This document shows, piece by piece, positions 1 through 51,754 of a DNA stretch of 51,754 nt (positions are counted from its first letter, which is position 1; the number at the start of each line of letters is the position of its first letter). The notes under the pieces were generated by a model that searched no databases, had not been told where the DNA came from, and saw nothing but the letters and a program-made list of their open reading frames with translations. Origin of the DNA: Porphyromonadaceae bacterium (GTDB lineage: Bacteria > Bacteroidota > Bacteroidia > Bacteroidales > UBA12481); assembly GCA_007280905.1 (NCBI GenBank), contig QYQM01000078.1, positions 1 through 51,754 of the forward strand. Reading direction: 5' to 3'. The position numbers and the translations under genes are program-made.

Positions 1-85
1 CATTAACCAGTTGTGGTATCCCCATAAAGGCCCCGGTTAAAGCTGAAATTCGCAGGAAAGACCTGCGGTCGACATGTCCTTTCAT
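1..85 (-). CDS. Tat-exported protein, N-terminus only (runs off window)
   Basis: The first 28 codons of a minus-strand gene are visible; the rest lies outside the window. The peptide begins MKGHVDRRSFLRISALTG and carries a twin-arginine motif (RRSFLR) followed by a hydrophobic stretch, so the folded protein should be exported through Tat. In Bacteroidota such signals are frequent on Gfo/Idh/MocA-type oxidoreductases and some secreted hydrolases, but nothing here chooses among them. It is divergent from the sugar symporter gene, with about 150 bp between the two starts that must hold both promoters. Confidence 0.7.
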   Translation of the reverse strand, partial: MKGHVDRRSFLRISALTGAFMGIPQLVN

Positions 86-237
86 TTGGTTTGTTTTAAG
101 TTGATGGCTTAAAAATACGGTCTTCGGACGGATTCTGCAACCTTCAAGTTTTTTTTAATTACTTTTCGCTTTGATAATTAAAAGTGTATTTTTAACAATT
201 ATTATTCTATCGATTCAATAAATAAAAACTTAGAATC

Positions 238-1899
238 ATGGTTGGTTTTCATTGGTTAGACTGGACAGTGCTGGGTTTGTTCGGCCTTGCTCTTGTGGGG
301 ATTGTTGTTTGGGTCAGCAGGATGAAAGAAGAAACCTCATCTGATTATTTTCTTGCAGGCCGGGATGCCACCTGGCTGGCAATCGGGTCATCAATCTTTG
401 CATCCAATATAGGGTCGGAGCACCTGGTAGGTCTCGCGGGTGCCGGAGCTTCAACAGGGATGGCCATGGCTCATTGGGAAATGCATGGATGGCTCATCCT
501 GGTTCTTGGCTGGGTGTTTGTTCCGTTCTATGCCCGAAGTGGGGTATTTACCATGCCTGAGTTTCTCGAACGAAGGTATAATTCCGGAGCAAGGTCGCTT
601 CTGTCAATCATATCTCTGGTAAGCTATGTACTTACTAAAGTGGCCGTTACAGTATATGCCGGTGGAATAGTTTTTAAGCAGGTTCTTGGAATCGAAACCT
701 TTATGGGGATAGATTTCTTCTGGATCAGTGCGATCGGCCTGGTAGTTTTAACCGGCCTCTTTACCGTAATCGGCGGGATGAAATCGGTTTTATACACCGC
801 CATTCTCCAAACACCAGTCCTTCTGATTGGTTCGATCGTGATCCTGGTTGTAGGCCTTCATAAACTGGGCGGCTGGCATGAGCTGATGGAGATTTGCCGG
901 GCTCAGACTACTCCTCTGGGGGATTCTATGACCAGCCTGATGCGGTCGAAAAATGATCCGGATTTCCCATGGACCGGCGTTATACTGGGATCTGCCATCA
1001 TTGGGTTCTGGTATTGGTGCACAGATCAATACATTGTACAGAGGGTTCTTTCGGGCCGGGATCAGAAACAGGCTCGTCGCGGAGCAATCTTCGGAGGTTA
1101 CCTTAAACTCACACCGGTTTTTATCTTCCTGATCCCTGGAATGATAGCTTATGCATTGAACCAAAAAGGCCTCATGACCCTGACCAGTTCAGATGCTGCT
1201 TTTCCAACGATGGTTTCAAACCTTCTGCCAATCGGACTCAAGGGAGTTGTAGTCGGTGGACTGCTGGCAGCGCTGATGAGTTCACTCGCATCGCTGTTCA
1301 ATTCATCAGCAACACTATTTACGGTTGACTTCTATCAAAAATACCGCCCGGTTTCTACTGAAAAACAGCTGGTTAAGGTTGGCCGCTGGGCAACGGTTGT
1401 GGTTACGATTCTCGGCGTACTCTGGATTCCGGTAATGAAGAGTCTTGGACAAGTTCTCTACCAATATCTTCAGGATGTTCAATCGCTGCTTGCTCCGGGT
1501 ATCGCTTCGGTATTTCTGCTCGGGGTTTTCTGGAAAAGAGCCTCTGCAGCAGGCGGACTGTGGGGAATGATTGTTGGTTTCACGCTCGGGATGACCCGTC
1601 TCGGACTAAAAATCTTCTCGACTTCAATTAACCCGGATGGCTTCCTGTTTAAGACTTTCCTGGCTCCGAACTGGCTCCATTACTGCATATACTTGTTTTT
1701 CATCTGCATTGCAACCATTGTGCTGGTAAGTCTTTTTACCAAACGGGTATCTGAAGAACGCCTGGTAGGGTTGACCTATTTTTCCTCAACCCCCGAACAA
1801 CGGGCTATTACAAAAGCCAGTTATGACAAATGGGATATTATCAATTCCGTGATCATTTTATCTGTTGTTATTGGATTCTATATCTATTTCTGGAAATAA
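238..1899 (+). CDS. Sodium/solute symporter (SSS family), sugar-type
   Basis: A 553-residue inner-membrane protein with more than ten hydrophobic segments spread over its length. It looks like an SGLT-type member of the SSS family: an N-terminal helix (residues about 7-25), then the SDYFLAGR motif near 35, the SNIGSEHLVGLAG stretch near 56-68, and the family-typical IGGMKSVLYTA motif near 177. SSS carriers import sugars, polyols or organic acids with sodium. It is only 12 bp upstream of an arabinose isomerase-type gene, with a ribulokinase beyond, so a pentose such as L-arabinose is the likeliest cargo. That is inferred from context, since SSS substrate cannot be read from sequence by eye. 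Confidence 0.9.
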   Translation: MVGFHWLDWTVLGLFGLALVGIVVWVSRMKEETSSDYFLAGRDATWLAIGSSIFASNIGSEHLVGLAGAGASTGMAMAHWEMHGWLILVLGWVFVPFYARSGVFTMPEFLERRYNSGARSLLSIISLVSYVLTKVAVTVYAGGIVFKQVLGIETFMGIDFFWISAIGLVVLTGLFTVIGGMKSVLYTAILQTPVLLIGSIVILVVGLHKLGGWHELMEICRAQTTPLGDSMTSLMRSKNDPDFPWTGVILGSAIIGFWYWCTDQYIVQRVLSGRDQKQARRGAIFGGYLKLTPVFIFLIPGMIAYALNQKGLMTLTSSDAAFPTMVSNLLPIGLKGVVVGGLLAALMSSLASLFNSSATLFTVDFYQKYRPVSTEKQLVKVGRWATVVVTILGVLWIPVMKSLGQVLYQYLQDVQSLLAPGIASVFLLGVFWKRASAAGGLWGMIVGFTLGMTRLGLKIFSTSINPDGFLFKTFLAPNWLHYCIYLFFICIATIVLVSLFTKRVSEERLVGLTYFSSTPEQRAITKASYDKWDIINSVIILSVVIGFYIYFWK

Positions 1900-1911
1900 A
1901 AATTTCATCAC

Positions 1912-3312
1912 ATGTACAAATCAAGATTGCCAAAAATCGGCCTGCTGGGTATCATGCAGGAATTATACGATAAATCATTACCCGGTATAACCGCACATCA
2001 GGAAGAGTATGCACGAAACATAGTTCAGGAATTTACCGGAAAAGTTGAACTCGTTTTTCCCAGGGCAGCAAGAAACCGTGCTGATATTGAAGCCATCGTG
2101 AGTCAATTCAACATGGATTGGCTGGATGGAATCATGATCGTAATGCTCACTTACGGACCCGGAATGCGGATCGTAAGGGCATTTCAGGAAAATCATCTTC
2201 CGGTATTACTAACTAATACCCAACCTGTTCCTGAAGTAACCAGTGATTGGAACATGGACGATCTTACCTATAATCAAGGAATCCACGGCGCCCAGGATAT
2301 CTCTAACGCACTCATGAGAACCATGGGCACAGGTTATGCTATTTGTACCGGGTACTGGAAGCACGACGATTTTAAGAGCTATGTTACCGACTGGAGTCAT
2401 GCTGCTATGGCCGCTTCAGATATGAAAAGGATGAAGATTGCCGAAATCGGTAAAATGCACGACATGGGCGATACCATTTCAGATGAAGCAGCCTTTATGC
2501 GGGTGATGGGACCGGTTATCCACAAGGAATATATTGGCGAGATCCACCGGAATATGGAAAGTGTATCGATTGAAGAGATCCGCAAGGAAATGGATTTCAA
2601 CTTTAAAGCCTTTCAGGTTGATCAAGATATGCCGGAGAAAAACCACGAATATGCTGTTCGGATGTACCTGGGATTCAAAAAATTTCTGGAAGATAATAAC
2701 TATGCCGGCTTCAGCGCCCATTTCGATGTGTTCAAGGGCGATGGCCGTTTTGAGCAGATCCCTATGTATGCCGCTTCCCGCCTGATGGCCGAAGGTTATG
2801 GCTATGCCGCTGAAGGTGATACTAATACAGTAACCATGGTTGCAGCCGGTCACCGTATCCAGGAAAACGCCCATTTTACCGAGATGTACGCGATGGATTG
2901 GAAACTCGGGAGCATGCTCATGAGCCATATGGGTGAAGGTAACTATATGATTGCCCGCAAGGACAGACCTATACGGTTGGCTAACAGGGTTTTGGCCATA
3001 GGCGACCTGGAAAATCCTCCTACGTGCGTTTTCCAGGCCACACCGGGTCCGGCTACCTTCGTTTCCCTCGTACCGATCGAAGGAGAATATTTCCGGCTCG
3101 TAGTTACCTATGGTGAAATCTTAGATACACCAGTGGTTCCTTTTATCGAGATGCCCTATTTCCATTTTAAACCTGAGACTGGCGTTAATGCCTGTAACGA
3201 TGGCTGGCTTCGTTTCGGCGGCGCTCATCATCAGACATTGCATCTGGGTGATACCAGGCGTAAATGGAGGATGCTTTGTGAGATATTAGGAATAGAATAT
3301 GTTGAGGTGTAG
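1912..3312 (+). CDS. L-arabinose isomerase family protein
   Basis: A 466-residue cytoplasmic protein of the fucose/arabinose isomerase fold. Residues matching the metal-binding and catalytic set of E. coli AraA (E306, E333, H350, H450) can be placed: E301 in AAEGDT, E324 in FTEMYAMD, H339 in MSHMGEG, and the H439-H440 pair in GGAHHQTL, which parallels GPAHHTVF of AraA. The expected reaction is ketose-aldose isomerisation of L-arabinose to L-ribulose using Mn2+. It is a little shorter than AraA (500) and clearly a divergent clade, so a related sugar is possible. The ribulokinase gene downstream supports the arabinose reading. It probably shares an operon with the symporter. Confidence 0.85.
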   Translation: MYKSRLPKIGLLGIMQELYDKSLPGITAHQEEYARNIVQEFTGKVELVFPRAARNRADIEAIVSQFNMDWLDGIMIVMLTYGPGMRIVRAFQENHLPVLLTNTQPVPEVTSDWNMDDLTYNQGIHGAQDISNALMRTMGTGYAICTGYWKHDDFKSYVTDWSHAAMAASDMKRMKIAEIGKMHDMGDTISDEAAFMRVMGPVIHKEYIGEIHRNMESVSIEEIRKEMDFNFKAFQVDQDMPEKNHEYAVRMYLGFKKFLEDNNYAGFSAHFDVFKGDGRFEQIPMYAASRLMAEGYGYAAEGDTNTVTMVAAGHRIQENAHFTEMYAMDWKLGSMLMSHMGEGNYMIARKDRPIRLANRVLAIGDLENPPTCVFQATPGPATFVSLVPIEGEYFRLVVTYGEILDTPVVPFIEMPYFHFKPETGVNACNDGWLRFGGAHHQTLHLGDTRRKWRMLCEILGIEYVEV

Positions 3313-3321
3313 CAATTTATA

Positions 3322-3446
3322 AGAGGTCCCCGCTTTCGCGGGGATGACAAGGGAAATTAGTGCAGCGTGTAGAGGTCCCCGCTTTCGCGGGGATGACAAG
3401 GGAAATTAGTGCAGCGTGTAGAGGTCCCCGCTTTCGCGGGGATGAC
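3322..3446. repeat. 49-bp tandem repeat array with GC-rich hairpins (REP-like)
   Basis: A 49-bp unit starts at 3322, 3371 and 3420; the third copy is cut after about 27 bp. Each unit contains the dyad CCCCGC-TTTC-GCGGGG followed by ATGACA, so every copy can fold as a strong hairpin in RNA. The core is a repeat type seen in many genomes, which in translation gives the familiar 'PAFAGMT' / 'HPRESGD' peptides. A related hairpin pair lies at 22835-22935. The array separates the isomerase from the kinase gene and may stabilise or attenuate the mRNA between them. Confidence 0.85.
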
Positions 3447-3462
3447 AGAAAAAAATAATATT

Positions 3463-5079
3463 ATGGAAAAGTACGTTATTGGTTTGGATTTCGGGACGGA
3501 CTCGGTTAGGGCCGTAATCGTTAATGCGGGAAATGGCGAGGAAATTTCGAGTGCTGTGGCCTGGTATCCCAGGTGGAAACAGGGTCTTTATTGCAATCCT
3601 TTGAAAAACCAATACAGGCAACACCCTCAGGACTATCTGGATTCAATGACCCAGGTGATTCATGAGGCGTTAGCTTATGCTCCTGCCGGAACAGCGGGTA
3701 AAATTGCAGGCATCTCATTTGATACCACCGGATCAACACCGGTTTTTATTGATAAGGAGGGTACTCCCCTCGCCCTTCTGCCGGAATTCAGTGAGAATCC
3801 GAATGCGATGTTCATTCTCTGGAAAGATCATACCGCGGTCGCTGAAGCTGCTGAAATCAATGTCCTCTGTTCAAAATGGCCGATAGATTACTCTAAATAT
3901 GAAGGAGGGATCTATTCTTCGGAATGGGTTTGGGCTAAAACATTACATGTGCTCCGGGAAGATCAGGCTGTGAGGAAGGCTGCCTATTCCTGGGTAGAGC
4001 ATTGCGACTGGATGCCTGCCATCCTCACCGGAAAAACCATTCCTGAGGAGGTGATCAGGAGCCGCTGTGCAGCTGGCCACAAAGCCATGTGGCACGAGGA
4101 TTTCGGTGGTTTGCCCTCGGAGGAGTTTCTCTCCGCGCTGGATCCACTGTTAACCTCCTTCCGGAAAAGATTATTCACCCATACCTTTCCGGCAGACTAT
4201 AAAGTAGGGTATCTTACTCCAGAATGGTCTGAAAAACTTGGGTTGACTGGCGAAGTATTTATAGCAGCTGGTGCTTTCGACGCCCACATAGGTGCCGTTG
4301 GAGGAGGTATTAAACCCTTTTCTCTGCTTAGGGTAATGGGAACCTCCACCTGCGATATGCTTATTGCTCCGTATGAAGATATGAAAGGGAAACTGGTACG
4401 CGGGATTTGCGGCCAGGTGGATGGATCCATTGTTCCCGGAATGATCGGACTGGAAGCCGGACAATCCGCGTTCGGCGATGTGTATGCCTGGTTTAAGAAA
4501 ATGATCAGTTGGCCTTTACAATATGTTTCTGATCCGTTGGAAGGCGAAAGAATCAGTGATATGATTCTCGCCAAACTTACTGAACAAGCATTGCTGCTGC
4601 CTGATGATGATACCATTCCGGTGGCTACTGATTGGTTTAACGGACGTCGCACCCCGGATGCGGATCAAACTGTGACTGCAACCGTTTCAGGGTTAACCCT
4701 TGGTACCGATGCGCCAATGCTCTTTAAATCCCTGGTTGAAGCTACGGCATTCGGAAGCCGGGCCATTGCTGAACGATTTGCAGATGAAGGCGTTCCCATT
4801 AGCGAGGTTATTGCGATCGGTGGTGTTGCCAGGAAATCACCCTTTGTGATGCAAACCCTTGCTGATGTAATGAATACTGACATTAAGGTTTCAACAGCCG
4901 ACCAGGCTTGTGCCCTCGGTGCCGCCATGTTTGCCGCCACTGCTGCAGGGATCTATCCAAAAGTTGAGGACGCAATGGCAGCCATGGAGCAAGGGTTCGA
5001 TATCACCTACCATCCTGATCCGGAAAAGGTGGCCTATTATGATCTGAAATACAGAAAATATAAGGCGTTGGCTGTCTGA
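3463..5079 (+). CDS. araB: Ribulokinase (FGGY family)
   Basis: A 538-residue FGGY carbohydrate kinase. The N-terminal phosphate-1 loop reads VIGLDFGTDSVRAVIV (residues 4-19); the middle has GAFDAHIGAVGGG; the C-terminal ATP-domain motifs GGVARKSPFVMQTLAD and QACALGAAMFAA follow. Length fits bacterial ribulokinases (about 540-570). It phosphorylates L-ribulose with ATP, the step after arabinose isomerase. I start it at the ATG of MEKYVIGLDFG because an earlier in-frame ATG at 3409 would add 18 residues encoded by the hairpin repeat, not by the kinase fold. Neighbouring isomerase and symporter support an arabinose operon; another FGGY substrate cannot be fully excluded. Confidence 0.88.
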   Translation: MEKYVIGLDFGTDSVRAVIVNAGNGEEISSAVAWYPRWKQGLYCNPLKNQYRQHPQDYLDSMTQVIHEALAYAPAGTAGKIAGISFDTTGSTPVFIDKEGTPLALLPEFSENPNAMFILWKDHTAVAEAAEINVLCSKWPIDYSKYEGGIYSSEWVWAKTLHVLREDQAVRKAAYSWVEHCDWMPAILTGKTIPEEVIRSRCAAGHKAMWHEDFGGLPSEEFLSALDPLLTSFRKRLFTHTFPADYKVGYLTPEWSEKLGLTGEVFIAAGAFDAHIGAVGGGIKPFSLLRVMGTSTCDMLIAPYEDMKGKLVRGICGQVDGSIVPGMIGLEAGQSAFGDVYAWFKKMISWPLQYVSDPLEGERISDMILAKLTEQALLLPDDDTIPVATDWFNGRRTPDADQTVTATVSGLTLGTDAPMLFKSLVEATAFGSRAIAERFADEGVPISEVIAIGGVARKSPFVMQTLADVMNTDIKVSTADQACALGAAMFAATAAGIYPKVEDAMAAMEQGFDITYHPDPEKVAYYDLKYRKYKALAV

Positions 5080-5162
5080 AGATCCCATATTGATCATACA
5101 GTCTTAAAGTCGATGGGGGTTTTTTGAAACATTTGGTGGATTGGACATGACCAATTCCTCTC

Positions 5163-5193
5163 TTTGCTATGAAAAGCAAATATCGTATCTTTC
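5163..5193 (+). promoter_or_regulatory. Candidate Bacteroidota promoter (TTTG-N19-TATCTTTC)
   Basis: TTTG at 5163-5166 and TATCTTTC at 5186-5193 are separated by exactly 19 bp. This fits the Bacteroides primary sigma consensus (TTTG, 19-21 bp, TAnnTTTG) in all but the last base. Transcription would begin near 5200, giving the HTCS gene a leader of about 115 nt. No transcript data are available, so this is a sequence match only. Confidence 0.5.
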
Positions 5194-5213
5194 ACCCTTT
5201 AAACAGTAGGATT

Positions 5214-5311
5214 ATGGAAAAGATATGAAACATACCGATTGACAAACTGGTTGAATCACCCTACCAGGGCCGGCTGGTTAGAAAACAACCTCCATCTTAT
5301 GCGAGTTAAAC
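5214..5311 (+). other. Degenerate leader reading frame before the HTCS gene
   Basis: An ATG follows the candidate promoter but meets TGA after four codons (MEKI-stop). The same frame then continues open through IPIDKLVESPYQGRLV to a stop just before the HTCS start. The stretch has coding-like composition and loosely recalls the start of ParB-like proteins, but is far too short to assign. It may be a gene relic, a leader peptide or chance. Confidence 0.2.
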
Positions 5312-5314
5312 AAT

Positions 5315-8300
5315 TTGAATATTTCCAGAGTTTCAGTCATGAATTACTCATCTTCTAAAAATCCTTCTTATTTACTATTATTCTTCATTTATATATTTGC
5401 CACTTCGCTCAGTGCGCAAAAGGTTTCGGATTTTTATGATATCAAATTCCGGAAATTATCCACCGACGATATATTGCCATCTAATATTATTGCTGGTGTT
5501 GTTCAGGATAAAAATGGATTTATCTGGATCGGCACCTCCAACGGATTAGCCAGGTATGATGGGGTTAAAGTTAAACTATTTCAAAATATACAATCTGACA
5601 GCACCAGTCTTCCCAACAACCTGATAAAAGATATACAAATTGATTCAAATGGAATATTATGGCTTGGCACAGCAAATGGGATGGTTAAGTTTGATCCTTC
5701 CAGAGAGAAATTTACTGATTTACACCAGCATGCAAATCTTTCTAAATTACGTGGCTATTATGCACGCATATATTTAGATGATAAGGCAAGATTGAGTTGT
5801 TGGGATATGTATTCCAAATCATATATTATAATAGATACAAAAACTGATAGTTTACTAGCAATTTTTAATGAAGCGACAATCGGCAAGCAATATTGGATTA
5901 CAGGCGATAAAAGACTTTTTTTTGTTGATCAGGATGACTTCTGGATTGTTGCAAATGGGAGCGAACTAATTGTTGTTCATTTGCAAAACAATCAGATTTC
6001 AACCCGCAGCATTAGCAAAAATGTAAATCAGGATCTTTCAGCACCCGGTACTTTCAGCTATTTATTTAAGGATACAAAAGGGATCATCTACTGCGCCAGG
6101 AACGGGCTTTATGTTTTGCCGGAACAAAAGAAAAGCACTTTTGATTTTGAATTTGTTGATCTCTTTAATGGGCAAAAACCCAACCCTGGAACTGAATTTT
6201 TAATTTCAAGCATTACTGAAGATAAAGAGGGAATGATATGGGTATCTATTGTAAATCAAGGTCTCAGGAAATATAATCCGCAAACAAAAGAAATCATTGA
6301 ATTTAAGACAAAATCAAAGAATTATACCGGGATTAAATCGACAAATGCGTATTTTTTAATTGATATTGCATACAATCTTTGGGCTGTCCACAATAATGGT
6401 ATATTGCAATTATTCGATTATAGAATAAAGGATTTCATCGAATTCAAACACGAATCTGGAAATCCGACTTCCATTGCACCTGACATCTACAGTGATGTAA
6501 TATCAGGAAAAATGACATTAGATTTATCCGGAAACTACTGGTTACCAACTCAAGGGACAGGACTTGTCCATTTCTCATTAAGAAAAACAAAATTTCCTGT
6601 CATTAAAAATCTGCCTAACAATCCTAATAGTTTATCTTCCAACGGTATTTGGGGTATTTACGAGGATAATAAAAGCCTCCTGTGGGTAGGTGCCAAAAAC
6701 TCAGGATTGAATATAGTTGATATGAATACAGGTTCAGTTTTTCAATATCTTACTAACTCTAAACCGGAATTTAGCGGATTCGATATATGTACCGGCTTTT
6801 TGCAAACCTCCGACAATGAATATTGGGTGGGAAGCATTCCTTTGCGACGGTTCCTATTTGATCATAAAACTCACTCTATGAAATTGCTTAATGAATTCAA
6901 GCAGGATAATAGCGATCCAACCAGCCTTCTCGGATGGGTAACCACAGATATTTTCAAAGATAGCAAAGGTGATATTTGGGTGTCAACTTTTGATGGATTA
7001 AACCTTTATCAGAAGCCGGAAAAAAATCATCCTGACGGGTTTTTTCAGCATTACCTCAAAAATGATAACCGTGCTACTTCCATTGCTAATGATCAGGTTT
7101 GGCATATTATGGAAGACGACAAAAGGCGACTTTGGATTTCCACCGCAGACGGGCTAAGTTGCATGAATGCTGAACGCACCCAAACCACCAACTATTATCA
7201 CAACCCGCCAGACCTCCTTTCCCTTTCATCCTCTAATGTGAAATGCACCATGCAGGACAGTAAAGGGCGTATATGGATTGCCACCGAGGGTGGTGGATTG
7301 ATCAGGTTTGTCGAAAATGAAAATCGCTTTGCAGATTACAATAAATCAACCGGGTTTCCATCCAATAATATCTTTGCGGTATTTGAAGACCATTCCGGTA
7401 ACTTATGGATGAGTTCAACTGATGGAATTATCAGGTTTACCGTCGAAACTAATCAAACGTACACATTCACCGCAGAAGACGGCTTGCAGTCGAAGCAATT
7501 CGTGGCCGGCTCATTTTTTCAGAACCCGGTTACGGGGAAAATATATTTTGGCGGCGACCATGGCATTAACCATTTTTATCCCGATTCTATCCAATTATCA
7601 ACCTTTGTGCCCAAAATTGTTTTCGAATCATTAAAGATTTTCAATAATGAAATAGAAGTAAAAAAAGAATATAATGGTAACATATTCCTCACCCGGGCTA
7701 TTTCCAATACAGAAAAATTAATACTAAGCTTCAGGCAAAACGTTTTTTCAATAGAATTTGCGGCCCTGGATTTCTCATCAGCCAAAAATATCCGGTATGC
7801 CTATATGCTTGAAGGCGCCAATGAAAATTGGATAGAAACTGATGCGGAAAATAAAATACTGAATTATACAAACCTTGCTCCGGGCGACTATAAACTAAAA
7901 GTAAAATCCACCAATGCCGACGGCGTATGGTGCGACAATACAAAAACATTAACAATTATCGTTACACCCCCTTGGTGGAACTCCTGGTTGTTTAGATTGT
8001 TTTTTCTGGTTGTTCTGACCACCGGAATAATAACATTTTTAAGGTTACGAATAAATTTTCTTAAGAATAAAAATTTAGAATTAGAGAGTAAAGTCAAAAA
8101 CCGGACCCTTGAATTGCAGAATGCAAATGCTTTGCTGGAAGAAAAAAATGAGAAAATTTTAAACCAAAACGAGGAAATCAAAGCACATCAGAAAGAAATT
8201 ATTGCCCAATCCGAGCATTTACATCATGTTGACCAGCAAAAACTTCAGTTTTTAACCAATATCTCGCACGAATTCAGGACTCCTTTAACCCTGATTTTGG

Positions 8301-9835
8301 GGCCAGCTGAAAAACTCATTGATCAGGAAAGCACCTTAGCTGCGTCAAGAAAATCATCACTGTATAAGATGATTCAGCGAAACTCCATGCGGATGTTGCG
8401 ACTGGTGAATCAGGTTCTGGATATTAGCAAGGTTGAAGCCGACGAAATGAAGATTCAAATTACCAGCGGTGATGTCATACAGCACATTGAGCCAATCTTC
8501 GATTCTTTTATGTTTATCGCTGAACGCAAATCAATTACGTATAATTTTAGCAAAAATGCTGATTCTGTTATTGCCTGTTTTGATGCAGATAAAGTGGAAA
8601 AAATTATCTATAACCTGTTATCCAATGCATTCAAATTTACCAATCCCGGGGGCAAAATAGATGTATCAGTAGAAGCCAGTTATATTGATGGAACCACTTC
8701 GGAAGGCAAAGAGGTTGTTATTAAAGTAGAAGATAATGGTATTGGTATTCCCGAAGAACAGATCAAACACATTTTCGATAGGTTCTATCAGGTAAAAAGT
8801 AATGTCATAAAAGGAACCGGAATAGGGCTCGCATTAACCCGTGACTTGGTTTCATTACTTAAAGGATCGATTCAGGTTAAGAGTGTATTGAACAAAGGCA
8901 CATGCTTTACGGTAATGCTTCCTGTATCTAAAGAAAAGTTTATAAACCAGGAAATTGCAGTTGAGCCTCAACACAGCAAAGTTGATATACTCAATATGGC
9001 CTTATTCCAAAACAGGGAGCAGGATGATGAAACACAAGGCGGGTCGTCAAACGCTAACATCGATAAAAAATCAAAGCTCCCTATTATATTGATAGTTGAA
9101 GATCATTATGATATGCGTAAATTCCTGGTTGACGAATTGAGCACAGAATATCAAATTGTTGAAGCTTCTGATGGTGCTAAGGGAATAGAATTGGCATTGG
9201 AAAAAATACCAGACTTAATTATAAGTGATTTGATGATGCCTTTGGTTGATGGTTTAACTTTGATCAACACGCTAAAGAAAGACAAGCATACCTCGCACAT
9301 ACCGATTATTCTGCTCACAGCGAAAGTAAACGAAGAATCAAGAACAGAAGGATATGAAACAGGCGCCGACAGCTATATATCCAAACCATTTCAAATGCCG
9401 GTTTTACATGCAAGAATTAAAAATCTATTACAGATCAGAAAAACACTCCGACAGCGCTACTCCAGTGAAATTATGATTGAGCCCAAAGATATTGTGTTTA
9501 ATTCCGCCGATGAGCACCTGTTAACAAAGGCTATAGAAATTATCGAGCAAAATTCGAAAAATGAGAATTTCAATGTGGAAAAATTAGCTCTCGCTTTAGG
9601 AATTCACCGGGTGCAGTTGTCCAGGAAATTTCTGGCCTTAACCAATGAAAACATAAGCGATTTTATCAGAATAACCCGATTAAAGAAGGCAGCTAAATTA
9701 TTACTGGCAAAGAAGTATTCAATATCTGAAGTCTGCTATCAGGTTGGGTTTAAAGACCCGGCCCATTTCACCCGTGTCTTTAGTAAACAGTTTAGCATCA
9801 CTCCGCGTCAGTATATCGAGGAAAACAACAATTGA
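5315..9835 (+). CDS. Hybrid two-component system sensor/regulator (HTCS)
   Basis: A 1506-residue one-protein signalling system. In order: a signal peptide or anchor (about 1-35); a periplasmic two-blade propeller sensor of Reg_prop repeats with many W-[IV]-G/S-T-x-x-G-L units (e.g. FIWIGTSNGLARYDG near 70, RRLWISTADGLS near 605); a Y_Y_Y domain (about 810-880); a membrane helix (about 890-910); a coiled-coil; HisKA with the phospho-acceptor H985 in NISHEFRTPLT; a HATPase with DNGIGIPEEQ and GTGIGLAL; a receiver with phospho-acceptor D1305 in ISDLMMP and K in SKPF; and a C-terminal AraC-type HTH ending FSITPRQYIEE. HTCS proteins bind an oligosaccharide in the periplasm and switch on the adjacent PUL. 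It sits directly upstream of susC, the usual layout. Confidence 0.95.
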   Translation: MNISRVSVMNYSSSKNPSYLLLFFIYIFATSLSAQKVSDFYDIKFRKLSTDDILPSNIIAGVVQDKNGFIWIGTSNGLARYDGVKVKLFQNIQSDSTSLPNNLIKDIQIDSNGILWLGTANGMVKFDPSREKFTDLHQHANLSKLRGYYARIYLDDKARLSCWDMYSKSYIIIDTKTDSLLAIFNEATIGKQYWITGDKRLFFVDQDDFWIVANGSELIVVHLQNNQISTRSISKNVNQDLSAPGTFSYLFKDTKGIIYCARNGLYVLPEQKKSTFDFEFVDLFNGQKPNPGTEFLISSITEDKEGMIWVSIVNQGLRKYNPQTKEIIEFKTKSKNYTGIKSTNAYFLIDIAYNLWAVHNNGILQLFDYRIKDFIEFKHESGNPTSIAPDIYSDVISGKMTLDLSGNYWLPTQGTGLVHFSLRKTKFPVIKNLPNNPNSLSSNGIWGIYEDNKSLLWVGAKNSGLNIVDMNTGSVFQYLTNSKPEFSGFDICTGFLQTSDNEYWVGSIPLRRFLFDHKTHSMKLLNEFKQDNSDPTSLLGWVTTDIFKDSKGDIWVSTFDGLNLYQKPEKNHPDGFFQHYLKNDNRATSIANDQVWHIMEDDKRRLWISTADGLSCMNAERTQTTNYYHNPPDLLSLSSSNVKCTMQDSKGRIWIATEGGGLIRFVENENRFADYNKSTGFPSNNIFAVFEDHSGNLWMSSTDGIIRFTVETNQTYTFTAEDGLQSKQFVAGSFFQNPVTGKIYFGGDHGINHFYPDSIQLSTFVPKIVFESLKIFNNEIEVKKEYNGNIFLTRAISNTEKLILSFRQNVFSIEFAALDFSSAKNIRYAYMLEGANENWIETDAENKILNYTNLAPGDYKLKVKSTNADGVWCDNTKTLTIIVTPPWWNSWLFRLFFLVVLTTGIITFLRLRINFLKNKNLELESKVKNRTLELQNANALLEEKNEKILNQNEEIKAHQKEIIAQSEHLHHVDQQKLQFLTNISHEFRTPLTLILGPAEKLIDQESTLAASRKSSLYKMIQRNSMRMLRLVNQVLDISKVEADEMKIQITSGDVIQHIEPIFDSFMFIAERKSITYNFSKNADSVIACFDADKVEKIIYNLLSNAFKFTNPGGKIDVSVEASYIDGTTSEGKEVVIKVEDNGIGIPEEQIKHIFDRFYQVKSNVIKGTGIGLALTRDLVSLLKGSIQVKSVLNKGTCFTVMLPVSKEKFINQEIAVEPQHSKVDILNMALFQNREQDDETQGGSSNANIDKKSKLPIILIVEDHYDMRKFLVDELSTEYQIVEASDGAKGIELALEKIPDLIISDLMMPLVDGLTLINTLKKDKHTSHIPIILLTAKVNEESRTEGYETGADSYISKPFQMPVLHARIKNLLQIRKTLRQRYSSEIMIEPKDIVFNSADEHLLTKAIEIIEQNSKNENFNVEKLALALGIHRVQLSRKFLALTNENISDFIRITRLKKAAKLLLAKKYSISEVCYQVGFKDPAHFTRVFSKQFSITPRQYIEENNN

Positions 9836-9867
9836 TTTTTCTGTTTTATTACGACTGGGACAAAAAA

Positions 9868-9957
9868 AAATTGACTTTTTGTAACTTTCTCTTGTATCTA
9901 TGTATTAGCACTTGTTGTAACATACTTATAATGTTCGCTATAACATAAAGTCAATTT
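9868..9957. promoter_or_regulatory. Perfect 11-bp inverted repeat upstream of susC
   Basis: AAATTGACTTT at 9868-9878 is repeated in exact reverse complement, AAAGTCAATTT, at 9947-9957, with 68 bp between the arms. The pair lies in the 190-bp gap between the HTCS regulator and the SusC gene, where HTCS binding sites are expected. It is a candidate operator; no clean TAnnTTTG promoter was found in the same gap. Confidence 0.35.
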
Positions 9958-10086
9958 GAAGGATTTGAATCGATAATCCGATCAGTGTTGCGAAATCTAT
10001 CTTTATAAAGTAATTTTCATCAACAGATGTGTAACAGAAAACGAATTGCATTTTTTAGAATTATACCTATTCGAAAACCTGAATGT

Positions 10087-13000
10087 ATGAAATATTTTAC
10101 AAAAAACTGGTGCCATTTTTCGTTTAGCCGTAAAACCAAAATAGCCAGATTAATGAAAATTGGTCTCCTGACAGGCTTGTTGTTTACAATAGGCACTATT
10201 TATATTAACACTTTTGCTCAGACTGTTGTAACAGGTACGGTAAGGGATGCTAAAACAAGTGAAACCATTCCGGGTGTCAATGTATCAATAGCAGGGACCA
10301 ATCAGGGGACCACCACGAATCTGGAAGGGAAATTTACAATCACGGTACCGAATCTTTCGGCCACCCTTAAGTTTTCCTTTGTCGGATATACCAGCCAGCA
10401 GGTATTATTAAATGGCAAAACAGAACTGACTATTGCTCTTGCAGAAGACCGGTTGAATCTGGAAGAAGTAGTTGTAATTGGATATGGGGTTGTAAAAAAA
10501 TCAGATTTAACTGGTTCAGTGTCGGTAGTATCAACAGAAGAATTGACAAGGAATCCGACCGCGAGTGCAGCACAGGCCCTTCAGGGTAAGGCTCCCGGGG
10601 TTCTGGTCACTCAAAGCGGCAGACCAGGCGGCGGAGCAACCATACGCGTGCGAGGCGTGGGTTCCATCAATAATGGATCAGACCCTATATATATAGTGGA
10701 TGGAGTTCAGGTGGGAAACATTGACGGAATTCAGCCACAGGAAATTGAGAGTTTACAGGTGCTCAAAGATGCCTCTGCCTCTGCTATTTATGGTGCCAAT
10801 GGTTCCAATGGGGTCATTATCGTTACCACCAAAAGGGGCAAATCAGGTAAGCCCCAGGTGAACCTGAACACTTTCGTTGGTCTCAATCTGGCACCCAAAA
10901 AGTATGGTGTCATGAATGCTGACCAGTATTCGGCCTTCTATTCGGCATTACGCGGAGCTAAACCGGAATATGAGCAGGCTTTCCGTGAAAAATATTACGG
11001 GGCCGGATGGCAACAAGGTACTGATTGGCAAAATGAAATGTTTAAAAATGGGCTAAACCAAAACTATAATCTTTCTGTTTCCGGAGGAGGTGACAACAGT
11101 AACTACAGCGTTTCCTTCGGCTATACCAAGGATGATGGAACAGTTATTAAAAGTAACGCCGACCGTTACAGAATCAGAGCGAATTCCGACTTTAAGCTCA
11201 GTAAACATATAAAAATAGGTGAGAGCTTCAGTATGAACTATAGTTCAGAAGAATCGCCAATAGTGGTTCAAACATCTGTATGGGATCTAAATGCATCTCC
11301 TTTGATGAAGATTCGTAATCCTTATTACAAAGGCGGATTTGAATCCTATCAATCAGTTTATTGGGAAGATGCTGACGGTAATTTAATGCAAGGTCGATTA
11401 CCCGATGGCTATACTGGTCCGGTTTACTCCAATACTTTGGGCAATGATAAACCCAACCCCCTTGCAGCCCCCTCATTGGGTGACAACAGAAATTATGGGC
11501 TGGGAACAAATGCCAGCGTTTATATGCAGGTTGATTTTACCGACTGGCTTACCTATAAAATAACTCCGGCGGCCGAGGTTTTTTACAGCAGAGGCAAATC
11601 CTGGTTACCCCAATTTGAAGGCAATCGCACGCCCGGACAGGCTAGCTTAAGCGAGAATTATATGGAAGGAATTTCACTCAATCTAGAGAATCAGCTGCTA
11701 TTCAAGAAGTCGTTTAATGAAATTCACAATGTTCAGGCCACTGCCGTTTATCACGTTCGTTCCGGTCAGTTTAATAATATGTCGGGTGCGGTAAATGGTT
11801 TCGATTTTGAACAGCTTAACACGCTAACGAATGGGGGTACAACATCGAAGAGCATGAACGGATATACCTCCCAATCGCGCATGCTATCTTACCTCGGGAG
11901 AGTTATGTATGACTATAAAGGGAAATATTATGCCACAGCTTCTTTCCGTTCAGATGGTGTGGATGTATTTGCCCCGGCATTCAGAAGGGGAAATTTCGCT
12001 TCCGCTTCTGTGGCATGGAAAGTGAACGAAGTTTTCTTTAAGGATGTCCAAGAAATTAATGCCCTAAAGCTGCGCTTAGGCTGGGGTCAAACAGGTAACT
12101 CTTCTATCGGAGGGGGATTTCAATATCTGGATAGAATTTCAGAAGCAACAAATTTTTCCCCGGTATTTGGTGATGACCAGCATATTGCCAGAGCACAATA
12201 CGTTTTCTATGGATTTGCATCAAAAGAGATCCACTGGGAAGCCGCAGAAATGCTGAATCTGGGAATCGACTTAAGTCTTTTCAATAATAAACTTCAATCC
12301 ATTATTGAGTATTACGTGAAAAACAATAAGGATTTGCTGGTCGCCATTCCCATATCTTCTGCATTTGGCCGTATTGATGGTAATCCATGGTTCAATACCG
12401 GAAATATTCAGAACCGTGGTGTGGAACTTTCGCTTCAGTGGCGTGATAATATCGGGGACTTCAGTTATGGGATCATTTCAAATTTTACTACCATCAAAAA
12501 CGAAGTAAAATACCTGCCGGTTACTGATATTACCACCGGAAATAACAGAACCATTGAAGGTCATTCCATTGGTGCCTTGTACGGCTATGTCTCCGACGGT
12601 ATTATACAACTGGACGAGTCCAATTATGCAAAAGACAGCATCGGAAACTGGCAGAAAGATGCAAACGGACTTTATACCGGTTATAAACACGCAACTCACG
12701 TTGGCAATACACCCCAACCAGGCGATTTAAAATATGCCGATTTAAACGGAGACGGGGATGTTACGAGTCTGGATAAAACAATCATCGGAAAAACAATTCC
12801 GAGTTTCACTTATACCATCGGGTTTGATTGTTCATACAAAAGCTTCGATTTTAATATTTTCCTGTTTGGCGTAAATGATTTTGACGTTTTCAACAGCCAA
12901 AGAGCCAGCTTGTCGAGCATGAACAGCCAGGATATGGACCACAACAAATTGAATGAGTTTGTTCAAAACGCATGGACACCAGAGAACGCCTCAACAAAAT

Positions 13001-13308
13001 ATGTTCGGGTGGATCCATCCAACAGGAACGTCAATGATCAGATTTCTTCATTCTGGATTGAAGATGGTTCATTTCTACGGATAAAAGATGTACAGCTGGG
13101 ATTTAATCTGCCTCAAAAAAGTTGCAAACAATTGGGCATAGCAAGTTTAAGACTTTATGCCAGTGCCTCAAATTTGTATTGTTTTACCTCCTATAAGGGA
13201 AGAGATCCGGAGGGATTTATGTCGGCTAACCCATTAAGCTCCGGAACAGACTATGGAGATTATGCTATTCCGCGATCATTTATTGGGGGCTTGCAAATTG
13301 GATTCTAA
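10087..13308 (+). CDS. SusC-like TonB-dependent outer-membrane glycan transporter
   Basis: About 1073 residues from this start. After the leader (…LLTGLLFTIGTIYINTFAQ) comes a carboxypeptidase-D-regulatory-like domain (TGTVRDAKTSETIPGVNVSI, GKFTITV, FSFVGYTSQQV), then the TonB box/plug start LEEVVVIGYGVVKKSDLTGSV, the plug motif RVRGVGSINNGSDPIYIVDG, and a 22-strand barrel ending in an aromatic residue (LQIGF). It imports oligosaccharides across the outer membrane, powered by TonB, with SusD as its lid. I prefer the ATG at 10087 because SusC leaders usually begin with a basic stretch of this size; the frame opens at 10027, and 10153 is another option. The susD gene follows after 24 bp. Confidence 0.95.
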   Translation: MKYFTKNWCHFSFSRKTKIARLMKIGLLTGLLFTIGTIYINTFAQTVVTGTVRDAKTSETIPGVNVSIAGTNQGTTTNLEGKFTITVPNLSATLKFSFVGYTSQQVLLNGKTELTIALAEDRLNLEEVVVIGYGVVKKSDLTGSVSVVSTEELTRNPTASAAQALQGKAPGVLVTQSGRPGGGATIRVRGVGSINNGSDPIYIVDGVQVGNIDGIQPQEIESLQVLKDASASAIYGANGSNGVIIVTTKRGKSGKPQVNLNTFVGLNLAPKKYGVMNADQYSAFYSALRGAKPEYEQAFREKYYGAGWQQGTDWQNEMFKNGLNQNYNLSVSGGGDNSNYSVSFGYTKDDGTVIKSNADRYRIRANSDFKLSKHIKIGESFSMNYSSEESPIVVQTSVWDLNASPLMKIRNPYYKGGFESYQSVYWEDADGNLMQGRLPDGYTGPVYSNTLGNDKPNPLAAPSLGDNRNYGLGTNASVYMQVDFTDWLTYKITPAAEVFYSRGKSWLPQFEGNRTPGQASLSENYMEGISLNLENQLLFKKSFNEIHNVQATAVYHVRSGQFNNMSGAVNGFDFEQLNTLTNGGTTSKSMNGYTSQSRMLSYLGRVMYDYKGKYYATASFRSDGVDVFAPAFRRGNFASASVAWKVNEVFFKDVQEINALKLRLGWGQTGNSSIGGGFQYLDRISEATNFSPVFGDDQHIARAQYVFYGFASKEIHWEAAEMLNLGIDLSLFNNKLQSIIEYYVKNNKDLLVAIPISSAFGRIDGNPWFNTGNIQNRGVELSLQWRDNIGDFSYGIISNFTTIKNEVKYLPVTDITTGNNRTIEGHSIGALYGYVSDGIIQLDESNYAKDSIGNWQKDANGLYTGYKHATHVGNTPQPGDLKYADLNGDGDVTSLDKTIIGKTIPSFTYTIGFDCSYKSFDFNIFLFGVNDFDVFNSQRASLSSMNSQDMDHNKLNEFVQNAWTPENASTKYVRVDPSNRNVNDQISSFWIEDGSFLRIKDVQLGFNLPQKSCKQLGIASLRLYASASNLYCFTSYKGRDPEGFMSANPLSSGTDYGDYAIPRSFIGGLQIGF

Positions 13309-13332
13309 CAACAACGAAAAGAAATTACAACA

Positions 13333-14979
13333 ATGAAAAAATTGTTCTTTATACTCATTTCCGTTGTGGCCTTTTCGGCGTGTACGGACGAGTTTCTGGT
13401 AACAGAAAACAAAAACAGCCTTGATGTCGGATCATTTTTTAAGTCGGAAAATGATCTCCTATTGGCAGTAAATGCCGCATATACCCCTTTGGCTCACGGA
13501 GGGATGTTCGGATTAGGCTATTTTCTGAGATTGAATACACTGGATCCGTATATATGGTTCGAGAATCCTTTAGGAGGTGCCGATCAAATGATTATTAACA
13601 CTTCCGATTTTCAGGACCAATGGGATGCGTTGTACGTAGGCCTGTTCAGGACATCTGATATCCTAGCCAATATTAACAGGTTGAAGGATGTTGTTGAACC
13701 AAGCAAATTTGACCAATACAAAGCACAGGTTCGGGCATTAAGGGGAATGTACTATTTTTATCTGGTTACCTGGTTCAACCTCCCTATTTATTATGATGAA
13801 ACCAATGTGCCGACCAATCCCCTCGTCGGATTGACCAATGGAACGCCCGAAGAATTCTGGAATAAGCTGGAAGAAGATTTAACTTTTGCATCAGAGAATT
13901 TACCTGACACCTGGCCCTCCACCGAAACCGGCCGGATTACCAGAGGTGCCGCGAATGCGCAATTGGGTAAGGCTCTGCTGTTTAAGCATTATCACTACTA
14001 TTTACGATTTGACAAGGGAAATACGGCTGAAGCTAAGGAAAACCTGAAAAAAGCAAAAGAGGCTTTACAGCGCGTTATGAATAGCGACGTTTACCATTTG
14101 ATTTTACCAATCAGTAAAACTAAGGCTGATTATCAGGCCGCTTTACTTTCTAACTCCTCTTATCTTGATATTCCTGTCGGAAATGAATCGTACAATTCCG
14201 AGAATAACGCGGAATCTGTTTGGGAAATACAATACAATGACGATAACCGCGCTGCAGGTGGTTGGCTACCCGGCTGGCAGTGGGGCGGAAATCTTTTATA
14301 TCTCTATTTTTCACCCCTGGGCTACAGAAATCATGAAATCGATCCGACTTTGTGGTATGAGTTTGAAACGGTGACAAGTCATCCGGGAGGCTATGACCGG
14401 GATCCTCGTGCTTATGCTACCTGCTATTTGGACGGAGATACCCTGGATTGGAGAGAAGAATCAGGTCAAAAAGTTGGATTTCAAAGCCAGCAACATACGA
14501 AGATGACTGTCTCAAAATTTAATCTTTATCAAGGTCCCGTTCCGAGTAAAGCTATCGGTTTAAAGAAGTACAATTATCCACAGTTTGTTATTAAATCTTC
14601 TCCGAATTGTGCTCCATTTAATGTGCGTGTTATTCGGTATGCCGATGTGCTGCTGATGTATGCCGAAGCTGCTTATCAGTTAGATGGCAATGACGGATCA
14701 GGCTTAGCCGCTCTCAATCAGGTGAGAGCCCGGGTGGATATGCCCGCTGTTACATCTTTGACTCCAGCTGCAATTGTTCATGAACGGACTGTAGAACTGG
14801 CGACTGAGGGACACCATTACAACGACATCATTCGCTGGAGTTTTGACCCGGATTTCCGAATCGATTTTGCTAAACTTTTCAACAACCAATTTAACATTAA
14901 TAAAAACCTGTATTTCCCGATTCCACAAAGGGAAATTGATGCTAATAAAGGATCTCTGATGCAAAATCCCGGTTGGTAA
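13333..14979 (+). CDS. SusD-like surface glycan-binding lipoprotein
   Basis: A 548-residue RagB/SusD-family protein. The lipobox is FSAC with lipidated C17, followed by acidic residues (TDEF), the pattern that sends Bacteroidota lipoproteins to the cell surface. The family's helical TPR scaffold shows in VRALRGMYYFYLVTWFNLP, GAANAQLGKALLF and IRYADVLLMYAEAA. The C-terminus PIPQREIDANKG…NPGW is the standard SusD ending. It forms the lid of the SusC pore and captures the glycan. Position right after susC and length are typical. Confidence 0.95.
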   Translation: MKKLFFILISVVAFSACTDEFLVTENKNSLDVGSFFKSENDLLLAVNAAYTPLAHGGMFGLGYFLRLNTLDPYIWFENPLGGADQMIINTSDFQDQWDALYVGLFRTSDILANINRLKDVVEPSKFDQYKAQVRALRGMYYFYLVTWFNLPIYYDETNVPTNPLVGLTNGTPEEFWNKLEEDLTFASENLPDTWPSTETGRITRGAANAQLGKALLFKHYHYYLRFDKGNTAEAKENLKKAKEALQRVMNSDVYHLILPISKTKADYQAALLSNSSYLDIPVGNESYNSENNAESVWEIQYNDDNRAAGGWLPGWQWGGNLLYLYFSPLGYRNHEIDPTLWYEFETVTSHPGGYDRDPRAYATCYLDGDTLDWREESGQKVGFQSQQHTKMTVSKFNLYQGPVPSKAIGLKKYNYPQFVIKSSPNCAPFNVRVIRYADVLLMYAEAAYQLDGNDGSGLAALNQVRARVDMPAVTSLTPAAIVHERTVELATEGHHYNDIIRWSFDPDFRIDFAKLFNNQFNINKNLYFPIPQREIDANKGSLMQNPGW

Positions 14980-15006
14980 TTAATATGGAATAAAAATTAA
15001 CAGACT

Positions 15007-16233
15007 ATGATTATGAAAATCACATATAAACCCATTGCAATACTGATTACTTTGATTATTTCCTCTTCCTGTGTAAAGGAAAATATGATAAAGGTTGATC
15101 CCGGTTTTATTGTGTCATTTCAACGGGATGGAATGACGGATGCATTTGCAGGAAGGACGTTTTATGTCATACCCACCGGGTCAGGAGAGTTTCTTACACT
15201 GTATAGTGGAACCGCAGGACATGTGTGGGGCGAAGCCGGTGCAAAAGGGATTGATCTTAATAAAGCCGATTCAATCGGAGTAACTTACAGCGCTGCCGGT
15301 AAATACAATTTGTCATTAGTTTCAACCAGTTCAGGCGATTTTGGGAAAGAAGTTTCGCGTGAAGTAAAAAGCGTTGAGATCAATACGGTGGACGATCGGA
15401 ACTCATTTACCGTATTCAATATTAATGGTGCTGATGGCGTAATTTCGGCAGATAACGAAATCAGTTTCAGTGTTCCTGATATTGTGACCGATTATAATTT
15501 CATAGCTGTGTATGGACTGCAATCTGACCAGGCAAAAGTTTATGTAAATGGAATTGAGCAGACCTCCGGAGTAACTGTAAATGATTTTTCTCAACCCGTA
15601 ATTTACACAGTCAAATCAAATCAAGGCACTGAAAAACGATACACGGTGAAATTCACCACCTTCCCGGCATCCAGTGAGAAAAAAATTACAAAGTTCGTTT
15701 TGGGAGTGGGCGGCAATGGTGAGATTGGCGAGGTAGATGAAGCGGGCAAAACGATCAGCCTGACTGCAAATTATGGAACAAATCTGGCTGCTGTCAGGTT
15801 GATACTGGAGTCGTCATACGCCAGTAAGATTTATATAAGCAATGCACTCTATTCCGACAGGAAGAACTATAACTTATCGGCCACGGGATTGAAGACAATA
15901 AAAGTTATTGCACAAAACAACTCGGAAGCAGAGTACACTATAAACTCGCTGGCAAGCTACCCTGTTTTGGCTTTTACTTTCGCAGGATTGGTGCCGGCTC
16001 CGGAAGGAGTGATTAATGTTGCTGCGAAGACTATTTCAGTAGATGTTTTGAGAGGAACAGACATTACCAAACTGGCAGCTTTATGGACTGGTTCCGTTGG
16101 GAAAGTGACCATTGGAAATGCTGTTCAAACCAACGGAGTGACAGTTAACGACTTTTCGGCACCAATTACCTATACCTTCTATAAGGGAACAACAGCAGGG
16201 GACAAATACAAAGTAACAGTTAACGTGAAATAA
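15007..16233 (+). CDS. SusE/F-position surface lipoprotein with repeated Ig-like (DUF5018-type) domains
   Basis: A 408-residue lipoprotein: hydrophobic leader, then ISSSC with C22 as probable lipid site and K-E at +2/+3, consistent with surface export. The N-terminal part (about 30-125) looks PKD-like. Three beta-sandwich repeats follow (about 128-220, 225-310, 318-408). The first and last share the motif QT-x-GVTVNDFS-x-P (near 184 and 373), typical of DUF5018-like repeats in PUL lipoproteins. Proteins in this slot bind glycan at the surface and help SusCD. The ATG two codons in (15013) is an equal start. Binding specificity cannot be read from the sequence. Confidence 0.75.
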   Translation: MIMKITYKPIAILITLIISSSCVKENMIKVDPGFIVSFQRDGMTDAFAGRTFYVIPTGSGEFLTLYSGTAGHVWGEAGAKGIDLNKADSIGVTYSAAGKYNLSLVSTSSGDFGKEVSREVKSVEINTVDDRNSFTVFNINGADGVISADNEISFSVPDIVTDYNFIAVYGLQSDQAKVYVNGIEQTSGVTVNDFSQPVIYTVKSNQGTEKRYTVKFTTFPASSEKKITKFVLGVGGNGEIGEVDEAGKTISLTANYGTNLAAVRLILESSYASKIYISNALYSDRKNYNLSATGLKTIKVIAQNNSEAEYTINSLASYPVLAFTFAGLVPAPEGVINVAAKTISVDVLRGTDITKLAALWTGSVGKVTIGNAVQTNGVTVNDFSAPITYTFYKGTTAGDKYKVTVNVK

Positions 16234-16282
16234 ATTAATGATTCAATTAACATTATTATTAATATTTTAAATTAAAAAGCGT

Positions 16283-18253
16283 ATGAAAAATTTATTTACT
16301 TTCATTTTCATTGCTCTTTTGAGCATGTCAGGACTTTCTGCACAGACCGATGCCGAAAGAGTCGCCAATTGGCAATTGCCTATTGATTGGTGGTTTGCGG
16401 GCGCCACAGCACCTGCCGTCGGGATTGATGCTTATCCGAGAAAAGAAGCGATGTCCACCTTTGCAGAATCCTTTGATGCAGCAACTGCCGACTTTGATGC
16501 TGCCTGGGCTTATGTACCCGGAAACGGCAATGTAATTGCTAACACCTTGGGTCTTCCTGCTTCAAACACAGGACCGAATGACTTTAAAGATGCAGCATTT
16601 AAAGTATTGAATGATGGGAGTAACATGTATATTTTGATTCAATTTACCGATGACGATGTTACCGGTACAGAGTCTGTAGAATTATGCATGTCGCCCTACT
16701 TCAAACTGGATGTGCCTGATCGCACTGACTTCCCGACTGCCTGGTATACACGCTGGTCACAGTTCGGCGCCAATAAATTTCTGTTTGATAAAAATGGATT
16801 TAATGCTGCCATGATGGTTAATGTTGATACCGCCGGAGTAGGTCATATCAACTGGGGCGGAACAACGGAAACATTCACTAATAACTTATTCCTGGACGAT
16901 CGCACCGCTGCCGGTTCGAAAACCGTTAAGTGGATCATTACTGTTGGGTATCCCGCACTAACAGGCGAATACAGGCCTGACTTCAGTACGGCAATATGGA
17001 AAGCACTGAATAACGGCAAGGGTATTTCTTTCGATTTGAAAGTAAATGATGTAGATACTGACGATGCTTTTGATACTTCTGACCCACCGGTAAAAAAACC
17101 AGCGGAATACTGGTGGAATTCCGACACCAATGATTGCTGGCAGTCGAACATGTTTGCAGGATTCTTAGGCACTAACACTTCCGGGTCCGGACTAACGGAT
17201 GCCGAGATTGTTGCCAACTGGCAGTTGCCCATCGATTGGTGGTTTGCCGGCGCCACAGCGCCAGCGGTTGGGATCGATGCTTATCCGAGAAAAGAAGCAA
17301 ATGCCGCACCGGTAGCTTCTTTTGACGCAGCAACCGTTAACTTCGATGCCGCCTGGGGGAGTGTATCCGGAAACGGTGATGCCCTTGCGAATGCTTTGGG
17401 TCTCCCGGCCTCAAACACAGGTCCCAACGATTTTAAGGATGCAGCCTTTAAAGTGCTCTATGATGAGAGCAATATGTATGTTTTGCTTCAATTTACCGAT
17501 GACGATGTTACTGGTACTGAGTCTGTGGAGCTTTGCCTTTCGCCTTACTTTAAACTGGATGTGGCTGATCGCACTGATTTCCCGACCGCCTGGTATACCC
17601 GCTGGTCACAGTTCGGGGCCAATAAACTCCTGTTTGATAAAAATGGTTTTAATGCAGCCATGATGGTCAATGTGGATGCCGCTGGAGTAGGTCATATCAA
17701 CTGGGGCGGTTCAACCGACATATTTGCCAATAACCTGTTCTTTGACGATCACACTGCTGCCGGTTCAAAAACGGTAAAATGGATCATTACCATTGGGTAT
17801 CCGGCACTCACGGGTGACTATCGCCCTGAATTCAACACGGCAATATGGAAAGCTCTTAACAATGGCAAAGGCATTTCCTTCGATTTAAAAGTAAATGATG
17901 TCGATACAGACGATGCTTTTGATACTTCTGACCCACCGGTTAAAAAACCTGCTGAATACTGGTGGAATTCGGACACCAATGATTGCTGGCAGTCGAACAT
18001 GTTTGCCGGATTTTTAGGCACGAAAGGATCTGCTTCAGGTATCGAACAAACTATCATCATGCAGCCCAGCATTTTTTACGTTGTCACTCCTGACCGGATT
18101 CAGTTCAACAAAGCTGCCAATGTGACTATATATAACACTTTAGGTCAGCAAATTTTGTCAAGAAAAAATATACTTGAAATTGACCTGTCCAATTTGAAAA
18201 GCGGATTCTATATTATTCGGGCAAATAATGAAGCCCGGAAAATTGTTCGTTAG
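16283..18253 (+). CDS. Secreted tandem CBM9/DOMON-like binding protein with T9SS domain
   Basis: A 656-residue exported protein. The signal peptide ends LSMSGLSAQ (about residue 21). Two copies of a domain of about 283 residues follow (about 22-304 and 305-585). Each has NWQLPIDWWFAGATAP near its start, then FKDAAFKVL, LIQFTDDDVTGTESVELC, TAWYTRWSQFGANK and a WWNSDTNDCWQSNMFAGFLGT end; the pattern suits CBM9/DOMON-like beta-sandwiches (a beta-strand pair ending in acidic VELC). The last 65 residues (NVTIYNTLGQQIL…GFYIIRANNEARKIVR) form a type IX sorting domain, so the protein is anchored to or released from the surface. It shares the operon direction with susCD and ends at a terminator. No catalytic motif was seen, so it is probably a glycan-binding accessory. 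Confidence 0.7.
   Translation: MKNLFTFIFIALLSMSGLSAQTDAERVANWQLPIDWWFAGATAPAVGIDAYPRKEAMSTFAESFDAATADFDAAWAYVPGNGNVIANTLGLPASNTGPNDFKDAAFKVLNDGSNMYILIQFTDDDVTGTESVELCMSPYFKLDVPDRTDFPTAWYTRWSQFGANKFLFDKNGFNAAMMVNVDTAGVGHINWGGTTETFTNNLFLDDRTAAGSKTVKWIITVGYPALTGEYRPDFSTAIWKALNNGKGISFDLKVNDVDTDDAFDTSDPPVKKPAEYWWNSDTNDCWQSNMFAGFLGTNTSGSGLTDAEIVANWQLPIDWWFAGATAPAVGIDAYPRKEANAAPVASFDAATVNFDAAWGSVSGNGDALANALGLPASNTGPNDFKDAAFKVLYDESNMYVLLQFTDDDVTGTESVELCLSPYFKLDVADRTDFPTAWYTRWSQFGANKLLFDKNGFNAAMMVNVDAAGVGHINWGGSTDIFANNLFFDDHTAAGSKTVKWIITIGYPALTGDYRPEFNTAIWKALNNGKGISFDLKVNDVDTDDAFDTSDPPVKKPAEYWWNSDTNDCWQSNMFAGFLGTKGSASGIEQTIIMQPSIFYVVTPDRIQFNKAANVTIYNTLGQQILSRKNILEIDLSNLKSGFYIIRANNEARKIVR
16348..18030 (+). 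repeat. In-gene tandem duplication, 849-bp period
   Basis: The two domain copies are offset by exactly 849 bp (283 codons). At the protein level they are nearly identical, whereas at DNA level many third codon positions differ (for example around 16740-16860 against 17589-17709). So the copies are not fresh; both have been held by selection on the protein. Confidence 0.85.
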
Positions 18254-18291
18254 TAATTGGTTTAATATTAGTGTAGTAATTGGTGAATTTA

Positions 18292-18328
18292 AAAGGGGTT
18301 GGTTAATTATAATCAACCTCTTTTTTTT
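18292..18328 (+). terminator. Rho-independent terminator
   Basis: AAAGGGGTTG and CAACCTCTTT form a 10-bp stem with one G-U pair, the A/T-rich loop between them can pair further, and a run of eight or more T follows. It closes the susCD-type operon after the tandem CBM9-like gene. It lies only about 15 bp before the GTG start of the next gene, so it could also act as an attenuator for that gene. Confidence 0.75.
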
Positions 18329-18342
18329 AATCTTTTAACCAG

Positions 18343-21318
18343 GTGGTCAAATTCAAAATTCCATATAAAGCCGGCTTTATCATTTCCGGGATTGCTTCCA
18401 CGGCATGGTTCCTGATCCGGGTGATCCCCAAGCCTTCGCGCGCAAGTTATCCCTGCATGCGTGCAGCATCGCCGGTCATGTCAGCTTTTATCATTTACCT
18501 GATAGCGCTTTCCGGATCGGTAATGGTTTTTAGAAGGGCAAAAACACATCTGACACGTTCCAAATATATTGCAGCAGGCGGACTATTTCTGATTGCAATT
18601 TCACTATTTGCCTTTGCAACCAATCTTAACCTGAAAACCATTTACGCGCAAATTAAATCGGCAAATTCCACGAAAATTGTACCCAATTTACCCTTCGGAG
18701 AACCGCGTGGAATTTTCCCGGGCCGTGTGGTTTGGGCCTGGAATCCGGATGCTACGGACATAAATTGCACAAACAATCTGAATGACCCTATCCGGGGGGC
18801 TGATGGATACTTTTTAGCCAAAAACAACAATCAGGTGGTGGTCGACAGCATGCTCAATGATGCCATCCGGAAATTAACAGGCGCCTCTTCGGTAAAAAAT
18901 GCGTGGACGGCACTTTTTAAATCTTTCAATGAGCGTAAAGGATTGGGAAGTGTTGAATATGTGCCTGGACAAAAAATCTTTATCAAAGTGAACCTTGGAG
19001 GCGGCAGCTGGTTAACGAATTCGAACGACTTGTCACTTATTTCGCTACCATGGGCTGCAGGTTATTACGGATTGGCAGAAACTTCTCCGGCAATCATGAT
19101 CGCACTCCTGAAACAACTCGTAACGATTTATGGAGTTCAGCAAAAGGACATTTACCTGGGAGATCCGATTGCACATATCTATAAACATGTGTATGAGCAA
19201 CTGAGGGCAGTTTTTCCTGATGTAAAATATGTTGATAAAGATCATAGCAACATTGGCCGTACCAAACTTACCATTCCAGCCGCTCCGGTAATTTTCTATT
19301 CAGATAAAGGTACCGTCATGCCTTCAGCAGTTTCAGACAAAATTTACACTGAGATGCAGGATGCCGGTTACCTGATCAATATTGCTGCGCTGAAAGCACA
19401 TGCCCGCAACGGCGTTACCCTCAATACCAAAAATCATTTTGGCTCTCAAACCCGTGCAGGGGCTGATCACTTGCACAACGGACTGATCGCACCTGAGAAC
19501 GATCAACCCATCCGAACTGAATACAGGAATTACAGGGTACTAACCGATCTAATGGGTCACGAAAAGTTAGGGGGCAATACCCTGCTTTTTATGATAGATG
19601 GCTTATGGGGTGGAACCGAAGCAGTTGAGAAACCGGTAAAATGGAACATGGCCCCATTTAATGGAGACTGGCCTAATTCCATCTTCATCGCCCAGGATCC
19701 GGTGGCCATTGAATCGGTTTGTATGGATTTCTTACGGAGTGAATTTACTGATCCTAACGGTCCGGGTAAAGCCCGTCCTCAATTTGGTGCAGTAGATGAT
19801 TATCTGCTTCAGGCTGCCGATTCAAGTTTCTGGCCTGAAGGTATACGTTATGATCCTGAAAATGATGGCACCATTATGCGAAGCTTGGGTATCTGCGAAC
19901 ATTGGAACGATTCAGGTAAAAAGCAATACTCCCATAACCTTGGATATAATAAGGGAATTGAATTAATGTCAACATCGCCCGAATTGGTTAAAACTACAGT
20001 AATTGCTATTAAAACTGAAACTCCGCCCACATTCGATGGTGAGGAAAATGATATTTGCTGGACCGAGGCAAAATGGTACCCTATCGATCAAACCTGGATT
20101 ATCTGGGGACAAAAAATCGATTCATCCGATTTTCATGGAGAATTTAAAATCTCATGGTCATCGGCTGATAACTTGATGTACTTTCTTGTCAAGGTTACAG
20201 ATGATGCATTTATTGATGGTTATGTATATCCCGGAGATGGATATCCGAACTTTGATATTGTTGAAGTCTTTATCGATGAAGATAAGTCGGGAGGATTGCA
20301 TGTATTTGATAATAATCCGACCCTGGGACAAAATGCCGAAAATGCCTTTTCTTATCATATGGCTACCAGTCAACCTGCCGATGGAGAAATTTCGACCGAT
20401 CTGGTGGCCTGCGATATCTCAGGCACCGATTGGGGTAACAGTGTTATTGAAAATTACGCTTCCCATTTCCCTGATTTTAAAATGAGACGAAACGGAAATG
20501 TATATACCTATGAATTCTCCATGAAAGTTTATTCGGATACCTATTTAAAGAGCAATCCCGAAAACTCAAGGGTTACACTTGCTGAAAACAAACTGATGGG
20601 TATGAGCCTGGCATACTGTGATAATGACGATCCTGACGGCGTGCGGGATAACTTCTTTGGTTCGGTGTGGGTCCCGGAAACCGAATATAACGACCATTGG
20701 ATGAATGCCAACGGCTTTGGTTCGATACGCCTGGTGACCTCGATATCAGGGTTGAACCACCCGGTGGTTACGATCGCTGAAATTCCGGATATCAATATCA
20801 GGGAGAAAAATGAAACGCTCACCATTGTCGAGGATCTTTCATCCCATTTTTTTGATCCCGATCAGGATACTCTCTCCTATCATGTTCAAAGTGCATCCGG
20901 GAACCTGGTTTTCGGTACTGTTGGAAACAAGTTGACGGTAATTGCCGATAATGAATATGCTGGTGACGTTTTGGCTACCATTACTGCCACAGACGGCCAA
21001 TATGAAGCCTCCCTTAATTTCATGATCTTTGACGAGACGTCAGGCATAGTAAATAATAGTCTTTCCGGGAAAATAACCATTTATCCTAACCCCGCTTCAG
21101 AGATTCTTTTCCTGACTCTACCTTCAAAAATCCATAATCAATCTATTAAGGTGGAGGTTTATAGCTTGAATGGCGTAAGGGTAATCAGTGAAAATCTCAA
21201 CTACTCAGAGCCTGATGAATTAATCCATCTGAATGTATGCCATTTAATAACAGGCTCTTACTTAATAAGGATTAATGCGGGCAACGAAAATTTTACTGAG
21301 AGGTTTTACAAAAAATAA
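18343..21318 (+). CDS. DUF362 domain protein fused to CBM9-like domain and T9SS sorting domain
   Basis: A 991-residue protein starting at GTG; the frame is closed just upstream and the first in-frame ATG (18457) would cut into conserved sequence (WFLIRVIPKPSRASYPC). Three hydrophobic segments (about 8-23, 42-60, 79-97) precede a DUF362 region (about 110-545) with FIKVNLGGG, LINIAALKAHARNGVTLNTKNHFG and FIAQDPVAIESVCMDFL. A CBM9-like beta-sandwich follows (about 555-800; TPPTFDG, W-[ST]-EAKWYPI, VEVFIDEDKSGG), then a cadherin-like domain (about 805-895) and a C-terminal sorting domain (ITIYPNPASE from about 909). DUF362 has no settled enzymatic role, although it often accompanies iron-sulfur proteins. 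Here it is tied to glycan binding and surface display. Confidence 0.7.
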   Translation: MVKFKIPYKAGFIISGIASTAWFLIRVIPKPSRASYPCMRAASPVMSAFIIYLIALSGSVMVFRRAKTHLTRSKYIAAGGLFLIAISLFAFATNLNLKTIYAQIKSANSTKIVPNLPFGEPRGIFPGRVVWAWNPDATDINCTNNLNDPIRGADGYFLAKNNNQVVVDSMLNDAIRKLTGASSVKNAWTALFKSFNERKGLGSVEYVPGQKIFIKVNLGGGSWLTNSNDLSLISLPWAAGYYGLAETSPAIMIALLKQLVTIYGVQQKDIYLGDPIAHIYKHVYEQLRAVFPDVKYVDKDHSNIGRTKLTIPAAPVIFYSDKGTVMPSAVSDKIYTEMQDAGYLINIAALKAHARNGVTLNTKNHFGSQTRAGADHLHNGLIAPENDQPIRTEYRNYRVLTDLMGHEKLGGNTLLFMIDGLWGGTEAVEKPVKWNMAPFNGDWPNSIFIAQDPVAIESVCMDFLRSEFTDPNGPGKARPQFGAVDDYLLQAADSSFWPEGIRYDPENDGTIMRSLGICEHWNDSGKKQYSHNLGYNKGIELMSTSPELVKTTVIAIKTETPPTFDGEENDICWTEAKWYPIDQTWIIWGQKIDSSDFHGEFKISWSSADNLMYFLVKVTDDAFIDGYVYPGDGYPNFDIVEVFIDEDKSGGLHVFDNNPTLGQNAENAFSYHMATSQPADGEISTDLVACDISGTDWGNSVIENYASHFPDFKMRRNGNVYTYEFSMKVYSDTYLKSNPENSRVTLAENKLMGMSLAYCDNDDPDGVRDNFFGSVWVPETEYNDHWMNANGFGSIRLVTSISGLNHPVVTIAEIPDINIREKNETLTIVEDLSSHFFDPDQDTLSYHVQSASGNLVFGTVGNKLTVIADNEYAGDVLATITATDGQYEASLNFMIFDETSGIVNNSLSGKITIYPNPASEILFLTLPSKIHNQSIKVEVYSLNGVRVISENLNYSEPDELIHLNVCHLITGSYLIRINAGNENFTERFYKK

Positions 21319-21327
21319 AGTTTAACC

Positions 21328-22620
21328 ATGCGCTTCAGATTTCTTTTTATCGGATGCTTATTGTTAAACGTTTTGTATGCCGGCGCTCAATACCAATCAA
21401 CCTACTCAAATGGGTTAGAGGGGAAGGTGGTCAGAGCAATCTATATTGATGGCCACGATACCAAGTGGTTTGGAACCGATGAAGGACTTACCCGTTTAGA
21501 CGGAATAAACTGGAAAAATTATGGATCCGGGAATTTTCTGTTTTCCCTTTTCATCAACGACATATGGGTTGATGAGACAAATGGAAATATGATCTTCTGG
21601 GTTGCAACACGGGGAGGACTTTCGGTAGCTGTTTATTCCCAGGGAGAATTTTTAATAAGCGCTTCCTATTCCCAATTGGATGGTTTATTGGGGGATGACA
21701 TATTATCGCTCTGCCGGGATAACCAGGGTATACAGTATGCTGCTTCTATTTCAGGCATCAATTATCTGAGCAGCAACAGCTGGAAATCTCTTACATACAG
21801 TACCTACCCGGACAACATTCCCAATGCCCCGGTCAGAGTGATCCATTCCCGTAATGACAGCCTCTACGCGGGCACTTCGGGAGGCATTGGCCGTTTTGTG
21901 AATACAGTGGATGGCATGACAGGAGCCACCCGATGGACCAGTGAGTATGGAATCAGCCCGCTTTCAGATGATATTACTGCTATTTTTGTGGATTCAAAAG
22001 GCAATCAATGGTTTGGAACCAGTGTTGGATTGCAGAAACATGAAGGCATTCTTGCAAAGGAAGGCTGGTCGCAATTTATTGTTGCGGATGGATTGGTAAA
22101 TAATTATATCCTGGCTATCAGCGAGGCCCCATCAGGAGAAATCTGGGTGGGAACAAAAGGGGGAGTTTCAATTTTTTCGGGCCGGCAATGGCAATCGCTT
22201 CAGCAAAAAGACGGATTGGTTTGTGACACGGTTTATGATATTGCCTTCGAAACAGATGGTTCTGCCTGGCTAGCCACTCATCAAGGGGTTTCGCATTATA
22301 AATCGGGTTCGTTTTTGAATCATATTGCCATCCTGGAAAAAGTTAAACGTAATTTGGATATGCAAATTAATTATCCCCGGGGTGCAGATCAGGTAGATTT
22401 CGTTTTCTATATAACTCAATCTCAAACGGTTAATATTACTATATATGATATTTCAGGAAAGGTGATATCGAAAGTCGGAGGCAACCTATTGCCTGCTGGA
22501 AGGAATGTCCTCAGCTGTCAACTGTATCAACAAAGTTTGAAAACACAACCAGGACTTTATATCTACAGATTTCAAAGCTCTGATCTGAATAAATCTGACA
22601 AATTCTTTCTGATCAGATAA
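21328..22620 (+). CDS. Secreted Reg_prop beta-propeller with T9SS domain (no kinase)
   Basis: A 430-residue exported protein. After the signal peptide (…NVLYAGAQ, about 1-21) come repeated propeller blades of the two-component-regulator type: TKWFGTDEGLTRLDG, IFWVATRGGLS, SLYAGTSGGIGRF, NQWFGTSVGLQKH, EIWVGTKGGVSIF and SAWLATHQGVSHY. The C-terminal 75 residues (VNITIYDISGKVIS…GLYIYRFQSS…FFLIR) are a sorting domain. The blades match the sensor part of the HTCS encoded upstream, but histidine kinase and DNA-binding parts are absent. Only 9 bp separate it from the DUF362 gene, so the two are co-transcribed. It may bind the same ligand outside the cell or serve as a propeller scaffold; the role is unknown. 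Confidence 0.75.
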   Translation: MRFRFLFIGCLLLNVLYAGAQYQSTYSNGLEGKVVRAIYIDGHDTKWFGTDEGLTRLDGINWKNYGSGNFLFSLFINDIWVDETNGNMIFWVATRGGLSVAVYSQGEFLISASYSQLDGLLGDDILSLCRDNQGIQYAASISGINYLSSNSWKSLTYSTYPDNIPNAPVRVIHSRNDSLYAGTSGGIGRFVNTVDGMTGATRWTSEYGISPLSDDITAIFVDSKGNQWFGTSVGLQKHEGILAKEGWSQFIVADGLVNNYILAISEAPSGEIWVGTKGGVSIFSGRQWQSLQQKDGLVCDTVYDIAFETDGSAWLATHQGVSHYKSGSFLNHIAILEKVKRNLDMQINYPRGADQVDFVFYITQSQTVNITIYDISGKVISKVGGNLLPAGRNVLSCQLYQQSLKTQPGLYIYRFQSSDLNKSDKFFLIR

Positions 22621-22834
22621 TTGAATTTGAATAAATTATAGCAAAAAATTAGAAGTTACTGTTAAGGTATATGTTAGAAATCAAATCTAGAAAGATTAAC
22701 TACAAAGTCACCGCGGTTTTGTAACCGAACAACAAAACAGATGACTTCCGGGAAAAATACACAATCTATGCAAAGGCGCACACCCATACTCTCTTCCCCT
22801 CCTCTCTTTTTAGCGTTTCCGGAAGCGCTTTCAT

Positions 22835-22935
22835 CCCGGCGAAGGCCGGGATCCCGTCACGCTACTCTGAGGCTTTCGGTTCATAAAACATGGCAGGCAT
22901 TCGTGGTCAGCGACGGGACCCCGGCCTTCGCCGGG
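22835..22935. repeat. Inverted pair of REP-like GC hairpins
   Basis: CCCGGCGAAGGCCGGG followed by ATCCCGTC (22835-22858) recurs in reverse complement at 22912-22935 with one mismatch over 24 bp. Each arm is itself a hairpin (CCCGGC-GAAG-GCCGGG). The core resembles the hairpin array at 3322-3446. This paired layout is typical of BIME-like mobile hairpins. Confidence 0.8.
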
Positions 22936-23035
22936 GTGTGGGTTCAGATGACCTGCTTGTCTTCCTTCGGACATCCTTTAAAAGATACCTTGTGAATAGC
23001 ATTGATTATAAGCATTATACAAAGAGTTATATAGT

Positions 23036-23214
23036 GGTTCACAAAGAAAGTTTACACAAAGAACACAAAGAAAATGAAAAATATAGGCCTATCTAAAATC
23101 CGACTAACACAAGAATGGACAATTAATCAACATTTATTTTGCTGAAAGATGCTGTAAAAAGAGCCATCGAGGGAACTTGGTGAACTTTGTGTAAAAACTT
23201 TGTGCCCTTTGTGG
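23036..23214. repeat. CACAAAG-rich inverted repeat, MITE-like
   Basis: The left arm (23036-23070) contains CACAAAG three times; the right arm (23181-23214) contains the complement CTTTGTG three times at similar spacing. The arms are imperfect inverted repeats enclosing about 110 bp of non-coding DNA. Such CACAAAG-rich inverted elements occur dispersed in Bacteroidota and other genomes. A non-autonomous transposable element is the likeliest reading. Confidence 0.5.
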
Positions 23215-23252
23215 TAAAGAATAATGCCTTATGAACAGTAATAATTAGAATT

Positions 23253-26200
23253 ATGAAAAAACTTTACTTTCTTCTTTTGGTGTTCGGTTTGTGTTTTAAT
23301 TGGCAAATATTTGCCCAACAAACCGGTTTTGTTGAAGCATTTGATGAAGCAATGGTTCCGGCAGGAATAGTTCAAAACTCAAAATATACTTTTTCACTTA
23401 ACCTGCAAGCGCTGGAAGTAAATGTCAGCAGAGATAGCCGCTGGTTTGGTTTCGATTACGATCTCGGGGGCAGTTACGACATTTCGGCAAATCCGGTTAT
23501 CAATGTAAAGCTGAAAACCGAAACCGATATGATCCTGCAGCTCTTTTTAATTGACTCAGATGGTAAGGGTTATCAAACAGCTTTAGTTGGAAGTCAATAC
23601 AAATATGATGAACTGGTCCCTGATAAAAACGAATATCGTTCAGCCCGGATTTTAAAGGGAGTTGATTTTAATACAGTTTCATTTGATTTTTCATCAGTTA
23701 ATCCTGTCATTCTTGATCTTAAAAAAATCGCAAAAATAAAATTTGTCAGTAATGGCACAGCTTTAACGTTTGTGGGGAAATTTACGATCGATGAATTCCG
23801 AATGGGAAACCAGGCTATAAAAATGGCCTATATAGGGCAGCTGGCTGAGCGCAATTACTTGAAAAATTCAACTGGTACAAAAGAGGTATTGATTCCGGAA
23901 ATCAAAAATGCAGCAGAACTGCATGTATCAGGCGCTTCGTTATTAATCGCCAACGCAGCTGTGACACCAATAACTTATACAACCTCGACCGAAAACGGAA
24001 CAAGTGTTCAATACGGTTTCGCAAAACTTACATACAGTTTGGTTGCAGATGCCATAGGTTCGGATACCATTACCCTGGAAGCCATGGGAGTTAATGGGTT
24101 TGCTGAAAACTCCATGAAATTTGCAATTAATGTGAAAAATAACAATCTGCCAACTATTGATCCTGTTGCAGACTATGTGGTTCAAAAAGATCAGCTTAAT
24201 GAGATCAAACTTACAGGCATCACAAGTGGCGATAGCGAAGCCAATCAAACTCTTACTCTGACAGCTATCAGCGATAACACTTCAGTTGTTGAGACTATTC
24301 ATGTAGGGTATTCATCACCCGATCATTACGGAAAAATATCTTTTTCGTCAAAATCTGCCGGAACTGCAAAAATAACGCTGACTGTTGCAGACAATGAAGG
24401 TGCAATTACTAATACTTCCTTTATTGCAACATCTTTCAAATCAATCAATCAACCCCCGGTGATTGATCCGGTAAATCAACTGACCGTTACCAATACATCG
24501 GGTCAGCAAAGTATTCTGCTAACCGGCATCGGGGATGGCGACCATTCAAATCAGACCCTGATAATCTCAGCAACCAGTTCAGAGCCTGCCATAATTCCAG
24601 ATCCCACAATAATTTTTGATCAAGGGAGTGAAACAGCAACATTGGGCTTTAATCCAACTGGTGTGGCAGGTTTGGCAAACATAACCGTTACCATTTCCGA
24701 TAACGGTGGAAATGCCGAAAATGATGGTAATAAGACAACGAATTTACTGATACCCATTGAAGTGATTGTATCCAGTCCCACCGGCTTGGAATTTGATTTA
24801 TCAGCCTCTGGTGCACTAAGCTATTTTAAACCCGAGAATCTTGGAGTTGCCTATTTCATTGCCATTGTAGATACCTTAGGAAGCAAGGCACTGCGCGTGA
24901 CCATGAAAGATAAATGGACGTATGCCGGTATTTGGATGGATTTACCTTTTGAACTTAATCTGAGCCAATTGCCGGTTGTTTCTTATGATGTGCTTTCGGT
25001 GAATCAGGCAACCTGGCATTGGAATTATTTTTATGATGCAAAAGGTCAGGATGGAGGGCAGAACAGAAATACTCAAAATTCAGGTGATCATCAGTTTCAA
25101 GCTCCGGCTGATTCATGGACTACCCTTTCATTTGATTATCGTCAGCCCGGCGATTTGAATAATGATGGGGGAAATCCGATCGATGCATCTCGCATAAATG
25201 CATTGTTGATAAATATGCACAATGCAAAACCAACATGGCCCTTCACCAATGCCACCGGAGTTTTATACCTACGCAACATTAATTTTGGCGACAAAGCTGT
25301 TTATACCCCTGAACAGGTGTATGCAACCATGAACCCGGTTGCCAGCCAAAGTGCATACGAAAACGGAGGAAGTCAAACTATCCTTCTATCCGGAATTTCC
25401 AATGGAAAAAAGGGAATCGACAATATTACCATAACAGCCTCAAGTTCCTCTGAAAACATCGCTGCTGTGTCCTCAGTTTCACCAATAAATCCCGATGGAA
25501 GCGCAATACTCACTTATACACCGTTGGCTAGCGGTTCAGCCCTGATCAGCATTAAAATTGAGGCCACCGGTGCGGTACCGGTAACCGTTAATAGTATAGT
25601 TACTGTTTTGAAGAACGACCCGGCAGGCTATGCCAAATTAACGATCGATAAAACGCTGAAATACCAAACAATGCGAGGGTTTGGTACTTTCCTGCCCGAT
25701 TCCCGGTTCGGAGATTTATACGCCGGGGATCTGGGGGCCTCGGTGGTGCGATTGGGTATTATCGGAAACCAGTGGGAACCGGAAAATGATAATGAAGATT
25801 CCAATGTGACCAACATGGAGGGGTTTAATTATAATGCCTTTGACTGGAACTATTTGCGGGATCTGAAAGCAAAAGGAGTCGAAAGTTTCATCATTACCTC
25901 CTGGAGCCCGCCGGCATGGATGAAGCGCAATCTAAGCCTCGATCATAAGGAGCAGGCCATTGAATGGGAAAAAACCGACAATGTATTAGAATCCTACTAT
26001 TATGAGGAATTTGCCGAAAGCATGGCGGCTTTGGTCAGAGCCATGAAACAGGAAGCCGGCATAGATATTCTGGCAATCGGACTGCAAAACGAACCCTATT
26101 TTAATGAGCCCTATCCATCGGCCATTCTGGGTGGAGCTCAATTTGTACAATTGATGAAAATCGTTGGGGATCGTTTTAAAAAGGAAGGATTAAGCCAGGT

Positions 26201-27449
26201 TGGATTCTATATGCCCGAGCAGGTTTTTGGTATTGGCTGGGGTGATTACAGTTGCGAAGGCTATTTAACTACCTTGAAAAGCGATCTGATAGCCGATGAA
26301 TATTGCCAATACTTTGCTGTGCATGGCTATGACGGAACAGGTATTACATCCGGATTTCCTACATACAACCATTGGGCAAGCATGACAGCACTTGCTCAGC
26401 AAGGCAATCATCCGAAAGAATCCTGGATGACCGAAACCTATATTGGCTATAGCGATTGGACCTCAGCATTAAACCTGGCCGGGGCTATCCACGGTTCCCT
26501 GTGGGCAGGTAAAATCAGTCTTTGGACTAACTGGAGTTTCGACGGAATGCAAGTGTCAAAAAATGCACCGAATTCATCATTCTATGTCAGCAAAAACTAT
26601 TTCAAGTTTATCCGGCCCGGAGCCGTCCAGATTGATTCCAAATCAGACAATTCGAACCTTTTGGTTACTGCTTTCGAAAACACCGATGGAAAATTTGCCG
26701 TAGTTGTCATTAACAAGGGATCGAGACCTGTTCCTGCCAGGATTTACGGCAACAATTTGCCCGAAAGATATCGCATTTACCGCACCACAATGTCGGAAAA
26801 TTGTGCAGATGCCGGCATTTTGAATACCGGTGAAAGCACTATGATATTCCCGGCAGGCAGTGTGATTACTTTGGTTGCAGAGTCAAATGTCCTGTTAACC
26901 ATGAATCAGGTTGCGGATACCACAGTGGCCAAAAATTCAGGGGAAACCATTCTTTCAATCGAAGGTATTACAGATGGAGCAGGAAGTACCAATGATCTGA
27001 CGCTTGATTTTGAAAACTCCAATGAAGGTCTCTTCAGCATTATCAGCGTTTCGGGGATTGGAACCGACGGCAAGGCTACCATTCGTTTCACTCCCGCAGG
27101 CAATCAAATCGGTACAGCTAAAATAAAACTTTCCCTAACCGGCACTGAAGGAAAAAAACGTCAGGTGATTTTTTATGTTTTTGTGATCAACCCAAGCAGT
27201 GTGAACGGGTTGGCCCAGGAACCGTGCAAAATATATCCAAATCCGGCCAGTGAACATTTGAATATCGAATTTTCACCAAATCAGTTCAGAGAGGTTACTA
27301 TCACGGATATTGCCGGTACATTGATTCTCCGGCAAACCGTTTCATCTGATCATGTTTCGATCAATGTCAAAAACTGGAATAAAGGTATTTACATTATTAA
27401 AATGACCGGTGATGTCAGTTCAAAGACAGAACGCTTTGTAATTGAATAA
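23253..27449 (+). CDS. Multidomain secreted GH30 glycoside hydrolase with T9SS domain
   Basis: A 1398-residue exported enzyme. Signal peptide (about 1-21, ending IFAQ); a CBM-like beta-sandwich (about 22-195); three Ig/cadherin-like domains (about 200-505); a second CBM-like sandwich (about 510-690); another Ig-like domain (to about 785); a GH30 (beta/alpha)8 domain with its side beta-sandwich (about 790-1215); an Ig-like domain; and a sorting domain (CKIYPNPASEHLNIEF, last 80 residues). The catalytic acid/base is probably E947 in IGLQNEPYF and the nucleophile E1061 in SWMTETYIG; RGFG and SWSPPAWMK are also GH30 hallmarks. GH30 members cleave beta-linked xylan, glucuronoxylan, 1,6-glucan, galactan or fucoside; this one cannot be placed to subfamily by eye. 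It opens the enzyme run. Confidence 0.85.
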   Translation: MKKLYFLLLVFGLCFNWQIFAQQTGFVEAFDEAMVPAGIVQNSKYTFSLNLQALEVNVSRDSRWFGFDYDLGGSYDISANPVINVKLKTETDMILQLFLIDSDGKGYQTALVGSQYKYDELVPDKNEYRSARILKGVDFNTVSFDFSSVNPVILDLKKIAKIKFVSNGTALTFVGKFTIDEFRMGNQAIKMAYIGQLAERNYLKNSTGTKEVLIPEIKNAAELHVSGASLLIANAAVTPITYTTSTENGTSVQYGFAKLTYSLVADAIGSDTITLEAMGVNGFAENSMKFAINVKNNNLPTIDPVADYVVQKDQLNEIKLTGITSGDSEANQTLTLTAISDNTSVVETIHVGYSSPDHYGKISFSSKSAGTAKITLTVADNEGAITNTSFIATSFKSINQPPVIDPVNQLTVTNTSGQQSILLTGIGDGDHSNQTLIISATSSEPAIIPDPTIIFDQGSETATLGFNPTGVAGLANITVTISDNGGNAENDGNKTTNLLIPIEVIVSSPTGLEFDLSASGALSYFKPENLGVAYFIAIVDTLGSKALRVTMKDKWTYAGIWMDLPFELNLSQLPVVSYDVLSVNQATWHWNYFYDAKGQDGGQNRNTQNSGDHQFQAPADSWTTLSFDYRQPGDLNNDGGNPIDASRINALLINMHNAKPTWPFTNATGVLYLRNINFGDKAVYTPEQVYATMNPVASQSAYENGGSQTILLSGISNGKKGIDNITITASSSSENIAAVSSVSPINPDGSAILTYTPLASGSALISIKIEATGAVPVTVNSIVTVLKNDPAGYAKLTIDKTLKYQTMRGFGTFLPDSRFGDLYAGDLGASVVRLGIIGNQWEPENDNEDSNVTNMEGFNYNAFDWNYLRDLKAKGVESFIITSWSPPAWMKRNLSLDHKEQAIEWEKTDNVLESYYYEEFAESMAALVRAMKQEAGIDILAIGLQNEPYFNEPYPSAILGGAQFVQLMKIVGDRFKKEGLSQVGFYMPEQVFGIGWGDYSCEGYLTTLKSDLIADEYCQYFAVHGYDGTGITSGFPTYNHWASMTALAQQGNHPKESWMTETYIGYSDWTSALNLAGAIHGSLWAGKISLWTNWSFDGMQVSKNAPNSSFYVSKNYFKFIRPGAVQIDSKSDNSNLLVTAFENTDGKFAVVVINKGSRPVPARIYGNNLPERYRIYRTTMSENCADAGILNTGESTMIFPAGSVITLVAESNVLLTMNQVADTTVAKNSGETILSIEGITDGAGSTNDLTLDFENSNEGLFSIISVSGIGTDGKATIRFTPAGNQIGTAKIKLSLTGTEGKKRQVIFYVFVINPSSVNGLAQEPCKIYPNPASEHLNIEFSPNQFREVTITDIAGTLILRQTVSSDHVSINVKNWNKGIYIIKMTGDVSSKTERFVIE

Positions 27450-27465
27450 AGATTATAAAAGAATT

Positions 27466-28905
27466 ATGGATCCAAAAACAGATAAAGTCACCATCTGGGA
27501 AAAGTCAGCATACGGTATGGGTGATTTGGCATCAAATCTCTTTTACCAAACCTTTACTATGTTTTTACTGTATTACTACACCGATGTATTCGGGATTTCG
27601 GCCGCTGCTGCAGGAACTATGTTTTTGGTTGTTCGTTTGTTAGATACTTTCTATGATCCGATTGTAGGGATACTGGCCGACCGGACAAATTCCAAATACG
27701 GCAAATTCCGTCCATGGATACTCTACACCGTCATACCGTTTGGAGTGTTGGGTGTTTTAACCTTTATCACTCCTGACCTGGTAACAAGCAGCAAATTGGT
27801 TTATGCTTATGTTACGTATACCGCAATGATGTTTGTTTACTCCACGATCAATGTTCCTTATGGAGCTTTGATGGCTGTAATGACATCCAATTCATTGGAA
27901 AGAACCAGCTTGTCGGCTTTTCGTTCTATTTCTGCCTTCCTGGGTGGAATTATTGTACAGGCTTTCACGCTTAAGCTGGTCCATTATTTCGGCCTTATTA
28001 AAGCCAATGCGGATGGTTCTGCCAACGAACAGTTTGGTTTTTCGGCGGCAATGGGTATTTATTCGGTATTAGCCGTTATCCTGTTTCTCACTACATTTTT
28101 AATGTGCAAAGAACGGGTTAAGCCCATATTGGATAAAAAAAGTTCTCTGAAAAAAGATTTGAAAGATCTGTTTACCAATGTGCCCTGGATGATTCTGACC
28201 CTGGTTGGGATAATGACTTGCCTGTATGTGGCCATACGAAACGGATCCATCATTTACTATTTCAAATACTACATCAATAATACGGGTACTGCTGATTTGT
28301 TCGGATTCCAGATCGGGGCAGGAGCCCTTGTCTCAACTTTTATGATTGTAGGCACTGTTTGCAGTATTTTGGGTACCGTGTTGCTGAAACCAATGGCTGC
28401 GTTGATCGGGAAAAAGAGAGTGTACATGGTCTCGATGACTTTAGGTTCTGTTTTAAGTGTCGCCTACTATTTCCTTGATAAGAACCAAATTACAGCCATG
28501 TTTACCTTTCAGGCGCTGTGCAATTTTGCTGTAGGTCCGGCAATGGCTATGATGTGGAGCATGTATGCCGATACCACTGATTTTTCGGAGCTGAAAACAG
28601 GAAGAAGAGCAACAGGGTTAATTTTTTCATCTGCCAATTTTGCTCAAAAGCTAGGCTGGTCAATCGGAGGCGCAATCGCCGGATATCTGCTGGCCTGGTT
28701 TGGCTTTGTCGCCAACACGCCCGTCACTGCCCAAACAGAAAATGGCGTGCGTGTTTTGTTTGCCTTAATGCCTGCCATTTGGAGCGCTATCGCTGTTGTC
28801 GCACTCTTCTTTTATCAGCTGGATGAGAAAAAAGTCATCGAAATCAACCTGAAACTTGCTGATTTAAAGGCCAGTAAATTAGGCTACGTTCCGATTCAGA
28901 AATAA
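27466..28905 (+). CDS. GPH-family sugar:cation symporter (MFS)
   Basis: About 479 residues with roughly twelve membrane helices. The N-terminus carries the glycoside-pentoside-hexuronide signature: SAYGMGDLASN, then VVRLLDTFYDPIVGILADRTNSKYGKFRPW cut across the helix 2/3 loop. GPH carriers (MelB, XylP, UidB relatives) import mono- or disaccharides with Na+ or H+. I place the start at ATG 27466 (MDPKTDKVTIWEK); the frame opens eight codons earlier at a TTG overlapping the GH30 stop. It probably brings the final sugar product of the surrounding hydrolases into the cytoplasm. Confidence 0.9.
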   Translation: MDPKTDKVTIWEKSAYGMGDLASNLFYQTFTMFLLYYYTDVFGISAAAAGTMFLVVRLLDTFYDPIVGILADRTNSKYGKFRPWILYTVIPFGVLGVLTFITPDLVTSSKLVYAYVTYTAMMFVYSTINVPYGALMAVMTSNSLERTSLSAFRSISAFLGGIIVQAFTLKLVHYFGLIKANADGSANEQFGFSAAMGIYSVLAVILFLTTFLMCKERVKPILDKKSSLKKDLKDLFTNVPWMILTLVGIMTCLYVAIRNGSIIYYFKYYINNTGTADLFGFQIGAGALVSTFMIVGTVCSILGTVLLKPMAALIGKKRVYMVSMTLGSVLSVAYYFLDKNQITAMFTFQALCNFAVGPAMAMMWSMYADTTDFSELKTGRRATGLIFSSANFAQKLGWSIGGAIAGYLLAWFGFVANTPVTAQTENGVRVLFALMPAIWSAIAVVALFFYQLDEKKVIEINLKLADLKASKLGYVPIQK

Positions 28906-28938
28906 TCAATTAAACATTAAAGTGCTCAATCCCGACAG

Positions 28939-31482
28939 ATGAAAACAAAAATTATTAAAAGAAGCAGTTTTTGGGGAATCGTTTTTTTGATTCTCCAGCT
29001 TAATACTAATATCGTAGCTCAAAATAATCTTGCAGTTTTCCAACCTGTAAAAAGCATAAAACCTTTAGAAAAAGTAATTCTATGTTGCTCTGCCAATGGC
29101 ATTTTGTTGGTGAAAGATGCAAAAAACAGAGAATACATGAGAACAGCTGCCGACAAAAAAGTAGCAATAACCGTGGCTGGCGCTGCGGGCTGGCACAAAG
29201 CTGTTTTGTTGGATAAATGGGATAATCCGATTGACAGCACCTCTTTTCTTGTTGAAGCAAAAACTAATATTGATGATGGAGGAAAAATTGGAGAAATGTT
29301 TCAACTTTTTCATCACGGGATGTTGGTTGATAACAGCGATGGCTTTAGCCAGGTGAATTGGAATGGCAAAACCTATCGCTTTTTCGTGCCTTGGGTGCTC
29401 GACAATAACAATACCGGTAAAGGCATGAAGTATTTCAGCCCGTATAGTGGCGATATGGTTGATCTCTTTCGCCAAACCCAGAAACCGGACGGAATGATCT
29501 GGAGCTTTGTGAATGCCGATAAAAATGGTTTCTATTACTACGAGACAGCATACGGTCCAATAAATTTTTTCAGAAAAGACCGCGATGCCTGGTTTGTACG
29601 TCAACCGGTGGAGAATCATGTGGAATACAATTTTGTAAATATGATGTATCAGCACTGGAAAGCCAGCGGCGACAATGCCTGGATGAAAACAAATTTAGAG
29701 TGTGCTTCCCGTGCGCTCGATTATTGTGTTACAGATACCATTCGCTGGTCGAAACGCTTCGAATTGCTGAAACGGCCCTACTGCATTGATTCGTGGGACT
29801 TTCAGGTAGATGATGAATATACGCCAGCCACACCTATCAGCCCAACAATGGTTGTTGTACCCGAGAAAACCAAATACGGAATATTTTTCGGCGATAATAC
29901 CGGATATTTTGATGCCTGCAACCAATTGGCTGATATGCTTGAATTTGCAGGGCAACATGATAAAGCAAAAAACTACCGTGATCGTGCCAGCGATATTCTG
30001 AAGCGTTTAACTGCATTGGCCTGGAACGGAAAATTCTTCACACACTTTATTGATGAAGACCCAACAGTTAAGAGAAATCTTGGAGTTGATGAAAAGTCAC
30101 AAATAGCGCAGGGGAATATGTATTCGATTAATCGGGGCCTTTCGCATGAAATGAGTATCGCGATCATTAAAACCTACCTCAACCTGAAAGAAAACCTGCC
30201 CGTTGGTTCACCCGGCGAATGGTATGCGATTTATCCGCCCTTCGAAAGAGGATTTGGCCCGCATAACGAAAAATGGCAATATATGAATGGAGGCGTAGCC
30301 GGGCATGCTGCCGGAGAACTTGCCCGCGGTGCCTATGAAAATGGGTATGAAAATTATGCTTCGGATATTCTAAATCGCTTAACCAATCTTGGAAAGCAAA
30401 CTGGAAATCGAGTATGGTTTTCGTTTACCGGTTCAATTCCTCCACCTCCGCCAGCAGCTAATTTCAAAGCTGTCGATATTTCAGGCATTGCCAACATGGA
30501 TATCTGGGACAAAGGTGGAAAAGGAACGTTTCCATGGATGAATGATAGTCGCGCAGGAAATGATATGCGCGGACTGCCAACAGGCCCGAAGGTTTTTCAA
30601 AACATCCCGTTCACGGTTCTTGATCCTGGAAAAAATCAAAGGCGTGTGGCCATAGCCTTGTCCGTAAAACCCGGCTTTCCGGAAAAAGTTGAAGTTCTGG
30701 TCAACGACATAGCAGCCGCAATCTATCTTTTACATTCCTCATCTGACAACATGCCGGCAACCATTGCAGGTGCCGTTACCTTTCAGTATGCCGATGGTAC
30801 GAGTCATTCGCAATACCTTAAGAAAGGGGATGATATCACTAACTGGTGGTTTTCCGACCTGGAAAATGATCATGCAGGAGTTGCCTGGTCGGGACCAAAT
30901 CCTGTCAGTGCAAAAGTCGGCGTTTGCCGGGCTGCTGTCATCAATCCGAATCCATCAAAAAAAATTGCAAAACTCATTTTTCATGCACCACTCGAAGGTG
31001 GAATTTATGCCTTGCTTGGTATTACCCTGGCCGATCGTGTTCCATACGTGAAACCGAAAGTTGAATCCTTTGGCGGTCCCGACAACTGGGCAGCAGCAAA
31101 TGCAATGGCAGCATTGGTTGAAGGATTAGCTGGAGTCAAGGATAATGGTCTTGCTTATAGCCATGTCGCTCTTTCACCAAGGTGGACTTCATCAGGCACT
31201 GATTCCGTAAATGTTACCGTTCATTATCCGGCTTCAAACTGTTATGTGGCTTATCAATATCAACATTTTCCTCAAAAAAAGGAAATACTGATAACTCTGA
31301 CCGGGAGCGGCGAAGATATTGACATGCACTTGCTTCTGCCCGAAGGCACAACATCTGTAAACTCAGTAGCTTCGGGCGGTAAGGCTGTACATTTTGCAAC
31401 TTCCAAAATGGAGAACTCGCAATATGTTGATTTCAAATTAGATCTGCCTAAGGCAATAGATGTTATGATCAAGTACAATTAA
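28939..31482 (+). CDS. Six-hairpin glycosidase-like protein, family unassigned
   Basis: An 847-residue exported protein (signal peptide about 1-27, ending NIVAQ). A beta-rich N-terminal domain (about 28-115) is followed by an (alpha/alpha)6-toroid-like region (about 115-500) with the aromatic- and acid-rich motifs WSFVNADKNGFYYYETAYG, KRPYCIDSWDFQVDDEY and HNEKWQYMNGGVAGHAAGELA. An inserted beta-sandwich (about 515-690; FQNIPFTVLDP, VALS-like KVEVLVND) resembles the small sandwich found next to such toroids, and a C-terminal beta domain closes the protein. The layout suits a glycoside hydrolase or lyase of the six-hairpin superfamily (as in GH63, GH65, GH78, GH105), but no family signature was recognised. 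Likely acids are in the IDSWDF and HNEKW motifs. Confidence 0.6.
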   Translation: MKTKIIKRSSFWGIVFLILQLNTNIVAQNNLAVFQPVKSIKPLEKVILCCSANGILLVKDAKNREYMRTAADKKVAITVAGAAGWHKAVLLDKWDNPIDSTSFLVEAKTNIDDGGKIGEMFQLFHHGMLVDNSDGFSQVNWNGKTYRFFVPWVLDNNNTGKGMKYFSPYSGDMVDLFRQTQKPDGMIWSFVNADKNGFYYYETAYGPINFFRKDRDAWFVRQPVENHVEYNFVNMMYQHWKASGDNAWMKTNLECASRALDYCVTDTIRWSKRFELLKRPYCIDSWDFQVDDEYTPATPISPTMVVVPEKTKYGIFFGDNTGYFDACNQLADMLEFAGQHDKAKNYRDRASDILKRLTALAWNGKFFTHFIDEDPTVKRNLGVDEKSQIAQGNMYSINRGLSHEMSIAIIKTYLNLKENLPVGSPGEWYAIYPPFERGFGPHNEKWQYMNGGVAGHAAGELARGAYENGYENYASDILNRLTNLGKQTGNRVWFSFTGSIPPPPPAANFKAVDISGIANMDIWDKGGKGTFPWMNDSRAGNDMRGLPTGPKVFQNIPFTVLDPGKNQRRVAIALSVKPGFPEKVEVLVNDIAAAIYLLHSSSDNMPATIAGAVTFQYADGTSHSQYLKKGDDITNWWFSDLENDHAGVAWSGPNPVSAKVGVCRAAVINPNPSKKIAKLIFHAPLEGGIYALLGITLADRVPYVKPKVESFGGPDNWAAANAMAALVEGLAGVKDNGLAYSHVALSPRWTSSGTDSVNVTVHYPASNCYVAYQYQHFPQKKEILITLTGSGEDIDMHLLLPEGTTSVNSVASGGKAVHFATSKMENSQYVDFKLDLPKAIDVMIKYN

Positions 31483-31510
31483 AAACCTTCAAACTTAACA
31501 AATAAAAAAA

Positions 31511-32848
31511 ATGAAATATAGATTATTTTATTTAGCAATTTTATTTGTATTAATTTTATGTAAATCAAAAATAAATGATGATACCGAATGGATAAGATTT
31601 GATAACACGTGGAGTTCACCTTACAGGGTCAGTACAAAATACTGTCACCAACTGGTAAACGAAAACGGCCAATATCTTTATATCCTGAATAAAACAGCAT
31701 GGACATATTTTGTTTGTGAATATCCTGAAAAAGTAATCGAAAATGCAAAAAAACATGGAGTAAATGTTATAAGGGTTTGTTTGGAGGGAACCCCCTACGA
31801 TAAAGAACTCGGATATGATTTATGGCCTTGGCAAGGATCCAGAAAAAATCCCGACTATAACAATTTTAAATCGGACTATTGGAACGAAGTTGAACAAAGA
31901 ATCAGACTTGCCGGGGAACACGGAATAGGAATAGATTTAGTTCTGTACTTCGATTTAGTGCCTTCAATTGCAGATATTGCTGTTCAAAAAAAATATTGGG
32001 AAACGATCATTAATCGTTTGTCAAAATACAGTAATATCCTGGCATGGGAAATCATGAATGAAGAAACTTCCAATGAAGCTTTTCAGGATAGTACTGGTAA
32101 TTACTTCAAAGCAAATGATCCTTTTCAGCACCTTGTCATTTCATCTGACGGAACTACAGAAGATGCACTCTGGCCGCACAAAAACTGGATGGACATGGCA
32201 ATCGTTCATACGTGTACAGGCAATCAGGAAAAATTTGATTTGGAGGATTGGTATTTAAATATTGCGAAAAACACGAGGCAATATGGTAAGCCGGCATTCA
32301 ATAATGAATCGGGAAGAGAGATCCGGCATAAAAACGATGACCCTGTGCATAGGAGAAAGCAAGCCTGGCTGTTTTCCAATTCCGGTTGTTTCTGGACATG
32401 GCATTCCTGGGATGGATGTGAAGGTATTAATGATACAACCTATTTTGCCAGTGGCTGGGAATACTTAAAACCCATGAAAACATACCATGAATCTATTCCT
32501 TTTTGTACACTGGAGCAGAATAATACTGTATGTACAACACGTGATAATGAATTAGTTTTTGCAACCCTGTCATCGCCTGACCGGGAATTATCTGTAATGT
32601 ATTGTTGTACAAGAAAAACATCACAAAACGTTCAGAAAAGCGAGGCATATGTCAGAATAAAAGATGGAATTTATCAAATCAGCTTTATCAATCCATCTAA
32701 CTTAGTACCAATCAGTGAAATGGAATTTAAATCAGATGGACTGCGAAACGAACATGAAATCTCATTACCAGATTTTCAAGATGACCTGCTTGTTGAGATA
32801 AAAGAAAAAGTGGCAAAGGATAAAACATTAATTGATGGGACTTTGTAA
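31511..32848 (+). CDS. GH-A clan TIM-barrel glycoside hydrolase (GH5/DUF4038-like)
   Basis: A 445-residue exported protein with a short hydrophobic leader ending LILC; the cysteine lacks a small residue at -1, so lipidation is doubtful. The barrel shows VNVIRVCLEG (strand near 80), GIGIDLVLYFDLVP, and the clan GH-A pair: acid/base E184 in AWEIMNEET and probable nucleophile E266 in PAFNNESG. A conserved WTWHSWDG lies after strand 8, and a C-terminal beta domain of about 100 residues follows. The start region (ENGQYLYILNKTAWTYF) recalls DUF4038/apiosidase-like proteins, while the NE motif is closer to GH5. Substrate is not assignable. It is 28 bp from the upstream gene, so co-transcribed. Confidence 0.65.
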   Translation: MKYRLFYLAILFVLILCKSKINDDTEWIRFDNTWSSPYRVSTKYCHQLVNENGQYLYILNKTAWTYFVCEYPEKVIENAKKHGVNVIRVCLEGTPYDKELGYDLWPWQGSRKNPDYNNFKSDYWNEVEQRIRLAGEHGIGIDLVLYFDLVPSIADIAVQKKYWETIINRLSKYSNILAWEIMNEETSNEAFQDSTGNYFKANDPFQHLVISSDGTTEDALWPHKNWMDMAIVHTCTGNQEKFDLEDWYLNIAKNTRQYGKPAFNNESGREIRHKNDDPVHRRKQAWLFSNSGCFWTWHSWDGCEGINDTTYFASGWEYLKPMKTYHESIPFCTLEQNNTVCTTRDNELVFATLSSPDRELSVMYCCTRKTSQNVQKSEAYVRIKDGIYQISFINPSNLVPISEMEFKSDGLRNEHEISLPDFQDDLLVEIKEKVAKDKTLIDGTL

Positions 32849-33015
32849 AAAGCAGTAATGAAAAATAAATAAGATGAAAAATTTGTTTTTACCAACTTAC
32901 ACCATTGCCACGAGATAAAATATGGTTACTGTAAAGAAGAAATCAAATCTTTTGAGTTATTAATGAAGTTATTAATGGAATCCTCTGAATACCTAATAAT
33001 TAATCATTTCCAAGC

Positions 33016-33945
33016 ATGAAAATATTTCACAAATTACTGCTTGTAGTCCTATTTGCTCACTGTTTAACAAGTTATGGACAGGATTACATTTTGCCTTTGT
33101 ATACCGGAACCATTCCCAACTCAAAGTACACCGGAGCACAGGAAAAGATTGAGAAAAAAGACATCATACTGATCAGTAATGTACAGAAGCCTGATATTGC
33201 GGTTTACCTGCCCAGTAAACGTTTTGCATTCGGACAAGCCGTAATAATCTGTCCCGGTGGAGGATATTGGGTACTGGCTTACGATCTCGAGGGAACAGAT
33301 ATTGCCCGGTATTTCAATTCGATCGGAGTGGCTGCCGTGGTTTTGAAATACCGTTTGCCAACCTATGGAAACTGCATTGAGCCTCACAGAGCACCTTTGA
33401 TGGATGCCCAGCGTGCTATGCGCTTGGTCCGACAACATGCTGGAGAATGGAACATTGATCCTGAAAAAATTGGCATCATGGGTTTCTCGGCCGGCGGACA
33501 CCTGGCTTCAACGCTGGCAACACATTTTGATTATGGGAATAAAACTGCAGTCGATTCGGTTGAAAGACAAAGCTGTCGCCCTGATTTTATGATTTTGATG
33601 TATCCCGTGATTTCATTTGTTGATTCCTGCTCGCATCCGGGTTCGCATGAAGCCTTACTGGGTAAGAATCCGGGTAAAGAACTACTAATCAATTACTCCA
33701 ATGAGTTTCAGGTTCGCGATGACACCCCTCCCGCTTTTTTTGTCCACGCCGATAATGATTCCGGTGTTCCGGTTGAAAACACCTTACTATTTTATAAAGC
33801 CTTGCGCAAGAAGAAGATACCGGCCGAATTGCATATTTTATCCGAAGGTGAGCATGGTTTCGGGTTGGGAATTAACAATGAGCATGTTGCTTCGTGGACC
33901 AATAATTTAAAGTTGTGGCTTAGTTGGTTGAATATGAAAAAGTGA
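33016..33945 (+). CDS. Alpha/beta-hydrolase, carbohydrate (acetyl) esterase-like
   Basis: A 309-residue exported hydrolase (signal peptide about 1-21, ending LTSYGQ). The oxyanion motif is CPGGGY near 76; the nucleophile elbow is GFSAGGH with S158; D248 (HADNDSGVP) and H280 (GEHGFG) complete the triad. This set is characteristic of BD-FAE/acetyl-xylan-esterase-like enzymes found in PULs, which remove acetyl or similar esters from hemicellulose or pectin so that glycosidases can work. It stands between the GH-A enzyme and an aldolase gene. The upstream 167-bp gap shows no gene and only A/T-rich DNA with a GTTATTAATG direct repeat. Confidence 0.8.
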   Translation: MKIFHKLLLVVLFAHCLTSYGQDYILPLYTGTIPNSKYTGAQEKIEKKDIILISNVQKPDIAVYLPSKRFAFGQAVIICPGGGYWVLAYDLEGTDIARYFNSIGVAAVVLKYRLPTYGNCIEPHRAPLMDAQRAMRLVRQHAGEWNIDPEKIGIMGFSAGGHLASTLATHFDYGNKTAVDSVERQSCRPDFMILMYPVISFVDSCSHPGSHEALLGKNPGKELLINYSNEFQVRDDTPPAFFVHADNDSGVPVENTLLFYKALRKKKIPAELHILSEGEHGFGLGINNEHVASWTNNLKLWLSWLNMKK

Positions 33946-33964
33946 ATAAAATATAATTAATGCT

Positions 33965-34684
33965 ATGAGTACAATTAGAGAAATTGCCAAGATGATTGAT
34001 CACTCAATCCTGAGTCCGCTTTACACCGATGAAGATTTAATTAAAGAATGTGCAATTGCAAAACAGTATGATGTGGCTTCGGTTTGTGTAAAGCCGTATG
34101 CAGTGAAACTAGCTGTTGAACAGTTAAAAGGTTCAGATGTATTGGTTGGTTGTGTTATTGGTTTTCCAGCCGGAAATAGTGCTATAACTGTAAAAGCATT
34201 CGAAACAGAACAGGCTTGCAAGGACGGTGCTGTTGAAATTGATATGGTAATAAATATTGGAAAAGCATTACAGGAAGATTGGATTTATCTTGAAGAAGAA
34301 ATAAAATCAGTTGTCGACACTGCACACAAATACAACTCTATTACCAAAGTTATTTTCGAGACAGACTATATAACTAAAGATCAGCATAAAATTAAGTTAT
34401 GCGAAATTTGTTCAAAAGCAGGAGCAGAGTTTGTTAAAACGTCTACGGGATTTGGCTTTGTGAAAGGCGCTGATGGGAAATTCTCCTATACCGGTGCTAC
34501 TGCCCACGATTTGGCATTGATGCGTAAATATTCCGCTCCCAATGTTCGGGTAAAAGCATCAGGTGGGGTACGTACACTTTCAGACCTTTTAAAATTCAAG
34601 GAAATTGGCATATCACGTTGTGGTGCTACTGCCACCGCTGCGATGCTGGAAGAAGCAAAAAAATTATTTGGCGCATCCGTTTGA
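33965..34684 (+). CDS. deoC: Deoxyribose-phosphate aldolase
   Basis: A 239-residue cytoplasmic class I aldolase with no signal peptide, unlike all its neighbours except the GPH carrier. The Schiff-base lysine is K158 in FVKTSTGF and the second active-site lysine K197 in VRVKASGG; KMIDHSILSP and EIDMVIN are also DeoC-typical. It reversibly splits 2-deoxy-D-ribose-5-phosphate into acetaldehyde and glyceraldehyde-3-phosphate. It begins 19 bp after the esterase gene. A nucleoside enzyme in a glycan locus is unusual: it may handle a deoxy-sugar phosphate released from the glycan, or simply be hitch-hiking. Family assignment is firm; the PUL role is not. Confidence 0.93.
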   Translation: MSTIREIAKMIDHSILSPLYTDEDLIKECAIAKQYDVASVCVKPYAVKLAVEQLKGSDVLVGCVIGFPAGNSAITVKAFETEQACKDGAVEIDMVINIGKALQEDWIYLEEEIKSVVDTAHKYNSITKVIFETDYITKDQHKIKLCEICSKAGAEFVKTSTGFGFVKGADGKFSYTGATAHDLALMRKYSAPNVRVKASGGVRTLSDLLKFKEIGISRCGATATAAMLEEAKKLFGASV

Positions 34685-34726
34685 TGAAACACTTTTTGGG
34701 TAAAAAAACTTCTAACTGCAAGAAAG

Positions 34727-37700
34727 ATGAAATTGATAAATAAGCTTGTCTACCTCATCCCTTTTCTTTTTTTTTCAATTTCATCCTATTCACAGGATGT
34801 AAATTGGACCGCACATTGGATCATACATCCAACTGTGCAGCCTCAACAACATGCCGTTATACTCTTCCGAAAAAGTTTTGAACTTTGGGCGAAACCTGAA
34901 AAATTTGTGGTTCATGTTTCGGCTGATAATCATTATCGTCTTTTTGTAAATGGCAGCTATATTTCCCGCGGTCCGGCCAGAGGGGATATATCGCATTGGT
35001 TTTACGAAACCATCGATATTGCCGGATACCTTCAGGCCGGAGAAAATACCATCGCTGCCGAAGTTGTCAACTGGGGGCCCAAGCGCTCATTCACCTTCTT
35101 TTCGCAAATGTCCTCTTTTATCATGCAGGGCCATTCGGATGCTGAGAAAGTTGTTAATACTGTTGGCGGAAGCTGGAAGTGTATGCAGAATCTTGCCTGC
35201 AACCCTAAGATGGTGGATTGGATGACCGACCGCAGCACGATCGATTTTGGCTTATATGTTGGTAATCCGACGGACAGTATTCGCGCCGATTTGTATCCCT
35301 GGGGCTGGGAAAAAACCGACTTCGACGATACAGTCTGGCTTCCGGCCTCCTGGGGTGATCTGGCCGGAGGGCGCGATCAGCAAGGCGGGGGCGGTATCCT
35401 GTTTGGCGGCGGAAAACTGCTCATCCCAAGAAGAACCGGATTGTTGAAAGAGACCAAAGTGCCATTTTCCGGTATCCGCAGAGCAACCGGTATCGAAATC
35501 AATGATAATTTTCTGAAAGGGATTGGAAGCCTGACTATTCCAGCCAACAAGAATATCAGCATCCTGATTGATCAGACCGAAGAAACGATGGGATATCCCG
35601 AAATGACTGTCAGCGGAGGAAAGGATGCCCGCATTCAGGTGATGTATGCCGAAAACCTCATCGTAAAAACCAAAGCGCCCAAAGGAAACCGCAACAACAT
35701 TGAGGGCAAAAGAATGGTTGGATTGAAAGATGTGTTCCTCCCTGACGGCGGCAAAAACCGCTTGTTTAAGCCGACGTATATCCGTGCATTCCGTTTTATT
35801 CAACTGGACATTGAAACCCGCGGCGAACCGCTGGTCATTGAGAATTACACCCATGTAGCCTGTACTGCCCCAATTGAACTGAAGGCCAGATTTGAAACCA
35901 ACAATTCTTTAGCAGACTGGATGATGCAGGCAGGATGGCGGACCATCAGCATTTGCGCGCAGGACATGCTTCTTTCGGATGCTGCCTACGAACAAATGCA
36001 ATACACTGGCGATTCCCGGGTGCACAACCTTTCGCTGCTAACCCTTTCGGGCGACGACCGCTTAACCCGCAATGCACTGATCCAGTTCGATCAATCGCGC
36101 ATTCCGGAAGGCCTCACCTACGCTTGCTATCCCAATCCGTTCCACCTCATCATTCCTTCCTACTCACTGATCTGGATCGATCAGGTACATGATTATATGC
36201 TCTGGAAAGACGACAAAGCGTTTATTTCCGGATTTGAACTTGGTATTTACAGTGTACTCGACTGGTTCGAAAAACGCATTCAACCCAATGGTTTGCTCGG
36301 CAAGATAGATTGGTGGGGCGCTCTGGCCTGGCCCCGACATTACAAAAACGGAGAATCGCCAACCGTGTACGAAGGGAATAACACGCTGTACTCGCTGCAT
36401 TATGCTTATACACTTCGCCATGCAGCCGATATTTTTGAATATCTCGGAAAAAATGCACAAGCCCGTGAGTATCGCAGCAGAGCTGATCAGATTTGTACAG
36501 CCGTTAATTCGTTTTGTATAAATAATGACGGATTTTACACTGAATCCCCTGATAATAAAAAGATTAGTCAGATTACAAACCTGTTAGCCATACTGGCAGA
36601 AGCAGCCACTGGGGATGAAGCCAGACAACTGATGAAACAACTGCTTGAACCGAAAGACTGGTTTGGCCAGGTCGATCTCTTCCTGCATCTTTACCTGTTC
36701 GAAGCCCTGAATAAAACGGGTTTACAGGAGTATTTTATGCAGGAGACTTCAGAGTGGCAGCTGATGATGGACCGCGCCTTAACCACATTTGTCGAGGTTC
36801 CGCTGGAATGGGGCGAAGAAAATCAGCGTTCCGAATGTCACCCGTGGAGCAGTGCCCCGAATTACTTTTTCTTCCGGACGGTGTGCGGCATAAACCCTCT
36901 ATCTGCCGGTCACAAAACGGTGGAAATCGCTCCTGCCTTTGGTGAGCTGACCCAAATCAAGGCTGTATATCCGCATCATTCGGGGAACATCGAACTTGAC
37001 CTGAAACGCACCGGTACTAAGGTTGAAGGCACTGCCACTGTTCCAGCTGGCATGCAGGCTAATTTTGTTTGGGGAGACCAGAGAATAGACTTGAAAGAAG
37101 GAAAACAGACTGTAAGACTCGAGGGAAATAGGCAGCAACCGTTGATTAAGCGGTTCTTTGCTGAAGGCAGTTTCTGGAACCAACCTCTGGGTGATAATTT
37201 AGAAATTGATCCTCAGAGCGACTATTATATCAGTTTGCTTAAAAAGGACCATAGCCACCAGAATTTCGGCATCAATTTAAACAACTACACCATTCCGATT
37301 TATGAGGTTGACAGCACTGTTCCTCTTATTAAGGTTGGAAATCATCCGGGTTTCAATTTCCGCCACCATCCTGATTTTGACAAGATCGGCGTGCCCATCC
37401 CGCCCGGTTTCAAACCCTCCCCGGGAAGTGATCAGCATGCAACTATCATCGATTGGAAACGGAAGCTTGCCTGGGACATGTTTCTTGCCGATACAGACAG
37501 CACAGGTCATTGGGTTTCCTGTACCGGTGTGATTGTTCCCCTGGATGGTTCGGGGGTTTTCAATAAAACTGACTTTGCCGTTAAGGATGATGAATCCATT
37601 CATCAATATGGCCCCAGCCGTGCGGCCGGTGTGCCTTCGTTTGCCGGCACGATCATGTATGATGAAATTATGGCCGGTGAAATCAGGCACAAACTGAGTT

Positions 37701-38101
37701 GTGCCCTTCGCTTTGTCGCATACAAAGAATACGTGTATCCGGCCATCTGGACGGATGGCAATTTTAAAGGCGGTGTTCCCGAAGGATCCATTATTCAATT
37801 GGACCCCCGGCTCGACCTGTCGAAATTCCATCTTTTACCCGGCGAACTCACCGTGGCCAAAGCCCTGCAGAAATATGGGATGGTAGTGGTTGACTTTGCT
37901 GCGGGCAATGTTTTATACGGCGAAGGCTTATGGATATATCCTGATAAATCGTGGAAAGGCTTGCTGCGGGATTGGGATGGAGGAATAAGCAGTATTCCAC
38001 TCGAACATTTCCGTGTACTTAAAAACCAGAATGTTCAGAAAGGCGGCGACCGTACCAAGGACTTTTTTCAGGAATCATTGAAAGGATGGGAGAAAAATTA
38101 A
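34727..38101 (+). CDS. GH78-like alpha-L-rhamnosidase fused to an unassigned C-terminal domain
   Basis: An 1124-residue exported protein (signal peptide ending SSYSQ, about residue 22). The N-terminal beta-sandwich domains (about 23-390) have the rhamnosidase look: WTAHWI, LFRKSFEL, ADNHYRLFVNG, GPARGD. The (alpha/alpha)6 domain (about 390-730) holds DAAYEQMQYTGD (D418, E422), the counterpart of the DCPxRExxGWxGD acid motif of GH78, plus SECHPWSSAPNYFF near 703. A C-terminal rhamnosidase beta domain ends near 800. From about 805 to 1124 comes an extra domain (EGSFWNQPLG, IPPGFKPSPGSDQHATIID, GSIIQLDPRLDL, ALQKYGMVVVD) that is not part of GH78 and that I cannot name. Expected activity is release of L-rhamnose from pectic or other glycans. 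Confidence 0.8.
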   Translation: MKLINKLVYLIPFLFFSISSYSQDVNWTAHWIIHPTVQPQQHAVILFRKSFELWAKPEKFVVHVSADNHYRLFVNGSYISRGPARGDISHWFYETIDIAGYLQAGENTIAAEVVNWGPKRSFTFFSQMSSFIMQGHSDAEKVVNTVGGSWKCMQNLACNPKMVDWMTDRSTIDFGLYVGNPTDSIRADLYPWGWEKTDFDDTVWLPASWGDLAGGRDQQGGGGILFGGGKLLIPRRTGLLKETKVPFSGIRRATGIEINDNFLKGIGSLTIPANKNISILIDQTEETMGYPEMTVSGGKDARIQVMYAENLIVKTKAPKGNRNNIEGKRMVGLKDVFLPDGGKNRLFKPTYIRAFRFIQLDIETRGEPLVIENYTHVACTAPIELKARFETNNSLADWMMQAGWRTISICAQDMLLSDAAYEQMQYTGDSRVHNLSLLTLSGDDRLTRNALIQFDQSRIPEGLTYACYPNPFHLIIPSYSLIWIDQVHDYMLWKDDKAFISGFELGIYSVLDWFEKRIQPNGLLGKIDWWGALAWPRHYKNGESPTVYEGNNTLYSLHYAYTLRHAADIFEYLGKNAQAREYRSRADQICTAVNSFCINNDGFYTESPDNKKISQITNLLAILAEAATGDEARQLMKQLLEPKDWFGQVDLFLHLYLFEALNKTGLQEYFMQETSEWQLMMDRALTTFVEVPLEWGEENQRSECHPWSSAPNYFFFRTVCGINPLSAGHKTVEIAPAFGELTQIKAVYPHHSGNIELDLKRTGTKVEGTATVPAGMQANFVWGDQRIDLKEGKQTVRLEGNRQQPLIKRFFAEGSFWNQPLGDNLEIDPQSDYYISLLKKDHSHQNFGINLNNYTIPIYEVDSTVPLIKVGNHPGFNFRHHPDFDKIGVPIPPGFKPSPGSDQHATIIDWKRKLAWDMFLADTDSTGHWVSCTGVIVPLDGSGVFNKTDFAVKDDESIHQYGPSRAAGVPSFAGTIMYDEIMAGEIRHKLSCALRFVAYKEYVYPAIWTDGNFKGGVPEGSIIQLDPRLDLSKFHLLPGELTVAKALQKYGMVVVDFAAGNVLYGEGLWIYPDKSWKGLLRDWDGGISSIPLEHFRVLKNQNVQKGGDRTKDFFQESLKGWEKN

Positions 38102-38111
38102 CCATAACACG

Positions 38112-39647
38112 ATGAAGAAAAATATTTTAATTTTAGTATTAGTATTGCTTGTAATTCAAGTAGTTGATGCAAAAGAGTATAATATTCTGGATTTTGGTGC
38201 TGTCAGGAATCAATTATCGACTTTTGCGATTCAAAAAGCAATTGATGCCTGCAACGAAGCCGGTGGCGGAACGGTTGTTGTTCCCGCTGGAATATATATA
38301 ACAGGAGCTATTATCCTCAAAAGTAATATCAACCTTTATCTGGAGCAAGGTGCAGAGCTCAGGTCAAGCGAAAAAATGAATGATTTTATTGTCGGTTCCG
38401 AACGATATGGCATGATATTTTGCCAGGATGCTTCCAATATCAGTATAACAGGACAGGGCATTATTAATGCCATGGGATCCCAGTTTTATGAACCGGATAA
38501 AAATCATATCGAAAATAGTGGTTTGGGCGTCAGAAAAGATTACGATAAAATGCTGACCAGGCAGAAGGAAAACTATCTGCCTGAAGGAGTTTTTTTCACG
38601 GATGGGCCCATAAAGCGTAAACCAAGGCCGGGAATGACAATCGTTTTTTTTCATTGTAACCAGGTCACAATTAAAGATATAACAATTAAGGATACTCCGG
38701 TCTGGGCAATACGATTCGGTTATTGCGAGGATGTGCTGGTAGAAGGGATTTCACTTTTAAATAATCTATTGATCCCAAATAGTGACGGGATTCATATTAC
38801 TGTTTCCCGGAATGTCAGGATTGACAATTGCGAAATACGGGCAGGTGACGATTGCATAATTGTTACCGGTTTTGCAAGAATCGAAGATACTCCAGGTTTT
38901 GATTCCAAAGAACAGGACAAATATACTCACGGGAATAAAACCATTTACGCTGAGAATATCCAGGTAACAAATTGTCACCTGCAATCCCGATCATCGGCTA
39001 TCCGAATTGGTTATGGACAACACCCTATCCGCAGGTGTATCTTTACTGATATCGTGATTTCTGAATCAAACAGGGGGATAGGCGTTTTTGCACACGATGC
39101 ATCAAATATTGAAGAATTGATTTTCTCCAATATCATTATTGAAACACGCCTTCATAACGGAATCTGGTGGGGAAATGGAGAACCAATACATTTATCAGCT
39201 ATTTCAAGGTTTCCGGGACAATTTGCAGGTCAGATAAAGGATGTGCAATTTAACAATATCACTGCAACCGGAGGACAAGGAATTGTGATTTACGGAGACA
39301 AAGAGAGTCACATGGAAAATATTCAATTCAATAATGTTCAACTTCGCTTACTGAAAGGCCTTGAGACGATGAGTAAGGGAGGCAACTTCGATTTGCGTCC
39401 GACAGCGATCTATGAGAAACAGATATTTGAACATGACATACCCGGTCTTTTTGCACAATATGTTGATAATCTCTCCATTCGTAACTTTGGTTTAAAATGG
39501 GGAGAAGGTCTGCCGGAATTCTTTACACATGGAATTGAATGCCTTGAAGTGAAAGATTTTTTAATCGATGGATTTGTTGGATCGGCTAATCCGAACTCCC
39601 CAAAGAGCCAAAAATTATTCATGGAAAACTGCACGTTCAACCAATAG
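38112..39647 (+). CDS. GH28-like polygalacturonase-type beta-helix enzyme
   Basis: A 511-residue exported protein (signal peptide about 1-20, ending VVDA). It starts like GH28 enzymes (YNILDFGAV, IQKAIDACNEAGGGTVVVPAG) and has the right-handed beta-helix with the acid trio: D225 in PNSDGIH and D246-D247 in AGDDCII. The usual GHG histidine loop is replaced by RSSAIRIGYG and the RIK segment by NRGIGVF, so the substrate subsite differs from classical polygalacturonases. GH28 enzymes hydrolyse alpha-linked galacturonate backbones or rhamnogalacturonan. Ten bp separate it from the rhamnosidase gene, which fits joint action on rhamnogalacturonan. Confidence 0.8.
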   Translation: MKKNILILVLVLLVIQVVDAKEYNILDFGAVRNQLSTFAIQKAIDACNEAGGGTVVVPAGIYITGAIILKSNINLYLEQGAELRSSEKMNDFIVGSERYGMIFCQDASNISITGQGIINAMGSQFYEPDKNHIENSGLGVRKDYDKMLTRQKENYLPEGVFFTDGPIKRKPRPGMTIVFFHCNQVTIKDITIKDTPVWAIRFGYCEDVLVEGISLLNNLLIPNSDGIHITVSRNVRIDNCEIRAGDDCIIVTGFARIEDTPGFDSKEQDKYTHGNKTIYAENIQVTNCHLQSRSSAIRIGYGQHPIRRCIFTDIVISESNRGIGVFAHDASNIEELIFSNIIIETRLHNGIWWGNGEPIHLSAISRFPGQFAGQIKDVQFNNITATGGQGIVIYGDKESHMENIQFNNVQLRLLKGLETMSKGGNFDLRPTAIYEKQIFEHDIPGLFAQYVDNLSIRNFGLKWGEGLPEFFTHGIECLEVKDFLIDGFVGSANPNSPKSQKLFMENCTFNQ

Positions 39648-39681
39648 AACCTGATACTGATTTAATTTAACAATCACTAAA

Positions 39682-42600
39682 ATGAAATTAAAATTCATAA
39701 TTGTCAAACGATTCCCACTTTTTGTAAGCCTAATTGTATTTATTTTCCCCCACGGTTTTAGCCTTTGGGGTCAGGTAAAAATATCTGAACAAAAGTGGGT
39801 TATCCCAACCTATAAAGTGAGCCCTCCCGATAAAAACCCGATGTTTTTTAAGGGTGAGTCTTACCAAGGCGCTTCAAAATACATCTATCCATATGGTCTG
39901 ATCGATATGATGGCCAATGAAAAGACGGATCAGGCATGGAAGGCATTAATACTTGAAAACGAATATATTAAGTTATGCGTTACCCCGGAGATAGGCGGAA
40001 AACTTTACTATGGCACCGACAAGACGAACGGCTATAACTTCATATATAAAAACAATGTGGTGAAACCTGCCAATATCGGCATGTTAGGAGCATGGGTTTC
40101 AGGTGGAATTGAATGGTGTGTCATCCATCACCACAGGGCATCCACCTTCCTGCCTGTAGACTACGACCTTGCCGAGAATGAAGATGGAAGCAAAACCATC
40201 TGGATTGGCGAGACTGAACCACGTCACCGGATGAGATGGACCATCGGGATTACCGCTTACCCCGGTAAATCTTATTACTCGGCAGAGGTAAAAATACATA
40301 ACCCGACTCCTTATACAAATAGCTTTTTATACTGGGCCAATGTGGCGGCAAATACCAATAAGGATTACCAGGCGATTTTCCCACCCAGTGTTCAGTTTGC
40401 CACTTACCATGCAAAAAACAGTTTCACACGCTGGCCGGTATCGACGGAGGTGTACAGCGGAGAGGATTTTACAAAAGGTGTTGATGTGAGTTGGTGGATA
40501 AACTCTGTTAATCAGAATTCATACTTCGCTTATGACCTGAAAGAAGATTTTATGGGAGGCTATGATCATGGAAAAGAGACTGGTACGGTGCATATTGGCG
40601 ACCATAATATCGTGAAGGGTGCTAAATTATGGGAATGGGGATCAGGTGCACCCGGCCAGGCAACAGAGGGAAGACTAACAGAAAATGACGGACCCTACGT
40701 AGAAATAATGGTTGGTGCATTTTCCGACAATCAGCCTGATTACAGCTGGATAAGACCTTATGAAGTGAAATCCTTTAAGCAATATTGGTACCCGGTAAAG
40801 GATATTCAGGGATTTAAAAATGCTAACCTCAATGGGGCAGTTAATCTTGAAAAAAGGGAGGACAATAAAGTCTTCCTTGGATATTACTCAACACAGAAGG
40901 TCAGCAAAGCGAAGATTTTACTGAAAAGAAAAGGTGAAACAGTATTTGAGAAGATTATGGATATTTCTCCTGAGATTGCTTTTACCGGATCAATTAAAAT
41001 TGACGGGACATATAATATCACGGATCTTTCAACAGAAATGATCAATTTAGAAAATAATGAAGTATTGGTCTCCTACCAGCCTGTTGAGAAAAAAGAGGGC
41101 GGAAATCTTCCTGAGGAAGTTAAGAAACCTGCTCTGCCACAAGATATGCAGACCGTCGAAGAACTATATCTGGCAGGCAGCCGGATCCTGCAGTTCTATA
41201 ACCCGACACTTAAAGCCATGGATTACTTTGAGGAAGCGTTAAAACGTGATCCTAATGATATCCGAACAAATATCGCAGTCGGAAATGAATATCTAAAAAA
41301 TGGTGAATACAACATTGCAAGAAGCTACTTCAGCAAAGCGATAAAAAGACTTACAAAAGATTACACCAGGCCGTCGACCTGTGAAGCACTTTACCTGCAG
41401 GGTTTAACGCTTAAGGCGCTTGAACTTTATGATGAGGCAATTGATACCCTTTACCGTGCAACATGGGATTATGCTTATCATTCAGCAGCATACATCGAAC
41501 TTGCAAAAATATCCTGCTTAAAGGGCGATTTTCAAAAAGCCCTCGGTCAGATCAACGAATCGCTGTCAACAAATGCCAATAATAATAGCGCCATTAACCT
41601 GAAAACATCAATCCAGAGAAAACTGGGTGATTTTGAAAGTGCCAGGGCAACACTGGCAGGTGTTATTAAAAACGATCCGCTAGACTTCAGAACTGTTAAT
41701 GAAAGTTATCTTCTGGCCATTAAAACCGACAAACTTCAGGATAGCGAAAAAATTCTTTCCGAGCTTAATAGAAAAATGAGAGATTTTGACCAGAACTACC
41801 TTGAGCTTGCAGTTGGATATCTGAATGACGGACTGTTTGCGGACGCTGAAGATATTCTTCGCCGTTTCAAAGGGAAAAATCAGGAGGTCAGTTATTACCT
41901 GGGATACATCCAGAATATGAATGGAAACAGGGCCGAGGCTGAAAAATATTTCAAAGCAGCATCTGATCAGTCTGTGGATTATGGATTTCCCTACAGACTT
42001 GAATCTGTAAAAGTTCTGAACCTTGCCTCTAATTATCATCCGGATGATGCAAAACCCTGGTATTATCTGGGTAACTTACTCTATGACAAGCAACCTCAAA
42101 AGGCAATTGAAAACTGGGAAAATGCTGTAAAGCGTGATCCTTCACTGGCAATTGCCTGGAGAAACCTTGGATGGGGATATTACCAGTATTCTCATGATTT
42201 GGCAAAATCAATAAACGCATACGAAAAAGCTCTTGCCGCTAAAAAAGATGACCCGGTTTACTACGCTGAATTAGATCCGCTCTATGAAATGAGCAATACG
42301 CCGATCGAAAAAAGATCAAAACTATTTGAGTCGGGCAATGAAGTTGTTAAGCAACGTGATGATTCTTATGTTCGTGAGATTATTGTTCTGAATCTTGCCG
42401 GGGAATCTGAAAAGGCTGTGGAGTATTTAACTAACTATGTTTTCCATTTTCGTGAAGGAAGCTCAAGAGTAAGGGATATTACAGTAGATGCACACCTGTT
42501 GCTTGGTAAAAAATACTTCTCGGAGAAGAAGTACGAACAGGCCCTGAAGCAATTCCTTTCAACAATTGAGTCTCCCGATAATTCCCAATCGGGAGGCAGA

Positions 42601-43026
42601 ACAGGGGATAGGAGAGGTCCTCAGATCAATTATTACATTGGAATTGCTTATCAGGCTCTGGGTAATAGAGCAAAAGCAAAATCCTATTATACTTTGTCAA
42701 CGGACCAATCGATCAAAGAGACTAATTATATTCTTTATTATCAGGGACTAAGCTATCTTAAACTTGGTAATAAGGGAAAAGCCTCAGCAATTTTCAATTC
42801 GTTGATTGAAGAGGGTAACAAATGGATTAACCAAGGTTCTGAGATTGATTTCTTTGCAAAATTCGGGGAACGCGAAGCTGGCAATGTGCAATTATCAAAC
42901 GCATATATGTTGAAAGGTCTTGGTGATAAGGGTCTTAATGATACTAAGGCGGCAACGGAGAACCTTAAGAAGGCTGTTGAGTTATCAGCCAGCAATTTGT
43001 GGGCAAATATTGAAAGACTAAACTGA
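39682..43026 (+). CDS. DUF5107 domain protein with long TPR array
   Basis: An 1114-residue protein with an N-terminal hydrophobic leader (about 10-30, FSLWGQ). The DUF5107 part (about 35-430) is a galactose-mutarotase-like beta-sandwich: VTPEIGGKLYYGTDKTNG, NIGMLGAWVSGGIEW, IEWCVIHHHR, LWEWGSGAPGQ. From about 490 to the end it is almost wholly tetratricopeptide repeats (e.g. ALKAMDY, YLKNGEYNIARSYFSKA, PWYYLGNLLYD). Proteins of this type are common in Bacteroidota PULs and probably act on or hold oligosaccharides in the periplasm; a glycoside-cleaving role is possible but not shown by the sequence. An 8-bp-stem hairpin at 42572-42595 lies inside the coding region. Confidence 0.8.
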   Translation: MKLKFIIVKRFPLFVSLIVFIFPHGFSLWGQVKISEQKWVIPTYKVSPPDKNPMFFKGESYQGASKYIYPYGLIDMMANEKTDQAWKALILENEYIKLCVTPEIGGKLYYGTDKTNGYNFIYKNNVVKPANIGMLGAWVSGGIEWCVIHHHRASTFLPVDYDLAENEDGSKTIWIGETEPRHRMRWTIGITAYPGKSYYSAEVKIHNPTPYTNSFLYWANVAANTNKDYQAIFPPSVQFATYHAKNSFTRWPVSTEVYSGEDFTKGVDVSWWINSVNQNSYFAYDLKEDFMGGYDHGKETGTVHIGDHNIVKGAKLWEWGSGAPGQATEGRLTENDGPYVEIMVGAFSDNQPDYSWIRPYEVKSFKQYWYPVKDIQGFKNANLNGAVNLEKREDNKVFLGYYSTQKVSKAKILLKRKGETVFEKIMDISPEIAFTGSIKIDGTYNITDLSTEMINLENNEVLVSYQPVEKKEGGNLPEEVKKPALPQDMQTVEELYLAGSRILQFYNPTLKAMDYFEEALKRDPNDIRTNIAVGNEYLKNGEYNIARSYFSKAIKRLTKDYTRPSTCEALYLQGLTLKALELYDEAIDTLYRATWDYAYHSAAYIELAKISCLKGDFQKALGQINESLSTNANNNSAINLKTSIQRKLGDFESARATLAGVIKNDPLDFRTVNESYLLAIKTDKLQDSEKILSELNRKMRDFDQNYLELAVGYLNDGLFADAEDILRRFKGKNQEVSYYLGYIQNMNGNRAEAEKYFKAASDQSVDYGFPYRLESVKVLNLASNYHPDDAKPWYYLGNLLYDKQPQKAIENWENAVKRDPSLAIAWRNLGWGYYQYSHDLAKSINAYEKALAAKKDDPVYYAELDPLYEMSNTPIEKRSKLFESGNEVVKQRDDSYVREIIVLNLAGESEKAVEYLTNYVFHFREGSSRVRDITVDAHLLLGKKYFSEKKYEQALKQFLSTIESPDNSQSGGRTGDRRGPQINYYIGIAYQALGNRAKAKSYYTLSTDQSIKETNYILYYQGLSYLKLGNKGKASAIFNSLIEEGNKWINQGSEIDFFAKFGEREAGNVQLSNAYMLKGLGDKGLNDTKAATENLKKAVELSASNLWANIERLN

Positions 43027-43027
43027 T

Positions 43028-44437
43028 ATGACGATGAGGCTATTATTTATGGGTTTTCTTTTTGCAGCTACTTCCGGTTTTGCCACCGAATATTTTGTTG
43101 ACTTAAATGGAAATGATAATTATCCAGGCACAAAAGCTTTCCCATTCAGGAGTATTTGCAAAGCCTCGGAAATGGCCATGCCTGGCGATACGATATCAAT
43201 ACGAGGCGGAGAATATAAACTGCAGGAACAGTTCAAACCTTTACGTTCAGGTATATCAACGCAATGGATACTGTACCGTGCCGCCCCGAATGAAACTGCC
43301 ATTTTCGACGGAACCTTAATTACAAAAGTTTTGCAAAAAGGTGATTCCGTGAAATTCACCAGACTCACTCAGGGGATTTTCCAGATTGAAAAAGTGAATT
43401 ATCTCCGTTTTGAAAATATTGAAGTCCGGAATTCAAATGCCGCCGGCTTTATTGTCAGGGGCCCGGAATGTAAAAAGATTGAACTGATCGGCTGTAAATC
43501 AAATCATTCCCACAATTCCGGAATAGGACTGTGGTATTGCGATTCGGTTCGGGTGATAAACTGCGAAATTACGGGAGCCAACGATAACGGCGACGAATAT
43601 TATGAACCCGGCCAACGAAAGCGGGGCGAGGCTCCCCATGAAGCCCTTTCCATTTGTGGGGCGAATTATTTTGAAGTTGCAAATAATCACATTCACCATT
43701 GCTTCAAAGAAGGTATTGATTGCAAAGAAGTAAGCAAGCACGGTGTGATTCATCACAACCTGGTGCATGATTTGCCCCGCCAGGCTTATTATATCGATGC
43801 ATGGTTCGGGTTGCTTGAGGATGTTGAATTTCATTCAAATACTGCTTACAATTGTGTGTGGGGTTTTGGGTTAAGCGTTGAAGGCAAAAATTCAGAACTG
43901 CGAAATGTTCGTATTCACCACAATTTGATTTACAATATGAAAGGTTCCGGTGTTCTGTTCGGCATGTGGGGGAGTAACCTACAACGCTATGATATTCATA
44001 TTTATAACAATACTTTTTACCATTGCGGTTCTCCCATGGTATTCAGCGGAGGTGTGGGAAGTATCGATATTCTGTCGAAGAATTTCCGCGATGTTTTTAT
44101 CTACCGTAATATTTGCGATAAAGGATGGGATTATGAAATGGGTTTTACCTTCACTACACAAGAAGTTGAGAAAGCATTGAAAGAGCGGAATTTTGTGGCA
44201 ACTGAAAATTTATTTGAAGGTTACAAAAACCGACCGGGCAGGATAGGACAATTTGATGTAGTGGTTTATGAATATCTTCCACCTGATAATCAGATAGGTG
44301 CGCCTTTGTATAGAAACGAGTTGGAATTTGATTTTGTTCCGGAGAAAATCCCTGCAGTTAAACCTTCGGGAATCAAATGGAAGTATGAGCCTTCACCTTG
44401 GTTTGGTGCATATAAACCGATGGAAATATTAAGGTAA
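43028..44437 (+). CDS. Secreted right-handed beta-helix protein (pectate lyase-like fold)
   Basis: A 469-residue exported protein; signal peptide about 1-19 (…ATSGFATE). The start YFVDLNGNDNYPGTKAFPFRSI is the DUF1565-type opening of many polysaccharide lyases and hydrolases, followed by beta-helix coils rich in asparagine and histidine (NYLRFENIEVRNSNAAGFIV, NHSHNSGIGLWYC, FEVANNHIHHC, VIHHNLVHDL). Similar proteins include PL9-type pectate lyases and GH120-like enzymes; no decisive catalytic set was identified. It starts 2 bp after the stop of the DUF5107 gene, so the two are translationally coupled. It is the last intact gene of the glycan locus before the damaged region. Confidence 0.7.
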   Translation: MTMRLLFMGFLFAATSGFATEYFVDLNGNDNYPGTKAFPFRSICKASEMAMPGDTISIRGGEYKLQEQFKPLRSGISTQWILYRAAPNETAIFDGTLITKVLQKGDSVKFTRLTQGIFQIEKVNYLRFENIEVRNSNAAGFIVRGPECKKIELIGCKSNHSHNSGIGLWYCDSVRVINCEITGANDNGDEYYEPGQRKRGEAPHEALSICGANYFEVANNHIHHCFKEGIDCKEVSKHGVIHHNLVHDLPRQAYYIDAWFGLLEDVEFHSNTAYNCVWGFGLSVEGKNSELRNVRIHHNLIYNMKGSGVLFGMWGSNLQRYDIHIYNNTFYHCGSPMVFSGGVGSIDILSKNFRDVFIYRNICDKGWDYEMGFTFTTQEVEKALKERNFVATENLFEGYKNRPGRIGQFDVVVYEYLPPDNQIGAPLYRNELEFDFVPEKIPAVKPSGIKWKYEPSPWFGAYKPMEILR

Positions 44438-44463
44438 CCGATATCTCTTGACAGGAATAACCC

Positions 44464-44700
44464 ATGAAGCCTAGCTTATTTTATACACTGATCCTTTCAT
44501 TGATCATCCTATGCAGCTGTTCTTCCATCCAGGAGAACAAAAGCATTATCCTGGCCGGCGAATGGAAATTCAGAAAAGCCGGTGATACCGAATGGCTTTC
44601 TGCCACGGTCCCGGGAAAGATTTACAAAATCAGCTATTCCGGCATCACTGAGGATTTACTGGCTGAGCTTAAAATCCAATGCGTCAATGAGCTTAAATGA
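44464..44700 (+). pseudogene. Truncated GH2 beta-mannosidase-type gene (N-terminus only)
   Basis: 78 residues. The first about 20 form a lipoprotein signal (IILCSC, C19 or so), followed by LAGEWKFRKAGDTEWLSATVPG, the standard opening of the GH2 sugar-binding domain of beta-mannosidases, which normally run on for about 800 more residues. After VPG (near 44616) the sequence departs from the family (KIYKISYSG…) and soon stops. So the gene was cut by a deletion or rearrangement. It lies 26 bp after the beta-helix gene and was probably once the next gene of the same operon. Confidence 0.65.
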
Positions 44701-44771
44701 TTCAGCAACATATTCAAAATTAAATTATTACAAATTGATTGAAATGCTACAACGACAGACTTCATTAACCC

Positions 44772-44785
44772 CAGACTTCAGTCTG
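44772..44785. repeat. CAGACT-TC-AGTCTG dyad
   Basis: A perfect 6-bp inverted repeat with a 2-bp loop, set in CCC…CGGG. A direct GACAGACTTCATT copy of one half lies just before it (about 44756-44768). This looks like a dispersed short palindrome and marks the rearranged stretch between the two truncated genes. Confidence 0.4.
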
Positions 44786-44794
44786 CGGGTGAGT

Positions 44795-44918
44795 ATGATA
44801 TACAGGCTGATCTTCCTCAACATTATCCTGTTCTCCTTAACCTCCCCACTAAAAGGCCAGTCCATGGATCAGCCCTTCCGTCAGCCCGTTATGGAGGAGG
44901 GAGATAATAACATCATAC
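44795..44918 (+). pseudogene. N-terminus of a secreted protein, cut by an insertion sequence
   Basis: An ATG begins MIYRLIFLNIILFSLTSPLKGQ, a good signal peptide, followed by SMDQPFRQPVMEEGDNNII. The frame then enters the left inverted repeat of the insertion sequence at 44919. The continuation was not found beyond the element's right end at 47176. The mature protein is too short to identify. Confidence 0.5.
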
Positions 44919-44941
44919 TCAGACTTCTTAAAATTCAGGTT

Positions 44942-45970
44942 TCAAATTTGGACATTATTGGGTTTAGTGGCTACATCAAAAACCAAAATCTTTCCATCCC
45001 CCAGTTTTGTTTCTAAGGTATTCAAATGTCGGCATAGCTGAATCTGGGCGGTCCGGTAGCTTTTCCGTTCCAGGGGTTCCAGCTTTACTGTGACAGTGGT
45101 TCTGGTTGTTCTTATCCATCCTTTACCTTTTATGATAGCCTCTAATACGGGTATGGTATCGCGGTTATCAGGCACATAATTAAATATTTCAATTAGTTTT
45201 TTCCGGCTATTCCATACAAGGGCTTCGGACAAATCCCACCAAATTTTTCCATCTGTTGAATAGGTCTTGTATGTTTCGCCGGTTACCTTTTCTAATTCAG
45301 TAAATTTGGGTATCGCTTCGAGGATAGTTTGTTGCGTTTGCAATTCCTCTTTTAAGGAAGATAGTTTTAATTGCAATTTGTCCCGTGTTGTATTTTTGCG
45401 TAAAACACCGGATTTATCAGTAGTTGTGTTAATTTTCCCAAGACCTTGTTCGCACTTTTTGATTTGGTTTTTAATATTAGCTATTTGCTTTGTCGCGGCT
45501 GTATGGGCGGGGTTTTTTATTTGCTGATCTTGACTTTCGCGGCGTAGGTCAAAAGTCGGATTATAGTGCATGCCCACCCTTTTGTTCATGTATTTAAACG
45601 TGTTCTCATTGCTGCCCCAGCGGTTTAACATGGCCAGGGCTACTTCTGTCACGGGAGATTCCTTATCGGTGGTAACTATTGCAAAGCGATGGTTTTCTGA
45701 CATTTTGAAATATACAATTCGCCTCATTTTTATCTGGTTCCCTTTATTGTCTTTATAGGTTTTCTCATCCTCGGTAATTCTATATTGCTTCTTTTGCCAG
45801 GTTAATTGGTGACAAAATGCGCTTTCTTCTATTTCATACAGTTCTGATTCATCGCTGAATTTTTCCCAGGTCACAATTTTAAAGGGTTGTAGCTCACAAA
45901 AGTTGTCCACTCCCCAAATCTCCCGGTCGATGGCGATCATCGGAGCGATCTCCAGATTAAGGCTTTCCAA
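44942..45970 (-). CDS. DDE transposase, C-terminal part (split frame)
   Basis: 342 residues from a TTG start, carrying the second acidic residue (D15, in MIAIDREIWG) and probably the final glutamate (SNENTFKYM). A coiled-coil-like stretch rich in K, E and Q lies near 150-225. It overlaps the upstream frame by 34 bp in a different frame. Adding one base at the GATTGG site (45969-45971, minus strand GATTTGG) would join both parts into about 680 residues. Either a one-base deletion inactivated the enzyme or the two parts are joined by frameshifting; no classical slippery A-run is present, so mutation is more likely. Confidence 0.7.
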   Translation of the reverse strand: MESLNLEIAPMIAIDREIWGVDNFCELQPFKIVTWEKFSDESELYEIEESAFCHQLTWQKKQYRITEDEKTYKDNKGNQIKMRRIVYFKMSENHRFAIVTTDKESPVTEVALAMLNRWGSNENTFKYMNKRVGMHYNPTFDLRRESQDQQIKNPAHTAATKQIANIKNQIKKCEQGLGKINTTTDKSGVLRKNTTRDKLQLKLSSLKEELQTQQTILEAIPKFTELEKVTGETYKTYSTDGKIWWDLSEALVWNSRKKLIEIFNYVPDNRDTIPVLEAIIKGKGWIRTTRTTVTVKLEPLERKSYRTAQIQLCRHLNTLETKLGDGKILVFDVATKPNNVQI

Positions 45971-46983
45971 TCCTCGTGGATTTCCTTGACCGTGCTTACG
46001 ATATCGGCCTTGCCATCATAGATGTCGAAATAGGCTACCCGTCCGCTTTTGTCGTGCGCGTATATGGCTGTTACTCCCGGCATTGCCATGCCACGTTGGG
46101 TGAACCATCCCTTGTGTACTTTTTCTTTTCCATAATAGGGTATAAAATGGCCATCGATAAATAGATTAAAAACACCCACGATACCACGCAATATCTGGTG
46201 CTTAAAAAACGCTTTTATTGTTGTTTTGCTGGACTCTTTTGTTTGGGTTACATAATCATGTATCCATTTCCATAATGCAGGTGCTGATGGTAATTTATTT
46301 AATCCCAGCAATTTACCAAATTCCTTTTTGTAAACCGTTTTGAATTGCTCAATCGAAAATATCCGGTTTATCTGCATCATGGCAAATAGAAAAATTACAA
46401 TCTTACTTTCGCCTATATGCTTGTTGAAGAACTTGTTGATATCGTAATAGTTGTTAAACATCGGCCAAAACAAGAAACTGCCTGCATACCTGTTTTCCTC
46501 AAAGGCGTGTTCTTCCAGAAAAAATTCTTTGTCCGTGGGCTGGATCTGATTTTCTGTACCCTCGTCCTGAAAACTAATGCACAATTCGTGTTTCTGCTTT
46601 TCCTGCTGATTCGCCTTATTTTCTTCTTCTAACTCTCTGGCCTTGTTTCCGGTGAAGCGCTTGGGGTTTTTCTTCCAACTATCTTTCGTGTTGTTGACCA
46701 AACCTTCCGCGCCGCGCTTTTGATAGGTTGCTATCCAAGTGTCTATGCTCTGCCGGGATATTCCCAACGCATCAGCCAATTTCTCTTTTCCAACGCTGCA
46801 CCTCTCAACCAAATCAATGACTACTAAACGCTTTTCAATAGGTGGGTCTATCTTGGCGACTTTCTGGAGTTGGCCTTTATGGTATATTTCTACTAATTCT
46901 TTTGACTTTACCTTGATGGCATAATGCTTGCCTATTGGTTTTATTTGGTCGTCAGCCTGTGAATCGTCAAATAGTGTCGACAT
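45937..46983 (-). CDS. DDE transposase, N-terminal part (split frame)
   Basis: 348 residues. A helix-turn-helix lies near 55-90 (EKLADALGISRQSIDTWIATYQKRG), then a glutamate/lysine-rich linker, and the start of the catalytic core with the first aspartate D277 in NLFIDGHFIPYYG, followed by KGWFTQRGMAMPG. The frame ends soon after KEIHEDW, where the second part begins in another frame. Alone it lacks the second and third catalytic residues. A good promoter pair lies directly upstream at 47002-47035. Confidence 0.75.
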   Translation of the reverse strand: MSTLFDDSQADDQIKPIGKHYAIKVKSKELVEIYHKGQLQKVAKIDPPIEKRLVVIDLVERCSVGKEKLADALGISRQSIDTWIATYQKRGAEGLVNNTKDSWKKNPKRFTGNKARELEEENKANQQEKQKHELCISFQDEGTENQIQPTDKEFFLEEHAFEENRYAGSFLFWPMFNNYYDINKFFNKHIGESKIVIFLFAMMQINRIFSIEQFKTVYKKEFGKLLGLNKLPSAPALWKWIHDYVTQTKESSKTTIKAFFKHQILRGIVGVFNLFIDGHFIPYYGKEKVHKGWFTQRGMAMPGVTAIYAHDKSGRVAYFDIYDGKADIVSTVKEIHEDWKALIWRSLR

Positions 46984-47001
46984 TTGTTTTTACTTTTGCC
47001 A

Positions 47002-47035
47002 CAAAGATAAATGCAAAATAATTAATAAATTCAAA
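47002..47035 (-). promoter_or_regulatory. Candidate transposase promoter
   Basis: On the minus strand TTTG (47032-47035) and TATCTTTG (47002-47009) stand 22 bp apart, a full match to TTTG/TAnnTTTG with a slightly long spacer. It is about 19 bp upstream of the transposase ATG, so the leader would be very short. Confidence 0.4.
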
Positions 47036-47111
47036 AATTTCGCTTGGAATCCTCAATAATTATCACTATATTAATGTTATGGCCAAAAGCTATGTCCAAT
47101 TATATCGCATT

Positions 47112-47142
47112 TTTGACGAATGGCCCAATTTCCTTATCTTTG
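47112..47142 (+). promoter_or_regulatory. Outward-facing promoter at the insertion sequence's right end
   Basis: On the plus strand TTTG (47112-47115) and TATCTTTG (47135-47142) are exactly 19 bp apart, a perfect match to the Bacteroidota consensus. It lies just inside the right inverted repeat and points out of the element. Transcription would begin near 47150 and leave the element, heading toward the IS4-family insertion and the 194-residue gene. Confidence 0.55.
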
Positions 47143-47255
47143 CGGAGGTACTAAGATTCGATTTTAAGAAGTCTGAATATATGTACAAACAAAGATAAAA
47201 AGAACTTTGATTAATAAAATGCTATTAATCAAACTTTATATGATTGAAAACAGTA

Positions 47256-48667
47256 CTGTCCGGTTATTAGTCCCACAAACTCAATTGGTTAGAAAATTCG
47301 GAATTATTCGCATTTAATACCAAATCGTCAAATAGCTCATTCACAGGCATTTTCTCGAAAATACAAAATTCTAATACTTGCGAAATCGTATGCAGACTTT
47401 GTTTTATTTGCAATTTCGGTTTGATTATTGCCAATAAAAGGTACACGCAAACTGCTATCCAGATCTGGGTATAGACAGCGTTGCGGGAAGTTCCATAGAA
47501 GGACTTGATTCTCAGGTGCTGCTTTATCCACCGAAAAAATAATTCGACTTGCCAGCGTTCTTTATAAAGCAGAGCTACCATGAGGGCCGATATGTTGAAG
47601 GCATTCGTCAGAAAGACAAAGTGCCTCTTGTTCTCCGTATCCCAGAACTTTACCCTACGAAGGGGAGCCGGATAGACTTTGGAGGAATTTGCCCCTGCCA
47701 GGACGATCGTCTGGTCGCAACGAACGCCGGTGTTCTTATCAACAATCGCCGCCTTGATTCTTTTGAAAGACAGGTTGGTTTTTGCCCGGGTGACGAAAAA
47801 GGCACCTTCTGTAACAAATCGGTAGAGACGTTCAAAATCAACATATCCCCGATCCATCAGGTAAAAGGCACCGCTTTCCAAAGGAAGGGTATCCAAAATA
47901 TTAACATCATGGCACAAACCATCAGTCAGTTTGATAAAGGTGGGGATCGATCCCCGGAGATCCATCAGTACGTGTGCTTTGACCGCACCTTTCGCTGCTC
48001 GGAAGCGGGCCCAGGGAAACAGGGACAGACACAAGTCGATGGTGGTACTATCGAGTGCGTAAACCATATTCTTCAAGTCCAGGGTAAAACCGGAATCTTG
48101 CAGGTTCAGCTTTCGGGCCTCGGGTATGAGTATTTGAGCAAAATCCGCATAGATCCGCCAATCCCGTTGTTCATTGGCGTCCGCTAAAGTTGAATGGGGT
48201 ACTTTTTTTCGGATACCGGAATGATAAAGCTTATTGGAAACAGCTTCGAGACAGTTCTCTATATCACGCAAGCTCTTACGGCTCGTCAGTTGGGCAAAGC
48301 TCATAACCAGGAACTGCTGCCGGCAATCGAATGTCTGCGCTTTATAATCTCCGCTATATCGGGCAACACATTTGTCAAACTCATACCAGGGTAGAAACTC
48401 CATCAACTGGGCAAAAACCGTCTTTTCTTTGTTCATTTGCGAAATTTTGATCACAAAGATCTCAGGGAAAGACAAAGCCACACTGAAATCGATGACAAAA
48501 AGAGTCATGAACCCAGAAAATCTGCGATCTAGGGCATCATAATGAACTGAGGTTTTTCTAACTTTCATCAATTTTAAAACGATTTCAAATCGAAAAAACG
48601 CTGAACACTGTTAAACGAACATTATATCAAGCAGTTGTAACTATATTAAAACTCAATAACCGGACAG
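47256..48667 (-). mobile_element. IS4-family insertion sequence
   Basis: Ends are CTGTCCGGTTATT (47256-47268) and its exact reverse complement (48655-48667), giving 1412 bp. One transposase gene fills it on the minus strand, and its stop codon lies inside the left repeat. No clear target duplication was found at the ends. Confidence 0.85.
47267..48436 (-). CDS. IS4-family transposase (DUF4372 + DDE domain)
   Basis: 389 residues from the ATG of MNKEKTVFAQLMEFLPWYEF; the frame extends 45 codons further upstream, but this start matches the usual beginning of the family. The N-terminal DUF4372-type domain (VFAQLMEFLPWYEFDKCVARY) is followed by the DDE core: first Asp in YALDSTTIDL, second in YLMDRGYVDF, and the IS4 signature Y(2)R(3)E(6)K in YKERWQVELFFRWIK. 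All parts are intact, so it may be active. The long antisense frame over 47549-48187 is a shadow. Confidence 0.92.
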   Translation of the reverse strand: MNKEKTVFAQLMEFLPWYEFDKCVARYSGDYKAQTFDCRQQFLVMSFAQLTSRKSLRDIENCLEAVSNKLYHSGIRKKVPHSTLADANEQRDWRIYADFAQILIPEARKLNLQDSGFTLDLKNMVYALDSTTIDLCLSLFPWARFRAAKGAVKAHVLMDLRGSIPTFIKLTDGLCHDVNILDTLPLESGAFYLMDRGYVDFERLYRFVTEGAFFVTRAKTNLSFKRIKAAIVDKNTGVRCDQTIVLAGANSSKVYPAPLRRVKFWDTENKRHFVFLTNAFNISALMVALLYKERWQVELFFRWIKQHLRIKSFYGTSRNAVYTQIWIAVCVYLLLAIIKPKLQIKQSLHTISQVLEFCIFEKMPVNELFDDLVLNANNSEFSNQLSLWD

Positions 48668-48698
48668 CACTGGCATTAACATTAAGAATTATTGACGG

Positions 48699-49283
48699 AT
48701 GAAAACAATCTTTAAAATAAAGCCATGCCTATTATTGATTTTATTAATAGGTACTATACAAATGAGGTCACAAACAAGTGATTCATGCAAATGGATACGA
48801 CCTGTTAGTTGGAAATATGTTAAAACCCATGATATTAAAGATAGTTCTATCTTAACTAGATACGGAACATGGGACTATGGCTATGGCTTTCTAATTAAAA
48901 AGACTGAAGATAGTACTAATTGCATTTTTAGTACAGGTCGTTTCCAGGGTGCTCCTGAAGATCTGTTTATATTACCCTCGGGTAATTATTCATTTATGTG
49001 TTATCCAACACCTTATGGAACATACACACGTGAGACCTGGTGGGCAAAAATCACCATAACAAGAACAGGAGAAAGTTATTTTAACGAAAATTTAAGACCC
49101 GGGAATTATTACAAAATAGTTTTAATATCAACCGATCACCAACAAACTTACCATGCAGAATTACGTAATATTGGAAAGGAAGAAATTATTAAACCATTTA
49201 AGAAAGATAGAAATTTACGAATCACCTTACAGTCTGCAGAAATGGTAGCCCTGATAGCAGCTCTCTTTTTTCTTTTGAAATAG
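48699..49283 (+). CDS. Hypothetical secreted protein between insertion sequences
   Basis: 194 residues, family not recognised. A signal peptide is likely (about 1-25; LLLILLIGTIQMRSQ). The middle is rich in Tyr, Trp, Gly and Thr (WDYGYGFLIKK, PSGNYSFMCYPTPYGTY) as in small beta-sandwich domains; the C-terminus is a short hydrophobic segment (MVALIAALFFLL) right before the stop, suggesting a membrane anchor or a truncated end. The gene is A/T-rich and lies between the IS4-family element and the next transposase. It could be cargo carried with the elements or a survivor of the original chromosome. Confidence 0.6.
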   Translation: MKTIFKIKPCLLLILLIGTIQMRSQTSDSCKWIRPVSWKYVKTHDIKDSSILTRYGTWDYGYGFLIKKTEDSTNCIFSTGRFQGAPEDLFILPSGNYSFMCYPTPYGTYTRETWWAKITITRTGESYFNENLRPGNYYKIVLISTDHQQTYHAELRNIGKEEIIKPFKKDRNLRITLQSAEMVALIAALFFLLK

Positions 49284-49311
49284 ATTTTCACGGTAAACAA
49301 TCGCAAGTATA

Positions 49312-50559
49312 TCAGGAATACGAAGCTCCCTCAAATATAATGTTTTTATTTCCAAGCCAGGGATAGTTTTGGCGACTAAATTTCTGCATGACTTCCAAGA
49401 TGAGAGGTAACTCCCGTTTCTTCTTCAGCTTGACGGTAAAGGTTTTTTCACTGATTTCAATGTCTGCCCCGTTCAATACAAATTTATCATAGAGTGTTTG
49501 GGCGGTAAGATGTTCGTAACGTCCCAGTTCCAGAGCAAACAGCCGATACAGGTTATGGGCGAGAATCGACATAGTGAGGTCAAAATCGACCTTAATGACC
49601 ATGGATGAGGAGACCAGGTTCAGGTGAAAGAAATCAATCTGTTCAGAGATCTTTTTTTCAACCAGCCAGCGGCGGGCATATTTCCTAACTATTTGTTCAG
49701 TAGTCAAATCGGTATCATTGGTAATGATAACAGCAGGTTTAATTTTTCCATTTCCCGTGATGGTGATCTGGCGGACATCCTGATCATAGCCGGCGAGAAA
49801 AACCATTTCATGGTATGCGCGTAAGGTCCTGTGCTTATTCCCGGTACATTCCACCTTGATGTTTGCCCAGCCCTTTTCGGGCAGTTTGGCGATCCGCTCC
49901 AGGATCAGTTTTCCCCAGCGGCGGATGGTGATAAACTTGACTTTATTCTCGTCGAGCTTCCGCAGGTTCTCATAGTTGGTGAACTTGCTGTCAAAAACAA
50001 CGTACCGGAGTGTGTCGTCCTTCTTTCGGGTCCCGGCGCGATAAAAGTCCAGGAACTCCATAACGGTATCGCTTTCACTTTTTTGCAATACGTTGGCGCT
50101 TCCATACTCAATCAGCCCGCTGTCGGGATCATGGGCCAGTACGGCCAACATGCTGCCGAGGGCCTTGCCGCGCTTTCCCGACCAGTTGTTTTCCAGATGA
50201 CTATCATCGCCCCAGTAAGGAATGGTTGTAAAATCAAGGTTAGCCGTGTCGTCCAGCAATCCAAACTTGAGCCATACCTGATGCAGTTGTTTCAGGAAAG
50301 AAAGGTTCATGCCGGGGGTCACCCGGTCGGAATACGAGGTGTACCAAGCTGTTTTCGGCAGCACATTCAGTCCGGCAAACAAACCCATTCCCCGATCCAT
50401 GCACCAGGTATCGTCGGAGGAATACCGGCGGCGGTTGGCCAGTTTCAGCGCCAGAAAACAAAGAATAGACGAAGCCTTGCTAATGACGGATGTGCCGGGA
50501 TAACCAGACTGTTCGATCACTTTATCTATCCCATAGCGTTTGAGGATCGGGATAAACAT
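49312..50559 (-). CDS. IS4-superfamily transposase, catalytic part (split frame)
   Basis: 415 residues with the DDE core: first Asp in NLDFTTIPYWGDDSH, second in YVVFDSKFTNYENL, and YARRWLVEKKISEQ giving Y(2)R(3)E with the last K of the IS4 signature not conserved. The frame is open upstream of its ATG back to about 50640, reading KVQIQAEKSVPLKFEPESFKSS cut short, so the ATG used here is not the original start. One base fewer in the AAAA run near 50638-50641 would fuse it with the helix-turn-helix part into about 580 residues. Confidence 0.75.
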   Translation of the reverse strand: MFIPILKRYGIDKVIEQSGYPGTSVISKASSILCFLALKLANRRRYSSDDTWCMDRGMGLFAGLNVLPKTAWYTSYSDRVTPGMNLSFLKQLHQVWLKFGLLDDTANLDFTTIPYWGDDSHLENNWSGKRGKALGSMLAVLAHDPDSGLIEYGSANVLQKSESDTVMEFLDFYRAGTRKKDDTLRYVVFDSKFTNYENLRKLDENKVKFITIRRWGKLILERIAKLPEKGWANIKVECTGNKHRTLRAYHEMVFLAGYDQDVRQITITGNGKIKPAVIITNDTDLTTEQIVRKYARRWLVEKKISEQIDFFHLNLVSSSMVIKVDFDLTMSILAHNLYRLFALELGRYEHLTAQTLYDKFVLNGADIEISEKTFTVKLKKKRELPLILEVMQKFSRQNYPWLGNKNIIFEGASYS

Positions 50560-50596
50560 CAGGATACCGGCATTGGAACTCTTGAAGGATTCCGGT

Positions 50597-51058
50597 TCAA
50601 ATTTGAGGGGAACTGATTTCTCTGCCTGTATCTGAACTTTTGTCCAACTGCTGCTTCACCAGTTTGGTCCGCCGGGGTAAACGTGAAAACCCCTCAGCAT
50701 GAATGATGTTGTATATGTTTTTCTCCGACAGATTGTGGCCCAATCCATCGAGGGCGACCTTGATATCGGGCACCGAGTAATACTTCTTTCGCATCTCAAT
50801 GATCACGGCTTTTGCCCCGGTTGTTTCCTGAGAGATCTTACGTCCGGGGGTGTTTTCCACGAAGAAATAACTACCCGTTGGGTCTGCACTCAGCCTTATC
50901 CGGAAAGAAGATGCCAGGGAAGTGGCAGCCCGGTAGGTATACCCGAATCGATCGGCCACCTCCTGGGCGGAAGCGCCTTCAAGATAGTACATCCGTAATG
51001 CTTCGTATTGCTTCTGTGCCACGGTTTTAGGCTCCTGAAAGAAAGTTACTGGGTCCAT
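50597..51058 (-). CDS. IS4-superfamily transposase, helix-turn-helix part (split frame)
   Basis: About 153 residues from the ATG of MDPVTFFQEPKTVAQKQYEALR; a longer frame upstream (MIIFITVV…) is implausible. It has a helix-turn-helix near 30-50 (EGASAQEVADRFGYTYRAATSL) and a second one near 105-130 (LSEKNIYNIIHAEGFSRLPRR). After LVKQQLDK the frame runs into SSDTGREI and stops, while the neighbouring frame continues into the catalytic part. A TATCTTTA box about 20 bp upstream may be its promoter. Confidence 0.65.
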   Translation of the reverse strand: MDPVTFFQEPKTVAQKQYEALRMYYLEGASAQEVADRFGYTYRAATSLASSFRIRLSADPTGSYFFVENTPGRKISQETTGAKAVIIEMRKKYYSVPDIKVALDGLGHNLSEKNIYNIIHAEGFSRLPRRTKLVKQQLDKSSDTGREISSPQI

Positions 51059-51094
51059 TGTTCTGCTAATTACTACCGTGATAAAGATAATCAA

Positions 51095-51410
51095 ATATCA
51101 CAAAATAACAACAGAAAACTATCATTAATTTACTAACAATATGATTGATTGTTGTTTATAACTTTACGAAATAAACACGGGACCAATTAAAATGAGATCA
51201 GAAAAAACTAATTAAATTATAAAGGCCGTATCATCAATTTTAACCCCGGTCTCGTTTGAGTCGTATTGGTCACAATATCAGCAACTAACAGAGAAATTTT
51301 CGAAAATCAACAAGAGGGGAATACGGTGGGTTAAGACAGTGAAAATCTATGTTCATAGTATTGTCTGTTTTATCCGCAACAAAGTTAGCACAATTTAAGA
51401 AAGTTATAAA
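51095..51410. other. A/T-rich spacer between insertion sequences
   Basis: 316 bp without a convincing gene. From about 51220 to 51400 the plus strand has an open stretch ending SFESYWSQYQQLTEKF…IRNKVSTI-stop, which may be the tail of a lost gene; it has no start and no recognised family. The rest is A/T-rich and probably includes the outer end of the third insertion sequence. Confidence 0.4.
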
Positions 51411-51754
51411 GGGCACCTCTAAAAACCTTTTGTTAATATAACCATCAGATTGTTAATAACATAACTATGTTTTTGTGGTTAATTATTTTAATTTTACAGC
51501 ATAAATAAGTAGGCCATGAAAAACATAAACCCTCTCGGACTTTTTGACGATCATTTTTTATTTGAAACTCTTAGTAAACTTGGGGATCCTCTGCAAAAAC
51601 TGAGCAAGTATATTGACTGGATTATATTTGAAGCTCCTTTAGATCAGGCTTTTAAAGATGAAAAGGGGGATTTACTAAAAGGAGGAAGACCTCCTTTCAA
51701 TAAGTTGTTGTTGTTCAAAGCCCTGCTCATACAAAGCTTGTATAATCTTTCAGA
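51411..51754 (+). mobile_element. Left end of an IS5-family insertion sequence
   Basis: GGGCACCTCTAAAAACC at 51411 resembles the terminal repeats of IS5-family elements in Bacteroidota, and an IS5-type transposase begins 105 bp inside. The right end is beyond the window, so the repeat cannot be confirmed. Confidence 0.6.
51516..51754 (+). CDS. IS5-family transposase, N-terminus (runs off window)
   Basis: 79 codons are visible. The start MKNINPLGLFDDHFLFETL and the later GGRPPFNKLLLFKALLIQSLYNLS fit the DUF772-type N-terminal domain of IS5-family transposases, in particular the R-P-x-x-x-x-L-[LF]-K-x-L-L motif. The DDE core lies beyond the edge. The ATG is chosen because the frame opens there with no better start upstream. 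Confidence 0.85.
   Translation, partial: MKNINPLGLFDDHFLFETLSKLGDPLQKLSKYIDWIIFEAPLDQAFKDEKGDLLKGGRPPFNKLLLFKALLIQSLYNLS

Follow-up and report, generated by a model that had tools for sequence, protein, structure and literature searches.

The C-terminal tail of the 1124-residue protein described here is, on sequence evidence, a real and separately occurring domain, and it belongs to a family, widespread in bacteria and phages, which is missing from the curated libraries searched. Since its predicted shape resembles that of enzymes by which the sugar chains of cell walls are cut or loosened, the tail is probably a second sugar-acting unit of the enzyme, next to a GH78-type rhamnosidase. The gene lies in a stretch of 51,754 nucleotides on contig QYQM01000078.1 of a Porphyromonadaceae bacterium, and this whole stretch is denoted here as the window.

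A domain fused to a rhamnosidase

The frame encoding the fusion is open over its entire length, and the four motifs that a previous sequence-only reading of this DNA had quoted from its tail are all present (Table 1). The protein starts with a signal peptide of about 23 residues (judged from sequence), followed by the GH78-type rhamnosidase part, spanning residues about 26–799. The N-terminal part of the protein corresponds to rhamnosidase B (2okx, E 1.3e-39), although this homology ends at window residue 753, and the tail constitutes a separate family. In the alignment, E422, D429 and E690 are the counterparts of E572, D579 and E841 in 2okx, while D567 of 2okx falls on S417, which adjoins D418; these four residues of 2okx are taken here to be the key acids of rhamnosidase B.

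A comparison was provided by locus L002, in which a rhamnosidase relative (78% identical) and a tail relative (85%) are encoded by separate genes. The former (815 aa) aligns without gaps with residues 11–799 of the window protein, up to its own residue 814. As the relatives of both halves are separate genes of a single locus, the window gene is a gene fusion. The view of the tail as a separate domain is based on this alignment reaching residue 799 and on three stand-alone relatives, 79–86% identical across almost the full length of the domain. Stand-alone relatives begin with a lipoprotein-like leader (a type judged from sequence), in agreement with the secreted, stand-alone form whose search had been recommended, and in the fusion the place of this leader is occupied by the linker. 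The tail is under purifying selection, with dN/dS values of 0.03, 0.04 and 0.08 against three relatives (dS being near saturation). The domain starts at residue ~808 (window position 37148), close to the residue "about 805" previously proposed, whereas the nucleotide start given with it, 36990, corresponds to residue 755 and falls within the C-terminal module of the rhamnosidase.

Table 1. Position of the fused gene, its parts and its immediate neighbours in the window.
Feature	Residues	Window positions	Strand	Basis
DeoC-family aldolase, upstream neighbour		33965..34684	+	PF01791
Fused gene, 1124 aa: signal peptide, GH78-type rhamnosidase and unassigned C-terminal domain		34727..38101	+	ORF, Pfam
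GH78 6-hairpin catalytic domain	387–719	35885..36883	+	PF17389, E 4.1e-16, above cut-off
Rhamnosidase C-terminal beta module	721–793	36887..37105	+	PF17390, E 7e-08
Fusion junction/linker, GNRQQPLI	800–807	37124..37147	+	L002 rhamnosidase homology stops at 799
Unassigned domain	808–1124	37148..38098	+	No Pfam, NCBIfam or PDB sequence match; AlphaFold, structure comparison
Inserted beta domain (putative, approximate limits)	~861–957	37307..37597	+	Predicted strands and MltA architecture
DxH motif	D902, H904 (domain D105, H107)	37430..37438	+	D in 80/81, H in 67/81 members
E...H pair	E980, H988 (domain E183, H191)	37664..37690	+	Each in 81/81 distinct members
YGMxxxD motif, with an acid (E1066) ten residues on	D1056 (domain D259)	37892..37924	+	D in 81/81 members
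GH28 family, downstream neighbour		38112..39647	+	PF00295

Database searches, distribution and gene neighbourhoods

When Pfam was searched with the window protein (E up to 1), nothing matched beyond residue 793, and the NCBIfam and PDB sequence searches with the window domain gave no match. Neither was any match found within the domain for 10 relatives in Pfam (E up to 10, with search filters that discard most matches above E ~0.1), nor for eight relatives and two phage proteins in NCBIfam. A profile search of PDB sequences returned a single chance-level match, afoD (E 0.45). The tail is, therefore, not a binding module (CBM) listed in Pfam-A or NCBIfam, as the sequence-only reading had anticipated. 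Among the literature titles retrieved, none named the domain family; the domain being nameless, this does not imply its absence from print.

Members of the family occurred in 50 of the 297 genomes sampled from one phylum and in 51 of 296 from another. In many members, the domain is the only recognisable one of a secreted-type protein, but it also occurs in a GH26 fusion and in tail-type proteins of Gordonia phages. The profile of the latter, phrog_17388 ("minor tail protein"), matched the window domain with an E of 1.6e-06 across a stretch of 98 residues, and a relative with 1e-11. All 12 phage proteins examined matched the family profile (E ≤ 1.2e-49; two were already part of it); they are 538–985 aa long and their records read minor tail protein (five), hypothetical protein (six) and glycosylhydrolase (one). 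They carry the same domain and all 12 keep the conserved D, E, H and D described below, but differ in having Ser at the place of H904. Among the predicted viral structures of BFVD, five matched the window model at E ≤ 0.001; of those with a name, a minor tail protein from a Gordonia phage scored best (E 5.1e-18). A scan of viral contigs with pattern A1, a single short peptide, matched 14 stretches, none of them encoding a relative.

The Pfam scan of gene neighbours covered the window and loci L002, L003, L004, L006, L007, L008, L029 and L034, and the surroundings were mostly carbohydrate loci devoted to polysaccharide degradation. Besides the genes in Table 1, the window carries an apiosidase-like protein, a BD-FAE-type esterase and SusC/SusD-type genes. 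L002 likewise has a GH28 gene after its unfused rhamnosidase. GH10, GH26, apiosidase-like, melibiase-like, YdjC and PIG-L genes surround other members, and the nearest scanned neighbour in L007 is a carbon-nitrogen hydrolase. Many acidobacterial and actinobacterial members, in contrast, adjoin Ig-like or repeat regions rather than enzymes. The domain had previously been proposed to act on the unit next to rhamnose. What stands of this proposal is an association with GH78, found in the window and adjoining its three closest relatives (for one of which the GH78 frame is truncated). Because the neighbours of other members are GH26, GH10, apiosidase-like or deacetylase genes, and still other members form part of phage tail-type proteins, rhamnose is not a family-wide theme.

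Conserved residues

Conservation was evaluated on an alignment of the window domain and 74 rows (matches covering > 70% of the profile, E < 1e-5), skipping L001, L036 and L034, which duplicate either the window or L035, as well as identical sequences and any row containing X. Addition of the 12 phage proteins gave 87 rows, and removal of the two already included and of four fragments cut at locus ends left 81 distinct members. The sequence-only reading had called the domain rich in aspartate and histidine, and a set of acidic and histidine residues proved to be conserved, with D902 found in 80 of the 81 members, and E980, H988 and D1056 in every one, phages included. This near-invariance suggests that the four residues form part of an active site. 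Three of the quoted motifs contain family-invariant columns of the alignment; the remaining one, WVSCTGVIVPLDG, contains none. Two aromatic residues of the domain, W20 and F14, are also conserved (~95% and ~93%, respectively).

An acid is found 9–13 residues after D1056 in 68 of 81 members, the background for Asp residues in general in these domains being 814 of 1768 (46%). The acid located 10–12 residues after D1056 may possibly be the equivalent of the catalytic Asp308 of E. coli MltA; this equivalence is kept at that level given the 46% background and the fact that related members are not independent. MltA has three conserved aspartates, Asp308 among them, and the register of the others relative to the family is ambiguous in the alignments.

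Predicted fold

The AlphaFold model of the window domain (pLDDT 89.6, pTM 0.90) supports the earlier notion of an unassigned globular domain. Its structure comparison, in which families not listed are not thereby excluded, gave 10 VIA rows at Z of at least 3, and seven of them were MltA-type transglycosylases, five being E. coli MltA entries. The first three rows, all MltA-type, align over about residues 17–306 of the domain, and correspond to 3czb (Z 5.4, 185 residues, rmsd 5.8), 2pi8 and 2pnw (both Z 4.3), values below the Z of 8 under which a match may reflect merely a common arrangement; 3czb and 2pnw are presumably MltA-type structures. A second model, obtained for an acidobacterial member 24% identical (pLDDT 84), produced seven rows at Z of at least 2, the leading ones tied: 2pnw (3.3, 165 residues), a diffocin baseplate protein (3.2), papaya barwin (3.0), PA4485 (2.8) and three others. 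PA4485 presumably has the double-psi barrel fold of the RlpA/barwin class. Foldseek gave no match against the PDB at E ≤ 0.001 for either model, and the top of the list for the second one contained no double-psi barrel of the MltA/barwin class. SAS-6 N-terminal domains, which also appeared as structural matches, were discarded because these matches span just about residues 60–144.

In MltA, the two ends of the chain build a barwin-type barrel and a further domain is inserted between them (PMC4499186). Both models are consistent, although weakly, with such an architecture, in the form of a double-psi beta-barrel split by an inserted beta domain. The models are not fully independent, as their alignments contain the same relatives.

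Sequence kinship was assessed by comparison of profiles. The family profile did not match those of MltA and RlpA significantly (E 0.21, 0.73 and, by hhalign with RlpA, 0.13). In the comparison that gave the last of these values, only six RlpA-type sequences passed the motif filter and the MltA rows included upstream translated sequence. In the shuffle-tested comparison, carried out with a shorter MltA cut, the score was reached by 30 of 60 column shuffles for whole MltA, by one of 60 for RlpA (E 0.069 with the C-terminal half) and by none of 60 for the 3D-domain segment alone (E 0.018). Although an LPxG-like strand motif aligns locally with the RlpA-type barrels (RlpA/expansin/barwin/GH45; PF03330 and kin), these comprise only ~100 residues, in contrast to the ~300 residues and two subdomains of the tail domain, and the profile match falls short of significance. 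The spacing between E980 and H988 is 8 in 75 of 81 members, the same as that of a D...H pair in most of the RlpA-type sequences compared. Both pairs were initially assumed to be equivalent, and this was abandoned because the profile alignment places the "PAxxxDG" stretch on that region of RlpA and MltA.

Proposed function and alternative explanations

The tail is read here as a glycan-acting, probably glycan-cleaving, domain of a new family with a predicted fold of the MltA/GH45/expansin class. That it represents a second catalytic domain, as initially suggested, is plausible, considering the resemblance of both models to the MltA/barwin class and the mostly carbohydrate loci. The proposal, in which our confidence is about evenly balanced, is that of a secreted, glycan-acting domain with an MltA-like split barrel that would cleave or, as expansins do, loosen a glycosidic chain. 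Both ends of the domain would form the double-psi beta-barrel, with the small beta domain inserted mid-way as in MltA, and the groove between the two parts, in which D902, E980, H988 and D1056 would gather, would accommodate the glycan strand. Cleavage would most likely proceed by acid/base catalysis involving these four residues, the alternative being a loosening of the chain. Since the fusion partner is a GH78 rhamnosidase that comes from this type of locus, a single polypeptide could both open a pectin-type chain bearing rhamnose and trim its rhamnose.

The domain could also be a true MltA/3D lytic transglycosylase acting on peptidoglycan and only by chance attached to a sugar-degradation gene. 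MltA (PF03562 plus the 3D domain PF06725) is taken here to be the GH102 lytic transglycosylase. MltA-type structures are the first match for both models (Z 5.4 and 3.3) and align over most of the length; the leaders are likewise of the lipoprotein type, and many family members show, after YGM and in a late predicted barrel strand, a D-[NT]-G-[GS] stretch that resembles the 3D motif. However, PF06725, PF03562 and PF03330 are unmatched in the window domain and in 10 relatives, the profile comparison detects no kinship, 13 of 81 members lack an acid at the place of Asp308, and the contexts scanned are mostly those of polysaccharide degradation, all of which makes this explanation very unlikely. 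The family further differs from MltA in its E...H pair, present in every member, and in the DxH of its insert. It is improbable, although less so than the MltA explanation, that the fold match is accidental and that the tail is an unrelated beta protein with another enzymatic role, for instance as an esterase or lyase that depends on a metal and employs D902, H904 and H988. The low Z and poor E values and the abundance of Asp and His in the conserved set would fit, but two models built from different first sequences lead to MltA-type structures, and the second also to barwin-type barrels.

A non-catalytic glycan-binding or expansin-like domain, using the same barrel just to hold or loosen the chain for its partner, is somewhat unlikely. 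The domain rides on other catalytic domains (rhamnosidase, GH26) and on phage tail proteins, which often bind only, its partners elsewhere are Ig-like, FG-GAP-like and dockerin-like regions (types judged from sequence), and the acid at the catalytic Asp position of MltA is not universal. In addition, expansins are described as non-hydrolytic members of the double-psi barrel fold class (PMC11025796). On the other hand, a binding module of ~300 residues with two subdomains would be a large one, conservation among polar residues is highest for D, E, H and D (even if W20 and F14 are also well conserved), and many members have no other recognisable domain.

Beyond the window, the glycan-cleaving reading may tentatively be extended, with rather more doubt than belief, to a large unnamed family possessing an MltA-like split barrel and a distinct active site, to which the insert would contribute DxH and the barrel E...H and D. 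This is a family that environmental bacteria would use on plant and other polysaccharides, also fused to rhamnosidase or GH26, and Gordonia phages on the host surface. The domain is found in about one in six sampled genomes of each of the two phyla, yet the members scanned had no Pfam or NCBIfam match within it. With a function assigned, names could be given to many secreted proteins labelled "hypothetical" and to a class of tail-type proteins of phages. The first candidate polymers are indicated by the fusions with rhamnosidase and GH26.

Domain limits and gene fusion

The 1124-residue product of the fused gene plausibly begins with a signal peptide. Judged by sequence, its rhamnosidase part looks complete, because both GH78 modules are recognised, rhamnosidase B (2okx, E 1.3e-39) is the nearest solved structure, and E422, D429 and E690 preserve three of the four acids of 2okx that we take to be important. 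The fourth position is occupied by Ser417, with Asp418 adjoining, and the N-terminal rhamnosidase modules gave weak Pfam matches, under their cut-offs. The sequence-only reading had placed a separate domain behind this enzyme, and that domain is real: residues past 799 match nothing in Pfam, NCBIfam or PDB sequences, and a separate gene encodes it in L002, a locus of a Prolixibacteraceae MAG. Its start at about residue 805 was right, while the nucleotide start that accompanied it falls at residue 755, within the rhamnosidase C-terminal module. All four motifs quoted for the domain occur in the open reading frame; columns invariant in the 25-sequence family alignment (A1) fall in three of them, ALQKYGM being the strongest family signature, and WVSCTGVIVPLDG holds no invariant column of that alignment.

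Features of the window and of two related loci
Feature	Location	Strand	Observation
408-aa protein	window 15007-16233	+	directly 3' of SusC/SusD-type pair; unmatched in Pfam (E <= 0.001) and in PDB sequences (E <= 0.01)
847-aa protein	window 28939-31482	+	same locus; unmatched in Pfam (E <= 0.001) and in PDB sequences (E <= 0.01)
Fused gene	window 34727-38101	+	ORF, 1124 residues
GH78 6-hairpin module	residues 387-719 of 1124	+	Pfam
GH78 C-terminal module	residues 721-793 of 1124	+	Pfam
Three transposase-type genes	window 45937-50559	-	PF21804/HTH; PF01609 twice
Overlapping frames, L004	4900-5960		truncated GH78-like frame of 263 aa (initial part of 6-hairpin domain), overlapping start of intact stand-alone domain
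985-aa protein, Gordonia phage Mareelih (L129)	49-3006		domain C-terminal to polysaccharide-deacetylase match PF01522, E 1.4e-05

In L002 the counterparts of the two halves are encoded by different genes within a single locus. A lipoprotein-like protein of 361 residues, 85% identical to the window tail, comes first, followed by a class II aldolase, a rhamnosidase of 815 residues that shares 78% identity with window residues 11-799, and a GH28 gene. A stand-alone domain precedes a GH78 gene in L003. In L004 the domain is preceded by the truncated GH78-like frame, the two overlapping by 4 bases; the rhamnosidase there seems to have decayed, and the domain is kept. The window fusion leaves about eight residues between the rhamnosidase end and the domain, and lacks the leader of the stand-alone relatives. 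The window domain is under strong purifying selection, with dN/dS values of 0.03, 0.04 and 0.08 against three relatives, at dS near saturation. Searches found neither a second copy in the host genome nor the domain in the other 11 searched genomes of the host's family. A second glycosidase fusion, of a GH26 domain to the family domain, was seen in a 692-aa protein of another genome (L034/L035, G345).

A widespread family

Most novel is the extent, in members and in taxa, of a family missing from the curated libraries searched. Ten bacterial members gave no Pfam match up to E 10, and NCBIfam yielded none for eight bacterial members and two phage proteins. One scan of genome contigs yielded 27 loci, assigned by record title to Bacteroidetes, Calditrichota, KSB1, Kuenenia, Nitrospirae, Acidobacteria, Pseudonocardia, Nannocystis, Alphaproteobacteria and others. 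In the phylum of a Bryobacterales locus (L018) a search with A1 found the domain in 50 of 297 genomes, and in that of a Pseudonocardia locus (L009) in 51 of 296, some short or weak matches being counted in both; in the window's own phylum it was found in 4 of 296 genomes (6 of 395 with a single protein as query). Members with a clear start appear to carry secretion- or lipoprotein-type leaders; many have no second recognisable domain, and others were judged by sequence to bear Ig-like, dockerin-like or repeat regions. Three Pseudonocardia loci (L009, L010 and L016) each hold two domain copies, in neighbouring genes of divergent orientation.

Predicted fold

The AlphaFold model of the window domain, built from the 25 sequences, reached pLDDT 89.6 and pTM 0.90. 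Foldseek found nothing in the PDB at E <= 0.001; its top entry was 3czb, a putative transglycosylase, with three more MltA-type entries among the matches listed. VIA-align likewise placed 3czb first (Z 5.4, 185 residues, rmsd 5.8), followed by 2pi8 and 2pnw (Z 4.3), and MltA-type transglycosylases, including five E. coli MltA entries, made up seven of the ten rows at Z >= 3, all seven covering most of the domain. For a second model, of an acidobacterial member 24% identical to the window domain (pLDDT 84), only seven rows reached Z >= 2, the leading ones tied: 2pnw (Z 3.3, 165 residues), a diffocin baseplate protein, papaya barwin, PA4485 and three others. According to PMC11025796, a six-stranded double-psi barrel is common to barwin, expansins, GH45 and lytic transglycosylases of that class; PMC4499186 describes the MltA barrel as built from both chain ends around a 138-residue inserted domain, and PMC8562663 puts the glycan in the groove between the two. 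The strand order predicted for the window domain (short N-terminal strands, a beta unit to about domain residue 144, then C-terminal strands) agrees with this split-barrel-plus-insert plan. Each score alone is weak, but the models, whose alignments hold the same relatives reordered and which are thus not fully independent, lead to one class, and an MltA/barwin-type fold may tentatively be proposed.

Profile comparisons with hhalign leave this kinship unconfirmed, and the result for the C-terminal half is suggestive at most. The family gave E 0.21 against E. coli MltA, 0.73 against eight MltA and 0.13 against six RlpA sequences. Its C-terminal half reached E 0.018 against a 3D-domain set (none of 60 column shuffles as high) and 0.069 against RlpA (one of 60), while the comparison with whole MltA (E 0.42) was equalled by 30 of 60 shuffles.

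Candidate active site

All 81 distinct members have E980, H988 and D1056, while D902 occurs in 80 and H904 in 67; the 12 phage proteins among them keep the first four, with Ser at the H904 position in every case. Aromatic positions F14 and W20 of the domain are likewise well kept. Carboxylates and a histidine maintained down to 20-25% identity look more like a reaction centre than an aromatic sugar-binding platform, and the 'second catalytic domain' of the sequence-only reading is the best single reading of the tail, at roughly an even chance. MltA uses a single catalytic Asp, Asp308, according to PMC8562663. Of the 81 members, 68 have an acid lying 9-13 residues past D1056, which is E1066 in the window protein, at a spacing close to that of Asp308 after Asp297; however, the MltA mechanism cannot simply be transferred to the family, because this acid is absent from 13 members and 46% of all Asp in family domains have an acid at that distance.

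Genomic context

The window contains a SusD-family gene after a TonB-dependent receptor, a hybrid two-component regulator, an AraA-type isomerase, an FGGY kinase, an apiosidase-like protein, a BD-FAE-type esterase, GH28 and DUF5107, and is read as a polysaccharide-utilisation region for a pectin-like polymer. By its position, the 408-aa protein is probably a surface glycan-binding protein, and the transposase-type genes near the right end mark the edge of the sugar-use region. Elsewhere, the family member of L029 neighbours apiosidase-like and melibiase-like genes, that of L008 neighbours GH10 and GH26, and that of L006 neighbours YdjC and PIG-L deacetylases; in L007 the neighbour is a carbon-nitrogen hydrolase, a melibiase-like gene lying farther off. 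Among the loci whose neighbours were scanned (the window, L002, L003, L004, L006, L007, L008, L029 and L034), the common theme is mostly carbohydrate, the specific sugar not being rhamnose in all. The proposal that the domain acts next to rhamnose agrees with its GH78 partners in the window, L002, L003 and L004, and is a fair first test limited to the window fusion.

Phage members

In PHROGs the domain is listed as phrog_17388, annotated 'minor tail protein'. By tblastn, 32 phage records were found with the window domain as query and 69 with a relative, all of Gordonia phages. The domain reaches beyond these, since three of the five BFVD structure matches at E <= 0.001 are proteins of uncultured Caudovirales phages. 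Among 12 phage records inspected, five label the gene minor tail protein, six hypothetical protein and one glycosylhydrolase, and the RefSeq versions of several of these records give minor tail protein.
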